DNA of 64,000 bases. It comes from Craspedostauros australis (taxonomy: Eukaryota > Bacillariophyta > Bacillariophyceae > Mastogloiales > Achnanthaceae). Position 1 is the stretch's first letter. Each line of letters opens with the position of its first letter. The stretch lies in NCBI GenBank assembly GCA_026770025.1, contig JAMXDE010000018.1, positions 620,001 to 684,000 on the forward strand, given 5' to 3'. Shown in pieces: positions 1 to 64,000 of this stretch. The notes under the pieces are model-generated. The model searched no databases, was not told the DNA's origin, and saw only the letters and a list, made by a program, of their open reading frames with translations. The translations under genes and the position numbers were made by a program.

Positions 1-924
1 TGACCAATGCACAAACACGCGCAACGAAGACAGCAAACCACGACCACTTTCTGTCCAAAATCAACTTGGTGATCGGAGAAGCACAGGCACCGAATGTTGT
101 CAAGACATCTCCACGATCAAGGACGAACGGGCGTCGTGGCCAGTCGTGTGTTTTCGGGTCTTTTGGTGCCGGAAGCATCTGTCAGCACGAGTCATTTCGA
201 CACAAGATGCTCGCCAATTCTCTGGTACTCAGCCTGAGTGGGCAATCGTGCAAACCGGCACTGTTTTCGGTACTCGAATCTACGCGCAAGAGCAACTGGT
301 GCTTCAAAATGACTGGCGAAGATCTGTCCTTCCTTGAATCACGGAGGAATGATATCCGATTCGGTGCCTCTCTCAGTACCTCCGCGTCGCTTCCACGAAC
401 AACGTCGTCGTCTCACCCATCCCGATGTTCGCCTCCCTTGCCTTCTGTTCCAACCGTTTTTCGGTTTCGGCCACGCTTTTTCTTCCTTTCGCTCCCGCGT
501 TCCTTTTGCCTCGCTCTGTCTTGTGACTTTGGTTCACCGGCGCGATGCTGCGTCTCGCTGTCTTGTTGTTCGGATCCAATTCTGTCGCGTCGCTTCGCGA
601 CCACTACACGCGGCTTCTCTCTCATCTCTCTCTCTCTTTCTGTGCCCGCTTCGGTTGCCGTGTGGTGCCGCGCATTCCAACCTCAACATCAACAACGATC
701 ATTGCCATCAACCACCGATCTACTCTGTGCCTTCTCCTTCTGCCGTGTCCATCATCACCTCCACCAACAAAACACCAATACGCGCACACCGCACTGCATG
801 CTTCATCCTCATCCATCCCGCCACCACAACAACAACAGCCGCAACAGCCGCAACAACAGATGTCCACACATCGTCAGTATCAGCAGCAACATCGTCATCG
901 TCATCCACCGATAACGAGGCCAGC
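1..924. other. Upstream region of the kinase gene
   Basis: No independent gene is supported here. Open frames run through the stretch, including an in-frame extension of the kinase frame from 334, but their translation is dominated by runs of Ser, Leu, Phe and Arg from pyrimidine-rich DNA (CT tracts near 600-640) and shows no domain. I read it as promoter and 5' untranslated region. The extension has an ATG at 349, so a longer kinase N-terminus cannot be excluded. Confidence 0.5.
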
Positions 925-3900
925 ATGAGCAACGTCCCATTGCCGCCGGCCTCATCTCTTCTGCGACCAACGACGCAACAGCAGGCGCAGCAACGACACC
1001 AGCTGCCAAACGCACACGCCATGTTCAACTTGGCAGTTGGAGAACCCTCGCAGCCGCTTCAGCAGCAATCCTACGACCAAGACAACGGCAAGACGAACAC
1101 GAAAACGAATGCAAATACAGATGCGGATGGTCTCATGAGGAAGCAATTCGGCCACAGCCAACGCCAAATGCACCAGCAACAACTACAGCCGCAACAGCAG
1201 CGCGAGGCAACAACGTTAACATCTTCATCCGAAGCAATGGTCGCAAGACTCATGGCATCGTCCTCCGCAGCAACAGCTGCTGCATCAACTCCATCACGCG
1301 CGGTTCATGATACTGCCAATACCCACACGCGTATTCTGGCTCGCACAACAGCAACACTGCCAAACACCCTCCCAGAACAAGGACAGGCGCAACAACAACA
1401 ACAAGGACAGATGGAGGGAGGGATAGATCGTGCACACGAACCAGAACAAGCTCCAAACAGCTTGCGAACTTCGGATGCAAACATGACGTCACAGAAATGG
1501 CAGAGACATTCTTGGAGAATATCAGAACATCACACACTGACATCGGTGTGTCAGGAAGCTGGGTTGCGACCCGAAGCAGAACATCTTCGTTCGGTTTCGG
1601 CTTCAAAAGATCGCTCACAAGATCTTATCGCCGCTCAGGAGCTGTTGGCTGCAGTACCACCACCCACGCGAAGAACAAGCCCGAGCTCCGCCACCGACGA
1701 CAGCGGTGACAGCGGCGAAGAAAGAAGCAGAAACAACTTCTGCGATCTTCGCGGCACAACCAGAACGGACTCATCATCTCGACAGCAGGCAGCGATCGCA
1801 TCGCGCACTCCGGAAACACCGACATCGCTCACCATGTCAGCTGCTGCTTCTGTGGCTGGTACTGGTGCTGTCACGGATCTTTCTCCGAACATCCAGCCCG
1901 AGACGAGTATTCACAACGCAGAACAGAACCACCATTCGCAGAAAACAGCCAAAGCATTTGTTCCATCAACACAAAACGCAACAAGAACAGCAACGCCAAC
2001 AGCGACAGCAGCAACACCAACCGCAGTAGCAGTAGCCCCATCAACACATGCGAATGCATCCACACTGGCGACCAATGCCAACAACAAGAAGCGCACAATC
2101 ATGTCAATATCAACATCAGCAGCATCGTCATCGACGCCATCAACGCCATCAACAGCCAAAGCGACGACAACACCAAGCACATCATCCTCCGTGACAACAC
2201 ATCAGCCAAAAGTATCTTCTTCCATGCCATCACCGCCAACAACGGCACCATCCACGAAACGCCCAAGGAAACAGATGGGCACGACCATGGGCTTGGGACT
2301 CACCTTGGATCTTGGCGCGATCAACCGAGGCTTTTCGCAGACATCATCGCCATCTTCCATCCCAACCACAGACGCGCTCATGGAACATCAACATCCGCAC
2401 CAACACCGACGCGTCCTGCATCACAACAGCAGACGCATCAACATGAGTCTGCGTGCAGCCACCGTTGCTGCATCTGCTTCTTCGTCTTTGGCTTCTTCCA
2501 TCTCTGTCCCCGCTTTCACAAGCGATGGCCATGCGCCAGACGAGCGAAGGGATCCGCCTGCTGTTGTCGATACTGTGCGAAACACGCCTGCTGTTGCGCA
2601 GAATGGGTCTGCAACAGCACCTCGATCAAGTCTGAACAAGGCTAGCGCACACAATGAGGTCGTTGGCGCAAGCGACACCAACTGCTCTGCAACCGCCTCT
2701 GCTGCATCATTGGTTACACCACGCACTGGACGCAACTACCAACATCACAGCAGTGAGAGCAGCAGCGACAACACCAGCAGCGATGCTGCGACAGGTGCGC
2801 GCAATCCTTCTGGCGTCAAGCCTGTGATTGTTCCGCTGAACCTACCCTTGCCATCAAGCGCGTCATTACCGGGTACACGTCTGACATTGTTCCCATCATC
2901 ACATGCACCAATCCGAACAAACGACACATCGACCACAGCATCGTCACCGCCAACGCCAACCACGATGTTCACATCTGCATCAAGCAGCAACGAGAACAAC
3001 AACAAGAACAACAACAGTGGCAACGCACAGAAGCAGCACGGGCCCAAGCGATTGACCCTGTCGGCCTTCAGACGTCCGGAACAAACGGTCCGGCTCACCA
3101 CGTCCGATCCATCCAAGCGGTTGGAACAGGACTACGACTTGATGACATCGCCCAGCATCCTGGGACACGGCACCTTCTCGACTGTGCGCCGTGGCATCCG
3201 CAGGTCGGATGGCAGCTTCGTCGCTGTCAAGAGCATCGCCAAGTACGAGGCACTCAGGTCGAGGCGTTTGCGCCGAGCCTCCGTGGTGGCATCCAACACC
3301 AGGGCCAACCGCAACGGTGCCAACTCCACCCATGCTCAGAACGGCAGCTGCACCTGCGCAAGCGGCGAGGCTTGTGCTGACAGCGCAGCAACAACCCAAG
3401 AGCTCGACCTGCTGCTGCCCCAAACATCGAGGCACATGGACGAGTGGGAGATCCTGCACAAGATGCGACACAACCCGCACATTATCACCCTCTTCGATGT
3501 GTACGAGACAGACGACGAGATCCACCTCGTCACAGAGTACTGTCCAGGTGGGGAGTTGTTCGCCGCTATTCGCACCAAGAACGAACGGCAAACGACCGCT
3601 CCCTCGCGACGGGCACGCTTCTCGGAAGCTCAGACTGCGCACATCGCCAACCAGATGCTGCGCGCGTTGGAGGATCTGCACGCCAACAACATCGTGCATC
3701 GCGACATCAAGCCTGAGAACATCCTGCTCGTGGACGACGACGAGTCCGACATGATCGTCAAGCTTGCCGACTTTGGCATGGCCAAGAACCTGCGCGGCAC
3801 CAGAGGCGCACGCAACAGCGCGTCGACGAAGTCACCACGGTCCCCGTCGCTTTCGAGCACGGAAGACACGGACGGCGAATCATCCCCACCAACACCACTC

Positions 3901-4887
3901 ATGGCATCGGCAGCAGACGCCGCTACCATCGCACCAGAGACCAACCGAGGAGCGCACGGTCCAGCCATGGATATCTACGGTCTTGGTGTGACCATCTACA
4001 TCCTCCTCTGCGGATTCTCACCCGTGTTCTCGGAGGATGGAGTCGTCTTCCCGGACTCCCATTGGAGACAGGTCAGCCACAGCGCCAAGGGCATCATCCG
4101 GAAGATGCTGCATGCAGATCCCTGCCAGCGCATCACCGCCCGTGATGCCCTCAACAACCCATGGATCCGTCAGCAATCGACGCGAGTCCGACGTGGTTCC
4201 ATCTCTGCCAACTTCGAGCTGGTCCGCGAGCGCCTTGCAAGAGAGCTCCTCCAAAGCCAATCAGCCGCCGCCAGTGCCGACGCAAAACGACGCATCAGCA
4301 TCGACCTCACCAAGACGCTGTCCGAGGTGGTGTTGCCACCAACCCCTTCCAAGCCCATTCGCAACACCTCCGAAGGGCCGAACGACCACATCAGCGTGGC
4401 GGTCACTCCAACCCCTCGCAAGCGACCGGCACGTTTGGGAAGGCGCTCGAGGTCGCGATCACGCTCTCGTTCGCGTTCTCCATCCACGAGGACTCCGCTG
4501 TCGGCGGCATCGCACAAGCGCAAGCTGATGAGCAGGCCGAGTTTCGGCAACACGAAGCGCAGGCGCCAGACCGTTGTCAGCGTGACCATGTCGGATCTGT
4601 TCTCCGGTTGCAACGCCAAGAGAGACGTCCGGGTCACAAGCTCCGTGGAGGAGGACCATGGCGATGAAATCAACGTTGATATCGACGTTGCCATTGCTGG
4701 TGATGCTCATAGCAACGTGCATCATGATGTCATGCCATCCCCGTCGTCGCATCAAATGGATACTTCAACTGATGGAGTCTCCACTCGTACGTCCGAAGAG
4801 AAGGACACAGCGACGATGGATGTCCCACCTCCTCCACTCACAAGTACAAGCGCCTTCCCGACAAGTCACAACATCGCTTGCGGCTGA
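925..4887 (+). CDS. CAMK-like Ser/Thr protein kinase with long low-complexity arms
   Basis: A 1320-residue protein whose catalytic domain occupies about residues 737-1081. Visible kinase motifs are the Gly loop GHGTFS (747-752), VAVK with Lys769, HRDIKPEN (925-932), DFG (949-951), APE (1003-1005) and the DIYGLGV helix-F motif, so an active kinase is expected. The ILLCGFSPVF stretch and hydrophobic architecture resemble the CAMK group. About 50 extra residues lie between Lys769 and helix C, and the DFG-APE activation segment is enlarged by a Ser/Thr/Pro-rich insert. The first ~730 residues are Ser/Thr/Gln/Asn-rich with polyQ runs, and the tail holds an Arg-Ser repeat and Lys/Arg clusters suggesting a nuclear location. 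ATG 925 was chosen because the upstream in-frame sequence reads like UTR. Substrate and activator are unknown; no calmodulin or EF-hand site is evident. Confidence 0.85.
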   Translation: MSNVPLPPASSLLRPTTQQQAQQRHQLPNAHAMFNLAVGEPSQPLQQQSYDQDNGKTNTKTNANTDADGLMRKQFGHSQRQMHQQQLQPQQQREATTLTSSSEAMVARLMASSSAATAAASTPSRAVHDTANTHTRILARTTATLPNTLPEQGQAQQQQQGQMEGGIDRAHEPEQAPNSLRTSDANMTSQKWQRHSWRISEHHTLTSVCQEAGLRPEAEHLRSVSASKDRSQDLIAAQELLAAVPPPTRRTSPSSATDDSGDSGEERSRNNFCDLRGTTRTDSSSRQQAAIASRTPETPTSLTMSAAASVAGTGAVTDLSPNIQPETSIHNAEQNHHSQKTAKAFVPSTQNATRTATPTATAATPTAVAVAPSTHANASTLATNANNKKRTIMSISTSAASSSTPSTPSTAKATTTPSTSSSVTTHQPKVSSSMPSPPTTAPSTKRPRKQMGTTMGLGLTLDLGAINRGFSQTSSPSSIPTTDALMEHQHPHQHRRVLHHNSRRINMSLRAATVAASASSSLASSISVPAFTSDGHAPDERRDPPAVVDTVRNTPAVAQNGSATAPRSSLNKASAHNEVVGASDTNCSATASAASLVTPRTGRNYQHHSSESSSDNTSSDAATGARNPSGVKPVIVPLNLPLPSSASLPGTRLTLFPSSHAPIRTNDTSTTASSPPTPTTMFTSASSSNENNNKNNNSGNAQKQHGPKRLTLSAFRRPEQTVRLTTSDPSKRLEQDYDLMTSPSILGHGTFSTVRRGIRRSDGSFVAVKSIAKYEALRSRRLRRASVVASNTRANRNGANSTHAQNGSCTCASGEACADSAATTQELDLLLPQTSRHMDEWEILHKMRHNPHIITLFDVYETDDEIHLVTEYCPGGELFAAIRTKNERQTTAPSRRARFSEAQTAHIANQMLRALEDLHANNIVHRDIKPENILLVDDDESDMIVKLADFGMAKNLRGTRGARNSASTKSPRSPSLSSTEDTDGESSPPTPLMASAADAATIAPETNRGAHGPAMDIYGLGVTIYILLCGFSPVFSEDGVVFPDSHWRQVSHSAKGIIRKMLHADPCQRITARDALNNPWIRQQSTRVRRGSISANFELVRERLARELLQSQSAAASADAKRRISIDLTKTLSEVVLPPTPSKPIRNTSEGPNDHISVAVTPTPRKRPARLGRRSRSRSRSRSRSPSTRTPLSAASHKRKLMSRPSFGNTKRRRQTVVSVTMSDLFSGCNAKRDVRVTSSVEEDHGDEINVDIDVAIAGDAHSNVHHDVMPSPSSHQMDTSTDGVSTRTSEEKDTATMDVPPPPLTSTSAFPTSHNIACG

Positions 4888-5721
4888 GCACTCCAACATT
4901 CACAAAATACAAACAAAAATCAACTCAAGCAGACCGCGCCTGACAACGACGCCAGTCTGCCCTTGCACACAACGAGACGAGTCGTCCTCCGACCGTCGCA
5001 TCCATTCATGTACATCAAATCCATTCGCCGCGCCGTGTTGAATCAGCATGAGCCCAGCATCTTTCGCACCGGGCTCCCGGCACAGCAGCGATGGAAGACC
5101 TGCACCATTTTGACACAACCAAATTTAGTATTCTACCCACATCTGTATCAATGTATGTAAAACTAATGTTACACTATTGTGAACATACTTCATTCCATTT
5201 CGTGTCACACAAGTCTGTGTTAGTTGAAACTAATTGCGGGAGATCACTGCATCACCTCATGTGTTGTCGCGGTGGATACGCGCTGGCAAGGTACCAATAC
5301 TTGATTGCAGTGGCAGCTCCAGCTCGTGCTGTCGCTGCAGTTGCTTCTTGCATGACGTGGACGAGCATCAAGTCCCATGGAGACACGATCACCCAACCCG
5401 ATCCCATTCCATTGCACAAGGACAAGGTTGGAAGTTGGAGATTCCATCCAAGATGTAACTACGAGTACAATTCATTCTCCGTATATTGTTGTAACTAATG
5501 TACAAGTAATGCGAGTCCGCTGGTACGATCGCTGGTCTTGCGATTGGCTCTTTCCGTCTATTGCCCAGATCTTGTCGCGGATGTGCTCATTTTGCAGAGT
5601 AGAGGAGAGCAGAATAAGATTCATTCAACCCTTTCTGCTCTTCGAAGTCTCTCCAGTGCCTGCACACCCCATGAACATGTCTTCCCACAAACACGCGTAT
5701 CAGAGTCTGCTCTGCTGTGCT
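4888..5721. other. Convergent intergenic region
   Basis: This lies between the stop codons of the kinase gene (+) and the SR-rich membrane-protein gene (-). It holds AT-richer DNA with short open frames lacking any recognisable protein character, and is most simply the two overlapping 3' untranslated regions. I see no RNA gene or repeat. Confidence 0.5.
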
Positions 5722-6342
5722 CTATACCAGAACCTCCTTCGTGACCTTCGGCTGCGGCCTCGGTTTGGATCGCGACCTCGACGACCGTGCGCGACGGCTG
5801 CGACTGCGACTGCGGCCCGATTTGCGCGACTTGCTGTCGGACTTGACGTCGTCGATGATATCATAGTTGCTGGTGTTGCCCGTGCGTCGCGAGCGGCTTC
5901 GAGACCTTGAGGATCGTGACCGTGACGCGCTCTTGCTGCGGGATCGTGATTTGCTGTCGCTGGAGCTCTTTTTCCGTGATTTGGATGATGTTGGTCGGCG
6001 CATCATGGCCCGGTAGACCACGATGGCGATGAGCAAGGCGATGATGACGGCGCCGATCTTCATGAAGGTGTTGAAGCCCTTGCTTTCGCCGAGGAAGCTG
6101 AACATGCCGCCCGAGTCTTCACCGCTGCTGCCGCTGCCTCCACTCTTTCCCGTGCTGACACCGTCCGCATCGTAGTACTTGTCATAGACACCCTCGTTGT
6201 AATCCTTCATGGCGACATCATCGTCGAACCAACCAGCGCGCTTCCTCCAGTAGTCGACGTCCTCTGTGCGACGGGAGCGCAGGTTGCGGGTCTGTATGGT
6301 GCTCGCCATCACGTTCTCAACAAGGTTGCTGAGGGTCTCCAT
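5722..6342 (-). CDS. Small single-pass membrane protein with Arg-Ser-rich tail
   Basis: A 206-residue protein of unknown function. The N-terminal third (to about residue 90) is hydrophilic and acidic/aromatic with a Gly/Ser linker. One transmembrane helix lies at about 95-117 (KIGAVIIALLIAIVVYRAMM). The remainder is a Ser/Arg/Lys-rich domain with many RS dipeptides, ending KEVLV. There is no cleavable signal peptide, so the helix is probably a signal anchor and the basic RS tail would face cytosol or nucleoplasm. The open frame extends to 6651, but ATG 6342 is preferred because the extra sequence is His/Pro-rich and overlaps a tandem repeat. The RS tail could be an SR-protein-kinase substrate, but that is only an analogy. 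Confidence 0.65.
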   Translation of the reverse strand: METLSNLVENVMASTIQTRNLRSRRTEDVDYWRKRAGWFDDDVAMKDYNEGVYDKYYDADGVSTGKSGGSGSSGEDSGGMFSFLGESKGFNTFMKIGAVIIALLIAIVVYRAMMRRPTSSKSRKKSSSDSKSRSRSKSASRSRSSRSRSRSRRTGNTSNYDIIDDVKSDSKSRKSGRSRSRSRRARSSRSRSKPRPQPKVTKEVLV

Positions 6343-6384
6343 GGTACTGCGCAGTACTCGTATGTGTCGAATTGGGCTTGGGTG

Positions 6385-6432
6385 TGTATTGCGTTTGGTA
6401 TGTATTGCGTTTGGTATGTATTGCGTTTGGTG
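6385..6432. repeat. Three tandem copies of a 16-bp unit
   Basis: Three head-to-tail copies of TGTATTGCGTTTGGTA (the last differing at its end) lie 43 bases upstream of the start codon of the minus-strand membrane-protein gene, inside its likely 5' UTR or promoter. It is a short minisatellite; a regulatory role is possible but unproven. Confidence 0.85.
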
Positions 6433-8373
6433 TGAGTTAAGAGGCAGTAGCAGCAAAGTGCGGCTTTCGTGGTTGATGCCTTGGGAATGCGACGGATGGC
6501 AATTGATGAGGAGTTGGAGGATGGGTTGGCGGAGGATGTGAACAATTGCCAATGCGTTCCAATAATGGATGACACAGTGATGATGGTGTGTTGCGAAGGA
6601 CTCTGGACCTTCGTCAGTCGGCGGTTGATGTCGGCGATGACTGGCTACCAATCAATTGTCTCACAGCAGAGTAAAGTAGTGTCTGGCAGAGTGAAGTCCT
6701 CTCCTCTTGTTGCTTCTCTCTTGCTAATACTCTTTCCCATGATGTCGTTCCGTTTCGCGGAAGGTTCCTCTCGACACCAACAAAGAGAAGAAACGGTGGA
6801 GAGAACGTGACGATCGTGATGACAGGCGACTTCCGCAATTGGTGTTTCGCTATCGTTGAAAAATTCACGACAATGCGGTTGTGTGAGTATCAAAAAATAA
6901 TCGCACACATGCGCGCAGGACGTCACGCTTCGACAAAAATAGAGCTCAAACTTCTTTCCCGTTGCGCACATTCGCGGCCAACCACGATTATTAATATATT
7001 CAAATATGAGTGTGTTCATAAATCAGCGAGTCACGCACGCGGGTCGGGCATCACAATTTGATGCAACATCCTGGATTGGCGAAAACGCAACAATGCCGTG
7101 ACGAAACGGCATCGCCATACCTGCACCTGTCCATCTCACTATCCCAGTTTGAATGTCGCCTCCCACCGTCATCATCACTTCGTCCACAGCCAGCCAGCCC
7201 GGCATCCTGAAGCAAGTGCATGGGTGTGACGGTTGAATGTTGCAGCGAAGCAGCGATCACGATGTGACACGAAAGGATCAATTGTTCATTGTGTTCTGAT
7301 CGATTGTGTTGATTCTTCGTGGAGTATAGTAGGGGAGGTTGATTGTCTCCAGCTGCGCTGATTGATTGGATGGGCATTGTATCATAGGCAGCAATGACTT
7401 TGTGCAGACCATGTAAGACATATTGCATTGGCTTGTTCATTGCCGCGTCATGTCTGTATGGTAGCGACAGCCGTCTCCGGTTGCAGAGTGGAAAGGTGGA
7501 ACCAGTCAAGATGATGACTCACTGTGCCATACACCTTTTGCCTTCAAACAAACAAGCAATTCGAAGGTATGGTTTGCAGTAAGACAGACCTCTTCACCGA
7601 ACAACCATGTTTGCAAGACACGGAATGTGCGGAGCAGAAAGAGATGTGTCGTTCACTGCTACGAGTCGATTCGGAAAAAGGCGCCAACTTCAATTCTATA
7701 TTTAAGAACATAGCCATGACTCCAATTTGGTCGTGAATCTCGTCAAATCGTGTTCGTCGTTTGACTAGATCGACCACAGCTGCACTTTGTCGAAAAAGTG
7801 TCAAGGGCGAGTCCGGGTGATTTCGATCGAACCAACCAACGCATGATGATGGATCAGGCGCCAACACAGAGAAGGAACGAGTGTGGCTGCCGCCAACCAA
7901 CGAAGGTACGACTACCCACACTGCGCGCAACCGAGCGAAAGCGACTTCCACGTGGGTATCACGGATCGTTCGTTCATCGCTCTCCGTCCTGCCATTTCTT
8001 GGTTTGGCCTTGGTCGCCCATCCAATCTCACGTTCCATCCATCCATTCCATCCAACAACCAACCGCCCACTCCACGCCGCGGATCCTTCCGATTGCCAAT
8101 TCGGAAGGAGGACAGTGCGGCACTACACATCATTGCATTGCACATCATTGTGTTGTATTATATTGTATTGCATTGAGCTGTGACACACAAGAGAGTTTGG
8201 ATCGTCGGTTGTGCCACGGAACAATCCAACCGCGCCGCCTGCTGTCCCATACTCCCCTGCACTCTCAAGGACCGACGATCTGCATCCGCACCCGAGGCTG
8301 CCATTCACGCTGGCGTCATTACTTGGACGCAGCAGAGCACTCGTGCTCCAATCAACCGATCCATCGACCCAAG
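6433..8373. other. Divergent intergenic region, about 1.9 kb
   Basis: This separates the starts of the minus-strand membrane-protein gene and the plus-strand DUF760 gene, so it must contain both promoters. Open frames of 60-170 codons on both strands have no domain, repeat or composition arguing for a protein. I see no RNA gene. AT-rich stretches occur near 6980-7020 and 8150-8180. Confidence 0.45.
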
Positions 8374-9921
8374 ATGATGAAGACAGCAACGGCGCAGACG
8401 GCAACCATGCCATCAACGATGCTCTGCGTCGCGGCACTGCTCCTTCTGACTGCGCACAATCACAATGCTGCAGATGGCTTTCAGATCACCACAACAACAA
8501 TCATGTCCGGGCGATCGTCGGTCGCATTGCAACAGCCACGCAGACGCAGCACGACTGCCGTGTGGTCTTCGGTCGGTGGCGGTGGAGAGGATGATCGACG
8601 AAGAAGCAATGGTGGCGACGGCGATGACGAGCTGGGTGGATTCCTCGCTCCCAACGAGGAGTCGGAGAATCTGCTCAAGGCCCGCGAGTACATGAGCGAA
8701 ACGAGCTTGCCGCTGTCCTACGATGCTGATGAGGACGATGTGCAAGCCAACGGTGTCGCTGATGGCAGTAACAAGATCAGCGATGAGGATGAGAACGACG
8801 CCACCAGTGTCGAAGCGGATGCTGACGATGTTGACATTCTGGACATGGACGACGAACCTGTCTCCGATGCAGTTGCTCCACGATCCGCCAACGGCAACCC
8901 CAATGGATCCATGGTCTACAGCGGCAACACGAATACCAACAACGCAGCCACCAAGTCCGCGCTGTTCGGCCAGAGCGACATCCCCAACGACGTCCTGGCC
9001 AAGAACCCCTACATGCAGGTGGTCTCCAAACTCACACCCTCGGAACTCATCTCCAGATTCACGGCGACCTCGCATCCGCGCGTGCAGGAGGCGGTCCGCA
9101 CCACCATCCTGGGCCTCATCGGAAATCTGCCCAAGATGGCATTCGACACCACCACGATAACCACAGGACAGCACCTGGCATCCCTCATGTTCCAATTGCA
9201 GATGACGGGTTACATGTTCAAGAACGCAGAGTACCGTCTCAGCCTCACGCAATCTCTCGGCATGTCACCATCGGAATTCCAATCCTCACAGGCTTCTCCG
9301 CTGCTGCTCACGGGCGATCCTGCGGCTTCCTCGGATGGTGACGACGATGATGAAGATGAGGATCCTCTGGTATCCGGCAAGGTCCGCGGCAAGCTCAAGG
9401 TCCGCTACGGCAACAATGCGCAAGCGCCCGTCAACAACAGCAACGACGACGACGACGAGACATCGAAAACGACACAGCCCAACGGTGTGGAGATGGAAGT
9501 CGACGCTGCCGCCTACATGTCGGAACTGCGCGCCGAGGTTTCCAGACTGAAGGATGAGCTATCCACGACGCGCAAGGCGAAGGAGGAGGCCTTGCGCAAG
9601 GACCTGCTGTTCTACATCCGCACCTTGCCCAAGAAGGAGCTGCAATCGCTGACCAACACCATGAGTCCCGATGTGCTCGTCGGCATGAAGGGCCTCGTGC
9701 AGGTCGTCCTCAAGGGCATCGGCGACGGCAAGCTGGGACCCGACACCGTCACGGAGCAGTCCAGCGAGGCCATGGCGCAGCTCTGCATGTGGCAGCTCGT
9801 GCTGGGATACAACCTCAGGGAGCTCGAGGTACGGGAGCAGATGAAGAAGAGCCTCAGCGCCATCGCGAGCAGCGATTCGGAAGGCGGGGTGGATATCGAC
9901 GAACCCGGGACGCTGGAGTAG
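8374..9921 (+). CDS. Plastid-targeted protein with two DUF760 domains
   Basis: A 515-residue protein. The N-terminus is a hydrophobic signal peptide ending in ADGF, with Phe at the predicted +1 position, followed by a Ser/Thr/Arg-rich stretch: the bipartite presequence that sends diatom proteins into the plastid. After an acidic linker, a first DUF760 domain covers about 211-300 (NPYMQVV...LTPSEL, GLIGNLP, TGYMFKNAEYRL). A second, more divergent copy covers about 407-495 (DLLFYIRTLPKKEL, MWQLVLGYNLRELEVRE). DUF760 proteins are chloroplast proteins of plants and algae with no established biochemistry. ATG 8374 is chosen because it begins exactly at the signal peptide; the frame is open to 7798 but those extra residues look non-coding. 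A second ATG lies three bases downstream. Confidence 0.8.
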   Translation: MMKTATAQTATMPSTMLCVAALLLLTAHNHNAADGFQITTTTIMSGRSSVALQQPRRRSTTAVWSSVGGGGEDDRRRSNGGDGDDELGGFLAPNEESENLLKAREYMSETSLPLSYDADEDDVQANGVADGSNKISDEDENDATSVEADADDVDILDMDDEPVSDAVAPRSANGNPNGSMVYSGNTNTNNAATKSALFGQSDIPNDVLAKNPYMQVVSKLTPSELISRFTATSHPRVQEAVRTTILGLIGNLPKMAFDTTTITTGQHLASLMFQLQMTGYMFKNAEYRLSLTQSLGMSPSEFQSSQASPLLLTGDPAASSDGDDDDEDEDPLVSGKVRGKLKVRYGNNAQAPVNNSNDDDDETSKTTQPNGVEMEVDAAAYMSELRAEVSRLKDELSTTRKAKEEALRKDLLFYIRTLPKKELQSLTNTMSPDVLVGMKGLVQVVLKGIGDGKLGPDTVTEQSSEAMAQLCMWQLVLGYNLRELEVREQMKKSLSAIASSDSEGGVDIDEPGTLE

Positions 9922-10398
9922 CCCGTCTTCGTGTGTGATGTTCAGTGCCCGTATCAATGCTCGCAGAAGAAGAAGAAGAAACATCCAATTCCATTTGATC
10001 TCCTCTCTAGATTAAAGCAGTGATATTTGTGGAAGACAAGCAGATTGCATGGTATTGTATGTAAACCGCTCCTTGTCGCTTGCAGTGGTGCGCGCGGTTG
10101 GGTGTTGGTCTATTTGTGCCAGAGGCTCTGCCGTCCCAAATTTGCGTTTGTTGGAATGCTCATGCTTTCGTATGGTACGAGTAGAGCGCCTGAGCAGGTA
10201 CAGGTATGAAGGTCGTTGCTTTACGCCATGAATGTTATTATACAACGTATTAGTATAATACTCTAGTCGTGAACATAATACTCGCGGGTGCATCATACTC
10301 CAGAGGATTAGAAATGTACGAACGTACCAGGTGGTGCATACGGTTGGTCATGTCCATGTATGGTATTATATGATTGTCGTGCCGTGTGTGTTCCATGT
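9922..10398. other. Convergent intergenic region
   Basis: This lies between the stop codons of the DUF760 gene (+) and the SET/MYND gene (-). It is AT-rich, contains several ATAATAC-type words around 10240-10280, and holds no credible open frame. It is probably the two 3' untranslated regions. Confidence 0.5.
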
Positions 10399-12114
10399 TC
10401 ATACCCTGCAGATCGTATGCAAGGATCCCGTCTGGACACTCGATAGGACAGCGCAACCATTCATGCTGCTGCTGCCGTTGCTGTTACTGTTGTTGGTGGC
10501 TGTCCCACATTGAGAGCACTCCGCGCAATGTATCACATTCCAATGCAACTCGGCGTGCTCCTTGCAACAGTAGCTCACCTGATTGCAGCAGGAGGATGTT
10601 AACCGGGATGGATTGCCGCAGAACGCGCATCCATCGCATGGTGCTTGTGAAGGCGACTGGCCGGTGGATGTAGCGTAGGTCTCAGTCTTGGCGTTGTTGT
10701 TGTTGTTGGGATGACTGCGACTATTGTCACAGCCTTCGTCATCTTGCTTGCCGTCGGCGTCAACATCGTTAGCATCATCGTAAGTGCCATTTTCATGACT
10801 GCAGCCTTCGTCGGAAGTTGTCTTACCTGCGCGAAGCGATTGCACTTCCAGCAGCTTGTTCATGGCGCACTTGGAGTACGGATCGCTCTTGCCACCGCGC
10901 AGGAATTGGAGCGTCCGTACGCTCTTTTGGTAGGCTTCTTCCGCCTTTCGTAGGTTGACGTTGGAGAGCATGTCACCGAGCAGTTCGTACGTGAATGCCG
11001 TCGTAATGCTCTCCCCGTGCGGGCCCAGGATGGCATCGCGGCATTCCAGCTGCCTCCTGTAGGAGTCGGCTGCGGAACGGAACTTGCCTTGGTGCGAGTA
11101 GATCTCGGCCTGCAGCAGGAAGCATCGTTCTGCGAGAGCGTGAAGCTCGTGGGGCGGCTTGAGAGTCATGATCCGCTGTGACGCTTCCTGGCAACGCTTC
11201 TCGGTCGACATCGCTTCCAGCTTGGTGATCTCGGAGTCGAGCTCTGATTCGAACTTGAGCATGTCCTTGAGATATTCGGGGGTGGCGTTGCTTCTGCACT
11301 CGGTGCATGGCAGAAACCTTGGTTCCGTGTCCATCATTGGCTGATCCAGAAAGTGGGCGCCACGACAACCATGCCGCATGCACTTGAACCTCCTGGTGTC
11401 GTCGCCCTTGGACGTGCTGCATCTTGGACAGTCGCAGATGAAGCCCTTGTACTTGCGCAAGTCGTCGCGCCGCTGGGTGATCGGCTCGAGCTCGTTGTTC
11501 ATGTAGTTGAGGGTGAGCTCCTCGTTTGCCTCGATGGAGGAGATGGCACGCACGATCTTCTGCTTCCCATCGCTGGATGTGTACCACGAACAGTTCGGCG
11601 TACAGGAATGGTTGATCTTGCACGCAATCTCGAAGAGGCCGCTGCCACAATCAACGATCTGGCCAGCCCCGTCAGCATTTGGCGGCTGCAACTCGACGGC
11701 GTTGTATCGGATGACCATCGCGAAGTCCACGAACTCGGCCTTGTGATCGAGGATGCCACCATCGAAGTCGTCGTCGCATATCTTCTCCTCCTCCTTGTGA
11801 ATCTCCTTGTCTCGCAGGTACTTCGTGAGGCACACCGCGTGTGGACAGGTCATGTCTCGGTAGAGATCCAGCGCCTTGGCCTTGACGGAGTCGCTTTGCT
11901 GACAGAATGCCCACCAATCCGTCCACATCTGTGGATCGAACTTGGAGAGGATGGCAGGGAGGGGGCCGGATAGATCCTCGGGACTTCCTCTCGTGGGCAT
12001 AACGAATAGAGCCTCTTCTCGGAAGAGCTCGAAGCCCAGCGGGCCCGGGTCGATCTTGGCCGTCGCCTTGATGGCTCTGCCCTTGTCCTCGGTTTGAACA
12101 ACTGTGTACAGCAT
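10399..12114 (-). CDS. SET-domain protein with TPR-like middle and C-terminal MYND-type zinc finger
   Basis: A 571-residue SMYD-like candidate protein lysine methyltransferase. The N-terminal ~225 residues form a SET domain: the hallmark NHSC is at 168-171 (KINHSCTPNC), followed by EELTLNYMN (cofactor and catalytic region) and a post-SET cysteine cluster (CDCPRC). Helical repeats of TPR type follow at about 330-420. At about 491-534 is a CxxC / CxxxC / HxxxC cluster (CAFCGNP, CCKEHAELHW, HCAEC) matching a MYND finger. In animal SMYD proteins the MYND is inserted inside the SET domain; here it is at the far C-terminus, as in some protist and plant homologues. A poly-Asn/Ser stretch follows. 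ATG 12114 begins immediately before the SET fold. The substrate cannot be predicted. Confidence 0.8.
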   Translation of the reverse strand: MLYTVVQTEDKGRAIKATAKIDPGPLGFELFREEALFVMPTRGSPEDLSGPLPAILSKFDPQMWTDWWAFCQQSDSVKAKALDLYRDMTCPHAVCLTKYLRDKEIHKEEEKICDDDFDGGILDHKAEFVDFAMVIRYNAVELQPPNADGAGQIVDCGSGLFEIACKINHSCTPNCSWYTSSDGKQKIVRAISSIEANEELTLNYMNNELEPITQRRDDLRKYKGFICDCPRCSTSKGDDTRRFKCMRHGCRGAHFLDQPMMDTEPRFLPCTECRSNATPEYLKDMLKFESELDSEITKLEAMSTEKRCQEASQRIMTLKPPHELHALAERCFLLQAEIYSHQGKFRSAADSYRRQLECRDAILGPHGESITTAFTYELLGDMLSNVNLRKAEEAYQKSVRTLQFLRGGKSDPYSKCAMNKLLEVQSLRAGKTTSDEGCSHENGTYDDANDVDADGKQDDEGCDNSRSHPNNNNNAKTETYATSTGQSPSQAPCDGCAFCGNPSRLTSSCCNQVSYCCKEHAELHWNVIHCAECSQCGTATNNSNSNGSSSMNGCAVLSSVQTGSLHTICRV

Positions 12115-13838
12115 GGCTGTGGGTGTGGCTGTGGCTGTCGACGCGCTTGGCGAGTTGGTTGAATTATGAGCATTGACTGCGGAATGCTCGCTAATGATGA
12201 GCTACGTGCTCACGGATGATGGAGTGTTCGTCGAGGAAAAAGATAGATTGAGTCTGGCTGCACTTTCTCAATGGCAGCCATTTCCCCTCGCCAATCCAGA
12301 GAAGAAAAACGTATCCACCAATCTTTCCCAGAAAGGTCGTTGTGACCCTCTTTCCTGTTTTGATTTGAGCTGACGATCACAGATGCGCAATGGCGCGAAG
12401 TGCTGCGTGTCTCTGGTGCGGTACTCGTGCACACATCACACAAAATAGGAAGAGGCGGAGACGCAGATCGATGATGTCCCTCGCGGAGGAGTATCTATTC
12501 TCCGGTGGCTTGTGACATGCTCGACGCACAAGCCAAATCGACACTTAATGATCGACCACGACAGGCTGTTGGGATTTTCCGTGCTCACGATTGGCCAGCG
12601 ATCACGGTTGCTTCCTTCCTTCTGTGGTGTTCCTCTTTGTGTCTCTCTACATACCGACACGATCTGTTCGTGGAGGGATGCCGCCTCTCTCACTTTTGTT
12701 GGAACTCACGTTTTGCGTGTCTTTGCTGTTGTTCTTCAGTGTCGTCGTCGTGCCTGTGGATGCTCCAACTCCTTTGGCTAGCATCGTTGCATGTGCAGGT
12801 CCTCCAATCACTATCGCAATCACCGTGGATATCGTGATCAATGTTGTCGCTGGCGTCTCTCTGGTAGGGTCTTTCCCTTCATCTTCCTGTTTAGGGCGAC
12901 ATGCAGGAACACAAACGGTGGCGCGGGCAGCTGGCAGATGTGGGAGACATGATGGGCACAAGAAGAGAGGAGGGCGACCACGGAGAAGGCAACAACCGCA
13001 ACAGTGATGGATCGCGAATGCCATCATCGGTCTTTCTCAATCGAGGTCGTTTTTTGATTCGGTGATTGTTGGGTCATTTTGTGAGGACAAATGGTACTCA
13101 GATAGACCTTGTTTGCATTCTCTCATTTCGGAGAGTCTGTCCTTCGTACGATTTCTTGTCGGATGGATCAATCGAAAGATCGAACAAGAACAGCGAAACG
13201 AAATTTGCGCTTGTGTTTGACCGCTGTGGGTTTCGTTGCTGCCGTCACCACCATCAGCGCCTCGTGTTGGCGGCAGCAATGGCATGCGGACGGCAACACA
13301 TCATCCACAGAGGCGACCTTTTGCCAACGCTCCCTTTGCTTTCACTGTCGCCATCACCCTTGTGCATACAATCGACCCCCCTTGGCTGTGTGAGTTGCTT
13401 GATGTTGAGTGATGGGTGTTGCATGATCACGGAGTGCTTGGCATACGTGGAGGGAGGCCATGCGGCCTTCATTCCGATGTGTCGCCAAACTCAATCTTCG
13501 CATGACAGATCGCGCTCACAGAATTGCGCTTGTTGCACACTTGCATCCATTTCCTATCACTCTTTTGACACTCTCTCCGCAATGAACTCAACTTGACTCT
13601 TCACGATCTTTGAATCTTAACTTTCCCCATACATCCATCTACACTAATGCTGCGGGACTTCGGATGATATGCAATAACTTTCGTTCGAATCTGAACAACT
13701 GGATGCGAAATAACCAACACGAACTACGTACACACATACCGACCGAATGGATGAATGAACCAACCAACCAACCAACAAACAATGCAATACACATACAGAC
13801 TACCAACCCACTTTATCACCTTCACAATTCCATCCATC
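12115..13838. other. Divergent intergenic region, about 1.7 kb
   Basis: This is the shared upstream region of the SET/MYND gene (-) and the mitochondrial ACP gene (+). It contains several overlapping open frames of 80-176 codons on both strands. The only one with protein-like character is described separately at 12678-13007. No RNA gene or repeat was recognised. Confidence 0.4.
12678..13007 (+). CDS. Doubtful small hydrophobic ORF
   Basis: A 109-codon frame starting at ATG 12678. Its first ~30 residues resemble a signal peptide (LLLELTFCVSLLLFFSVVVV), followed by a second hydrophobic stretch and an Arg/Gln-rich tail. An opposite-strand frame overlaps it fully and no family is recognised, so it may be chance or part of the neighbouring gene's 5' UTR. 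It is listed only because it is the one frame in this gap with protein-like order. Confidence 0.15.
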   Translation: MPPLSLLLELTFCVSLLLFFSVVVVPVDAPTPLASIVACAGPPITIAITVDIVINVVAGVSLVGSFPSSSCLGRHAGTQTVARAAGRCGRHDGHKKRGGRPRRRQQPQQ

Positions 13839-14207
13839 ATGTTTTCCGCAGGACGTGTCTTCGCCTCCCGTGTGGCCACACGAGTCGCCACCAGCAATAC
13901 CGCCCTCTCGGCACTCCGAACGCAGACAGGCGTCCGAACCTTCGCTGCTCAGACCTTCTTGGATTCCGGTGAGGTCACTGACAGAATCATGACGGTCCTC
14001 AAGAACTTCGATCAGGTGAATACCGGAGACGTCAAGGACAACATCAAGTTCGTGGACGATTTGGGCTTGGACTCCCTGGATGTTGTCGAGGTCGTCATGG
14101 CCATTGAGGATGAATTCGCTATTGAGATCCCAGACGCCGAGGCCGACAAGATCCACTCCATCCCAGAGGCCGTGGAATACATCACTTCGCACCCAATGGC
14201 CAAGTAA
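13839..14207 (+). CDS. Mitochondrial acyl carrier protein
   Basis: A 122-residue protein with an Arg/Ala/Ser-rich, acid-poor N-terminus (about residues 1-38) typical of a mitochondrial transit peptide, then a complete acyl carrier protein. The phosphopantetheine attachment motif is [18 protein letters not shown], with Ser79 the modified residue. The four-helix length and the acidic helix II match mitochondrial ACPs. ACP carries growing acyl chains in mitochondrial type II fatty-acid synthesis (lipoate precursor) and is usually also the SDAB subunit of respiratory complex I, acting with LYR proteins. The open frame extends to 13755, but ATG 13839 is where the presequence begins. Plastid ACP is less likely because no signal peptide or Phe cleavage motif is present. 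Confidence 0.92.
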
Positions 14208-14762
14208 GGATCCATGCCTGCATGCACGCATGTTCGCCCGCATGGATGGATGCATGCATGTAATGGTGCTGGACTCCACCACTATAAAGAACACTATATT
14301 GCATGGCAAAGGCAGCACCACATGATGACAGAATTGACAACCAATAACAGGGGAGACGAATGAATCATGACGAGGAGGAAAATGATGCCGAGGTGGATAC
14401 TAATATTAGTGCAGTATCATTTCACATCAAGGATGCATCTCATTCGAGCACAAGCGATGGTTCGGTGCGATACTCTCTCCGGCTTGTCGTGTTGATCCAT
14501 ACTCGTACATTCCCAAGTCGTGTGGCTCACGGCACGTCAGATGAGTTTGTGAGACGATCTGTCCTCATGTTCATTTTTGAGCATTGGGATCAGTCATCTA
14601 CCATTGTGTTCCTCCACTTGTGCACGACAGCACAAACTCATGTGTTGAGATTGCTACACAACGCTCCGCGTGACGGTATGCTACTGAATAGTAGAGCACT
14701 ATTACATTGGATTCGATAATATTGCCGAAGGATCGTCCGACTCGCACAAAGACTGCGACGCA
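14208..14762. other. Convergent intergenic region
   Basis: This lies between the stops of the ACP gene (+) and the ERGIC3-like gene (-). Near 14212-14260 there is a run rich in GCATGCAT-like words (ATGCATGCATG). The 119-codon frame at 14360-14719 has no protein character. It is probably two 3' untranslated regions. Confidence 0.5.
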
Positions 14763-16520
14763 CTACCGACGTCCGAAGGTCAAGGACTCCAACCACCGGA
14801 ACATGGTGAGCACACCACCGACGGTGGCCAAGAGTCGCACGAGAAGATGCGTGAGCGGCACGTACTCGCGCGAGATCTCGACGCTGAAGGGGTAGATTTC
14901 GTAAATGAAGAAGACGCCAGGCAGCACGGAGTTCTGGACCCTGTGGTGCTCGTGATTGTTGTGGCCGCCGGCGTGACCCGCATGCGCAGCGGCCTTCCTC
15001 TTGTTGGGTTCTCGGTAATGATCGTTGCCCAGCAGGTCCGTCATGAGCGGGCGGTAGCGTTCCGTGAAGAAGTACCGGTTGGTCTCCACGGTGGGCTGGT
15101 CCCGCACGATCTCATATCCCTCCTCGAAGAGGCTCGGCAGCGAGTCGGGGTCAACCTTGAGCTTTGGGAAGGCGTCGCGTCCGACGTAGGCGGTTGGCAC
15201 CACCTTGATGAAGTACTGGAAGAGGCCGGTGGTCCCGGATGAGTCCGTGACGATCTTGGTGACGCCGTTGAGAGGCTCGTTGCCCTCCTCCGGACCGAAC
15301 GCCAGGTAATGGATGATGTGCGAGGCGTTGAAGTTGTGCGCATCCTCCGGCAGGAAGGTGTGGATGTGACGGCCGTCACGCTCGATTCCCTCTCCCATGG
15401 CGATGTGGAAGTTGCCGCTGACTCTGTTGACGGTCATGAAACCGCTGAGGTTGCATCCCTGACCCTTGGTCATGCGCTTGGGTTCCTCGTGGTCGCGTCC
15501 CTCGCGGACGCACTGCTCCGCCGTGAACTTGAGAAGGTCGGTCTTCCAACGCTTTCCCTTGTAGGCCTCGATGACATCGTCGCAGGTCTGGCAACAGTCG
15601 CCATCGTTGAGCTGCGCACCGTAGCAGGGACCGCAGTAGTTGTCGGGCAGACCGACCTTGAGCAGCTGCTGCTTCTTGACCTGCTGATCCTTGTGGAAGT
15701 TGGTGTCCACCTTGATCTCCTCGGCCGAGTAGGACGTGCCATCAAGGTGCAACCGCTTCTTGACGAGCGTGTCCTCGATGTCCAGCTGGGAGTCTCCGGC
15801 GACGTCGATGGCATCGAGGTGCAGATCCTCACACGCAAGCGCAGGGAACGTGATGTTGAGGTTGACGCGCATGCGGCGTCCGATGGTGGTGTCCACCGAT
15901 ATGTGCTCCACCTCGGCGCCGTTCTGCGACATCCAGGTCACGGTCTCCGCCAGCACCAGGACGGCTATCAGGACGCACGCCGAGATGGTGAAGATGCCGT
16001 TGGCCTTCGGCCTCTCCGAGAACTCCTTGTCCACCTTGGGGAACATGAAGTCCATCCGCTTGACCATGCTTTTGGAAGGCGTCCTGGCCTGGAAAGCCGA
16101 AGCTGAGGACGAGCCACCGTACGGGGATTGCACTCCGGGTGCCTGCCGTCTCCTCAGCCCGACGCCTGGCTTGCCGCCTCCGTTGGCGGTGCTGCCCCGC
16201 AACTGCGCCGGAGAGTAGATGTTGGGGTAAGGAGATGCCGGGGATGCGGCAGCAGACGGGGCCGCCGCGGCTGATCCGCCATACGCGGCCTGCGCGTTGT
16301 AGGTGCCACCGTAGTTGCCATAGCTGCCGTTGGCATACGCTGATGATGCCGCCCGCGTCGGAGTGACCGCGGCAGAGGTGTACGCGGAGGACGCCGGAGT
16401 GGCTCCGTTGGTCGGAGCTGCGCTCATGGCAGCGTTCGAGGCATACCCGGCGTACGAGTAGCCCTGCTGCTGCCCCTCTTTCTTCGTCGGTGTGGCTGAC
16501 ATCGCTGACATCGCTGACAT
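14763..16520 (-). CDS. ERGIC3: ERGIC3/Erv46-family COPII cargo receptor
   Basis: A 585-residue protein. About residues 150-585 match the Erv41/Erv46 family: an N-terminal cytosolic DFMFPK segment, transmembrane helix 1 at 175-197, a large luminal domain, and transmembrane helix 2 near the C-terminus (THLLVRLLATVGGVL). The Cys-rich signature CGPCYGA...DCCQTCDDVIEAY is the Erv46/ERGIC3-specific motif. In yeast, Erv46 pairs with Erv41 and retrieves or carries luminal proteins between ER and Golgi in COPII/COPI vesicles. The first ~150 residues are an unusual Ala/Ser/Tyr/Gly-rich low-complexity extension absent from yeast and animal members (usually 380-420 residues); it would lie in the cytosol. 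The C-terminus (TFGRR) lacks the usual KKxx signal. ATG 16520 is first of a triple MSA repeat, so starts a few codons later are possible. Confidence 0.88.
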   Translation of the reverse strand: MSAMSAMSATPTKKEGQQQGYSYAGYASNAAMSAAPTNGATPASSAYTSAAVTPTRAASSAYANGSYGNYGGTYNAQAAYGGSAAAAPSAAASPASPYPNIYSPAQLRGSTANGGGKPGVGLRRRQAPGVQSPYGGSSSASAFQARTPSKSMVKRMDFMFPKVDKEFSERPKANGIFTISACVLIAVLVLAETVTWMSQNGAEVEHISVDTTIGRRMRVNLNITFPALACEDLHLDAIDVAGDSQLDIEDTLVKKRLHLDGTSYSAEEIKVDTNFHKDQQVKKQQLLKVGLPDNYCGPCYGAQLNDGDCCQTCDDVIEAYKGKRWKTDLLKFTAEQCVREGRDHEEPKRMTKGQGCNLSGFMTVNRVSGNFHIAMGEGIERDGRHIHTFLPEDAHNFNASHIIHYLAFGPEEGNEPLNGVTKIVTDSSGTTGLFQYFIKVVPTAYVGRDAFPKLKVDPDSLPSLFEEGYEIVRDQPTVETNRYFFTERYRPLMTDLLGNDHYREPNKRKAAAHAGHAGGHNNHEHHRVQNSVLPGVFFIYEIYPFSVEISREYVPLTHLLVRLLATVGGVLTMFRWLESLTFGRR

Positions 16521-17276
16521 GGCACAAGTGACGACGACTTCAACACGATCAGCTGATCCTGCCCTGCTCCACTCTGCAGTATTCCTGGCGTGCCTTCGTC
16601 GTGCGAATGGTTGTGATACGGTTGGAGCGCCCTGCGATACTTTACTCTACTCTGCGAGGCAGTTGACTGGAGGACGAACTGCTCTGTGATCGGTCTCTTG
16701 GTCATCTGCTGAGATTGGCGCGAAGCGAGGAGTGGTTGGGTGGCATTGCTCCTTGTGTTGGCCTAAACCTCGCGCCAGCAACAAAACACAAGGCGAAACC
16801 AACGCCGAATCTCATCGGGTTGCGCCTGTCACTGCTCAACGGATCGATTACTCAATCAGGCTGCGTATTGGTGTCGCTGCGACGCAGATGTGACATTATC
16901 ACAAAAGTCTACAATGGTCAACTTAGGGAGTTTCGCGGCGAGGCACCCAGATCTCAGATGATCTCTCCAGATACAGCAATACTGACAGGCAAAGAGGATA
17001 CGAAGAAGAGGGGTGAACGTGGGATTGCAGCCTGACCTGTACTTTGCGAGGCTACATTCTGCTAGGAATAGTGTGGTGTTCTTGCGGGGGGCAGGACGTA
17101 GACACATACTCCACACCTGCACATACGTTGATACTTGCGCTTTCGGACAGCAGTGGTTGGCTGACCTTCCGAGTGTCAATTGGTAATATATTCGATTGAT
17201 TTACTCTGCAATTGCTTTTTCTTGCTCTTCAGAAACAGGGACGACGATGAACATCGACATCGAATGCGGAGATTAT
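16521..17276. other. Intergenic region upstream of ERGIC3-like gene
   Basis: This lies between the start of the ERGIC3-like gene and the stop of the Cys-repeat gene, both on the minus strand, so it should hold the ERGIC3 promoter and the 3' UTR of its neighbour. Open frames of about 100 codons on both strands show no recognisable protein. Nothing else was seen. Confidence 0.45.
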
Positions 17277-19730
17277 TCATGGCACCACACCGCACGCTCC
17301 AACACCGAGGCATTCTCCATCGGGGATGACATAAGAGTTTTTGAAACACGAGAAATTGCCACGGCAGGCTCCATCCCCTACCATTCCGGTGTTGTAGTAG
17401 CATGCTGCGGTTTCGTAGCACGACCCCATGCCCACGTCGGCCTGGTTGCCATCGCAGGCGAATGGGCCTTGGCAGGAGTCCTGGCCGATGGCGCCAGCGT
17501 TCGCGCGACAAGTTGAGTTGCCACGGCAGGCTCCGTCCCCTACCATTCCGGTGTTATAGTCGCACGCTGAGATTTCGTTGCAGGACCCCATGCCCACGTC
17601 GGCCTGGTTGTCATAGCAGGCGTATGGGCCTTGGCAGGAGTCCTGGCCGATGGCGCCAGCGTTCTGGCGACAAGTGAAGTTGCCGAGGCAGGAGTATGCA
17701 GCGATCATGCCTGTGTTAATGGTGCACGCAGAAGGTCCAACACAGGATCCCATGCCCACATCGGCCTCGTTGCCGATGCAGGCGAATGGACCTTGGCAGG
17801 AGTCCTGACCGATGGCGCCAGCGTTCGCGCGACAAGTTGAGTTGCCGAGGCAGGAGTTTACAGCGATCATGCCTGTGTTGATGGTGCACGCAGCAAATCC
17901 AACACAGGATCCCATGCTGATAGTACCAGTGTTTTGGGCGCACGCACCTTCACCTTCGCAGGAGTCCTTGCCGATGTCGCCAGCGTTCGCGACACAAGTT
18001 AAGTTGCCGAGGCAGGAGTTTACAGCGATCATGCCGGTGTTGATGGCACACGCAGTGGGTCCAATGCAAGATCCCATGCTGATGGCACCATCCTGCTGGG
18101 TGCATGCATTTGTTCCAATACAGGATCCCGTGCTGATGGGACCAGTGTTTTGGATGCATGCATCTTCACCGTGGCAGGACCCCGCGGCGACGCTACCAGT
18201 CTGCACACCGCACGCACGCCTTCCAATGCAGGATCCCATGCTGATGGAACCTGTGTTTTGGGTGCAGGTAGCGACACCTCCGCAGGAATTCGCGGCGACG
18301 CTGCCAGTGTTTTGGACGCACGGACCTTCACCGACACAACTTCCGCTTGCGATATCTCCTTCGTTGTCACCACAAGCAAGAAATCCGACGCATGCGTTCG
18401 TACTGACTGCGCCTTCGTTGGAGGTGCAGGCGCTTCCGCCGATGCAGGATCCGGCGTCGACGTTTCCCTTGTTGAAGGCGCAAGCGTCCTCTCCAATGCA
18501 GGACCTGTCACTGATGTCGGCATCGTTCACGAAGCAAGCATCCTCGCCGAGGCAAGCGCCAGGTCCGATTGCTCCTTCGCTGAAAGTGCATGCATTTCTG
18601 CCTACGCAAGAGTTTTCCTTGACGTCGCCTCGGTTGCGGAGACATGCTCTGTCTGTGGTGCAAGAATTTTCGCTAATGTCTCCCCTATTCTGGAAACACG
18701 AAGCCTCCCCGAAGCATGAGAATGAGGAGATATCGCCTGAGTTTTCGAGGCAACTACCAACGCCGTTGCAAGATTGCTCATTGACTTTACCGGTGTTGGC
18801 TGCGCAACTGAGGTTGCCATTGCAAGCGTAAGAAGGAATTGATATCTCTATGCCATCGCAGGCTTCCACACCGTTGCAAGCATAGGGAGCAATCGTGATG
18901 GCCGTTGTCTCGTTGGGACTGAATGCGCAAGAGTAATTGCCATTGCAGGAGTTGGGGCACACCGTCACGTGTCGGTCGCTGCCCCACGCACACGCGGGAG
19001 CTATCTCATTGTCTGGTGCTTGACAGCAACTAGCCTCCTCGTCTGCACACTTCGCGGTGACATCTTTGGCCGTTCCGGTGAAGCAGGACTTGAATGCCTT
19101 GTTGGACTTGGAAGACTTCTCAGACTTGGCTCCCTTTGATGACGATTTCTCAGACTTGGGGGACTTGAGCTGGCGGTTGTGAGCATTGAGGGCTTCGACC
19201 GGCTTCTCAGGATGAAGTTCTGCGATCGACGCAAGCGACGCGCCCTTCTTGGCATCATCAATGGCGCCTTGAAGACGGCCAAGATCGGTGAACTTGCGCT
19301 CAAGCTTGCGCTCAGGCTTGTTCTTGTCCTCGCTCTTGGTGTTGGTGGAAGAGGTGGCACGTCGACGATGGAAGTTGCTTGTCTTGGTATTGGCCTCTGT
19401 CTTGGTGCTGGCTTCCTTGAAGTTGGGAACAAGATGGTCGATGTTGGGCATGGAGGAGGTGTCAGAGAGGAGCATGTTCACCTTGTCCTCGGTGTCTTGT
19501 GCTGCGATCTTGGTGTTGTCAGCGTGTGCGGAGTTGAATGCCAAGATTTTGGCCTTGTGCTCAGCTGCCAGCTTGGCGAACTTCGCTTGAAGAGCGTTGA
19601 TGTCGCCATCGATGTTGAGATCGGTGGCGACCTTGGTGCGGCCGCTCGTGTCGAGCACGGCATCGACGCCGTTGCAGATGATGCTCTGTGCGATGACGAG
19701 AGCGAGGATGTCTTTCTTCATGGGTGGCAT
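17277..19730 (-). CDS. Secreted protein of about thirty 18-residue Cys repeats
   Basis: An 817-residue protein starting with a signal peptide (MKKDILALVIAQSIICNG, Ala-rich cleavage region). Residues to ~240 are Lys/Ala/Thr-rich and partly helical, followed by Ser/Lys blocks. The C-terminal two thirds is an array of about thirty units of exactly 18 residues with pattern SCxGxxACxxNxGxIxxG, two Cys per unit, ending CLGVGACGVVP. Regular Cys spacing suggests a disulfide-stapled solenoid, exposed on the cell surface or in the wall. Such repeats occur in predicted proteins of diatoms; no function is established. Units near the C-terminus are nearly identical in sets of three, indicating recent internal duplication. 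ATG 19730 was chosen because it starts the signal peptide; the frame is open to 19961 through Gln-rich sequence. Confidence 0.8.
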   Translation of the reverse strand: MPPMKKDILALVIAQSIICNGVDAVLDTSGRTKVATDLNIDGDINALQAKFAKLAAEHKAKILAFNSAHADNTKIAAQDTEDKVNMLLSDTSSMPNIDHLVPNFKEASTKTEANTKTSNFHRRRATSSTNTKSEDKNKPERKLERKFTDLGRLQGAIDDAKKGASLASIAELHPEKPVEALNAHNRQLKSPKSEKSSSKGAKSEKSSKSNKAFKSCFTGTAKDVTAKCADEEASCCQAPDNEIAPACAWGSDRHVTVCPNSCNGNYSCAFSPNETTAITIAPYACNGVEACDGIEISIPSYACNGNLSCAANTGKVNEQSCNGVGSCLENSGDISSFSCFGEASCFQNRGDISENSCTTDRACLRNRGDVKENSCVGRNACTFSEGAIGPGACLGEDACFVNDADISDRSCIGEDACAFNKGNVDAGSCIGGSACTSNEGAVSTNACVGFLACGDNEGDIASGSCVGEGPCVQNTGSVAANSCGGVATCTQNTGSISMGSCIGRRACGVQTGSVAAGSCHGEDACIQNTGPISTGSCIGTNACTQQDGAISMGSCIGPTACAINTGMIAVNSCLGNLTCVANAGDIGKDSCEGEGACAQNTGTISMGSCVGFAACTINTGMIAVNSCLGNSTCRANAGAIGQDSCQGPFACIGNEADVGMGSCVGPSACTINTGMIAAYSCLGNFTCRQNAGAIGQDSCQGPYACYDNQADVGMGSCNEISACDYNTGMVGDGACRGNSTCRANAGAIGQDSCQGPFACDGNQADVGMGSCYETAACYYNTGMVGDGACRGNFSCFKNSYVIPDGECLGVGACGVVP
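17471..17900. repeat. 162-bp higher-order tandem repeat inside the Cys-repeat gene
   Basis: The word GGCAGGAGTCCTG (last copy ...CTGA) recurs at 17471, 17633 and 17795, exactly 162 bases apart, with near-identical sequence between. Each 162-bp block encodes three 18-residue units (54 residues). The block expansion is in frame, so array length can change without disrupting the protein. Confidence 0.85.
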
Positions 19731-20036
19731 GGTTGCGTGTTGTTGTTGTTGTCGGTGTTGTTGTTGCTTGTTGTGTGTGTACTTTGGCCTTGAGTCAAGT
19801 TGAGTTGAGTTGTTCTGTTCTCGATTTTGTGGCTGATGGGAAGGAATCCCTCGAAGGATGAAACTCATCTCATTCTCTTTGTCATGGCCTGCTGTTGTTT
19901 GGGTGTGTTTGGCCACAGCATCCTCGCCAAAGTAAACAGTGGAGCGCGGGCGATCCAACAACTTCGGGAAACTTTCAATTTCGTGGAGGTGGCAACAACG
20001 GGCGAAGCCACAGTAGGACGCGGGACATTGTGGCGC
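19731..20036. other. 5' region of the Cys-repeat gene
   Basis: This upstream stretch contains a TTG-rich tract at about 19736-19775 (CAA repeats on the coding strand), likely within the 5' UTR. No further gene is supported. Confidence 0.45.
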
Positions 20037-20897
20037 TCATTTCATTTCGCCTCGCCATTTTTGCCCAGCGCTCTGTGAACAACGGAAGATGACTTCAGCC
20101 CCACTGTCTGAGCAGACATGACAAGATCCTGCACAAGCGTGCTCCAGTGACAACAGGTCGTGAATTGTTTTTTGGTGATGTCTGTTGTGAGCGGGACTTG
20201 CTCTCTCTGTGCGGGTCTTCGATTGATGATGTTCACTTGAGCTTCGTGGCTCACCCTTCACCTCGTGGAACAACTCCGCGACAGAGCCAACCGGGGAATG
20301 GTCCTTGGCCACCCTCCACGTTTTGCCCGCGCTTGTTCCTTCGCAAGGATAAATCCATGGTGTCTCCAGGATCGACGAGCATTCTGGGTTCGGCTTGGGC
20401 CTTCTCCTGTTGGCCAAGGAGGACAGAACGCCGAAAACTTGCGTTCCGTTCATGTTCCCGACGTTCTGCTCGTGTTCCGCAACGTTCTTATTCCCAAAGT
20501 GGAAGACACCTGCGGTTCCGTCCACGAAGCAGGATCCTCTCTCATTGCAACAACACCTATCGATCAATGAAGTAGTCATAGTACCATCTATTGTTGAGGG
20601 CTCTCTCCCTGGAGACCATTGGATACTGGCAGGCTGAGGACGCAACGACAACAATGAAACCAGGCAGACACTGCGCCGGTGCTCCATTGGAACTCTCCGA
20701 TACAGCCGATCAAAGTGAAGTGTGAGATCGAAGCATGATAGAGTACTAAATGGTGCGGCGCGATCCAACCCGCATTCTGAACAATCCTCATGAAGGTGGA
20801 ATCTGCCACCGTAGCCTCGGACGCTGTTGTCGGCAAAGCATGATCCAACCAGACACTTGACACAATTCACATGGCCTCGTATTGCAATAGTACGCAT
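20037..20897 (-). CDS. Orphan Cys-containing ORF
   Basis: A 286-codon frame from ATG 20897 (open further to 21056). It is too long to be expected by chance at this base composition and no better frame opposes it, so it may be a real gene. The N-terminal ~50 residues contain HVNCVKCLVGSC and HLHEDCSECGL, a possible zinc-binding Cys/His cluster; the C-terminal part is basic with His/Gln/Ser runs. I recognise no family. It lies between two minus-strand genes in the same orientation, 216 bases downstream of the CHK-like gene's stop. It could instead be the tail of an intron-containing gene or non-coding. Confidence 0.35.
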   Translation of the reverse strand: MRTIAIRGHVNCVKCLVGSCFADNSVRGYGGRFHLHEDCSECGLDRAAPFSTLSCFDLTLHFDRLYRRVPMEHRRSVCLVSLLSLRPQPASIQWSPGREPSTIDGTMTTSLIDRCCCNERGSCFVDGTAGVFHFGNKNVAEHEQNVGNMNGTQVFGVLSSLANRRRPKPNPECSSILETPWIYPCEGTSAGKTWRVAKDHSPVGSVAELFHEVKGEPRSSSEHHQSKTRTERASPAHNRHHQKTIHDLLSLEHACAGSCHVCSDSGAEVIFRCSQSAGQKWRGEMK

Positions 20898-21113
20898 ACT
20901 GCATGGAGAGCACACATGCTCGTGCTGTTTTGCCAACTCGGGCACACCCTGTGCACGAACATCGGCACAAGCGAAGGCAGTACCCTCTGCATCAAGCGGG
21001 GGTAAATAATGGAACACGATTACAACCACAGCCACAGTCTCTCCGTTGCGCTCCAATTTGCTCCACTGCGATCCTGCTCAATCCAATACCAACTTGCTCC
21101 ACTCCTCGGGACA

Positions 21114-22949
21114 TCATCGGAAGGATACTAATGCAGTCGCCAGCGCCTGGGCATATTCGTTGCTGCTTCCCAGCAACTCTCCTCCATCCAGCTTGCACAA
21201 CAACTCATCCAACCTTTGCAATAGTTCGACATCGTTTGCGGACGATGCAACCCATCCCTTCGTGAACATGTACCCCAGGAATTCCATCTGCGCCAAACGA
21301 TAATGCCATTCCATCAGTGCTCGCGGATAGGTCTCGCCTAAATCGCATCCCTTGTCCATGGCGATCCATTGGCTCTGCAGTTTGTCGTAGTACCAACAGA
21401 GCAATTCGTGCTCGACATCGAGATACGAGACCCTCGGGTCCGGGAATAGCAAGTAGGCAACATCGCACACGCCGAGTCCGGGACCTGTGAACTGCAAATC
21501 GCAGACTGCGCAGGAATCGGAATCGTTGCACACATCATCTCCATCCACGCCTGGCATGAAGAATATGTTGGCGGCCTTGAAGTCGCCATGAACCAATGTT
21601 ACATGACTGCGCGGTCTCCGGAAGTCGTGGGTACTGTCGCACTTGTCCTTGCGCTTGCCTTTTGCGGCGGCTGCTGCTGCTGCTGCGTTGTATACCACTG
21701 GAGAGAGGTTGTTATAGATCGATGATGCTGATTGGGCAGGGTGCAGCTCCTCAAAGATGACAGGTATGGCGCGCTTCAAGCGAAGTCCGAACAGGCGGAT
21801 TGATTCTCTCGAGCACAGATGAACTGCTTCCGGAAGCTTGCGCTGTGCCGCCATCCATCGCAACGTTCGATTCCATGCGGACTCGAAATCATTGGCGTAT
21901 GTGTTCGGGAAGTACTGCTGCTTGAGACGGTACTGTACGGCCCAGAATGTCCCCTCCTCCCATAGCAGCTGGCCGGGCCATTCGTTCGTCAGCTTTGGGG
22001 CTTCCCAGAACCTGGCGTGGAACTTGGCCAGCCAAGCTAGCGCGCATTTGGCTTGCGGGATGGATAGAACATCTGGATGGACCGGGTGCGTGGTTTGCAG
22101 ATCACGCATGATGAAGCATACTCCTGCAAAGGTTTTGTTCGATGGGCTCTTACTTCCTTGGCCACCATTGTTGGTGCCGGTTGCCGTGGATGTCTTCGGT
22201 ATTGCTGCCAGTCCGTCGGCGTGAGCACCGCCCGTTTCGATCGCCAGCAGTGTTGGAATGGTCAATCCCGCGCGTGATGCTGCTCTGGCGGGACAAGGCT
22301 TGCCTGACGCAAATCCACGGCCGTAGAAATTAGCCTCCACATCGTACGATCTCACCCTCATGGCGTAGTCGATGAATCGGGGATTTCGGATATCGCAGAC
22401 ATGGCTTGTGGCATCCACAGCATTGGTCCCCTTGCCGATGTTCTGCAAGATCAATTTCGCAATGATACGATGCTCACCCGTTTCGCATCCGCCCACCATT
22501 CCTTGCTCATCCACCAGCGACTCGTCCCCATCCGAGGCTGTGACATGCTGAAAGCTGAGCGCGTACACGGGCGTGGAACGACCACCGGTGTACACTTCGC
22601 CCAATGTTTGCCGCAAGGTTGTGAGCTTGAATTTCTTGGTGCAGTTCGGTGACGGGTCCACGGTGCCACTCCTTGCTCTTGCCTCCACGGCATCGATGAT
22701 GACTTCAAATCTCGCTTCCAATACTCGTGTGCATTCATCGTTCCGAGTATCGCCAACACCATCACCATCGCTGTGGGATGCAGAATATTCTCTCAGGGCT
22801 CTTGCGAATGGCATGTCTTGCAACGGCTGCAAAGAAGGATCATCGTCTGCGCCTCTGTTGCGTTCGATGTCAGCTCTCGGAATCGCCACATTCCGATTGA
22901 CCTTTGCACTTTGCTTGCTCCCTTTTGGCTTTCCTCTTGTCTTTGCCAT
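21114..22949 (-). CDS. CHK/ecdysteroid-kinase-like phosphotransferase
   Basis: A 611-residue protein with an aminoglycoside-phosphotransferase/choline-kinase type fold. The Brenner motif is TLVHGDFKAANIFF (His454, Asp456, Asn461), and the metal-binding motif is CDLQFTGPGLGVCDVAYLL, in which the Gln after DL is typical of the CHK/EcKL branch rather than true choline kinases. A first-lobe region at about 115-190 contains IIAKLILQN, likely carrying the ATP-binding Lys. An Ala-rich run and Lys/Arg insert precede the catalytic loop. Members phosphorylate small hydroxylated molecules; the substrate here is unknown. ATG 22949 is preferred: the frame extends only to a GTG at 22988 and then a stop. 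A CT microsatellite precedes the gene in its likely 5' UTR. Confidence 0.78.
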   Translation of the reverse strand: MAKTRGKPKGSKQSAKVNRNVAIPRADIERNRGADDDPSLQPLQDMPFARALREYSASHSDGDGVGDTRNDECTRVLEARFEVIIDAVEARARSGTVDPSPNCTKKFKLTTLRQTLGEVYTGGRSTPVYALSFQHVTASDGDESLVDEQGMVGGCETGEHRIIAKLILQNIGKGTNAVDATSHVCDIRNPRFIDYAMRVRSYDVEANFYGRGFASGKPCPARAASRAGLTIPTLLAIETGGAHADGLAAIPKTSTATGTNNGGQGSKSPSNKTFAGVCFIMRDLQTTHPVHPDVLSIPQAKCALAWLAKFHARFWEAPKLTNEWPGQLLWEEGTFWAVQYRLKQQYFPNTYANDFESAWNRTLRWMAAQRKLPEAVHLCSRESIRLFGLRLKRAIPVIFEELHPAQSASSIYNNLSPVVYNAAAAAAAAKGKRKDKCDSTHDFRRPRSHVTLVHGDFKAANIFFMPGVDGDDVCNDSDSCAVCDLQFTGPGLGVCDVAYLLFPDPRVSYLDVEHELLCWYYDKLQSQWIAMDKGCDLGETYPRALMEWHYRLAQMEFLGYMFTKGWVASSANDVELLQRLDELLCKLDGGELLGSSNEYAQALATALVSFR

Positions 22950-23006
22950 TGTCCTTGCTGCTGCCGCCGCTACTGCCGCTGTTGCCACATGTGCTTTCGT
23001 TCATCG

Positions 23007-23028
23007 CTCTCTCTCTCTCTCTCTCTCT
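23007..23028. repeat. CT microsatellite
   Basis: Eleven consecutive CT dinucleotides (GA on the coding strand) lie about 60 bases upstream of the CHK-like gene start. Confidence 0.95.
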
Positions 23029-23277
23029 TCCTTCAACGATGCGTACCGTACTCCACACGTACCATCCTTTCTGCGCAGCAGCATGTGTCAAGCGTGTACA
23101 CTTGATGCGCAGCAAGACACGGGAATTTCGACGAAACGATCGAAGAAACGTCCGAGAATGTCAATGCTGACGTGGCATTTGTGCACCAATGTCTTATTCT
23201 GATTAGTCAAACCATGTTGACACCATTTAGGACGTTAAATAATAGGTAATAACCGTTATTTCGGTTATTCATCGAAA

Positions 23278-23477
23278 CAGTACTTTCACCTAATCCTGAG
23301 TACTTTCGTCGAGTCTGGAGTACTTTCACCTATTCCTAATTACTTTCGTCGAGTCTGGAGTACTTTCACCTACTCTCGAGTACTTTCGTCGAGTCTGGAG
23401 TACTTTCACCTAGTCCTGAGTACTTTCACCTACTCCTCAGTACTTTCGTCGAGTCTGGAGTACTTTCACCTTTTTCT
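23278..23477. repeat. 20-bp-period tandem array, copy 1
   Basis: Ten units of 20 bases, each beginning with GAGTACTTTC or a close variant. Two unit types alternate imperfectly: one continuing GTCGAGTCTG and one continuing CACCTAnTCC. There are no unique spacers, so this is a minisatellite, not a CRISPR array. A second array of the same units and orientation lies at 27312-27431. Confidence 0.92.
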
Positions 23478-25429
23478 CTGCTCGTCTCGGCCGGTTGTGC
23501 GACATGTGTTGAGACCACAATTAACGGTGCAGGTACTAAGTGGGAGCCGCGGTAAACCATGTACCTGATATTTCCACTACTTCTTCCCGAGTGCTGTCGG
23601 CTCACAAACGCGTCATCATCAGACTTGTTTTTGTCTTCATGGTGTCGCAAGAATACGTCACCATATGACGTCATTTCTCCAATTTGGTCGATGACATACC
23701 TCCGTCTCGGTATCAGGCCTTCGTTCAATTTGCCTCGTTTCTGTTCGGGTAGATGCGGGCTTCGTTAGTCGACCACAGGCTTGCTTGTCGCGATCTACGA
23801 GTCGTCATTTTGAGACTGCCCTGCTGCACATTATGATCGCAATACAGCATAATACTCCGTACTGAATTAGACTACATGACTACCTACCGCCACTATCAAG
23901 GTGCTCGATGTTACAGGGCTTGCCGCATTCTACTTGCGTTCATTCACCGCTCTTGTATGCATCAAATTAGTGAATGCTGTGAATTGTCTGATGGAACTTG
24001 CTTGTTTTGTTCCAACTTGTTGTCATCAACAGTCTTCGTGATTCACCTTACCAATTCCTCACTGTGCAGCTTCAGACAAGAGCCCTTTGCGTACTTCTTG
24101 TTACAAGTCTCATCTAGACATTGGAATCGATGGTACACAAGAAGCGGAAAGACTTCTGCGCAGACGAAAGGATTCAGATCATGGTGACGGTCTTGCTGCC
24201 GCAAGTTGATGGTTGTTGCAAGGACAGGGTACTCAATCTTCTGGCAGCGCGATAAAATGTCCATCGCACCACAGTCCAGATCATGATGATGGATGTGAGA
24301 AAAGCGGTGGCCCCTACTTCCAATTGTCTTGGAGGTTGCTGCCTCATGCTGATGCTTGTGGTTGATCCCAGAAGTGGGGCCAAGAGGACCTGAAAGAGAG
24401 CCAATGGCACCTTAATGGCAACGATGCTGCAACTCCTTTGTACAGCTGCTGCTGCCTTTGGTGTGCCACCAACTATGCTATTTCACATGCAAATTGCAAC
24501 AACGCATTGTATTGGAAGCATAATTGGACTCACAGAGAAGCACAAGGCAGATTGTGTACAATTCTGTATCAATCACATCGAAGATGTTGGGTTGTTTCAG
24601 AGTTTGGATGATGTTGTCCACGTATATCTGCATTGTGCTTTATTCCGCACAGCTCTCTCCCTCGTGTTCTAGCATAGTTGTGTGTTTCAATCATATCCTG
24701 AGCCAACTCGAACAATGAAATTGGTGTGTGTTACAAGCGAATAGCTCAACGAGAAACGAAATTGAGGATGCATGAAAGCATAGTACCATAGACAAAGTAT
24801 GACAAAAGAACAACAGTACTGTGAGATGGCTACTTGCCTGAGTCAGTTGAACCTAAAGATGCAACGATCCTATCCAATGCATGCAGAACACAGGAATGCA
24901 GGAGCAACAGCATGGACATGAACACAGGTCAGAGTGTAAGCTCACAACTCTTAAGTTTGTAATAGCATTCAAGTTCCAACAGAGTTTACAGTGGATGCCT
25001 CCTTCTTGATCTGATCAATTGCTGAAGGATGTGTTCTTCCTACGATACTGCCAATTCTCAAGTCTAACAACGTAGATGAGAAGTGGTTCTTCATTCACTT
25101 GACCGAATGTAGGCCATGGTGTGTCATGGGTGAGGACCCTCGAATCCGATATGGAAACACAGCCAGGACCACAATCCAAATGATGGTCCATCTTGCAGGA
25201 GTGCTGAAGTCGCAGCATGCAAGGACAAGATGATTGCATTGAATTCCAGGAGTGCCATGCAGAACCATGCTAGGTACAATAGTGGCTTGCAGGACAGCAA
25301 TGGCAAATGCTCAAAGAGGGTGATGAGTGGAGCTTCCACCAGAACACAGGGATGTGCACATGGTACATTCCAAGACAAGGCGTTTGCAGGTCAAGTATCA
25401 TGTATGCCAGTGTCATCAGAGATGTGGTG
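23478..25429. other. Gene-poor stretch between repeat arrays
   Basis: No credible gene was found. Short frames on both strands (up to about 100 codons) lack domain character. From about 24400 the base composition and word use resemble the degenerate block that follows. It may be the decayed front part of a mobile element, but no reverse transcriptase motif is visible. Confidence 0.35.
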
Positions 25430-26277
25430 GAGGTGAACATGGCAAGGGTCTGGCACTAGCAAGGCATGGAGGCGATCGGTGGAGACGCCGACAAAACCAC
25501 GCAACGAAGGGCGGCAGGCGAGCTCAGTGACGCGCAGAGGGTGCTCACCATGAAGCTCACGATGCAGGAGGCGGCTGTAGGAACACAGATGGCTCAGTGG
25601 AAGGCAAGGATGAATGATAGCTGCCCCAGGCATGGCGAGACGGAACTCACGGCCACCTCTTGGTCTGCTGCTCGCTGGAATCAATGGTGCTATGGAAATT
25701 GCAGCGGAAACGGCTGAAGATCACAATGCAGAAGATGTCGACTCATCCTGCCATTGCAAAAATACTGTTGAGCAATGTCAAGCAAGTGTCAAGAGGGCTG
25801 GGACCTGTTGGACACATACACGCAAACCTGATTGAGGCAAAGCTGATGGATGATCAACAAGAGGGAGGATGGGATTGGCTGGTTGAGGGCATGGTCAAGG
25901 TGTCATGGACAGAACTACAGGAGCAGTACCATGCGCAAATTGGTTGTAGGTTGTCCACAGAAAAGTGGGTGGCACGGATCATACACAAGCTCTGGAAGGT
26001 GGTGTGGGACCATTGGTACCAATGCAATCAAGCAATGCATTGCACTGATGAGGGGCCGGAGGCTGACATGAGGCAGGTGGTGCAGGACTATGACTTGGCC
26101 CTGGAAGACTTGGTGCGACTACGAGGGGCAAGCACAGCCGTGTGGGCCCAACTACAGCTGTCAGGCAAAGGAGCTACAGACATGGGAACGGTCGCAATAT
26201 GGATCGGACAAGTGCACCAAGTGCTACAGATACCAGATGATCAAGTTCCCATTGAAGTCCAAACCTGGCTCCGCTGA
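25430..26277 (+). pseudogene. Degenerate Trp-rich ORF, possible retroelement remnant
   Basis: Two overlapping plus-strand frames read as one broken protein. The first (from ATG 25466) includes AGELSDAQRVLTMKLTMQEA and a CPRHGETEL stretch; the second (from about 25660 to the stop at 26275) continues with Trp-rich helices (KLWKVVWDHWYQCNQAMH) and ends VPIEVQTWLR. A frame change near 25640-25700 is needed to join them. Trp-rich tails of this general look occur downstream of reverse transcriptase in some diatom non-LTR retroelement proteins, but no RT motif is seen here, so the assignment is a guess. It lies between the two 20-bp-period arrays. Confidence 0.3.
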
Positions 26278-27311
26278 AGCCGGTAGCTGGCCATTGTGAA
26301 TGAGGCTGTCCCTGGATTTCCTTTCATGAGTACACAAACACATACAACTTACATACTACTGGAGAGCCGCGAAGAATGGAGAGCAGGATAGGTGGAGGCC
26401 GTTGTGATCCCCTGATCATGCATACATATTGACTTGATAGCCGTTCTGCCTCATGCCCTACATGAAATCAAAGCAGGCGATGTAAAAGTGCCTATGGCAC
26501 AGGCTGGGCACACACTAATCAGCTTCATCCATGAGTTACATATAAATGATAGGTACAATAGGCAGCAGCACAATGAGGTACAGCAGTCAAGACAATTCAC
26601 ACATGGATTTCAGATGAATTGGATGGAGACTATGAAGTAGGATGAATTGTGACAGAATACAGACCAGCGCTAGGCCATGAACTTTGTCACTGACATTGGC
26701 GCAACCGTGAGTACGAATGTGTGGAGAGACAGGAGGGAGAGCAGAGAGGAGAGCAAGGGAGCAACAACTAGCAGGCTCTCCATGATGAAGCACGATGAAA
26801 TGACAAGGATGGCACGAGCAGGAAGCAAACACCCTCATATACACCTTTGACGATTCTGGTATGTTGCAGCATGGTGCATTGTCGTTCAGTCGAGCCTGAC
26901 AAAACATGGAATGTGCAATGAGCAGCGCGTTGTGTCCATCAATGCACCTATGTAATTTAGTGTCCTTTGCCACAGTGGGTAGGCATCGGAAAATAGTGCA
27001 GAATCCGACTCACTATCGAATATAGAAAGGCTGTGTGGGATGAGTTGGATGCTCTATGTGCATGGTATCACATTGGATATGCTGTACCATATCAAGGTAC
27101 TTTGGAAATGGTTTGCGCGCAAGAGGTCAAAGAGAAGCCAGAGCACGCGCACATCTCAGCCGACGTCATCATGTCCAAGAATGTGACAACCAATCAGACT
27201 TGAGGGGGACACCATCATTTTATCATATATTAAACTACCGCGCCTCCCAATAGACGGAACAGAATTCCAACGAACCGTGAGGAATCAAGACGCAGCAACC
27301 TCAACGAACGG
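26278..27311. other. Gene-poor stretch
   Basis: I see no supported gene. A 128-codon minus-strand frame at 26587-26973 has no recognisable features. The stretch ends at the second 20-bp-period array. Confidence 0.4.
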
Positions 27312-27431
27312 GAGTACTTTCGTCGAGTTTTGAGTACCTTCACCTACTCTGGGGTACTTTCGTCGAGTCTGGAGTACTTTCACCTAGTCCTGAGTACTTT
27401 CACCTACTCCTCAGTACTTTCACCTATTTTG
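27312..27431. repeat. 20-bp-period tandem array, copy 2
   Basis: Six units of 20 bases of the same two types and orientation as the array at 23278-23477; the final units match that array's closing units closely. A GACGTTAATTAACGTTA palindromic word follows at about 27468. Confidence 0.92.
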
Positions 27432-27646
27432 TTTTTGAACCAGGATTTGTCTTGATTTGAATTTACAGACGTTAATTAACGTTATAACTACTGCATGCAA
27501 GTATTCGGTTTAGTCAAACAGGCAATCCGAACAGGACAATTGGCAGAGAAGTCGTACCGACTCACGACTCAGCCTGATCGTGTTTCGTCGGTTTTCCCGT
27601 GTCTTGCAGGACAGTGGTCTTGTTGCCCAGTGTTTGCGGGATTGGA

Positions 27647-27651
27647 CTTTT
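27647..27651. repeat. Target-site duplication of the copia element, left
   Basis: CTTTT immediately precedes the 5' LTR and recurs immediately after the 3' LTR at 40947-40951, the 5-bp duplication expected of a Ty1/copia integrase. Confidence 0.93.
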
Positions 27652-27727
27652 TGTTGGTATACGGTCCCATGACAGACGGTGCAGCAGCAAATCCCATGTT
27701 CACAGCCTCTGCACAGTCGGAGATAAT
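27652..27727 (+). repeat. 5' LTR, first 76 bases
   Basis: Identical to 40816-40891 of the 3' LTR. It stops at the AAT target of the DNA transposon and resumes at 34908. Confidence 0.95.
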
Positions 27728-27737
27728 AGAGGCCTAT
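27728..27737 (+). repeat. Left terminal inverted repeat of the DNA transposon
   Basis: AGAGGCCTAT, matching the reverse complement of 34895-34904 perfectly. Beyond ten bases the two ends diverge. Confidence 0.88.
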
Positions 27738-27743
27738 GACCCC

Positions 27744-27890
27744 ACTTAGTGAGTCGACCTGCACTTTGTTACGGGACTCCAGAACTTTTGTCTCAGATAT
27801 CCAAACAACGTACATATTCGTATTCTCCTACCTCTCTTTATAAATAATTAACCATTACATTTTTGAGATAGATCCTATTTTAAGTTTTAT
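27744..27890 (+). repeat. Left internal inverted repeat of the DNA transposon
   Basis: This is homologous (about 85% by eye) to the reverse complement of 33657-33802. Shared blocks include GTGAGTCGACCTGCACTTTG, ACCTCTCTTTATA and GAGATAGATCCTATTTTAAG. Confidence 0.88.
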
Positions 27891-29589
27891 GGACCCGTCA
27901 ATGTGCGCATTTTTAGACTGCTTTAGGGACTCAGCCTTTTCCTTCCGACTACATCGATCCAATTTAACCCTTTGCTGTTCTTTGTTTCAGCAAGGTTGTT
28001 CCGATTTTGAATTGTTTAGTTTCTTTTTCAGGTGTTCGGACGACACCATCCAACAGTCCATCCACGATAGCACTAGTTGTAGAATGTTGGGGGTAGCGGT
28101 GAACACGCGTTTACATTCATTCCATCATGTGCTTGTCCAATCCGTCATCGACGTCACGAAACTGGATACTTCGTCATCAAACACCAATGATATCACGATG
28201 CGCAACATCATCAGGTCTGATTCGTCGTGGCGAAGTGGTTGAGTGGGGTTGGTACTCCTCGAGTGTTTTGTGTTGTGGTCTTTTTGGACAGTCGGTACAA
28301 TTGGAGGTAAATCTCCACATCCCCCAACATGTGAGGCTGGTCGAGAGTGGCAAACTCGACACACCAAGATGAAAATGGAGCCACACCAAAAAAATACCAC
28401 AATGGCCGTCGAACGGTATGCTTGGCGCCGCAACAACCAGCCGGCCAATTCAAGATCCAAGAACATCGCCGTCATCTCCACGCAACTTTTGGTGGGTGGA
28501 CGAACGGAGGCGGGGAGAGGGGTTGATTTGGGGCCGTCGTAGGCCCCAGAAATACGATCACAATTTGGCCCCAAATCGGCTGGTTGGTTTTGGCCGATGT
28601 GTGGCACACACAGGCCATATCAGCGCCTATGGATGCGCAGGATGCCTCAAGAAGGCCAAGATGAAGGCACCCTCGAAGTTTGAGGGTCGCGGAGCACCGG
28701 GAAGGTGTCCGCGCAGAGGCAAAGGTGGTTTTGAGGAGTTTTGGTTGGGGCTCGAGCAGCACTGGTCGCGTGGCTTTGGCGGTGAGGGGCGATGGGACGA
28801 CGCCCCTCAATCGTCAAGCCACCCATACAAGGTGCGTGCGGCATCAATTGAAGATGCACGTCGTGAAGCATGCTCTGCTCAAGTTGTCTGTAAGACGCTG
28901 CAGCCAACCATATCTGCGGAATGGTCATGTTTGGTGGGAGCAAAATATGCACCACCACATCATCATATGGAGGTGCATCACATCGGCCATGCACTCCCAG
29001 CCCAGTCTGGATGCATCCGCGTGTCGCCATGGAGTGTGGTAATGCACGAGGAGCGCTTGGAGGGGGTGAAAGGATCGTATGGACGAGATACGGATCCATA
29101 TCTGAACTGCATCCACATCGTAAATGATTTTTCGAAAATGCTCTGTTTCAGTGTGTGGATGCATTGCTGCATGCAGAGCCAATATCTGTGGCCATGCTTC
29201 ATGGAGCAGATAGCTGGGAGGTATGCAGAGCGAATGGTATGCACAGTTTTCTGAAATACAAGGATGATGATGATGATCATGTGTGCTCATTGGAGGGCAA
29301 CATTGTGGCATCAACAATTTTTTCTCGAATCCACCACACAACACACAGCAAACCAACATGACTTCCAAAATATGTTCTATATTCATTTAACTTCGATATT
29401 ATGATTAACAGATAGCCAGCTGTCTGAATGCAATGTTTAGATTTAATTGTAAACGATGTGTTGTTGAGATATAGCATGATAAGCCGATATTTGGATGTGT
29501 TTTTTGGATGGCCTCTAGACTCGTTGTAGTAGCATGGTATGCCACCCACAAAACTCCACAACTCGTGTTATCTCGGCGATGCACACCCC
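27891..29589. other. Transposon interior downstream of the transposase gene
   Basis: About 1.7 kb lies between the left internal repeat and the transposase stop. It contains a GGCCCC/GGGGCC-rich patch at about 28530-28580 and a plus-strand frame described separately (28418-29254). No other gene was recognised. Confidence 0.4.
28418..29254 (+). CDS. Doubtful second ORF of the DNA transposon
   Basis: A 278-codon ATG-started frame on the strand opposite to the transposase. It has an N-terminal basic region, a Gly/Arg-rich middle and a Cys/His/Trp-containing C-terminus, without a recognisable domain. Competing minus-strand frames of about 150 codons overlap it. Its length is slightly more than expected by chance, so it might be an accessory transposon gene, but coding is unproven. 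Confidence 0.18.
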   Translation: MLGAATTSRPIQDPRTSPSSPRNFWWVDERRRGEGLIWGRRRPQKYDHNLAPNRLVGFGRCVAHTGHISAYGCAGCLKKAKMKAPSKFEGRGAPGRCPRRGKGGFEEFWLGLEQHWSRGFGGEGRWDDAPQSSSHPYKVRAASIEDARREACSAQVVCKTLQPTISAEWSCLVGAKYAPPHHHMEVHHIGHALPAQSGCIRVSPWSVVMHEERLEGVKGSYGRDTDPYLNCIHIVNDFSKMLCFSVWMHCCMQSQYLWPCFMEQIAGRYAERMVCTVF

Positions 29590-32500
29590 TCACAAAATTT
29601 TCGTGCCATCATCATCCAACACAGCCTCACTTTCTGCATTCGCCTTCACTGTGTGAGCATCACACCACCTCTGATTCTCCAATTCCTCTTCCTCTCTCTG
29701 CAACTCCTCTTCGATTCGTTCCTCCTCTGTTCCATCTGGCACATTATTGATGGGCACGATTGCAGATGCTGTTACTGTTGCTTTGCTTGTTGTGTTGGTG
29801 GTGGTGGTGGTCAGTGTTGTGGTGGTTTCCGTCTTGATGAGGGCAGCCTGCTTCTTTTCTTTGCGTTGTTTGGCACTGTACGCCGCAAACAGCGACGATT
29901 TGACACGCATGGGATTTGCGTGCAGTTGCACGTACCAGTCAGTTTTGGTTCTTGCGTTGTTCATCAGTTTCTCGTGTGCTTCGTGCTCCGATGGCCTGTT
30001 TTTTGGGTCCTTCGCGGACGCTTCACAGATGTCCTTCAACTTGTCCGCGATGTAGTCTGGTAGTTTGGCGTTGGTCCGTGTTGTTTTGCTTGCCCAGCCG
30101 GGCACTGCAAGTGGTGGATGTTCTGTGTCCGCGGTCTGGTCTTGTAGTGCTGTGGTGTGATCGGATGGTAGATGTTGTTGTCCGTCTTGGAGGGCTTTGC
30201 CAATCGCGAACGCCTTGCTCTCTGTTGCTGTGCGCCCCATTTTGCGCGTCTTGTCCGTCTTCCTGGACGATTCGGACGTGATCGGCAGCTTGTCGGACGT
30301 GTGCGAATCGGCTTGGACGACACCCAACTCGTTGATGGTCCACCCTTCCCATTCAGCGCTCTTGACCACGACGTCTTCCGTGATACCAGATGCAGCCACC
30401 AACCGCGCCTGGTCATCATCATACTTCACCTCGTGAGTTTGACGTACCTGTTGCCCATTCGCGCGGAATCGTCTTTTTGGTGCGCCAGGAAGCGTGGTGA
30501 TGTTGCCTTGGAGGGTCTCTGCGTTGGCAAGTACCGTGGTTGTCCCCGCGATGCTGCCGGCTTGGAGCGCGAGGAAGAGTTGGAAAGGGGTCTTGATGTC
30601 CTTGCCACTTTGCACGTATTTTCGCAGTACACGGGTGATGTACGCGAAGTGGGTGTCCAGCATGCTCTTACCGGTTTGGGCCTCCGTGTAGATCCACAGG
30701 ATGATTTTGGCCGCGTTTCGTGTCGCAAGGTTCTTGTTGAGTTTGGACGTGATGAGCGCGATGTGCTCGTGACTGGCGAAACAACACGCGTTATCGCTCT
30801 GTAGGATGATTTCAGTCACGGATGGATGAATGTCTTTGACCTTTTTTTGCACGATCTCCAGCAGTCCACCAACTTGAAGTGTGTCTTGTGTCGGTCTTCC
30901 ATCGACCACAATGTCGATGAACCGATAAGTAAAAATGTCATTGCGACATGTGATGACCATTGCCCCAAGCAGTGACATTCCCTTTTTCCCCCAATATTCT
31001 TGTTGGGCTTCGCCTTGGCCTGTCGGTAGAATTTTTTGCTTATGGTCGAGTACCACATAGGCTCTTTCAGGCTTATCATTGAGCTCGGATTGATAAAAGG
31101 CGATTTGTCGGAATTGCACTTTGGCACGCACTTTGTGAGCCATGTAGTTAACAATTTCATTGGCGAATCCCGGTGCCGCTGCGAGCATTGATTGCAATTC
31201 GTCCTTGTGTTCTGCGAGTTCGTTGTCCTTAAGCATTGTGACAAAAGGAACGAAACGATCATTCACAAATCGCATTGCTGATCCACAACGGTTGCATACT
31301 TTACAGGGTTGGTCATTTGTAGTGGTGGGAGAATTGTCATTTGTGACGTTTGCAGTGTGGTTTGTGACAGAGGTGGTCTTCTTGCGCTTGTGCTTGTTGG
31401 TGTGTGGTTTGCGTTGATTGGTTGATGTGGATGTTGCCTTCTTCTTCTCCTTTTTGGTGGTGAGTGCGAACGCAGCCGAATGCATGGGATCGTCACACTG
31501 AAGCTGCATGTGGGAGGCGGTGAATTCCCATTTGAGGAACACAACAAGCAGTTCGAGTGCATGCAAAAGGGAATCGGCTGTGCGCACATGTGGCGCGATG
31601 ACGTCATCTGGCTCGTCGTTGTGGTTGTCGCTCTTGTCATTGGCATCGTTTTGTTCCTCCCCGTCTGTTTCATACTTAGCCTTCAGTAGGTCTACTAGGC
31701 GCGAAATCGCCTGTTTGAGTTTCTCCGTTGCCATCCAGAAATAGCTTTCGAAGGAAGAGAGGCCCGTCTTGATCTTGCTTTTGCGTGTGAGTAGGTTGGT
31801 GATGAGGGTGAAAGCGGGCATTCCCACTGGGTTGTTGGTCGTGGATGAGTACATGCCGAATAGTTGTTCGATGGTAGTGCTTCCGCGATCGAACACGGGG
31901 ACATTTTCAAATTTGACACCTCCAAACTGTACCGTGTGACTCAACCCTGCCTTGTATGTAGTGGTGGTCATGAGAAACGACGTCACACCAGACAGGTTGC
32001 AAGCACGCACACGATACTGTAGAACCTTGGGCGGAATGATTCCGCCACAGCTGAATATGTCGAAGGCGCGTCGCAACGTTGTTAGTTGACTCCTAGTGTT
32101 AGTGGCGCGTGCTGGTGCGACACGAATACGTTGTTCCTCCGGCATGATTTCCACATGACGAGACAGGATTGCAGTGACATTGTTGCATGAAGTAGATGCA
32201 GCGAGAACGGCTTTCGCCACGTTAGCAATTGTCTTTTCCCCCCTCACACACAGGGTGTACAGATTTGAACCGAGTGCAGGCGGCGGCAGGTCCACGCGAG
32301 CGCGGACAAACCCCACCACCTGTTTAATCTGACGAGTTGGCAACTCCTCCTGAGGGAGCAAGACACCCCAGAGCGCAGTAGCCACAGTGACCCACACGCG
32401 TGTCAAGTTCCACCATGTTGTCCTATCACCGTTGCTGTCAAGAACGAATCCTGTTTTGGGCATGTGGTACAACAGTTCAGGATCTAGGGTAGATCCAAGC

Positions 32501-33138
32501 ACTGCCATGACACGAACAATGGCATCGCGCCTCCAGTTTCCCGCCTCGTCCGGATCAAACCCGAACTGACCTCCTCTCCTGTTCCTGCTGGCACGCGTTC
32601 GTTCACCCCTGTCGTTGTCGTCGTAGGTGGTGTCGCTGTCATTGGAGGTGTCTGCATAGACACCAGCAACAACAGCATTGCAGTGACGAGGGAGCCTCGC
32701 CGGTGGGGCAGGCTCGGCAGGTGGTGCAACATCAGCTGCAGCAGGCAGGGGTGGCGCGTTCACGATAACGCTCACCAACGTACCATCGCCAACACCTCGT
32801 CCCTCCGAACGCACCCTGACATTGGAGTCGTCGAAGACGCCTCCGTTGTTGTCGAGGATGTGAACGTACACATGCAGCTCGCGAGCGTGCGCATGCGTAC
32901 TGTTCGGGACGAGGCTGCCATCCGCTGCATGCATCGGCTTCACATCGATCACTTGCGTGATCGTGGTTGGCTTCCTCAACGCAGCGGATGGCTTGTCAGG
33001 CAACAGTTGCTCCGCAGTTGGCAGCAGGAACCCCTTCGAATCGAAGGGAGGAGATACAGGGTAAGGAGAACGCGGTTTCTTACTGGGGGAGGGGTTGCCA
33101 TCCTTGGAGAGGGCCTTGGCAGCAGCAGAGGGAAACAT
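29590..33138 (-). CDS. Candidate transposase of the nested DNA transposon
   Basis: An 1182-residue protein (1246 if an upstream in-frame ATG at 33330 is used; those extra residues look like UTR). The N-terminal half has no known domain apart from acidic/Arg linkers; near residue 590 a Lys/Thr-rich stretch leads to CKVCNRCGSAMRF, a likely zinc-binding site. The core (about 690-870) looks like an RNase-H fold: YVVLDHKQK (Asp698), IILQSDNACCF (Asp782) and GKSMLDTHFAYI (Asp828) give a plausible acidic triad with spacings of 84 and 46. SDN and GK..xD motifs are expected around a DDE/DDD active site. The C-terminus is a Glu/Arg coiled region. Position, strand and the terminal repeats support the transposase role; the family assignment is open. 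Confidence 0.7.
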   Translation of the reverse strand: MFPSAAAKALSKDGNPSPSKKPRSPYPVSPPFDSKGFLLPTAEQLLPDKPSAALRKPTTITQVIDVKPMHAADGSLVPNSTHAHARELHVYVHILDNNGGVFDDSNVRVRSEGRGVGDGTLVSVIVNAPPLPAAADVAPPAEPAPPARLPRHCNAVVAGVYADTSNDSDTTYDDNDRGERTRASRNRRGGQFGFDPDEAGNWRRDAIVRVMAVLGSTLDPELLYHMPKTGFVLDSNGDRTTWWNLTRVWVTVATALWGVLLPQEELPTRQIKQVVGFVRARVDLPPPALGSNLYTLCVRGEKTIANVAKAVLAASTSCNNVTAILSRHVEIMPEEQRIRVAPARATNTRSQLTTLRRAFDIFSCGGIIPPKVLQYRVRACNLSGVTSFLMTTTTYKAGLSHTVQFGGVKFENVPVFDRGSTTIEQLFGMYSSTTNNPVGMPAFTLITNLLTRKSKIKTGLSSFESYFWMATEKLKQAISRLVDLLKAKYETDGEEQNDANDKSDNHNDEPDDVIAPHVRTADSLLHALELLVVFLKWEFTASHMQLQCDDPMHSAAFALTTKKEKKKATSTSTNQRKPHTNKHKRKKTTSVTNHTANVTNDNSPTTTNDQPCKVCNRCGSAMRFVNDRFVPFVTMLKDNELAEHKDELQSMLAAAPGFANEIVNYMAHKVRAKVQFRQIAFYQSELNDKPERAYVVLDHKQKILPTGQGEAQQEYWGKKGMSLLGAMVITCRNDIFTYRFIDIVVDGRPTQDTLQVGGLLEIVQKKVKDIHPSVTEIILQSDNACCFASHEHIALITSKLNKNLATRNAAKIILWIYTEAQTGKSMLDTHFAYITRVLRKYVQSGKDIKTPFQLFLALQAGSIAGTTTVLANAETLQGNITTLPGAPKRRFRANGQQVRQTHEVKYDDDQARLVAASGITEDVVVKSAEWEGWTINELGVVQADSHTSDKLPITSESSRKTDKTRKMGRTATESKAFAIGKALQDGQQHLPSDHTTALQDQTADTEHPPLAVPGWASKTTRTNAKLPDYIADKLKDICEASAKDPKNRPSEHEAHEKLMNNARTKTDWYVQLHANPMRVKSSLFAAYSAKQRKEKKQAALIKTETTTTLTTTTTNTTSKATVTASAIVPINNVPDGTEEERIEEELQREEEELENQRWCDAHTVKANAESEAVLDDDGTKIL

Positions 33139-33403
33139 GGTGGAATTGTTGGTGGAGAGTGTAGTTGTTATTTGGTCGGATGTGATGATCTGCACAGGTC
33201 TGAGACAAAGTGAGGAAGGAGAGGATACGATGAAAGGGCACCATTCATTGACAGGCACAGCAACTATTACTACTACTACACTACTAGGGCGAGCACAAGC
33301 ATGGAACACAACAGAGAGTACACATGACATTGGCGAAGAAAGTTGCGAAATGGAGCGAAAGTGTGGCGATGATGCCTGAATTTGTGAACAGATGCCGATG
33401 ATG

Positions 33404-33459
33404 TGTGATGTGTTTTGTGTGATGTGTTTTGTGTGATGTGTTTTGTGTGATGTGTTTTG
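33404..33459. repeat. Four tandem copies of a 14-bp unit
   Basis: TGTGATGTGTTTTG is repeated four times head to tail upstream of the transposase gene, in its presumed promoter or 5' UTR. Confidence 0.9.
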
Positions 33460-33656
33460 TGACGAGCAAAATGTGAGATCATGTCGCAGATGCTAACGTG
33501 TATTTAACGCGTACCAAACGAACGACAATCCCGGCGTCTATTCCGTGATTGGATACCATACGATAAATGCATGAGAACATGATCGAACTTTCTGCGAAAC
33601 AACTAGGAATTTCACAGGGATCGACCCATACGACTTCAGAAAACCTTTGAATATGC

Positions 33657-33802
33657 ATAAAACTTAAAATAGGATCTATCTCAAAAATTTAATGGTTAAT
33701 TATGTATAAAGAGAGGTGGGAGAATACGATTATATGCTTGGTTTGGATCTACTGAAAAAATGTTCTTGAGTCCCGTAACAAAGTGCAGGTCGACTCACTA
33801 AG
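33657..33802 (-). repeat. Right internal inverted repeat of the DNA transposon
   Basis: The reverse complement aligns with 27744-27890. Its outer edge (CACTAAG) is followed not by the expected terminus but by the 1.1-kb unit starting at 33809. Confidence 0.88.
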
Positions 33803-33808
33803 GCGGCT

Positions 33809-34899
33809 CCTATCGCATTTCACATTGGGAGTCCCACGGTACAAAATAACCTGATAATGACATTTTTGGAGGGGCAACATGCGAACTTCCCCCTCGGAAA
33901 GTGAAACTCGATTGCGTTTTAGGAGCCAAAAACACAATTGAATTTCACATTGCAGTCCCGGCAAGCCAACCTTCCACGTGTTGGAACGAAACCAATGGCC
34001 AATCATTTCTCTTCATTTGCAGAAATGTTGAGTCGTCCTTGTCGTAACAATGATATTTTTTTGAGATGCTAGTGATGATTAAACTAGCATTCCGAATGAC
34101 GGGTGCATGGAGCGATAGAGAGCGATTACGATGTCGAATATGCCTGTAAGCTTCACATATGATATCTGCGCGCAAATATAAAAGGACCCCTTTATGATCC
34201 AGCTGAGGAATCTTTGCTCATATCCTATTTCACCCGATACAACATCCGCGGCGTGTTCCTGATGCTCTGAGGATTAGTGTAGTCAGATACGACCAGGGAC
34301 TTCGACCAACGCGCATCTTGCATCTTTTGGAGATCCTGACTGCCATATCGGAAGTCGTTGTTGGTCTCCAACCAACCCAACGCGCAATCGCAATAGTTCT
34401 GTGTAGACTGCGTGGAGACCTTCTATTGGACAACAAACTGCTGATCCATCTCCATGATACAGTGATCAAGAGGTCTCTGTCATCGATATTGGCAACAGAG
34501 CCTTGAACAAGCTATGAATCAGCAGAGACAAAGTGCTTGCGCATATGTTACCGGACCTCTGTTAGTAGCAAAGTTGAGACAGAAGAGATGGCAGCGAAAC
34601 TCTCAGAACACGAAGCTCATAAGAGAAGAAAGAGGGATGTGCGTTGCGTGCAACTCAGAGCACACCCATTAATGATCCTATCAACCTTTGGTATCAACAA
34701 GTGATGCGATAACATGCAAGGAGCATTCATATCAGAACAGTCTAAACTAGAGCTCTATTCTACAGAAGAGAAGCCGATTCAGTCATGTTGGTCGTCTCTC
34801 TGAGTAGGTCACGAACGAGTCACGAGTACCAATGTGAAATCCGAACGTGAGTGCCACATGTGACATGAACACAGGGGTGTGAATGTGAAATGCGATAGG
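33809..34899. repeat. 1.1-kb right-end unit with its own 18-bp inverted termini
   Basis: CCTATCGCATTTCACATT at 33809-33826 is the exact inverse of 34882-34899, which overlaps the outer terminal repeat of the transposon. The core word ATTTCACATT recurs at 33942 and inverted at 34831, so each end has a pair of copies. There is no coding frame of note. It may be a non-autonomous (MITE-like) relative inserted at the right end, or a duplicated terminus with transposase-binding sites. Confidence 0.7.
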
Positions 34900-34904
34900 C
34901 CTCT
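34895..34904 (-). repeat. Right terminal inverted repeat of the DNA transposon
   Basis: ATAGGCCTCT, the inverse of 27728-27737, followed by the second copy of AAT. Confidence 0.88.
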
Positions 34905-34907
34905 AAT

Positions 34908-34962
34908 CACAATAACATCATCACACACACAACACATCCCGTATCGTCTCCCGATCATCACA
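34908..34962 (+). repeat. 5' LTR, last 55 bases
   Basis: Identical to 40892-40946 of the 3' LTR and ending CATCACA, directly followed by the primer-binding site. Confidence 0.95.
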
Positions 34963-34971
34963 GGTTATGAG
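34963..34971 (+). promoter_or_regulatory. Primer-binding site of the copia element
   Basis: GGTTATGAG abuts the 5' LTR. It is complementary to the CUCAUAACC found around the anticodon of methionine tRNAs, the internal (half-tRNA) type of priming known from Drosophila copia, rather than to a tRNA 3' end. The match is only nine bases. Confidence 0.6.
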
Positions 34972-35098
34972 GAAATAAGCTTTAAGTGCTAATCCTGCTA
35001 CTCTGTACCCTCTGCTGTTACTGGAAATACCCATCCGCGCAGCTTCCTTTCTCGTCCCTTTCCTCGCTCTCTACAACAAGTTACAACTTCGCCTCATC

Positions 35099-36802
35099 AT
35101 GCCCGCCAAAAACGACCCACTCGGTTCTGACGAACTCAAAGGTCTCACGACCCTCTTCGCCCGCCTCAACTGGCACTGGGCTGGTCTCTTCGTCACTGGC
35201 GCCAACATTCAGGACACCCTTGACCTTTGGGACTTCCTCGAGTTGGACGATGAAGCATTCGACGGGTTTCTTGCCGCTTGGGCAAAGAACTCTCCCACTC
35301 GCGAGTTTGGTCTCCGCCAGCTCCGCGTGTACTATCGCGATAACCCCGATGTTGAGTCGTGGGCTTCGACGCTCGACCGCGACACCCTCCGCACGTACAA
35401 GCGCGACAGCAGGCCTTCTGCTACTCACGCGGCTGACAAGGGGCCTCCGCCTCCAGCTGCCGACGCGGCGCTCAAGCCACCGCCTACTGATGCAAATCCT
35501 TCTGCCATCGGTGGTACTGCCCCAACTGTGGCTGGCCACTACGGCCCAGCCTTGGCCGGTGATGACACGCCTTCGCCGCGTGCGGGTCCACATGGTGCCA
35601 CCGAGGACGCTCCGCTGGACATCTCAGGTGCTCCTCCCGTGGCTGCGCCGCCGGCGTCACACGACTTCGTCACCGGCTCCGGACTGCCCTACTCGGCGGC
35701 CAATGGCAATCCTGCCGCCACCGCGCACTTCACCTACAAGGCTGTCCTGTCTCCTCTGGAGCCCGATCGCGATGCCCTGGGTTATTGGCAACGCTGGACC
35801 AACCAGTTGTCTGTTGACGACCCCGCCAGTGTGCTCAAGTGGTACACCCAGCTTCAAGGGGAAGCGGATCGCATTGGCGTGGTACTCGTGCCTCTTTCGC
35901 ACTTCAACCCGCGGTGCTCTCTCATCCCCAAGAATGCCCCTCGGGACATTGTCTTCAGGTCTGGAGTCCATCTCAGTCGCAAGCTCCAGGAGGATGGCGT
36001 CCTCGATCTGGACAACCCGTCTGTGAAGATGTACCACACAGCATGTTTTGGAGTCCTCCCACACCGGCTGTCTGGGTATCTCCTTCTCCATCAGGTGCTG
36101 CTGGACGCTTTTCAGCGCATCGAGCGCACCGTGAGCCAGGCCCCCGTGTACTCGGAGTACAAGGACATCGTGCTCTATGCTGATGCGCTTCTTGCATTTC
36201 AGCAAACAGAGACCGTGGTCCACAAGCGGCACTTCACTGATGTGGAGCTGTCACGCCGATTCCTCGAGGATCTGCGGGCCAATGGCATGGATGTTGGGCA
36301 TCTCGTCACCTCGTTGGAGCTTCAGCCCCACGCCAAGCGCGTTCCTCCACATCTGCACGTGTCAGCCCTGGCTCGGTCCATTCACCCTGATCCCACTACG
36401 GCCCATCGCCCGGTTGGACACCGTGTTCAGACCAGGTCGTCTGCTCGGCAAGGAGGTCAAGGAGGGCCCAGAGGTGAGCGCAAGCGGTCTGCTTTCTATC
36501 AACCGGACAAAGACGCTTTCTGTGCAGCCTGCCGTCGAGGTGGCCACAAAGCGGATTCGTGCCTCAACTGGGCCCGTCATCTTGCTTTCGCCGAGCTCCG
36601 CGAATCCAAGCCGGACCTGGCGTCTAAGGTACTGGAGAAATTCAAGGACACGTACACGCAGGACAAGTCTCGCGCTTTTGCCCGTGCTCTCCAAGTCACC
36701 AGTGCCGATCTTGGCACCGAGGGTGCGATGGACGATGACGATGTCGCCGAGCATGTTGCACAAATGCTGCTCCAGGATTTTGTGCTTGCTGGCCAGGAAT
36801 AA
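35099..36802 (+). CDS. gag: copia Gag with CCHC zinc knuckle
   Basis: The 567-residue structural protein of the copia element. The N-terminal ~110 residues are helical and Trp-containing, followed by a Pro/Ala/Asp linker and a capsid-like region. A single zinc knuckle sits near the C-terminus (Cys475, Cys478, His483, Cys488; CAACRRGGHKADSC), for RNA binding and packaging. The start is the first ATG after the 5' LTR and leader. The frame is intact and ends at TAA 36800-36802, inside the open pol frame. It is needed to form the virus-like particle in which reverse transcription occurs. Confidence 0.9.
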   Translation: MPAKNDPLGSDELKGLTTLFARLNWHWAGLFVTGANIQDTLDLWDFLELDDEAFDGFLAAWAKNSPTREFGLRQLRVYYRDNPDVESWASTLDRDTLRTYKRDSRPSATHAADKGPPPPAADAALKPPPTDANPSAIGGTAPTVAGHYGPALAGDDTPSPRAGPHGATEDAPLDISGAPPVAAPPASHDFVTGSGLPYSAANGNPAATAHFTYKAVLSPLEPDRDALGYWQRWTNQLSVDDPASVLKWYTQLQGEADRIGVVLVPLSHFNPRCSLIPKNAPRDIVFRSGVHLSRKLQEDGVLDLDNPSVKMYHTACFGVLPHRLSGYLLLHQVLLDAFQRIERTVSQAPVYSEYKDIVLYADALLAFQQTETVVHKRHFTDVELSRRFLEDLRANGMDVGHLVTSLELQPHAKRVPPHLHVSALARSIHPDPTTAHRPVGHRVQTRSSARQGGQGGPRGERKRSAFYQPDKDAFCAACRRGGHKADSCLNWARHLAFAELRESKPDLASKVLEKFKDTYTQDKSRAFARALQVTSADLGTEGAMDDDDVAEHVAQMLLQDFVLAGQE

Positions 36803-39800
36803 CTTCGCTTCCTGGTGAACAGCTACGCGACGTCTCAAGTGAATGCGAGACACTGGTAGGCGCTCCACATGGAGAGGTGTCTTCGCTTGCTCACGCCTAC
36901 CCACAAGGGCATCCATCCAAGCTGGTGCCCATCGTGGCTCATGCTGCGTTGCAACTCTTTGCAGTACAGTCGCGATCATACGACGGCCGTGCATGGCGGA
37001 CACAAGGCAGTGGTCAGTGCGATCCTGGGGCCAATGTCTGTGCCACGCCACACCAACAACTGCTGCAGAGATACCGCACGTTCTCAACACCGGTGCTTTT
37101 GGAGGCTGCCAATGCTTCTGCTCAAGCCATGGCGTGCCCAGGTGCTGGCGTCATGCAGTTGCATGGAGGCGGCGACCGTTGTGTGGATGTGCACATGTTG
37201 CACTGTCCCCAACTGGCTGACACGCTGGTTTCCCCGCAAGCCATTGTCCGGCAGTCCGACAACGACTTTCGCGGCTTCTGCGTTGAATCAGGTCCAGGTG
37301 GAGCTCGAGTCGTGTTCACATCGGACGCCGGTCCAGTGGTGGTACCCTTGGTGGTGAGGAATGGCCTGTACTACTTTGAAGGTCCATCATCACAAGTTTT
37401 CTCCGTTCGGAGAGCGTCCAAGGCCCTCATCTCGGAGCTGTGGCACCTTCGTCTGGGGCATGTTGGCATGAGCCAACTGAGTCGACTGGCGAAGTGCGCC
37501 ACTGGCATACCAGCTGCTGCTGGTGAGGGAATCCATCCCCTGAGGCACTGTGACACGTGCAGTCGAGCAGGATACCAGCATGCTGTGCGTGGGCCCAACG
37601 ATTCTACCACTGCCAATGTGCCAGGCGCGCGTTTCCATGTGGATTTTGGGTTCATGCGCGCGTCCAGTGCGGCGTATGGCAAAGGACGGCCCACCCGCAG
37701 CGCTCCTCGAGTGGTACAGTCCATTGATGGGTACTGCGCTTATCTCCTCGTCGTGGATGCCTACACGGCATATGTCTGGGTATTCATGACCAAGGACAAA
37801 TCACCACCAATCTCGGCTGTCAGGCATGTGCTCACTTCCTTTGGGCGCAAAGACGGATATCGTGCAGTTCGTGTTGACTTGGGAGGCGAACTTGCGCGGT
37901 CCGATCAGTTTCGAGAGATGGTCTTGGAGTGCGGGTACTCTGTGGAGCCCACCGGAGCCGATTGTGCTTGGATGAACAGCAAAGTCGAAAGACTCAACCG
38001 GACATTTGGCACAATGGTGCGAGCTCTGCTGTATTCGTCCGGCATGCACCCACAATTCTGGTCGAAGGCTCTCGCGCATGCGGTCTACCTCAAGAACAGG
38101 TTGTATCACTCAAGCATCGGCATGACGCCATATCAGCGCCAGCATGGGGTGGTACCGGACCTCTCACACTTGCGAGTCTTCGGGTCTCGTGTCACGGTGA
38201 AGAAGCCTGGGAAGGCTGCTGCCAAGCTTGACGTCCATACATACGATGGCGTTTTTGTTGGACATACCGCCACGCCGTCGCTGCACGAGTACTACAACTT
38301 GCAAACAGGTCGGTTCAAGAGAGCTGGGAATATTGTCTTCGATGAGGCGCATTTCATGTCCTCTGACAGGCCGCCTGGCCCACAACTTCTCTTCAATCTG
38401 GGCTTCGAACAACCGAGTGCTGATGCACCTCGTGATCAAGTCGTAGATGCTGCTACGTATCCGCCTGCCAGGGTCAAGTACACGAAGGCGCCTACCCTTG
38501 CGTGCAGAATACCACTGCCCCTTGGGGATTTGGTCGACAGGGCAGCACAACATGCATCCGCTGCTAGTTGCCAGACTACGAACGCGGCACATGCGGTGGA
38601 CATTGAGATGGCCGACGATCCGTTTGGATTCAGCTTCGACCAACAGATTGCGATCGCTGGCACGGATGCCACCCTTGGGTTGGAGTTCACTTACGATGCC
38701 CAGCGTGACCGTCTCGTGCTGGTGATGTGCCGGTCTGGCCAGCCCTCAGCTCGCATTCCAAGGTGGCGATCAAGACTTCGACACTCGCACCTGCTTGCAA
38801 TCAACGCGACTTCCATCCACACGCTCGACCAGCTGAAGGCGTGCATCGATCACCTTCGTGCCAACAAGGCTACAAGTGCCACATTTGTGTTCGCTTTCGA
38901 CGATGTGCGCAACGCGATGTCGCAGACTGGTGTACCCCAGATGTACTTCGATCAACTCCGGCATGTACGGGACATCATCGAGTCCGCGCATCCCAAGGCA
39001 CACGCCACCAGCGTCACAAATGCTCCAACGAAGTTGACTCGACGCATGCTGCGGCAACAGGATGACTGGCCAGAGTGGAGCGCAGCCGAGGACAAACAGC
39101 TCGATCAGTACGATGCACAGCAGATGTTTGGTGAACCAGTGTTACCGCCTGCTCAGGCTGCTGTGTTCAACTGGGTGTGGGTGTACGTCGTCAAAGCGCA
39201 CAAGAATAACCGGAAGAAAGCTCGAGCGGTTTGCGATGGGTCAACGCGTGGAGGACACGCTCGCATTTTTGGGCACACCTACGCAGCTACACCGGATTTG
39301 ACAGAGTTCCGCATTCTTCTGGCAATTGCGGCGATACAAGGGCTACGAGTGTACGGATCCGACGTGACCAATGCCTTTGCTGAGGCTCCTGCTGGGGAAC
39401 AACGGTACTACATGAGAGTCGATGACCAGTATCGCTCTTGGTGGGAGAAGCGGCGAGGCAAGGTTATGCCAAGAGGAGCTGTCATTCCTGTCCACAAAAA
39501 TCTTCAGGGACATCCGGAAGCGCCCAGACAGTGGAGCAACCACGTAAATGGCCTCTTGCGGCAGATGGGGTTCCATGGTACCACGCATGCTCCATGCCTG
39601 TATGTGGGAAGCGTCGATGCGTCCAAAGTCTACGTGCTCCGACAGGTGGATGATTTTGCAGTCGCGACCTCCACAGAGGATGTCTTCAACAAGTTCTGTG
39701 ACTCGCTCGATGCGCATCTATTTCAACCCATGACGCGGCAAGGACTGATGGTGCACTACAATGGGTTGGACATCGACCAAACCCAAGACTTTGTCAAGGT

Positions 39801-40767
39801 ACATTGCACGTCCTACGTTGACAAGATGCTGGAGAGGTATCAGTGGCAGAACTTCAAGACCACTCAGCGACTGCCCATGAGATCCGACAATTCATACGTT
39901 AAGAGTTTGGACAAGGCTGTCCTGCCAGGTGACGATGACGAGCGCCGACGAGTGGCGAGCCAGTTCAAGTTTGGTTATCGGCAGGCCATTGGCGAGTTGA
40001 TTTGGGCCATGATATCGTGTCGACCGGACATCTCGTTCCCAGTCGTCAAGCTCTCGCAGTTCTCCACCAACCCTGCTGCTCTACACTTCGAAGGGGTGAA
40101 ATACCTCATGCGGTATGTTGCTGGCACGCGTGACCATGGCGTGACATATTGGCGCGTCCGACCGCTCGTGGGTCTGCCCCAAGCGCCACATCCTGTCCGG
40201 CTGTCACCTACAGACGATGCCGTTCATGATGTCTCTGGCATCCAGCAGCTCAATGCTTCCACTCTGTATGGGTACACTGATGCGGATTGGGGTGTTGATA
40301 TTCGACATCGACGATCGGTGACAGGCATCATCTACATGCTTGGAGGCGCTGCCGTTGCATGGAAGACGCGGGTGCAACCCACTGTTTCCCTCAGCAGCAC
40401 TGAGGCCGAATTCGTTGCTGCCAGCGATGCTGGCCGCATGGCCTTGTGGCTTCGATCCATCCTCGATGAAGTTGGAGTGAAGCAACAGTATGCGACTATG
40501 ATCTTCGAGGACAATCGCGGTGCTCGGCTGATGGCCAGCGCCAGTCAGCCTACCCGGAATTCGCGCCACATAGCGATCCGAGAGTTCGCGGTCCTCGATT
40601 GGGTGGAGAGAGATCTCCTGACATACCCAGAAGTCGCATCAGACTTGAATGCATCCGACATTTGCACGAAACAGACACCTGTGGCTCTGTATTTTCGGCA
40701 CATCGACCTAGTTATGGGTCGACTTGTGCCCTTTTACGTACGCAACCGCCACAGCCCGGATATGTAG
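36739..40767 (+). CDS. pol: copia Pol: protease, integrase, reverse transcriptase, RNase H
   Basis: This frame is open from just after a TGA at 36736 and overlaps the end of gag in the -1 frame; it has no ATG at its head, so it is probably made as a Gag-Pol fusion. Protease: CDPGANVCAT, catalytic Asp at 37021. Integrase: an HHCC finger (HLRLGHVG...HCDTCSRAG), then Asp at 37642 (HVDFG), Asp at 37876 (RVDLGG) and Glu at 37987 (SKVERLN). Reverse transcriptase: active-site RQVDDFAV with DD at 39649-39654. RNase H: YTDADWG, LSSTEAEFVAA and NSRHIAIR. No internal stop is present, so the catalytic repertoire is complete. Integrase before RT identifies Ty1/copia rather than Ty3/gypsy. Confidence 0.93.
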   Translation, partial: RCRRACCTNAAPGFCACWPGITSLPGEQLRDVSSECETLVGAPHGEVSSLAHAYPQGHPSKLVPIVAHAALQLFAVQSRSYDGRAWRTQGSGQCDPGANVCATPHQQLLQRYRTFSTPVLLEAANASAQAMACPGAGVMQLHGGGDRCVDVHMLHCPQLADTLVSPQAIVRQSDNDFRGFCVESGPGGARVVFTSDAGPVVVPLVVRNGLYYFEGPSSQVFSVRRASKALISELWHLRLGHVGMSQLSRLAKCATGIPAAAGEGIHPLRHCDTCSRAGYQHAVRGPNDSTTANVPGARFHVDFGFMRASSAAYGKGRPTRSAPRVVQSIDGYCAYLLVVDAYTAYVWVFMTKDKSPPISAVRHVLTSFGRKDGYRAVRVDLGGELARSDQFREMVLECGYSVEPTGADCAWMNSKVERLNRTFGTMVRALLYSSGMHPQFWSKALAHAVYLKNRLYHSSIGMTPYQRQHGVVPDLSHLRVFGSRVTVKKPGKAAAKLDVHTYDGVFVGHTATPSLHEYYNLQTGRFKRAGNIVFDEAHFMSSDRPPGPQLLFNLGFEQPSADAPRDQVVDAATYPPARVKYTKAPTLACRIPLPLGDLVDRAAQHASAASCQTTNAAHAVDIEMADDPFGFSFDQQIAIAGTDATLGLEFTYDAQRDRLVLVMCRSGQPSARIPRWRSRLRHSHLLAINATSIHTLDQLKACIDHLRANKATSATFVFAFDDVRNAMSQTGVPQMYFDQLRHVRDIIESAHPKAHATSVTNAPTKLTRRMLRQQDDWPEWSAAEDKQLDQYDAQQMFGEPVLPPAQAAVFNWVWVYVVKAHKNNRKKARAVCDGSTRGGHARIFGHTYAATPDLTEFRILLAIAAIQGLRVYGSDVTNAFAEAPAGEQRYYMRVDDQYRSWWEKRRGKVMPRGAVIPVHKNLQGHPEAPRQWSNHVNGLLRQMGFHGTTHAPCLYVGSVDASKVYVLRQVDDFAVATSTEDVFNKFCDSLDAHLFQPMTRQGLMVHYNGLDIDQTQDFVKVHCTSYVDKMLERYQWQNFKTTQRLPMRSDNSYVKSLDKAVLPGDDDERRRVASQFKFGYRQAIGELIWAMISCRPDISFPVVKLSQFSTNPAALHFEGVKYLMRYVAGTRDHGVTYWRVRPLVGLPQAPHPVRLSPTDDAVHDVSGIQQLNASTLYGYTDADWGVDIRHRRSVTGIIYMLGGAAVAWKTRVQPTVSLSSTEAEFVAASDAGRMALWLRSILDEVGVKQQYATMIFEDNRGARLMASASQPTRNSRHIAIREFAVLDWVERDLLTYPEVASDLNASDICTKQTPVALYFRHIDLVMGRLVPFYVRNRHSPDM
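36775..36781 (+). promoter_or_regulatory. Candidate -1 ribosomal frameshift heptamer
   Basis: G GAT TTT in the gag frame fits the X XXY YYZ layout loosely and lies seven codons before the gag stop, within the gag-pol overlap. A shift at this point enters the pol frame directly. The same heptamer (GGAUUUU) serves in Red clover necrotic mosaic virus. Whether a stimulatory stem or pseudoknot follows was not computed. Confidence 0.45.
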
Positions 40768-40790
40768 CTTTCCGCTGGCTTCGCCAGCGT

Positions 40791-40815
40791 GGGGGGGGGG
40801 GGGGGGGGGGGGGGG
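40791..40815 (+). promoter_or_regulatory. 25-G tract at the polypurine-tract position
   Basis: An uninterrupted run of 25 G lies directly against the 3' LTR, where the polypurine tract that primes plus-strand DNA synthesis should be. A pure G run is unusual (most are mixed A/G), and its length may be approximate for technical reasons. Confidence 0.65.
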
Positions 40816-40946
40816 TGTTGGTATACGGTCCCATGACAGACGGTGCAGCAGCAAATCCCATGTTCACAGCCTCTGCACAGTCGGAGATAATCACAATAAC
40901 ATCATCACACACACAACACATCCCGTATCGTCTCCCGATCATCACA
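40816..40946 (+). repeat. 3' LTR of the copia element
   Basis: An uninterrupted 131-bp LTR, identical in all positions to the split 5' LTR. It starts TGTTGG and ends TCACA. Confidence 0.95.
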
Positions 40947-40951
40947 CTTTT
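40947..40951. repeat. Target-site duplication of the copia element, right
   Basis: CTTTT, the second copy of the 5-bp duplication at 27647-27651. Confidence 0.93.
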
Positions 40952-41604
40952 TGTTGCCGTGGTGTTTGTTGTGATGGGTGGTCTTCGTGTTCGTGTTCGC
41001 ATCGCAATTGTGTCAAAACGTGGATACCAATGTTCGCCCATCGACTCGTTGGACTAAGAACCAACAAGATTCAAATTCTTCAGAATTTTGCCCTTGCTCT
41101 GCGCACGATTTCTCTCAACATCATCGAACAGTTGCGGGAATCCATCGAAACAGATCAACGCGACAAACACTGGCCTGATTTTGCGCCATCCGCATCCAAA
41201 CAAGCCATCCCTCTTTGCGGGATCAAAGATCCTCACTCGTGCGTCAGGGGGCGAAGCCTCTGTTGTTCTTGATTCCATGTAGCATAGTACTGGCGCCATA
41301 TCTCGTACCTACACACCTGTACTGTACTTACAGAAGCGTGCTCATGGTCCATGATGCTACTACTCATAGTTGGCTGGAGGGGCAATGGTATGCGCGCCCT
41401 TTGAGTCGTGAAGCACATCCCACACAAAGGAAGAAGAGCACATCCAGATCATGTTGATGCAACAGGACAGCAACCGAACAGTTCTGAACGTCCATCATCT
41501 TCCTTGTTCCTCGTCCGCCAACCCCGCTCTCACAATCACATCGCATCGCATCCAACATCTCCACGGATTGTGAGATACGTTGTGGCCCATCCAGAGACTT
41601 CGAG
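40952..41604. other. Intergenic region right of the copia element
   Basis: Host DNA continues here. Overlapping frames of 60-80 codons occur on both strands without recognisable features. The last ~200 bases should hold the promoter and 5' UTR of the secreted-protein gene at 41605. No coding frame appears to be interrupted at the insertion site. Confidence 0.4.
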
Positions 41605-42597
41605 ATGATGCTCGGTCAACTTGATTCCTACCTCCTTGCCCTTGCGATCCTGCTGGTGTTGGCAGTTGCCTCTGCGCAGGCGACAGGACCTGCCCACCAA
41701 GGTGGCGATGACCATACGATGCACACAAGTCATGGCGGACTATCGCCCTGTCGAAACACCACCAAGCTCTGCTACGAGTTCCAATACATACAGCAGTTGG
41801 AGCTTGCGTGTGATGATGTGGACGGATGCGGTGAACAGGACATCGAGGCCATAACAGATGTAGAGAACGCTCTTTCAGCTTCAATCTTTTCTGGGGTCGA
41901 TGCATACGTTGCAGACCACGATATTGGGACCTTCGACTACGAGACAAGGACGTTCAGCTGCTTCGAAGATGAGCTAGACACAGCCGCTTTCCCCGACGGA
42001 CAAGCAACGGAGCGCTCCCTCCGTGGCACCACATCAACGAGGAACCGTGTCGGCGGCGTCGAAGAAGGCATGACGTGCGTGAATGTCGTCGGCACGGTGC
42101 AGCTGTATCCCCGCAACGGGCTCTCTCCGTACGTGATTGCTGAAAGCGTATCTGATCTGAAGGAGATCGTCGTCCAGTCGATCCCCGAAGTTACGGTGAA
42201 TTACCCATCGTTGCAAGTGCCATTTTACCTCTTCGGCAACTATATACATGTCGCATTCAGACTCATCACCGGCTCTGCTCGCAAGACGGTCAGTGATGGC
42301 GAGCCACTGCTTGATGCCCTGAAGTACGCCCTGTCAGACTTCCTTCGTGAACAGGTCGATTCGGCGCCAAACGGGGTGTCCGTTGCGACCGTGCATGATG
42401 AAATTCACTGCTGTCCTGTGCGGCGCCCCAAATGTAAAGGTGCACTGTTCGGTGACTTCAAGGCATTCACAGACTCGGCCGATGTGAACCTTATGGATGG
42501 ATTGTACCAGACCGTCGCGATCTTCGGACATGACAATGGTGTGTCGGTGGATTGGGACGAACTTCCATATGATCCTGACTACTTGCACTTGCACTGA
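41605..42597 (+). CDS. Secreted orphan protein
   Basis: A 330-residue protein with a clear signal peptide (hydrophobic core LLALAILLVLAVASAQA, cleavage near residue 26). The mature part has paired Cys positions (PCRNTTKLCYEF, LACDDVDGCGEQD, HCCPVRRPKC) consistent with a disulfide-bonded extracellular or luminal domain, and a possible N-glycosylation site (CRNTTK). A β-rich middle (TCVNVVGTVQLYP, VTVNYPSLQVPFYLFG) and an acidic C-terminus follow. No family is recognised. The start is the first of two ATGs three bases apart. There is no Phe motif after the signal peptide, so the plastid is unlikely. Confidence 0.7.
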   Translation: MMLGQLDSYLLALAILLVLAVASAQATGPAHQGGDDHTMHTSHGGLSPCRNTTKLCYEFQYIQQLELACDDVDGCGEQDIEAITDVENALSASIFSGVDAYVADHDIGTFDYETRTFSCFEDELDTAAFPDGQATERSLRGTTSTRNRVGGVEEGMTCVNVVGTVQLYPRNGLSPYVIAESVSDLKEIVVQSIPEVTVNYPSLQVPFYLFGNYIHVAFRLITGSARKTVSDGEPLLDALKYALSDFLREQVDSAPNGVSVATVHDEIHCCPVRRPKCKGALFGDFKAFTDSADVNLMDGLYQTVAIFGHDNGVSVDWDELPYDPDYLHLH

Positions 42598-42806
42598 ATG
42601 GAACGGAATGCAATGGGACGGAAGAGATGAGGCTTCAACCTCCCAATCTTCTCCTTACGTTTTAGCACTTAAAGAATAGTTTTCCCAAGCATACTTGCAC
42701 TCTACTGCTCGTAATACTCTTGGAGTGGTATGGTGTGGTATGGCATGGTACAGTCAGGTGCTCACTTCCAGAGAGCTTCGCTGGTCGAGTACGAGTAGGA
42801 GTCCAA

Positions 42807-43871
42807 TTACAAGGAGGTACCCATTTCAAGCCGACGGAGCGTGCATTGCAAATCTTGTTCCGACCAAAGCCGATACTCCAAAACGAAGTTTGTGTGGCAG
42901 CTGCAAGCCTCTGACTGTGCCGTCCCGCAGTAGCACCCCAAATTGACCTTGTCATTTGATCCCGACTTCAAGCACGGCGCCTTGTTGGATGCAGCTCGTT
43001 TGTTTTTCTTTGTGAATGGACCTCCCTTCACAGCATCGCTTGGTTCTCCCGCGGGCAAGCAAGGATCCCAATTCGATGGGGATACGAGATGAGTGTGCTG
43101 GCTTGAACGATGATCACCAGCGACATAGCAACCGATGCAGATGTTGAAGCTGTGCGAGTATCGTTCTTCGCAGTCCTTGCAATGCAGGTGCATGTTGGAA
43201 AGGTCGGTGCGGCACACTTGGCAGAAGAAATCGTTGGTCAGAGCGTTGTCGGTTGTTGCGATACCTCTGTCGTTCCGCCCATTCTGTCCCTTCCTTTGCT
43301 GGTAAAGGCGGAGTTGGTCCAGCTGTCTACGCAACACACCGATGAGACGTTGGCGAATTCGCGAGCATCGTGACATGCCCTTTTTCCAATCTGCCCGAGC
43401 GAAAGATTTATCACTACTCGTATTCAAGTCGGAAGACGCTGCGATGTGAGCCAATCGAAGCAGACAGAATTCAGAGATGTCGGCCGAGCGGATCCGTTGC
43501 CTCTGGTTCAACGCCATTCTTCCTGTTTGCCACAATATTTCTCGTTCGCTGCCCTGCGAAGTAGCACCGGGAAACACCCAGTGCCAGGAAATCATCCGAA
43601 AGGGGCTCGGAAGGTATTCCTCCGCTTGGTGTTCTTGCTCGTGTTCATCAAACCCCTCACAGCCAAAATGGGACTGCTGGGAGTTCCCTCGGACCGAATA
43701 CAAACGACCCTTGTTGATGTGTGCAATCTGTCCCGGCTTCAATGTGAACCGGATTGGAAGGTATCTGTTGATTTTTTATTTCAATGGTTGGGGACGTATT
43801 GGTATTCGTGGGTACAGGAGGACAACACGATCAGCATCGTTGGATCGCATGGTGAGTGTCATTTGAGGCAT
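42807..43871 (-). CDS. JmjC-related C-terminal protein with ZZ-like zinc finger (two exons, or a remnant)
   Basis: Inferred join of 43871-43816 and 43764-42807, 337 residues, phase consistent. The minus-strand frame of the main exon has a stop at 43776-43778, but a GT...AG intron (43815-43765, 51 nt) removes it and joins PQMTLTMRSNDADRVVLL to YLPIRFTLKPGQIAHINKGR. The KPGQIAHINKGR segment resembles the end of JmjC domains in diatom proteins (from memory). At about 200-237 is a Cys/His cluster (CQVC, HCKDC, CIGC, GDHRSSQH) like a ZZ finger; the C-terminus has another CYCGTAQSEACSC cluster. The iron-binding HxD part of a JmjC domain is not present, so this is either a truncated gene or the tail of a longer one whose upstream exons are decayed: upstream minus-strand frames carry protein-like Cys pairs (CLSC, CHRC) but need further splicing or frame changes. 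Confidence 0.45.
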
Positions 43872-44633
43872 GAGAGACGAGTTGTCCGTATGTAGTCAGA
43901 GACCACTCGTATCAAGGTGTTCAATTCATCGCAGCGGTGGCACTCAAGAACAAATGGATAGAACAGGACAGATGTGCAGGACAAGCAAACGACTTGCACC
44001 GAGAATCACTGCAGAGATACAACTTCATACTCACCCTGCCTTCTTCCAGCGTTCAACGACCTCGATCCTGTCCCACACTCTCCATTGTTGGTTGCTCAGA
44101 TCTGGATGACGATTATTCTTTCCAGTTTGGCGTTGTGAGTCGGCGGTGGGGAGGAAGGACATGGCGTCGGACATCTCCGTTTGCGATAGGCGACGCAGAA
44201 CGACACCATCAACAACGCCGTCGACGCAGCCCAGTCCAGTGTCCAACATGCCCCCAGCAGCCATCTCCATTGGCGTGGTGAAACCGCTTGGTGCCTGGGT
44301 GAAGTATGGGCCGGTGAATGGCCGCGCCGTGGGGCATGCCTGCGAAGCGATAGACGTTGGTGGTCGATTTCAAACCATCAGGGAAACAATCAAAGCAAGA
44401 GAGAAACGAGAAACGTGGGTTCGCGTTTGTGAGTCAGCTCGCATGCTGGCGGGGGCATATGCATCAAACGAACATCACTCGAGTGCCATCCATCTATCGA
44501 TGTTTCGAGTGAAAGGTCATCATACTGCACTTGGGAAGCAAGCGGGGGTCAATCGATGTGCAGACAGGTGGCGGCTGTGTCCATGGATCCCGATGCCGAT
44601 CGTCTGACGGTCCGTCGCGCCTGCACCAACCAA
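43872..44633. other. Region between JmjC-related gene and the 1258-aa gene
   Basis: On the minus strand, a frame from ATG 44270 down to about 44033 reads ...LSNQQWRVWDRIEVVERWKK and is followed by GTGAGT, a good splice donor; it could be a first exon of the JmjC-related gene. Below it, 43876-44020 contains CLSC...ECHRCDELNTLI in another frame. I could not connect these with consistent splice sites. A plus-strand frame at 44146-44607 competes. No gene model is claimed. Confidence 0.3.
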
Positions 44634-47600
44634 TCATGCAACGAATTGGCCAGGAGACCGACTTACCAAGCTTGTCAGGCATCCAGATTTGCCAGGAAGG
44701 CAATCCGCAAGCCGATATTTTGATTCGAAATCATCCAACAGGCGGCGAAATTGTTGCTGTCGCATGTCCTCCTTGTCGATCGCGATCAATGCATCACGAA
44801 CGTCAATGGTACGCTCCGTTCGGACTAAAGTGTCAAAGTACGTCAGTGATTTGGCGTTGTCGGTATGGGATTGGACCAAGTACTCCAAGTAATCTTCGTC
44901 TTCCATCCGCGTTTGTCCACCAAAGTGTTGGAATTCGGTTCCCCTGCTTTCTCCATCACGGTTGCCAGCGTCAGCGTCAGCGCTGACCTCGGTGTCGCAT
45001 GCTAAGCTTGCATGCTGATGCTTGGTCAATATCGTTTGATTTACGGATGAGATAGATAGTTGATTCGGATCCCAAATTCCATCGCCAGCGCCGTCGTCGT
45101 CATCGTCAAAGGCTAGCGCATCGATCAGGCCGTCCGTAATCACCAAGATGTCATCCCTGCCCATCATGGTCAGAAGGTAGCGTTTATCCGTCGGGTGCAA
45201 GTTCAGAGAATCACCCGGTTCGAACGTTGCCGTCAGCACCCTCGTTTCCGCATCCCAATGCCACTCGCAGTTTCCTGTGGAGGGCAAGTTTTTTGGATCA
45301 TCGCCGCTGTACGAATGAGCAGGCGTTGTGTGGGTATTCGTCGTATTCGCAAGTCTCTCTTGATGGCATCGAGCTGACCGACTACTTCCGAGAGTTTTAG
45401 TGAGCCCTTGGTCGTCGCGGTGGGGATTGTCTGGGTTTTGGCCAATGTACGAGTCTACATCGAAGTCATCCATGTGTACAAAGGCGTCCAAAGCATGCTT
45501 CATGGCAGAATCATGATTCTCGTCTCGAAAGCCACCAATGTGCATAACGTGATCCATGCTGTGCTGTTGCGAGAAAAAGCCCTGGATGGCAGTCACTGGT
45601 GCTGGTACACCGGACGCGTGCACATTCGGCGTGATTTCGAAGCTTTGGGTCATGAAGCTCTTGATGTCTCGCTTGGGACTCTTTCTTCTGTTGTCGGAGG
45701 CGCGATCGTCGGAATTCCCTTCTCCACTGCGCTTCCTGTCTTTCTTTCGACCGCTGACTCTGGCCTTGCTGTTCCTCTTTGGTTCGTGCGCTTCAATTGA
45801 CGCAATCGCTTTGGTCTCTTTTGTACATGCTGCGGGCTTGCTTTGGTCGATGGTCAAGTCCTGCTGTTTTTGGTTTTGTTCTTGTTTGCGATTGCGATTG
45901 CGTTTGCGTTTGCGTTCGTATTCTCTCTTACTCGTAGCCCCTGGCTGGACGGATTTCTTTGACTTGGTTGACCGTAGCTTGTCGCTCGATGGAGATGATT
46001 GTTGGTCCCTCTGCGTGGCAACGTCGTCGTCACATTTTGGTTGGCCTGACTTGGCGCGCTTTCTTGAAATCTGTTTTACGCTCTTCGCTTTCTGGGGAGC
46101 CTGAAGTGGCGCCTGTTGTCCTCGTTCAGTTTGACTGTTGCATTTTTGCTTCGTTGACCTGGCGCGCTTGACTGATACTACCCCTGTTCTTCCAGAAGGC
46201 TCTTGATCTTTCGTTGCCTTCTTGCTCGTATTCTTCCGAGTGGCAGGTACAGTTGCGCGAGGTGGTGGAGTGCGAGTGCTTCCGGCGGATGGTCGACACG
46301 ATGATTCGTCTTCGATTTGCGGTTCGTTGGATACCTGCGAGTTCGTGGAATGGTTGTCTTCGCAGTGCGCTTGAGAGGTCTTTGGAGTGGAGCGCACTAG
46401 AGATCGTCGTCTTCTGAAGTATCTGACTGTTCGCTGAGAGCGATCGCAAGCAACGGGTCGTTTGGAAGGGGGGTGGCTATTCGCGGCTTTCTCGACGACA
46501 AGACTGTTATTGCCGAAGGGTGACACCAGGCGGATGGTCTTATCAGTACCCTTGTTCTCTCCGTTGTCTACTTGGGACCGGGTATCATAATTCGAACTTT
46601 GCTCCTGCAGCGGGACTGATCGATAGCTCCCTTCGTTCGTTGAATTTCGTATCGCGGGGCTGTCGTCGGCGGTTCTGTTGTTTTTGTCGAAACTTTGGTC
46701 CATGTCGTCGCTGTTGTCGATGCTGTCAATGATGTCATCGGTGCTATCAGTGCTGCTGCTTAGTTCTGTTTCGTCGGTGTTGCCGTTGTTGATCTCGTTG
46801 TTCATGGTGGCACTATTGCTTCCCTTCTCCTTTTTGAGGTGCTCATCGGTCCAAGTAGCCTTGCCGTTGCCTGCGTCAATGCTGGCATTGGTGTTGGTCC
46901 GGATGCCGCTCTCTTCGTTGTCGTTGTCACATGTATCCTCTTTGGTGTCACATCCTTCTTCGTCATTGTGTTTGTGGATCTTGTCATTGCCAGCGGTGAC
47001 TGTTGTGACTGAGGTGACTGTGGTTGGTGGTGAATCCAATGGCAGTGCTTCGTGGTGGAGAGCTTCTTGAGCAGAGCTCTCGATTTGAGCAGAAACTTGG
47101 TTCGGTTGCAGGCTGCCGTTGGAGTTCTTGAACGACGGCTCTTGAGAAATTGATGTCGGGTGTTGTTCCAAGCATTGAGCTTGCTCCGCAGCACCAGTCC
47201 ATCCAACGAACGGCATGCTTCGATTTGATTCGCTAGTCTCATCCGTATCTCCATCGTCGGTGCTTTCCACAATGCGTCCATCGTGAGGGCTGACCCCTTG
47301 CACAGGTGTATCAGAGGTCGACAGACCCACCTGCGTTGCATTTTCTGGTGACTGGGACCTTTGCACAACGAAGAACGGCTCCTCTTCGTAGCTGGACTCG
47401 TGGTTTGGTAACGAATCGCGGGTGGATGGTTGGTCGTCACTGTCGCGAAATGTCTCTTGCAACGGATCGTAAGATGAACTGGCTGTCGCCTGTGACCCTT
47501 GCGTACGGATGATTGCATTGTGATCAGCAGCAACGGCAGCCCCTTCGTTCATGGGTACCGCAGCTTGGGCATTCGCATACTCATCCGCAGGATTTCCGAT

Positions 47601-48410
47601 CAATGTTGCATCGCACCGGTATCGATAGTCCCGTAGTAATCGGTCAGTGAATGGTCCCAATACGGAGGAGCAGAAGTAGAATTCAGGATCCTCCAGCAAA
47701 GTCACAAAGCTCTCCGGCGCGCCGTCTGCGTAGATTGTCGCATGCGCCCCATGGGTCACAAGCGGTGGCCGCCAGCTTGGTTGCGTCGGCTGGATCTGTA
47801 GCGCGGCGATATTTGCAAATAGGCTCTGTTGAGACAGCCGTTCGCTGCGGGGACTTGGCGAAGGATCATCGTATTCGGGGGTTCTGTTGATGATGAGCCC
47901 GCCACTATCAGCGGTGAAAGTGTGATCCGCTGCAAAAAGTGGTCTCTCTGGTGACGCTCCTGCTACCGGTGGTGGTGCTGCTGCTGCTTCTGCTGCTGAT
48001 ACCGCCGACACTGTCACTACCATTGTCGATGTGACTTCCACCATTGGTACCGTCCGTGTTGGTAGTGCTGAAGGTAGTCTTGTTGGAAGCAAGGTTGCGG
48101 GAAGTAGAGGTCGCGGTAGATGCTGCGGCTGTGCCTGTTCTGTTGATTCTATCCCCGTCGCCGGAACTGTTGCTGCTGCTGCTGTTGCTGCTGTTTCTGT
48201 TGGTAAAATCAGTAGTGGTGGTGGTTGTGGCAGTGGTTGTGGCGTCGCTGGTCTTGCCGTGTTTGCCATCATTGGGGTTGGTTCGCGATGCTCATCCGCG
48301 TATTCCACATCAAACACGAGGGTGTCTCTCGTTGAATTCCCCTCGACTGCACCCAAGTCTTGTCTATTCGGGTTGCCCACGCTGCGACCAGCTCGAGGAT
48401 GTCTTTCCAT
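44634..48410 (-). CDS. 1258-residue low-complexity protein, probably nuclear
   Basis: I recognise no domain. The N-terminal ~150 residues are Pro/Ala/Thr-rich. A possibly folded block at about 185-275 contains SLFANIAALQIQ and FVTLLEDPEFYFCSSVLGPFTDRLLRDY. Residues ~300-640 are Ser/Asp/Glu/Asn-rich. Residues ~650-920 are strongly basic with several Lys/Arg clusters (KRKRNRNRK, GRKKDRKR) suggesting nuclear localisation. The C-terminal ~300 residues are more ordered: CEWHWDAETRVLTATFEPGD, KRYLLTMMGRDDILVITDGLIDAL, and a helical tail (EDMRQQQFRRLLDDFESKYRL). The ATG at 48410 opens the frame; upstream DNA is CT-rich and UTR-like. A chromatin or transcription role would fit the composition, but nothing proves it. 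Confidence 0.7.
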   Translation of the reverse strand: MERHPRAGRSVGNPNRQDLGAVEGNSTRDTLVFDVEYADEHREPTPMMANTARPATPQPLPQPPPLLILPTETAATAAAATVPATGIESTEQAQPQHLPRPLLPATLLPTRLPSALPTRTVPMVEVTSTMVVTVSAVSAAEAAAAPPPVAGASPERPLFAADHTFTADSGGLIINRTPEYDDPSPSPRSERLSQQSLFANIAALQIQPTQPSWRPPLVTHGAHATIYADGAPESFVTLLEDPEFYFCSSVLGPFTDRLLRDYRYRCDATLIGNPADEYANAQAAVPMNEGAAVAADHNAIIRTQGSQATASSSYDPLQETFRDSDDQPSTRDSLPNHESSYEEEPFFVVQRSQSPENATQVGLSTSDTPVQGVSPHDGRIVESTDDGDTDETSESNRSMPFVGWTGAAEQAQCLEQHPTSISQEPSFKNSNGSLQPNQVSAQIESSAQEALHHEALPLDSPPTTVTSVTTVTAGNDKIHKHNDEEGCDTKEDTCDNDNEESGIRTNTNASIDAGNGKATWTDEHLKKEKGSNSATMNNEINNGNTDETELSSSTDSTDDIIDSIDNSDDMDQSFDKNNRTADDSPAIRNSTNEGSYRSVPLQEQSSNYDTRSQVDNGENKGTDKTIRLVSPFGNNSLVVEKAANSHPPSKRPVACDRSQRTVRYFRRRRSLVRSTPKTSQAHCEDNHSTNSQVSNEPQIEDESSCRPSAGSTRTPPPRATVPATRKNTSKKATKDQEPSGRTGVVSVKRARSTKQKCNSQTERGQQAPLQAPQKAKSVKQISRKRAKSGQPKCDDDVATQRDQQSSPSSDKLRSTKSKKSVQPGATSKREYERKRKRNRNRKQEQNQKQQDLTIDQSKPAACTKETKAIASIEAHEPKRNSKARVSGRKKDRKRSGEGNSDDRASDNRRKSPKRDIKSFMTQSFEITPNVHASGVPAPVTAIQGFFSQQHSMDHVMHIGGFRDENHDSAMKHALDAFVHMDDFDVDSYIGQNPDNPHRDDQGLTKTLGSSRSARCHQERLANTTNTHTTPAHSYSGDDPKNLPSTGNCEWHWDAETRVLTATFEPGDSLNLHPTDKRYLLTMMGRDDILVITDGLIDALAFDDDDDGAGDGIWDPNQLSISSVNQTILTKHQHASLACDTEVSADADAGNRDGESRGTEFQHFGGQTRMEDEDYLEYLVQSHTDNAKSLTYFDTLVRTERTIDVRDALIAIDKEDMRQQQFRRLLDDFESKYRLADCLPGKSGCLTSLVSRSPGQFVA

Positions 48411-49278
48411 TGTTCACGCAACAACCGCTTTCGCTGTCACTTCCACGTTCGCCCAAACCCAACAAGCCAAGCTCAGCGATTGCCACCCCAGACCACAGTG
48501 CGCCCTCCAATCAACGGCGGACGAATCCACAGTCTGTCTCTTCGGTCTCGCTCTCGCCCTCGTGCTCTCGTTGCGTTGCTTTGTTGCTGTGTTGCCGTCC
48601 GCTTCCTCGTGTTTCTTGGGACATCCCAGGACGCAGAGGAGGGGTTCTGGATTGAGATGTTGGTGTCCCAAGGGAGAAGACGAAAGGCAAGGAAGCGATG
48701 CCGATTGTTTTGTGCTCCCCCTCGCCCTTGTGGAACGCGTTGAGCGCACACATGCAGTTTTGCGCCTAGGCGACTTTCATCACGAACACAAATAGTGGAA
48801 ACGGGACTGAACGATATCATGATTGAATTCTGCGCAGGTGTTGCCGATATAATGGCGTTAACTTGACGTTATCTCGCGTTGTGAACAAAGCAATTTCAAA
48901 CGAGATGATCCACGATTAATTCCGCTGTCCACACAAAAGAAATCATGTTGTTGGGCGTGTACGAGGACTCCTCCTCTCCCACGTTGCGGGACGACACGTT
49001 GACCTCATTCCCAATGGAGCCCGAGAGAGATAGAGAGAGTACTCTACCCTCTGCCATGCGCCAACTGTGGATTCTTAAGTATCGTATAATAGAATAGGTA
49101 TTTACACTGTTTCTTTTTACTTTGCTAGGCACTTTGTTCAGGAATGAATAATGTTGCCAGTTCTATCGCGATGATCACACCGTACACGACACGTGACACA
49201 ACCGCGCAGTCAACCAATCAATCCACTGGTTGCTTCGGTTGGATTAGAACAGAGCAGGGCAATCTACTCAGTGACATT
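48411..49278. other. Upstream region of the 1258-aa gene
   Basis: The first ~350 bases are pyrimidine/purine-skewed with frames on both strands that lack protein character, probably 5' UTR. The rest is AT-rich promoter and the 3' UTR of the 2260-residue gene. A GCGTTAACTTGACGTTA word at about 48854 resembles words near 27468 and 56634. Confidence 0.4.
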
Positions 49279-52200
49279 CTACTCCTCGTTGAGCGGAGCT
49301 CGGTCGCCCAAGATCCAATCGGCGGTTTCGTTCAGCAACCGTTGCTGTGCATCGTCTGGAAGGAGATGATCGTCTCGGATGGCGATGACGTTCGCGCTCG
49401 TATCCATGTTGGCATCACGTTGCTGTTGATATTGCTGTTGTTTTGGCTGGCGGTGTGGTTGAGGATGGACATCCTCTTCCGCGTCCTCTTGATTCTCGAT
49501 GGAGGAGTAGGACGCAAAGGCATTGGCGGGTTCCTTCGAGGCAACAACCATCAGCGGTGCGTCACCATCATCGTCACCTTCGATGTCCTCCACGACGATG
49601 GTGTTGGATGCCGTTGTTCCAGCCTCTGTCGTGGAAGGTCGAGGCTCCATAGTCTCCCGCTCTTCTGTACGCTCAATGACATCGTCGCGTTCATCCGCGA
49701 CGTCCGAATGCAGTTTCGTTGCATGGACATCTTCGCGGGTCTGTTGTTGTTGTTGCTGAGCACGCTCCGCGCCGATCGTTGCCATCGATGAATATCTATC
49801 CGCTCGTTCGGTCCGTTGTTGCTGTTGTTTCTGCTGCTGCTGCTGTTGACGGAGCAGCTTGACTTCGTTGGTTTCTTGCAGCAGGTGCATCGCCTGCATG
49901 GTGCGCAGCCGTTGGACATCCTGATGCAGGGATGCGATCTCTTGATCGGCATCCACGATGTGATGGTGGTGGCTGAGGTTCTGGTTGTGGCGATGGGTGT
50001 TCAGCTGTCTCTCAACGACCTGTTCAACCTGTGTTGGTTCCGCGGATTCCATCACTTCTTCATCGATGTTCTCATCATCCAATTTGGTTGTGACATCGAC
50101 AACTTCTAGCTGCTCAGGATCTTTGGCTTCCTGCTCGTCGTCGTAGTCGTGGTCGTCTTCTTCCTCCTTCACTTCTTCTAGTTCGGATGGGGTCATCGAT
50201 GGCACAATGTTCTCATGTTGAACCTCGGTAGTCTGAGGTTCAGTCTCAGTCTCAGTCTCAATCACGGTTTCAAGCTGAGCTTCAGTTTGAGAGCCGCTGT
50301 CGCCTCCGATTTGGACCGCAGCTTCCGATTCGTCCTCGTTGGCTGGAGGTTCAGCTGCCGTCTCAGGAATGTCGACTGCCGCGCTGTCTTCACCTGCCTC
50401 ACTCTCGTCGTCAGTGTGTTCCAGCTGAAGGTCGAACTGACTTCCCTCAGTACGCCCAAGGAAAGCGATTCGTTTGGTCAATTCCAACCTCGTCTTCTCC
50501 AACTCGGCTTCCAGAAATTTCATGTCGCTGGTCGCTTCGAAGAGATGTTGATCGTCGCCAACATCGTCGTCGTTGTCCTCGACATCGTCTACATCACCGC
50601 TGTGATTTTCGTTGGTCTCGTTGATGGTGCTACCCTGGGTGCGACCCGGTGTAAATCCGACATTTTTGCTGGTATTGCTGTTGCTTTCCCGAAGGCGAGC
50701 ATTGCTGATGTCTGCGGCGTCATCGTTCGCTGCAGTGGTCATATCTTGTTCCTGCTTGTGAAGAGTCGTTTCTAAGTCCACGACGCGATCCTGGGCTTCC
50801 AGCAGACGTTGTTCGTTCTCAATCTTCTCCATCCTCAGCTCCTCCAACACCCTGGCTTCAGCCTCTGCCTGCTCCTTGCGCGCCACCTCCTGCCGAGTCA
50901 TTGATGCCATCAGCTTCTCGATCTCTGCCGACTGCTGCTCCAGCCTCGTGCTCGTCTCGTTCTGCTTCTTCGCGACATCGTTCAGTTTTTCATCCTTCTC
51001 CGCGAGTAGTTTCATCAGACGATTCCTCTCGTCATCCAGATCGTTAACTTTGGACTGCTCCGCCTCCAGCGCCCACTTGTTCTCTCGCACCATCCTCTCC
51101 ATGGAGGCAAGGCGTTTCATTTCCGCCTCGCTGAAGACGGACATATCCTCGCTGATCATATCGGTGGCGTTGCTTCGGCCACTGCGCGTGCTCGCGCTTC
51201 CGTGCGCACTGCGAGAAAGACGGCCTGATGCTTCCGGGTCGAACTCTGGCTGGAAGGACTCCGAAAGCAGTTCCATGACCCGGAGCCTCTCCTGGTTCTG
51301 CGTGTTGGCGGCATCGCCACCGTTGGTTGAGTTGGCCGATTCGTCGTAGGAGTGCGCGATGATGCGAAGGGCTTGAGTGCGCACATCATCCGCCAACTGG
51401 AGCCTGTGCTCAAGCTCCACGATGCAGGACCCAGTGATCTGCTGATCCATCTCGAGCTTGTTGACCTTCTTCTGCAACGAGTCCAGCACAGCCTGACGCC
51501 TTGCCTGCGTCTTCTGAACGGCCTTGACCTTCTTCTTCTCGAATTCCAGGTTGGATCGCTTGCGTTGGTCGGCAACCTCGATCTCCTCCACCCGCTTCTT
51601 CTCAGTCTCGAGCAGTGACATCGTGTGAGAACGTGCGTGTTCGAGGACCTTGATCATGTTCTCCATCTTGGCCAGCCTCGACAACATCTCGACCTTGGAC
51701 TGCTCCAAGGTTTCGATGGTGGCATGCTGTTTGTCCAGCTGTCTCCTGTGCTCGTTCTCGGTGAGCTGAAGTTTCTTCACCAACTCGCGTTCCTTCACGA
51801 GGAGCTTCTCCAGGTTCCCGGACTTTTCATCGAGCGCAGCCACCTTGCGTTCTTCGTCCACGGTTCTGGATGCATCCTGCTCCCGCTTGCAAATCTCCTC
51901 CCAAAGCTCGTGACGCAGCCTCATCTCGAGATGCAAAAACTCATGCTCTCTGATGCGCAGCTGCTCCTCGATATCCTCGCGGCGCCGCACCTCCTCCTGC
52001 ACCTGACCGCGCAGCTTGGCCTCGAGGTCTCGGAATCGCATGGCAAGGGCACGGAATTTCTCCGTTTCCTCCTCGTGCGTTTCCAGCAGAGCCTTGGTGT
52101 ACATGACGTGCATCTCCTCAGTCTCGTGGAGACGGATCTTCATATCGTCTGCCTTCGTCTCCTCGTTCTTCAACAGCTCGGTGAAATGGAGTTCCTGATC

Positions 52201-55200
52201 CATCAGCGCATCAGCAAGCTCCTTCTCGGCATCCTCCAGATCCTGCTCAAGGCTTTGGATGATGTCCTGCTGCATCTCCTGGTTCTCCTCCAGCGCCACG
52301 ATGCGTTCCTCCATGGCCTGGTGCTGATCCACTTGCGCCTGCTGCATCGCCTTGAACATGCTATGCTCCAAATCCAGGATGGACCGGCGTTGCTCTTCCA
52401 GCATCAGTCTGGATCCCGTGAAGCCGTCAGATTCATCGGACTCTTCGCTGTCCACCTGCTCGAGTTTCTGCAGGCGTTGCCCGAACGCCATGTCCTGGCT
52501 TGCGCTTGCGTAATCGTCAAGGGCCAAGTCCGACGACATCTCATCGAGGAGTTCCTGCCGGAAGTGAGATTGAACGCCACTACACGGCGTATCCTCGTCG
52601 TTGCTGTTGCTGGTGTTGTTGTCGTCGCCGTCGTCACTGTAATCGCTGTAAGTCTCGAGGGAATCATGACCAGCATCATTGTTGGCGTCGCCATTGAAGA
52701 CTTGGCCGCGATGGTTGAAGCAACCATCGATGCTGGATACTTGGTCATCTTCTTCGTAGACTCTCGTGTCGCGCGAAATCGTGGGTCTCGCCGCGCTTGT
52801 CTGCTCTTGCCGGTGTTCTCGGATTGGTCTTGTGGGTGATGGTGCGAACCTCACGCTGCGCTGACTCCTTCGTGTGGCACTGGCGCTGTTGTCGTCAGTC
52901 TTTACCGTACCTGCGTTAGTGTCACCGTCAGCGTCACCGTCAGCGCCGACATCGGTTTCATCCACATGTGGCGCACCAGCATCCATGTCTGCGTGGGTGG
53001 GTTCAGCGATGGGCGTTTTCTGAGGGAACTCGATAAGTCGGAGACCCCAGCGCAGGCAATCGATCGTCTCCCTTTTGACATCCGGCGAGACGATGTCCAT
53101 GGCGTAGTCCATAGGGATCTTGCCGTAGATGTCTCGTGCGAGCGTGGCCTCGGGATGAGATGTGAGCAGAAGTGCGAGGACGTGCTTGGACGCACCCCAC
53201 TTGCAGGCCAGGTGCAACGGCATCATCAGGTCATCGCAATCGCGGCTGTTGACTGCCTCGGGATGTGCCTGCAGGAGGGTCTCGACCACTTCCACCGATC
53301 CTGCCGAGGCACAGGCGTAGTGAAGTGGGAGGTAGTCACGTTCTCCCTTGATTGCGACAGCTCGTCGGTTGGTACGCAACACCGCTTCGACGATGTCTCT
53401 GGTGGGTTCGTGCTTGCAGATCTCATGCAGCAGGAGGTTGCCTCCGCCATTCATGGAATGCACGGATGCGTCTCCCTTCATGATCTGATTGGCGGAATTG
53501 GGCTGTCGCTGGATGCGGATTGCCAAAGCCTTCCACATATGACGTTCCACCAGTTCGGAAAGCTCCAACTCTTTCGAATGCTTTTCGTCCGTGTCATCGC
53601 CATGCTCGTTGCTGTTGAGCGTCTCCATCGCCGTTGTGGCCGTTGACGATGACGACGACAAGTGCTTTTGGTAATCGCTGTTCGGTGCATTGCCGCATGG
53701 ACCAGAGGAACTCTTCTTTGGCAATGGCATCCCAGAGATGAGCTGCTGTCGTGATGTCGTGAGGGCATGGTTCTGTGCGATGTCGATGTCCTCTTCCTGT
53801 TCGGTATTGTCGGCAGCGTTCGGGCGCTTGTGGGATGCGTTGGTGACGTCGTGCCGTTGCAGCTGCTGACTCTTCTGCACGAGCTGGCTGTCATCATGCG
53901 ATGGCTTCTTGGGTCTGTTGTTGCGCTTCGTCTTCTTGGAGTCGAGTTTTCGGTTTGACGATGTTTCCATCACGATTCCATGTTCGGCAAACTGAGTGGG
54001 AATAGCGACGATCGCTGGTTCTTGCTGGGTGGGTTGCGCTGGCTCGTCATTGGCCTTCGCCGTCGCACCCTGGATCTCCGCCGTCGGTGCTTCGGTCTGT
54101 TGTGGCTGTGCGTCGACCGGCGCTGTGAGAGCACGGTCCTTGGCTAGACTCATCATGTCTGGATCGGCGATGGCCTTGTGCGAAGACATGCTCTGTTCCT
54201 CTTCTGCCGTGCTTGTAGGAGGCTTCGCCGAGGCCGCCGATGCGGATGAGGCAATGACGACGGCGGCGGTGGTGGTGGATGAGGCGATGGAATCTTCCGA
54301 ATCGTAATCGCGAGCCGTTGGCGCTGGGACGTTGTCAATCATTTGGTTGGCACCATTGTTGTTGTCGTTGTGGCTGGCCCTTGCAGTGATGGTGCCGGTG
54401 TTGTCCCTATCGAGATGTTTGGAGTTGATCGGAGGGTCGTGACCGCCGTGATCAGCGTCGGCGTCGGTGTATGGGTTTGAGTGGCTGCTGCTGCTGCTGC
54501 TGCTCGCGTCCAGTTGCAAGTCTTGTTGCGCAGCGTCCGACTCAGATTGTTCCGAATCCGATCTCGATTGAGAGGCACTGGAGGATGAGGAAGATGTGTC
54601 GCTGGCACCTCTATCAATGGCTTCGTACCGATCCATGGATTCCGCTGGCTTGAATTCGGGGGCGTCCATCTTGTGGCTTCTGGATGGCAGCGTAACTGTT
54701 GACATGGTTGTTGTCTCCACTTCGTCGGCTCTGGTGGAAACGCAGACCTTCAATGCGGTGGTGGATGAAGATGACTCGAGGATGGCATCTGGTTCCATCA
54801 TGATATTGGCCTGTCTTGTTGGTTCGTCGTCGGAGCTGTCATCGTCATCATCGTCGTCGTCGCTCTCGTTGACCTCCAGCGTGGGGCGTAAGAATCCTTG
54901 CGGGACGTGATTGTCAAGATCTTCGTCCTGCGATTCCAGTAGCGCGTCGATCTGGGCCTTCACGTTGGACGAGGCCGATGGGGCAGAAGATTGCTTGGAC
55001 CTAGCTTTGGATTTGGATTTCGACTTGGGCTTGCTGGTATTTTCACTCGCCCGCCTCAGCTTCCTCATGATGTCCTGTTGCTTGCGTTCTTGCCAATCGG
55101 CATCCCTGTTGCTCATGGGGAGAGTGGGTTCATCGTGGCGTCCGCTGTTGGCACCAATCATTATGTCTTCATCAGAAGCAGCCTCGTCGCAATCGTCTTC

Positions 55201-56061
55201 GTCCTTCGCTGCAGTGATGGCGCTGTGGACGGTCTGCTCTTCAGACGAATTCTTCGTGAGAACGGAATGGACAGCGCTGCCACGCTGACTGATGCTGCCG
55301 AGCGAAGAGCCGGTCGTGTGGCTGTACCCATCCGTGTCGTATTCGTGCGAGAACTTGACTCCCACAGGATCCGCTCGGTCTGTGCTCATGGCCTTCATGA
55401 TGTCCACCACCTTGTCGAGGAAGTAGGTTGCGGAGTCGACGGATTCCACTCCGGATGAGTCGCGCGCCGTATCGTCGCCAGCCCTGCTGCTGCTGTTGCT
55501 GCTGTTCTCCTCGCCAGTGATGTTGATCTCATTGCCGTAGTTGTTGTCGTTGTCGTTGTCTTTGCCTTTGCCGTCGTCGTTGATCGCATAGCGATGAAAC
55601 ATGGCGTCCAAGCGCAGATCGTCATCGAAGGTGCCGCTCGATTGACGTTTGGAAGGGCTGCGCTTCTTCTGTCCTTTGTTTTCCGACATGAGCAGTCCTT
55701 GGCCCTTCTTGCTCCGGCGCTTGCGTTCCGCCTTGCCATGGCTCTTGGCCGGTGGCTTGTCGGATCCCGCCACATCCACTGCCGTCCTTTCCTTGATCAT
55801 GTCGTCGGCATCGTTCTTTGTCATGATATCCGCGTCCGAGTCGCTGGGGCAGCAGCCGTCGTCGTTGGCACAACCACCGTTGCATCCGATATTCCTGCCA
55901 CCACCAGTCTTGGTGGCCCCGTTCGCCACGACTTTGGTCCGCACGCTGTCATCGCCTCTGGGGCTGCCGTCCGCATTGCCCGCGCTCGCCTTGTTGCCTG
56001 CGTCCGCAGTCGATGTGCCCCAGAAGGCATCGAACGAGAAAGGATACGGCATGCTCGACAT
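49279..56061 (-). CDS. Giant ankyrin-repeat and coiled-coil protein
   Basis: A 2260-residue protein from a single uninterrupted frame. The N-terminus MSSMPYPFSFDAFWG is followed by ~870 residues rich in Ser/Asp/Lys. At about 873-1005 lie ankyrin repeats (NLLLHEICKHEPTRDIVEAVL, YLPLHYACASAGSVEVVETLL, MPLHLACKWGASKHVLALLL), a form very common in diatoms. After a second disordered stretch, a long coiled coil spans about 1215-1765 with few breaks (EEQRRSILDLEHSMFKAM onward). The C-terminal ~500 residues are Glu/Asp-rich with polyQ runs near 2060-2110. This is the layout of a cytoskeletal or membrane scaffold: ankyrins for partner binding, coiled coil for dimerisation. No motor, membrane span or enzyme motif is seen. 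The start is the ATG at 56061. Confidence 0.8.
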   Translation of the reverse strand: MSSMPYPFSFDAFWGTSTADAGNKASAGNADGSPRGDDSVRTKVVANGATKTGGGRNIGCNGGCANDDGCCPSDSDADIMTKNDADDMIKERTAVDVAGSDKPPAKSHGKAERKRRSKKGQGLLMSENKGQKKRSPSKRQSSGTFDDDLRLDAMFHRYAINDDGKGKDNDNDNNYGNEINITGEENSSNSSSRAGDDTARDSSGVESVDSATYFLDKVVDIMKAMSTDRADPVGVKFSHEYDTDGYSHTTGSSLGSISQRGSAVHSVLTKNSSEEQTVHSAITAAKDEDDCDEAASDEDIMIGANSGRHDEPTLPMSNRDADWQERKQQDIMRKLRRASENTSKPKSKSKSKARSKQSSAPSASSNVKAQIDALLESQDEDLDNHVPQGFLRPTLEVNESDDDDDDDDSSDDEPTRQANIMMEPDAILESSSSTTALKVCVSTRADEVETTTMSTVTLPSRSHKMDAPEFKPAESMDRYEAIDRGASDTSSSSSSASQSRSDSEQSESDAAQQDLQLDASSSSSSSHSNPYTDADADHGGHDPPINSKHLDRDNTGTITARASHNDNNNGANQMIDNVPAPTARDYDSEDSIASSTTTAAVVIASSASAASAKPPTSTAEEEQSMSSHKAIADPDMMSLAKDRALTAPVDAQPQQTEAPTAEIQGATAKANDEPAQPTQQEPAIVAIPTQFAEHGIVMETSSNRKLDSKKTKRNNRPKKPSHDDSQLVQKSQQLQRHDVTNASHKRPNAADNTEQEEDIDIAQNHALTTSRQQLISGMPLPKKSSSGPCGNAPNSDYQKHLSSSSSTATTAMETLNSNEHGDDTDEKHSKELELSELVERHMWKALAIRIQRQPNSANQIMKGDASVHSMNGGGNLLLHEICKHEPTRDIVEAVLRTNRRAVAIKGERDYLPLHYACASAGSVEVVETLLQAHPEAVNSRDCDDLMMPLHLACKWGASKHVLALLLTSHPEATLARDIYGKIPMDYAMDIVSPDVKRETIDCLRWGLRLIEFPQKTPIAEPTHADMDAGAPHVDETDVGADGDADGDTNAGTVKTDDNSASATRRSQRSVRFAPSPTRPIREHRQEQTSAARPTISRDTRVYEEDDQVSSIDGCFNHRGQVFNGDANNDAGHDSLETYSDYSDDGDDNNTSNSNDEDTPCSGVQSHFRQELLDEMSSDLALDDYASASQDMAFGQRLQKLEQVDSEESDESDGFTGSRLMLEEQRRSILDLEHSMFKAMQQAQVDQHQAMEERIVALEENQEMQQDIIQSLEQDLEDAEKELADALMDQELHFTELLKNEETKADDMKIRLHETEEMHVMYTKALLETHEEETEKFRALAMRFRDLEAKLRGQVQEEVRRREDIEEQLRIREHEFLHLEMRLRHELWEEICKREQDASRTVDEERKVAALDEKSGNLEKLLVKERELVKKLQLTENEHRRQLDKQHATIETLEQSKVEMLSRLAKMENMIKVLEHARSHTMSLLETEKKRVEEIEVADQRKRSNLEFEKKKVKAVQKTQARRQAVLDSLQKKVNKLEMDQQITGSCIVELEHRLQLADDVRTQALRIIAHSYDESANSTNGGDAANTQNQERLRVMELLSESFQPEFDPEASGRLSRSAHGSASTRSGRSNATDMISEDMSVFSEAEMKRLASMERMVRENKWALEAEQSKVNDLDDERNRLMKLLAEKDEKLNDVAKKQNETSTRLEQQSAEIEKLMASMTRQEVARKEQAEAEARVLEELRMEKIENEQRLLEAQDRVVDLETTLHKQEQDMTTAANDDAADISNARLRESNSNTSKNVGFTPGRTQGSTINETNENHSGDVDDVEDNDDDVGDDQHLFEATSDMKFLEAELEKTRLELTKRIAFLGRTEGSQFDLQLEHTDDESEAGEDSAAVDIPETAAEPPANEDESEAAVQIGGDSGSQTEAQLETVIETETETEPQTTEVQHENIVPSMTPSELEEVKEEEDDHDYDDEQEAKDPEQLEVVDVTTKLDDENIDEEVMESAEPTQVEQVVERQLNTHRHNQNLSHHHHIVDADQEIASLHQDVQRLRTMQAMHLLQETNEVKLLRQQQQQQKQQQQRTERADRYSSMATIGAERAQQQQQQTREDVHATKLHSDVADERDDVIERTEERETMEPRPSTTEAGTTASNTIVVEDIEGDDDGDAPLMVVASKEPANAFASYSSIENQEDAEEDVHPQPHRQPKQQQYQQQRDANMDTSANVIAIRDDHLLPDDAQQRLLNETADWILGDRAPLNEE

Positions 56062-57150
56062 GTCGCGGTCGCCTCCCGTTTCGTCCTCTTCCGATAGCCT
56101 CCAGTCGCTTGCTTCTTCTGTTCCGGTTCAATAGCAACCGCTGCAGTCCTCAGATCGTTTGTGTGAACTGCGTATAATCGCTTCGATTGCGCTCTGTGCT
56201 TGTTGCGTGACAATTGTGGTCTAGCTGCCGTTGTGAGGAAGTGTGGAGGCAGTGGCGATGGCGAAGTGTGGAGCGCGTTGCGCGCAGTGCAGAGGTGAAC
56301 GTGACCGCGAATGTGAAGAGATTGGCGCCAAATGCGAATGCCGTTGACGATCCTGAGTTCTATCTAGCATGCACGTGTTGCTGATGTTACAGGTGCCACC
56401 GATGTCCGCGATGCAGAAGGTGCGCCTCGTTCATGTGTTGGTGTTGATTGTGTTGTGAAGTGAAGTGATGCTGATGTTGGTGGTGGGGCTCCGTGTGTGA
56501 TGCCAGTTGTGCTGGGACGCTCCCTCCAACAACAAGGATTTGTTGACGGTGGAGGGAGCTTTTTGGGTTTTGGCGCGCTGGATGGAAGATTCGCCATCAT
56601 CTCACAACGAAAGCGATGTTTGTTGGCGAATGAGCGTTAAGTTAACGTTACTTACGTCTATATAGTATTCATGTCTTATTGATGTATAATTTCGCTGTCT
56701 TTGATTCAATCGACCAAAGTGCGAGAATTGCCTCGTATTCGTGACTAACACTTTCATTCGAGTCCGGACATACGTAGGATTGCCAAGTTCTTCTTCAACA
56801 CATCAGCCTTCACGACCTCACCACCGTCATCCATCCGTCAACGCACACAAAGATGTGATGACAAGACACAAGAGAGAGAGGAATGACCAAGAACACACCC
56901 ATCACAACCACACCCACCACGTGCCCATCAACAGAATCATTCCACCGATCGCTATTTCATCTCAGAAACATCAGCTCACATCGCATCGGGCTGCATGACA
57001 TCACGTTGACCCATCACAACATTTGCTTCCACCACGCACACATAATCAATCGCAACGTAACGCATCGACCCATCACCTCATCGAAGCCAGTCCACAGCTT
57101 CGTCCTTGATTTCGTCGTCCCTACGCGTACTCCAGAGAGAAGACACCACC
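56062..57150. promoter_or_regulatory. Bidirectional promoter region between the ankyrin gene and ZDS
   Basis: These 1089 bases separate divergent start codons. The region contains GCGTTAAGTTAACGTTA at about 56634, followed by AT-rich TATATAGTATTC. From about 56780 the plus strand is CA-rich, likely the ZDS 5' UTR. Small frames on both strands are not convincing genes. Confidence 0.5.
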
Positions 57151-58920
57151 ATGATGTTCAAGGTCAATTCGATGGTCGTGCTGTCGCTGTTGGCGGGAGC
57201 GGCCACATCCCCTTGCGCAGCCTTTGCGCCCATCAGCTCGCAGAGCGCCCGCAGCGCTGGCACGCAAAAGCTCAGCAGCAGCACCGTCGCCGATCCCTCC
57301 TTCACATCGGAGGGTGCGCAGAAGCAGGTCGGCAACGACTCCTTCCTCAACCAGGACCTCATGGCGCGTGCGCAGAACGGACCTGGCAAGAAGAATGAGG
57401 AGTCGCTCAGCATCGGGATCGTCGGTGCTGGATTGGCGGGAATGGTCGCCGCCATGGACCTGGCCGATGCCGGTCACAAGGTCGAGATGTTCGAGCTGCG
57501 GCCCTTCGTGGGTGGCAAGGTCAGCTCCTGGCTGGACAAGGAGGGCAACCACATCGAGCAGGGCCTGCACGTCTTCTTCGGATGCTACTACAACCTCTTC
57601 GGCATCATGAAGCGCACGCAGGGCGACGAGCTCTTCAACCAGAACCTGCGCGTCAAGGAGCACATCCACACCTTCGTCAACGAGGGCGGCAAGCTGGGTG
57701 CCCTGGACTTTCAGTTCCCCATCGGCGCGCCCGTCAGCGGTTTGCAGGCATTCGCGCGCACGGAGCAGCTCGGCGTCGAAGACAAGTTCCACAACGCCGT
57801 GCGCCTGGGAACGTCCCCCATCGTGCGCGCCCTCGTCGACTTCGACGGCGGCATGGACATGGTGCGCGACCTCGACGACATTACTTTCACGCAGTGGTTC
57901 ACCCAGCTGGGCGGATCGCGCGGCAGCCTCGATCGCATGTGGGATGCCATCGCCTACGCCCTCGGCTTCCTCGACTGCGACACCATCAGCGCGCGTTGCA
58001 TGCTCACCATCTTCATGCTCTTCGCCATCCGCACGGAGGCCAGCGTGCTGCGCATGCTCGACGGATCGCCGCAGACCGGACTGCACGATCCCATCATCAG
58101 CTACCTCGAGGAGCGCAACGTCAAGATCAACCTCAGCACGGGCTGCCGTGACATCGTGCACGAGGTCGATCCGGACACGGGCCTTCCAACCCGCGTCAAG
58201 GGTATCGAGGTCGGTCCCAAGAACGAATTCAAGGAGTACGACGTCGTCATCGCCGCCCTCGACGTGCCAGGAATCAAGAAGGTGCTGCCCGATAGCTTCC
58301 GCAAGTTCGACTTCTTCGACAAGATCTACAACCTCGACACCGTCCCCATCGCCACGGTCCAGGTACGATTCGACGGATGGGTGACCGAGCTGAACGACGA
58401 CGCCCGCATGATGGACATCTCCGGTGATCAGAGCGACGGCAAGGGCGCCGGCATCGACAACCTCCTTTACAGCGTCGACACCGAATTCTCGTGCTTCGCC
58501 GACCTCGCCCTCACCAGCCCCGGCGACTACTACAAGGAGGGAGAGGGATCCCTCATCCAGGCCGTCTTCGACGAGCGCGCCACGAGCCGGTCCAACGAGC
58601 AGCTCGTCGCGGACTGCATCGAGCAGCTCAACAAGGTCTTCCCCTCGTCGCGCAAATTGAACTGCACCTGGTCCTCCGTCGTCAAGCTCAACCAGAGCCT
58701 GTACCGCGAGAAGGTGGGACAGGACAAGTTCCGACCCAAGCAGGCCACCCCCATCCCCAACTTCTTCCTCGCCGGCTCCTACACCTACCAGGACTACTTG
58801 GATTCCATGGAGGGCGCCACGCGATCCGGTCTCATGGTCGCCGATGAGGTCATCGCACGTGCCGATGGTCCAACGGGGTTGAAGAAGATGGCCGAACAGC
58901 AGCAGCCCGTCGTCGCATAG
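57151..58920 (+). CDS. ZDS: Zeta-carotene desaturase, plastid precursor
   Basis: A 589-residue enzyme of carotenoid synthesis that converts zeta-carotene through neurosporene to lycopene (after phytoene desaturase and Z-ISO), using plastoquinone as electron acceptor. A signal peptide ends at CAA|FAP (Phe25), the classic diatom plastid signature, followed by a Ser-rich transit peptide. The FAD-binding Rossmann motif is GIVGAGLAGM (about 89-98), then FELRPFVGGK and a conserved EQGLHVFFGCYYN. The carotenoid-desaturase C-terminal FAD motif is at FFLAGSYTYQDYLDSMEGA. The sections GIDNLLYSVDTEFSCFADLAL and LVRALVDF-type helices favour ZDS over phytoene desaturase. ATG 57151 begins the signal peptide; the frame extends to 57106. 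High GC and strong C-ending codons suggest high expression. Confidence 0.95.
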   Translation: MMFKVNSMVVLSLLAGAATSPCAAFAPISSQSARSAGTQKLSSSTVADPSFTSEGAQKQVGNDSFLNQDLMARAQNGPGKKNEESLSIGIVGAGLAGMVAAMDLADAGHKVEMFELRPFVGGKVSSWLDKEGNHIEQGLHVFFGCYYNLFGIMKRTQGDELFNQNLRVKEHIHTFVNEGGKLGALDFQFPIGAPVSGLQAFARTEQLGVEDKFHNAVRLGTSPIVRALVDFDGGMDMVRDLDDITFTQWFTQLGGSRGSLDRMWDAIAYALGFLDCDTISARCMLTIFMLFAIRTEASVLRMLDGSPQTGLHDPIISYLEERNVKINLSTGCRDIVHEVDPDTGLPTRVKGIEVGPKNEFKEYDVVIAALDVPGIKKVLPDSFRKFDFFDKIYNLDTVPIATVQVRFDGWVTELNDDARMMDISGDQSDGKGAGIDNLLYSVDTEFSCFADLALTSPGDYYKEGEGSLIQAVFDERATSRSNEQLVADCIEQLNKVFPSSRKLNCTWSSVVKLNQSLYREKVGQDKFRPKQATPIPNFFLAGSYTYQDYLDSMEGATRSGLMVADEVIARADGPTGLKKMAEQQQPVVA

Positions 58921-59540
58921 ACGTGACGTCCTCATACGTACCGAGAGTACTCCCCAGTACACCGCATCGGTGCGTACTATGCTCCACACGGTGTATGGTA
59001 ATAAGTCATAGGGTCCTTTGTTGATTCGCACCATGAGTACTTTAATACATCGCATGTGCTGAGTCGCACGTCAGGGCACCAGGACGTTGTTCGTGAGAAA
59101 CAGTTGCGAGTTGGAGACGGATGACGTGCGGAGAACTCGTAGAGTGGAGGAGAAATGAAACGATGAATTATATTATTACATGAACATGATTAGTTGCTGC
59201 AACCAACATTCATGCAACAGGAGGAGCAGCATTAGCATCACCAAGGTCGCACTCTGCATAGATTGTATGGTACGACTATGACCATTGTCGTCGCCCTCTT
59301 CCTTCCACGGTTTGTCTTAGACTCTTGCTTCCCTGTTGTAGTCGTCACCTCCATCGTTTTACGGGCGGGAGAACAAATACGACATCACAGAACAACTGTT
59401 CCTTCTTTCTCACTTCGCAGTGATCCTTGCTCACTGGCGTGGTAATAGCCAAAGAAGATGAACAGTTCGTGAAGGCCAAGCCCAAGCCAAGCACAACATC
59501 AAGCACAACATCAAGCACCATACATATTATAGATGCAGCA
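58921..59540. other. Intergenic region downstream of ZDS
   Basis: This holds the ZDS 3' UTR and the promoter of the next plus-strand gene. It is AT-rich around 59160-59180 and no gene is supported. The frame of the following gene runs back to 59427 without an ATG. Confidence 0.5.
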
Positions 59541-60971
59541 ATGCAAAGCAGCGCAGAGGATTCGAGGAAGAAGCGATACGTCGGAGAGGTGGACAAAGAT
59601 GGCATGGAGCAGAGACTCAAGAAGGTGAAGAGCGATGGGAAGTCTGCCGCTGTTCCTGTTTCTGCCGCAACTGGCGGTGCTGCCACGACCGTCACCGCTG
59701 CGGTGGGAGCGAAGTCATCGCCGTTGATCTCGTCGCTGTCGAAACCAGCCTCTCCACTGCTCTCACCGGCGCCCTCACCGATTGATAGACGAAGACGGCG
59801 ACGAGATGAGGTCGACCCACGACGGCATGACCAATGTTCATCAGAAACAAATGCTGCGTCGTCGACAGCTCCCAATCGCAGATCATCACCGCCAACGCAA
59901 GTCCCCGTTCCGTCTCAGAGCAAAAGCAGCAGGAACGACCGACTTGGATCCAAGATATGTGCACGGCTTGCCAAGAATGCGGGCGCGGACTTGGAGAGCG
60001 TATTGCATCATATCTGCAAGTCGCAGCAGGCGACAAAAGAGTACATTTCCAAACGGCGCAGGATATCATTCGCTGTCGGCCATTCCGGCGATGTCTCCAA
60101 GATTGCGCAGCTTTACCGTGAAGTCAACAGCCGGCGCAACGATAATGAGCTGCTTGCTGCTTCCAAAGGTCGATCGTCGGGAACTTTGCAGCACTCGGCG
60201 TCCATGAAACCACCGTCGTCGAAGGTTTGTGGAACAAAAACAAAGAAGGCAACCACGACGGCAACAATCACATCGTCACAATTGGAACGGGATACGGCGG
60301 TGGCAAAATCACCAAGCAAGTCAACGCCATCGTCATCATCATCGTTGCGGCCGAAACCTGCACTGTCATCCACAATCAAATCCACAGATCCATCGGCAAC
60401 AACCGTGAAGTGCACGAAGGATAGATCATCGTCATCGTTGGATATGTGGCTTGCTGACGGCATGGGCGACGAGGATCATCCGCCAAGCGTCTTTGCTCTG
60501 CTCGTCAAGATCCACGATGAAGATCGAGATGATGATATCGACACTCGGCAAGAAGCGGATATTGATGTCGATGGCCATGGCAGACGGGCAGACGCAGTTG
60601 GCGCCGTTGGCATCAAACAAAATGAAGACAAACACTGTCCGCATACTAAGAAGACACAGCAACCGATGGCCAATGCGACGAGGCCTGCATCCACAATCGA
60701 ACTAAATCCGACGCAGGCCACGGCAAGAACAACAACAGCACCGCAATCATCGCGTCTGGTGGGCGTGGCACTCATGTCCCACAGCATTGGCAAGACCCAT
60801 CAGAGAATCCTTCGTGTCGAATGGCTGTACATTGATCCGAAGCTCGATGATGATGTCAGCAGCTCCATCATCCAAAAGCGAATGTGGCTACGTTTGGCTT
60901 CCGTGGCGCTCATGACATCATGCCAAGACATGGTTGTAGTGAAAGAGCACACACCCAGGACGCTCGCTTGA
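59541..60971 (+). CDS. Orphan basic/Ser-rich protein
   Basis: A 476-residue protein from ATG 59541. The first ~150 residues are Ser/Ala/Pro-rich with a poly-Arg cluster (RRRRRRDE), likely a nuclear signal. A helical block at about 130-210 includes KICARLAKNAGADLESVLHHICKS. Ser/Thr/Lys-rich sequence follows to ~300, then DMWLADGMGDEDHPPSVFALLVKIHDED. The C-terminal ~80 residues look folded (LVGVALMSHSIGKTHQRILRVEWLYIDP, IQKRMWLRLASVALM) and are faintly reminiscent of an acetyltransferase (GNAT) core, which is only an impression. No family is assigned. Confidence 0.6.
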   Translation: MQSSAEDSRKKRYVGEVDKDGMEQRLKKVKSDGKSAAVPVSAATGGAATTVTAAVGAKSSPLISSLSKPASPLLSPAPSPIDRRRRRRDEVDPRRHDQCSSETNAASSTAPNRRSSPPTQVPVPSQSKSSRNDRLGSKICARLAKNAGADLESVLHHICKSQQATKEYISKRRRISFAVGHSGDVSKIAQLYREVNSRRNDNELLAASKGRSSGTLQHSASMKPPSSKVCGTKTKKATTTATITSSQLERDTAVAKSPSKSTPSSSSSLRPKPALSSTIKSTDPSATTVKCTKDRSSSSLDMWLADGMGDEDHPPSVFALLVKIHDEDRDDDIDTRQEADIDVDGHGRRADAVGAVGIKQNEDKHCPHTKKTQQPMANATRPASTIELNPTQATARTTTAPQSSRLVGVALMSHSIGKTHQRILRVEWLYIDPKLDDDVSSSIIQKRMWLRLASVALMTSCQDMVVVKEHTPRTLA

Positions 60972-61308
60972 GTAGCCATTGTGATAAGCAACTGTATTTG
61001 TCCATCGCAGTGGATGCGAAGTTGTTTGGCTTGGCCATGAGCTTCTTCCAGACCTACTAGCAGCAAAATATAGCACGTCAGAATCTACCATCAGACCTCG
61101 TCCAATTTTTCTGGGTCCAACAGACTGAGACTGTTGTGGTCGTGCACCGCGGCAGCTCATACGTAAGCATGTGGCAGCAATGCAGTGGAGCTCGTGCGAT
61201 TAGAGTGCACAAGACGAAAACTAGATTGTTCTTGAACAATACAACCAGAGATTGAGATTTGGAAGCCATATACTGTAATATCTGCTGCTTTCACACGCCA
61301 TCTTTTCT
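60972..61308. other. Convergent intergenic region
   Basis: This short gap between the stop codons of the orphan gene (+) and the lumen-protein gene (-) is probably both 3' UTRs. Nothing else was seen. Confidence 0.5.
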
Positions 61309-63023
61309 TCAACTGCTAACACTGCTGGCACTGGTCGTGCTGCTGCCGATAGTGGACGGCTTGCGTGGAATGAGGAAGACGTCATCCGGAGCCTGTTCGC
61401 CAAGACGCTTGGCGGCCCACGCCAAGGGAACCACCCGGATCTCTCGCATGCCCTTTTGCTTGTCCAACTTCACGACACAGTTGTCCTTTTCGTCGGGATA
61501 GATCCCAATCACGATACCTGTGCGTCCCGTGTCAGGACCCCGGACCAGCACCACCAAATCTCGAACCTCGGCTGGATTCTTGACGGGATCCGAATGCACC
61601 AGCGCGTCCTTGTACTCCTGAAACAGAGGTTCGTTGTCAATGACGCTGTCGTAGTAGGTGTAGAGACCGCCCACCCGCAGGTACCGATCCAAATGCAGGC
61701 TCATGTCGCTGTAGGCAATGTAGGCCTCATCCAGTGCCTTGCGAGACACGGCCCGTTTCAAACGTTCCAAGGACGCAAAGTACCGACCGACCTCGTATCG
61801 CAACGCTACGCGCAGTCCGTAGTCCGATGGCAGGTCCGATGGGAAGGCGGTGTCGGTGTAGGTGGTGAACACAGGCACGTACGATCGCAATTGAGCTGGA
61901 TATGCTTGTACCAGATCCCTGCAAAGCAACGTGTTTTGGGCGGGCCAGTTCATAATGGTGAGGAAAGCAATCGGAAAGCAACCGGAAAAGCAGTGATGAG
62001 AAAATCACGTTGCAATGATGAGGAGAGCTGGCGATTCATGCAGAAGCATTCAATGATTAGTGCACCCGCAGGAAGCGCATCTGTCCTGCTGTGCTCTGCT
62101 TTGCTGCGATCGGCACATATCCCTCAAACACCCTTGGCCCAAGCAACTCAAGCGTCCGTCCATCCCATTGCTACATGCGTTTGCAACACATACTAGTACG
62201 CTGCATGGTGCTCGTAGCACACACGTATGGACGGAACTTACCATCTTTCCTGCATCAAGTCTCGTTGCAGCTCGTCCTGCGAGTGCAGAGGACGCAGCGG
62301 GTGGCATGATTGAGGAAGTAAGAATGGAAACAAATTAATCGCGAGATGGTAAAGAACAGAGCAATCAGACGGAGAATGTGAGAATCCAATCTGGAAGGTA
62401 TCGTTGGGTCAATGCAGTCGTCACAAAGGATCTTGTCCTTCCATTCACCTATTGAATCAGAGTCGCCACATCTTGCATCGGATGCGCAGACACCAACCGC
62501 ACAATCACACAAAGCACACAAAGCACACAAGGCGTACCATGTTCCTCAGTATGCCACGGATCTTGTTGGCAAGCCCACCAATCTTTTGGTTTCCATTGCC
62601 AGATTTCAAAGGCGCGAAGTCTATTGCATGCACGGCCTGTGCACCAGCGGCAAGGACAGCGCTGGACTTCAGTGCGGTCATCCAGAACGAACGGCGATCA
62701 TTCTGTGGCGGTTGCTCCTGCTCCTTCTGTTCTTGTTGAAGCAACAGAGTCGATCGCCTTGGGACTTGCGGATCGTCATTTTGGTTCTCTTGTTCGGTCA
62801 TACGCAGCTGCCTCCCTGCCTTGTGCAGTCTTCCATGCTGTCTTTCATTGCCCCTTTCAGTATGCCTATGATGTTGGCACTTGTGCTGCTGTTGTGGATG
62901 CCGCACGGACACCCCAAGTGTTCTTGGCATGACGAAGCCATCGTTGGTCGTCATCTGCAGCATGAAGAAGACTGTCAGCAGCAGCCTTCGCAGGCACCCC
63001 TTTGAGTTGGCGGGCGATGTCAT
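61309..63023 (-). CDS. Probable thylakoid-lumen protein with KOW-like domain (three exons, one a 35-nt microexon)
   Basis: Inferred join of 63023-62538, 62276-62242 and 61918-61309, 376 residues. Introns are 62537-62277 (ATG|GTACGC...CAG) and 62241-61919 (TG|GTAAGT...TTTGCAG|G). The microexon supplies DELQRDLMQERW and restores phase to DLVQAYPAQLRSYVPVF. Residues 1-29 are a signal peptide ending NDG with Phe30 at +1 (plastid import); residues 110-133 (RRSFWMTALKSSAVLAAGAQAVHA) are a twin-arginine thylakoid-transfer signal. The mature protein has a helical section (RYEVGRYFASLERLKRAV, YIAYSDMSLHLDRYLRVGGLYTYYD) and at about 293-340 a KOW/SH3-like stretch (LVVLVRGPDTGRTGIVIGIYP). The function is unknown; a lumenal photosynthetic assembly role is a guess. 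Confidence 0.75.
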
Positions 63024-64000
63024 CGTTGGCCTTGCTGTCGTTTGCTAGAGTGCTTCGCAGTCGTACGTAGTGCTTCTCCTCGTCTCTTGATGTGAATCTT
63101 GTTGCTGTCGCGGAATTCGGATTGCTCTCGATGCTCTCCGTTTGGTTCGTCCGATGTCGTAATGCGTTCGTACGATTTGTCACCAATTACTTTAATTCAA
63201 CATCCACCCATCAATCAAGCAGATCACTATCACGGAATGAGGGAATCGAGCTTGTTGGTCCGTCGAACCATCCATCCAATCAGCCAACCAAGAGAGGAAA
63301 GGAGAGTGAAGAGAGTTTGTGATCGATGGCAGAACAGAGTTGGCGAACTTGTGATTGCGGAGTCTCTGCCCCCTTGGATTTCGTCCAGTTTTGTGGGGTT
63401 GTCGTTTGTTGTGTCTCTCTCCACGTTGTTCGCCATCTGGGAGACTTCAGATGGCGAAAGCAATGTTGAAGTTGACATCATGCGGGACCGTATCGGATTC
63501 CAGTCACACAAACGAAATCGACCCATTTGACCTCTTTTTCATTCCAAATTGAAGGTGAAACAGTTTTTCTAGAAATCCTGTTGGGTGTACTTGGAGAACA
63601 TAGATGGAGAAAATACATAACCCCTAGCAGATTGTCCGACTAAAGTGTGCAAGAATCCGGCCGATGTCAACGTCATTCCCAAACAACCTGGTGGCGTTGC
63701 CAGCACAGAGAGAAGCGTTCCACATCATTCCAAAAGGCACAAACGCGGAACTTCGGAGCCAGTCCGGTTTCCACGGTCTTGGGTTGCTCGTGCTCACAAA
63801 ATAAAACTTCGCAAGACCAACGACACAAAACACGACAGCAAAACAGCATCGACACCACGACCCATCACCGACAGCTTCAACCAAAAGCCGTGTCATCCAC
63901 AACACCACATCATTCTCATCTTCAACCGCACTTCGGAGCCTTCAACAACGAGCAACAATCTTGTCAAAAACATCAACGATCACGGACTTTTCCAAAGCTA
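63024..64000. other. Upstream region of the lumen-protein gene
   Basis: This is presumed promoter and 5' UTR of the minus-strand gene starting at 63023. A 143-codon plus-strand frame at 63099-63530 and opposite frames (63230-63526, 63624-63908) lack recognisable protein features. Nothing further can be supported before the window ends. Confidence 0.4.

Follow-up and report, generated by a model that had tools for sequence, protein, structure and literature searches.

The 7.2-kb insert found in the 5' LTR of a copia element in the window (the whole 64,000-nucleotide stretch of Craspedostauros australis DNA analysed here) is a composite of two transposons, one nested in the other. A 6,072-bp protein-coding transposon (27738-33809, coding strand minus) landed within the terminal repeat of a 1,101-bp non-coding transposon, which had itself inserted in the LTR. 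The inner element is present in many copies and probably represents an autonomous cut-and-paste DDD transposon, Sola-like and belonging to a divergent lineage near Sola2.

A composite insertion in a copia LTR

The copia element has a 5' LTR at 27652-34962 (plus strand, 131 bp without the insert) and an intact 3' LTR at 40816-40946 (plus strand), with its own CTTTT target duplication at 27647-27651 and 40947-40951. Its 5' LTR is interrupted by a 7,177-bp block (27728-34904) at whose edges AAT is duplicated (27725-27727 and 34905-34907). The 131-bp 3' LTR provides the empty site, being identical at 131 of 131 bases to the joined flanks of the 5' LTR. The first-pass annotation had correctly delimited this insert, its empty site and the AAT duplication, and had taken the whole block for one transposon with 10-bp ends, AGAGGCCTAT. 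In contrast, a DNA search of the whole genome (74.8 Mb, 90 contigs) with the insert as query resolved two repeats, one at bases 8-6086 of the insert and another at bases 6097-7177, and the 7,177 bp are made up of the outer element (1,101 bp), the inner element (6,072 bp) and the 4 bp of a second CTAT. Each element has its own ends and duplication, and the AGAGGCCTAT ends and the AAT are features of the small outer element, not of the protein-coding one. A single 7,177-bp transposon would account for the exact outer boundaries and AAT in the window, but it has practically no chance of being right, ruled out as it is by the copies of both elements elsewhere in the genome: 19 two-ended inner copies end in GA[C/G]CC, 18 of them with an exact NTAN duplication, and the outer element, in the 18 two-ended copies inspected, measures 1.1 kb and has ANT.

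The outer element comprises ten bases to the left of the inner one (27728-27737, plus strand), which start a 23-bp TIR, and 1,091 bases to its right (33814-34904, plus strand), with the right TIR at 34882-34904. Once the inner part is removed, the left end reads AGAGGCCTATCGCATTTCACATT, 23 bp identical to the inverted right end; the inner insertion broke this perfect inverted repeat after base 10. Since 17 of 18 uninterrupted two-ended outer copies read exactly AGAGGCCTATCGC at that end (L022 differs), the empty site of the inner element is also defined. At least 42 matches to the outer element were found in the genome (40 scored of 92 candidates), and 20 loci were fetched (L009-L028), 18 of them two-ended; L009 is the window copy, in which the inner element interrupts the left end, and in L028 one end is missing. 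An exact 3-bp ANT duplication flanks all 18 two-ended loci, as well as the window copy. The outer TIR, allowing at most two mismatches, occurs 53 times in forward and 54 times in reverse orientation genome-wide, against 0 and 0 in a reversed control, and is therefore not a chance sequence.

Within the DNA transposons, the Pangu group of PHIS is described in a passage of PMC4482050 as marked by ANT duplications and TIRs of 11-40 bp starting with AG or GG, and part of PMC12477816 reports ANT duplications for Harbinger elements of Ectocarpus. The outer element shows the 3-bp ANT duplication and a TIR that starts with AG and whose length lies in the 11-40 bp range, and differs in being non-coding, as its frames all fall short of 120 aa. 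Because ANT duplications and AG-start TIRs mark Pangu, a Pangu-like non-autonomous element is the most suitable label for it. A PIF/Harbinger-like DDE transposase with matching ends would be expected to move such an element. A transposase source for it was not found in the genome, where frames matching PF13359 gave 150 matches, none tied to the outer-element TIRs. At L028 (C13), from about position 2567, another 1.1-kb copy is broken by about 6 kb of foreign sequence that starts near GGGAGTTGTCGG; the interval contains a match to PF13359 (Harbinger-type), and a copia frame adjoins. A 7.16-kb TIR pair at C13 was not accepted as proof of an autonomous partner for the 1.1-kb element, the foreign sequence near GGGAGTTGTCGG being read as another insertion.

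The copia element thus came first, the Pangu-like element second and the Sola-like element last. The identity of the LTRs, short as they are, suggests that all three insertions are recent.

A few other features of the window may be recorded here. An unusually pure run of 25 G (40791-40815) stands immediately ahead of the copia 3' LTR, where a polypurine tract would lie, and could be a slippage or assembly hotspot. Upstream of the 5' LTR, at 27311-27430, lie tandem 20-bp units (GAGTACTTTCACCTA-like), to which related sequence matches elsewhere in the genome. Farther away, a frame at 57106-58920 is presumably carotene-desaturase-like and would fit a photosynthetic host, and a long frame at 17277-19961 with many short Cys-rich repeats (SCxGxxAC-like) perhaps encodes a secreted or surface protein.

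The inner element, its copies and its transposase gene

The inner element begins with GACCCCAC and finishes with GGCGGCTC, and carries TIRs of 154 bp at 27738-27891 (left, plus strand) and 33656-33809 (right, minus strand), 87% identical over the first 152 bp. They were trimmed, according to the ends defined by the copies, from a 157-nt inverted repeat at 27735-27891 and 33656-33812 (87%). Its target duplication, CTAT (27734-27737 and 33810-33813), sits within the TIR of the outer element. These ends, inverted repeats and duplication had escaped the first-pass annotation.

Besides the window copy, the genome holds at least 12 near-full-length inner copies at 95-97% identity and at least five at 79-84% (24 of 640 candidates scored). 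The 24 copy-bearing loci were scanned for ends and 19 proved two-ended, L036 and L040-L043 being dropped for want of a usable second end; in L002, where two candidate right ends lie 43 bp apart, the outer one was used. The element has GA[C/G]CC at its ends, inverted repeats of 154 bp and a 4-bp NTAN duplication, which is exact in 18 of the 19 copies (the exception, L034, reads CTAT/CAAT). All 18 exact duplications follow NTAN and never have G in position 1 (HTAN); they include CTAT, ATAG, ATAC, TTAT and CTAA. Duplications of 1, 2 or 3 bp were rejected, as the flanks match at lengths 1, 2, 3 and 4 in 5, 4, 0 and 18 of the 19 copies, respectively. At L002, positions 7575-7618, a second, tandem terminal stretch is present at one end, with two TIR starts separated by 43 bp, as though the end had been duplicated.

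The transposase gene (29590-33138, minus strand) encodes 1182 aa, counted from Met 65 of a frame of 1246 aa extending to 33330, and the first-pass annotation was right to call this frame large and intact. Frames of 1,060-1,300 codons are open in all 17 inner elements extracted, and a protein search of the genome gave 37 matches without a stop among the 39 scored (617 candidates). A diverged query of 398 aa matched at least 104 genomic places (104 of 403 candidates scored); the match is free of stops in 97 of them, and in at least 77 the frame stays open for no fewer than 1,100 codons. The earlier view of a mobile DNA transposon therefore holds as regards the large intact protein and its many other copies, although the ends and duplication had been assigned wrongly. 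Between subfamilies, the transposase gene shows an excess of third-position differences, whereas the remaining 1.8 kb of the element has no clear period-3 divergence; the 1.7-kb internal part at 27892-29589, which lacks such divergence too, was treated as non-coding. A 278-aa frame on the plus strand (28418-29254) was rejected as a gene, having no Pfam match and no clear period-3 divergence. For three subfamily pairs, NG86 dN/dS is 0.26-0.30 over the transposase gene and 0.12-0.20 in the catalytic block (residues 690-840). The gene is under purifying selection, and the inner family is genuine and probably recently active.

Conserved blocks of the protein are VVLDHKQKILP, with D698, QSDNACCF, with D782 (QSDNASCF in the relative L053), and YTEAQTGKSMLDTHFAYI, with the invariant E819 and D828; a CxxC lies at residues 615-618. 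The three aspartates form a putative catalytic triad. A propensity-based prediction of secondary structure, which is weak, gave strand signal before D698 and D782 but also assigned strand to the stretch after D828, where helix is expected.

Compared with the window gene (29593-33138), L034, L035 and L037 are mosaic copies in which residues 241-360 and the TIRs have diverged much further than other parts. Taken 60 residues at a time, residues 361-1182 of the window protein are 77-100% identical to L035 and 66-98% to L037, while residues 241-360 are only 37-55% identical to either; for the same two pairs, dS reaches about 1.5-1.6 over residues 230-380, compared with 0.1-0.2 for the catalytic block. 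L035 matches the window copy at 98-100% over some 600 bp (element positions 3601-4200, coding strand), against 83% overall. Right-hand TIRs of the window class resemble those of the L034/L035 and L037/L038 classes at 62-68%, against 95-100% within classes. Recombination between copies is the simplest cause of this pattern. As a hypothesis drawn from few lineages, residues 241-360 might read the TIR; the link between segment and TIR is not tight, because the TIRs of L035 and L037 are only 65% alike and their 241-360 segments 73-87%. A wider proposal is that the element stands for an undescribed superfamily with a strict TA-centred 4-bp target, in which a swappable 241-360 segment, varying together with the TIRs and maybe a TIR-recognition module, would let subfamilies exchange end specificity by recombination while one catalytic core is kept; we consider it improbable.

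Relationship to Sola and to other superfamilies

Searched against Pfam, NCBIfam and PHROGs models and PDB sequences, the inner protein found nothing better than E 0.03; no relatives of the family appeared in IMG/VR and GTDB scanned with a few narrow peptide or DNA patterns, and none were found in phage records. The profile search suggested by the first-pass annotation thus gave no meaningful match, and its remark that the superfamily was unrecognised stands to that extent. A new superfamily is, by contrast, not supported: the size of the element, the length of its TIRs, its 4-bp duplication and its catalytic motifs all favour a divergent Sola-like lineage. It could plausibly be a new family.

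Bacterial and archaeal genomes were scanned with a motif of Sola2 transposases, and one locus, L054, was retrieved. Its 690-aa protein, which we take to be Sola2-type from that motif, has no Pfam match of note and lies on a bacterial MAG contig that is suspected eukaryotic contamination. The termini of L054 were looked for and could not be fixed, and the L054 core, used as query in an own-genome search run without a positive control, found nothing. Aligned by hhalign, a 12-sequence profile of the catalytic region of the inner family matched the L054 protein over 189 columns (E 4.2e-4, score 37.4), with D698, D782 and D828 falling on D365, D445 and D486 of L054; the program's own probability was only 34% (26% with the full-length alignment A1), the profile being thin (Neff 1.3) and the template a single sequence. 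The score exceeded all of 100 shuffles (the best reached 25.4), the reversed sequence (16.8) and all ten unrelated window proteins (at most 21.1), and remained at 30.4, in the same register, when the motif used for fetching L054 was masked. A1 gave a smaller margin, with 38.9 for the real sequence, 31.5 when masked and 26.0 for the best of 100 shuffles. The alignment also reaches past the catalytic residues, with Q-x-E-x-Q-x3-W after the first D and YV-x-SGK and T..Q.F after the third. We read this likeness as real remote homology, to a protein of putative Sola2 type. It suggests D698, D782 and D828 as the triad; E819, as invariant as D828, could instead be the third acid.

The structure of the element is also consistent with Sola. 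Sola elements are given, in a passage of PMC10741241, as having DDD transposases, 4-bp duplications, lengths mostly of 2-9 kb and TIRs of 11-1124 bp, and part of PMC3985635 places them among RNase H-like folds. The inner element has the 4-bp duplication (18/19), a size of several kb (6,072 bp) and a TIR of 154 bp, and alignment to the presumed Sola2-type protein suggests a DDD transposase. Differences concern Sola2 in particular. The Sola2 of Dictyostelium, as characterised in a section of PMC3627910, makes AT-rich AWWT duplications and has an 888-aa transposase, whereas the duplication found here is NTAN, with C or G allowed outside the TA, and the transposase has 1182 aa and only remote sequence similarity.

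The inner element could instead found a separate eukaryotic superfamily of DDD/E transposons with an NTAN duplication, whose resemblance to the Sola2-type protein would reflect common RNase H heritage only. The strict TA centre unlike AWWT, the greater length of the transposase and the lack of relatives and profile matches noted above speak for such a superfamily. However, the alignment with L054 runs over 189 columns, past the catalytic residues, and survives masking of the motif, and the 4-bp duplication and size fit Sola, so that we regard this alternative as unlikely. An excerpt on Repbase practice sets convergence at E < 0.005 for membership of a superfamily.

Alternatively, Repbase or Dfam may already list the family, under Sola or another name, from this species or a related one. 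Sola is among 12 DNA-transposon superfamilies named for the diatom Cyclotella cryptica in the relevant part of PMC7466962, and Sola-1 and Sola-2 families were curated in Ectocarpus according to part of PMC12477816; the word Sola is absent, by word look-up, from two other diatom genome papers (PMC8147415, PMC12803021). Against prior cataloguing, no passage describing the inner element was found in the literature that could be reached, most subscription papers lying outside it and the word 'sola' also catching Solanum, and we think it doubtful that the family has been listed.

Other superfamilies fit less well. Kolobok elements duplicate TTAA. The inner element resembles Kolobok and piggyBac in its 4-bp duplication, but TTAA, which would be expected of both, was seen in 0 of 19 inner copies. 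It resembles Tc1/mariner in its TA-centred target, but its duplication is of 4 bp and not the 2-bp TA, its TIR is 154 bp long and its protein is much larger; mariner elements combine a 2-bp TA duplication with short TIRs in the passage of PMC10741241 that treats them.

Proposed mechanism and significance

In the reading that we favour, the inner element would work like a Sola transposon. Its 1182-aa protein would be a transposase of the DDD type, built on an RNase H-like core (D698, D782, D828). It would bind the terminal repeats of about 154 bp, cut the element out at its GA[C/G]CC ends and join it to a TA-centred target (HTAN among the observed copies) opened by cuts staggered by 4 bp, which gap repair would turn into the 4-bp duplication. 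By this route it would have landed in the Pangu-like non-autonomous 1.1-kb element that had earlier inserted in the young copia LTR.

The nested structure is a caution that terminal repeats read off one insertion may belong to another element. The inner family is a large one: in a small eukaryotic genome it has many near-identical copies, most of them intact. Its NTAN target rule differs from the AWWT reported for Sola2 and so helps to define the range of Sola-like enzymes, and, with so many open-frame copies, it is a candidate for a system in which transposition is still going on.
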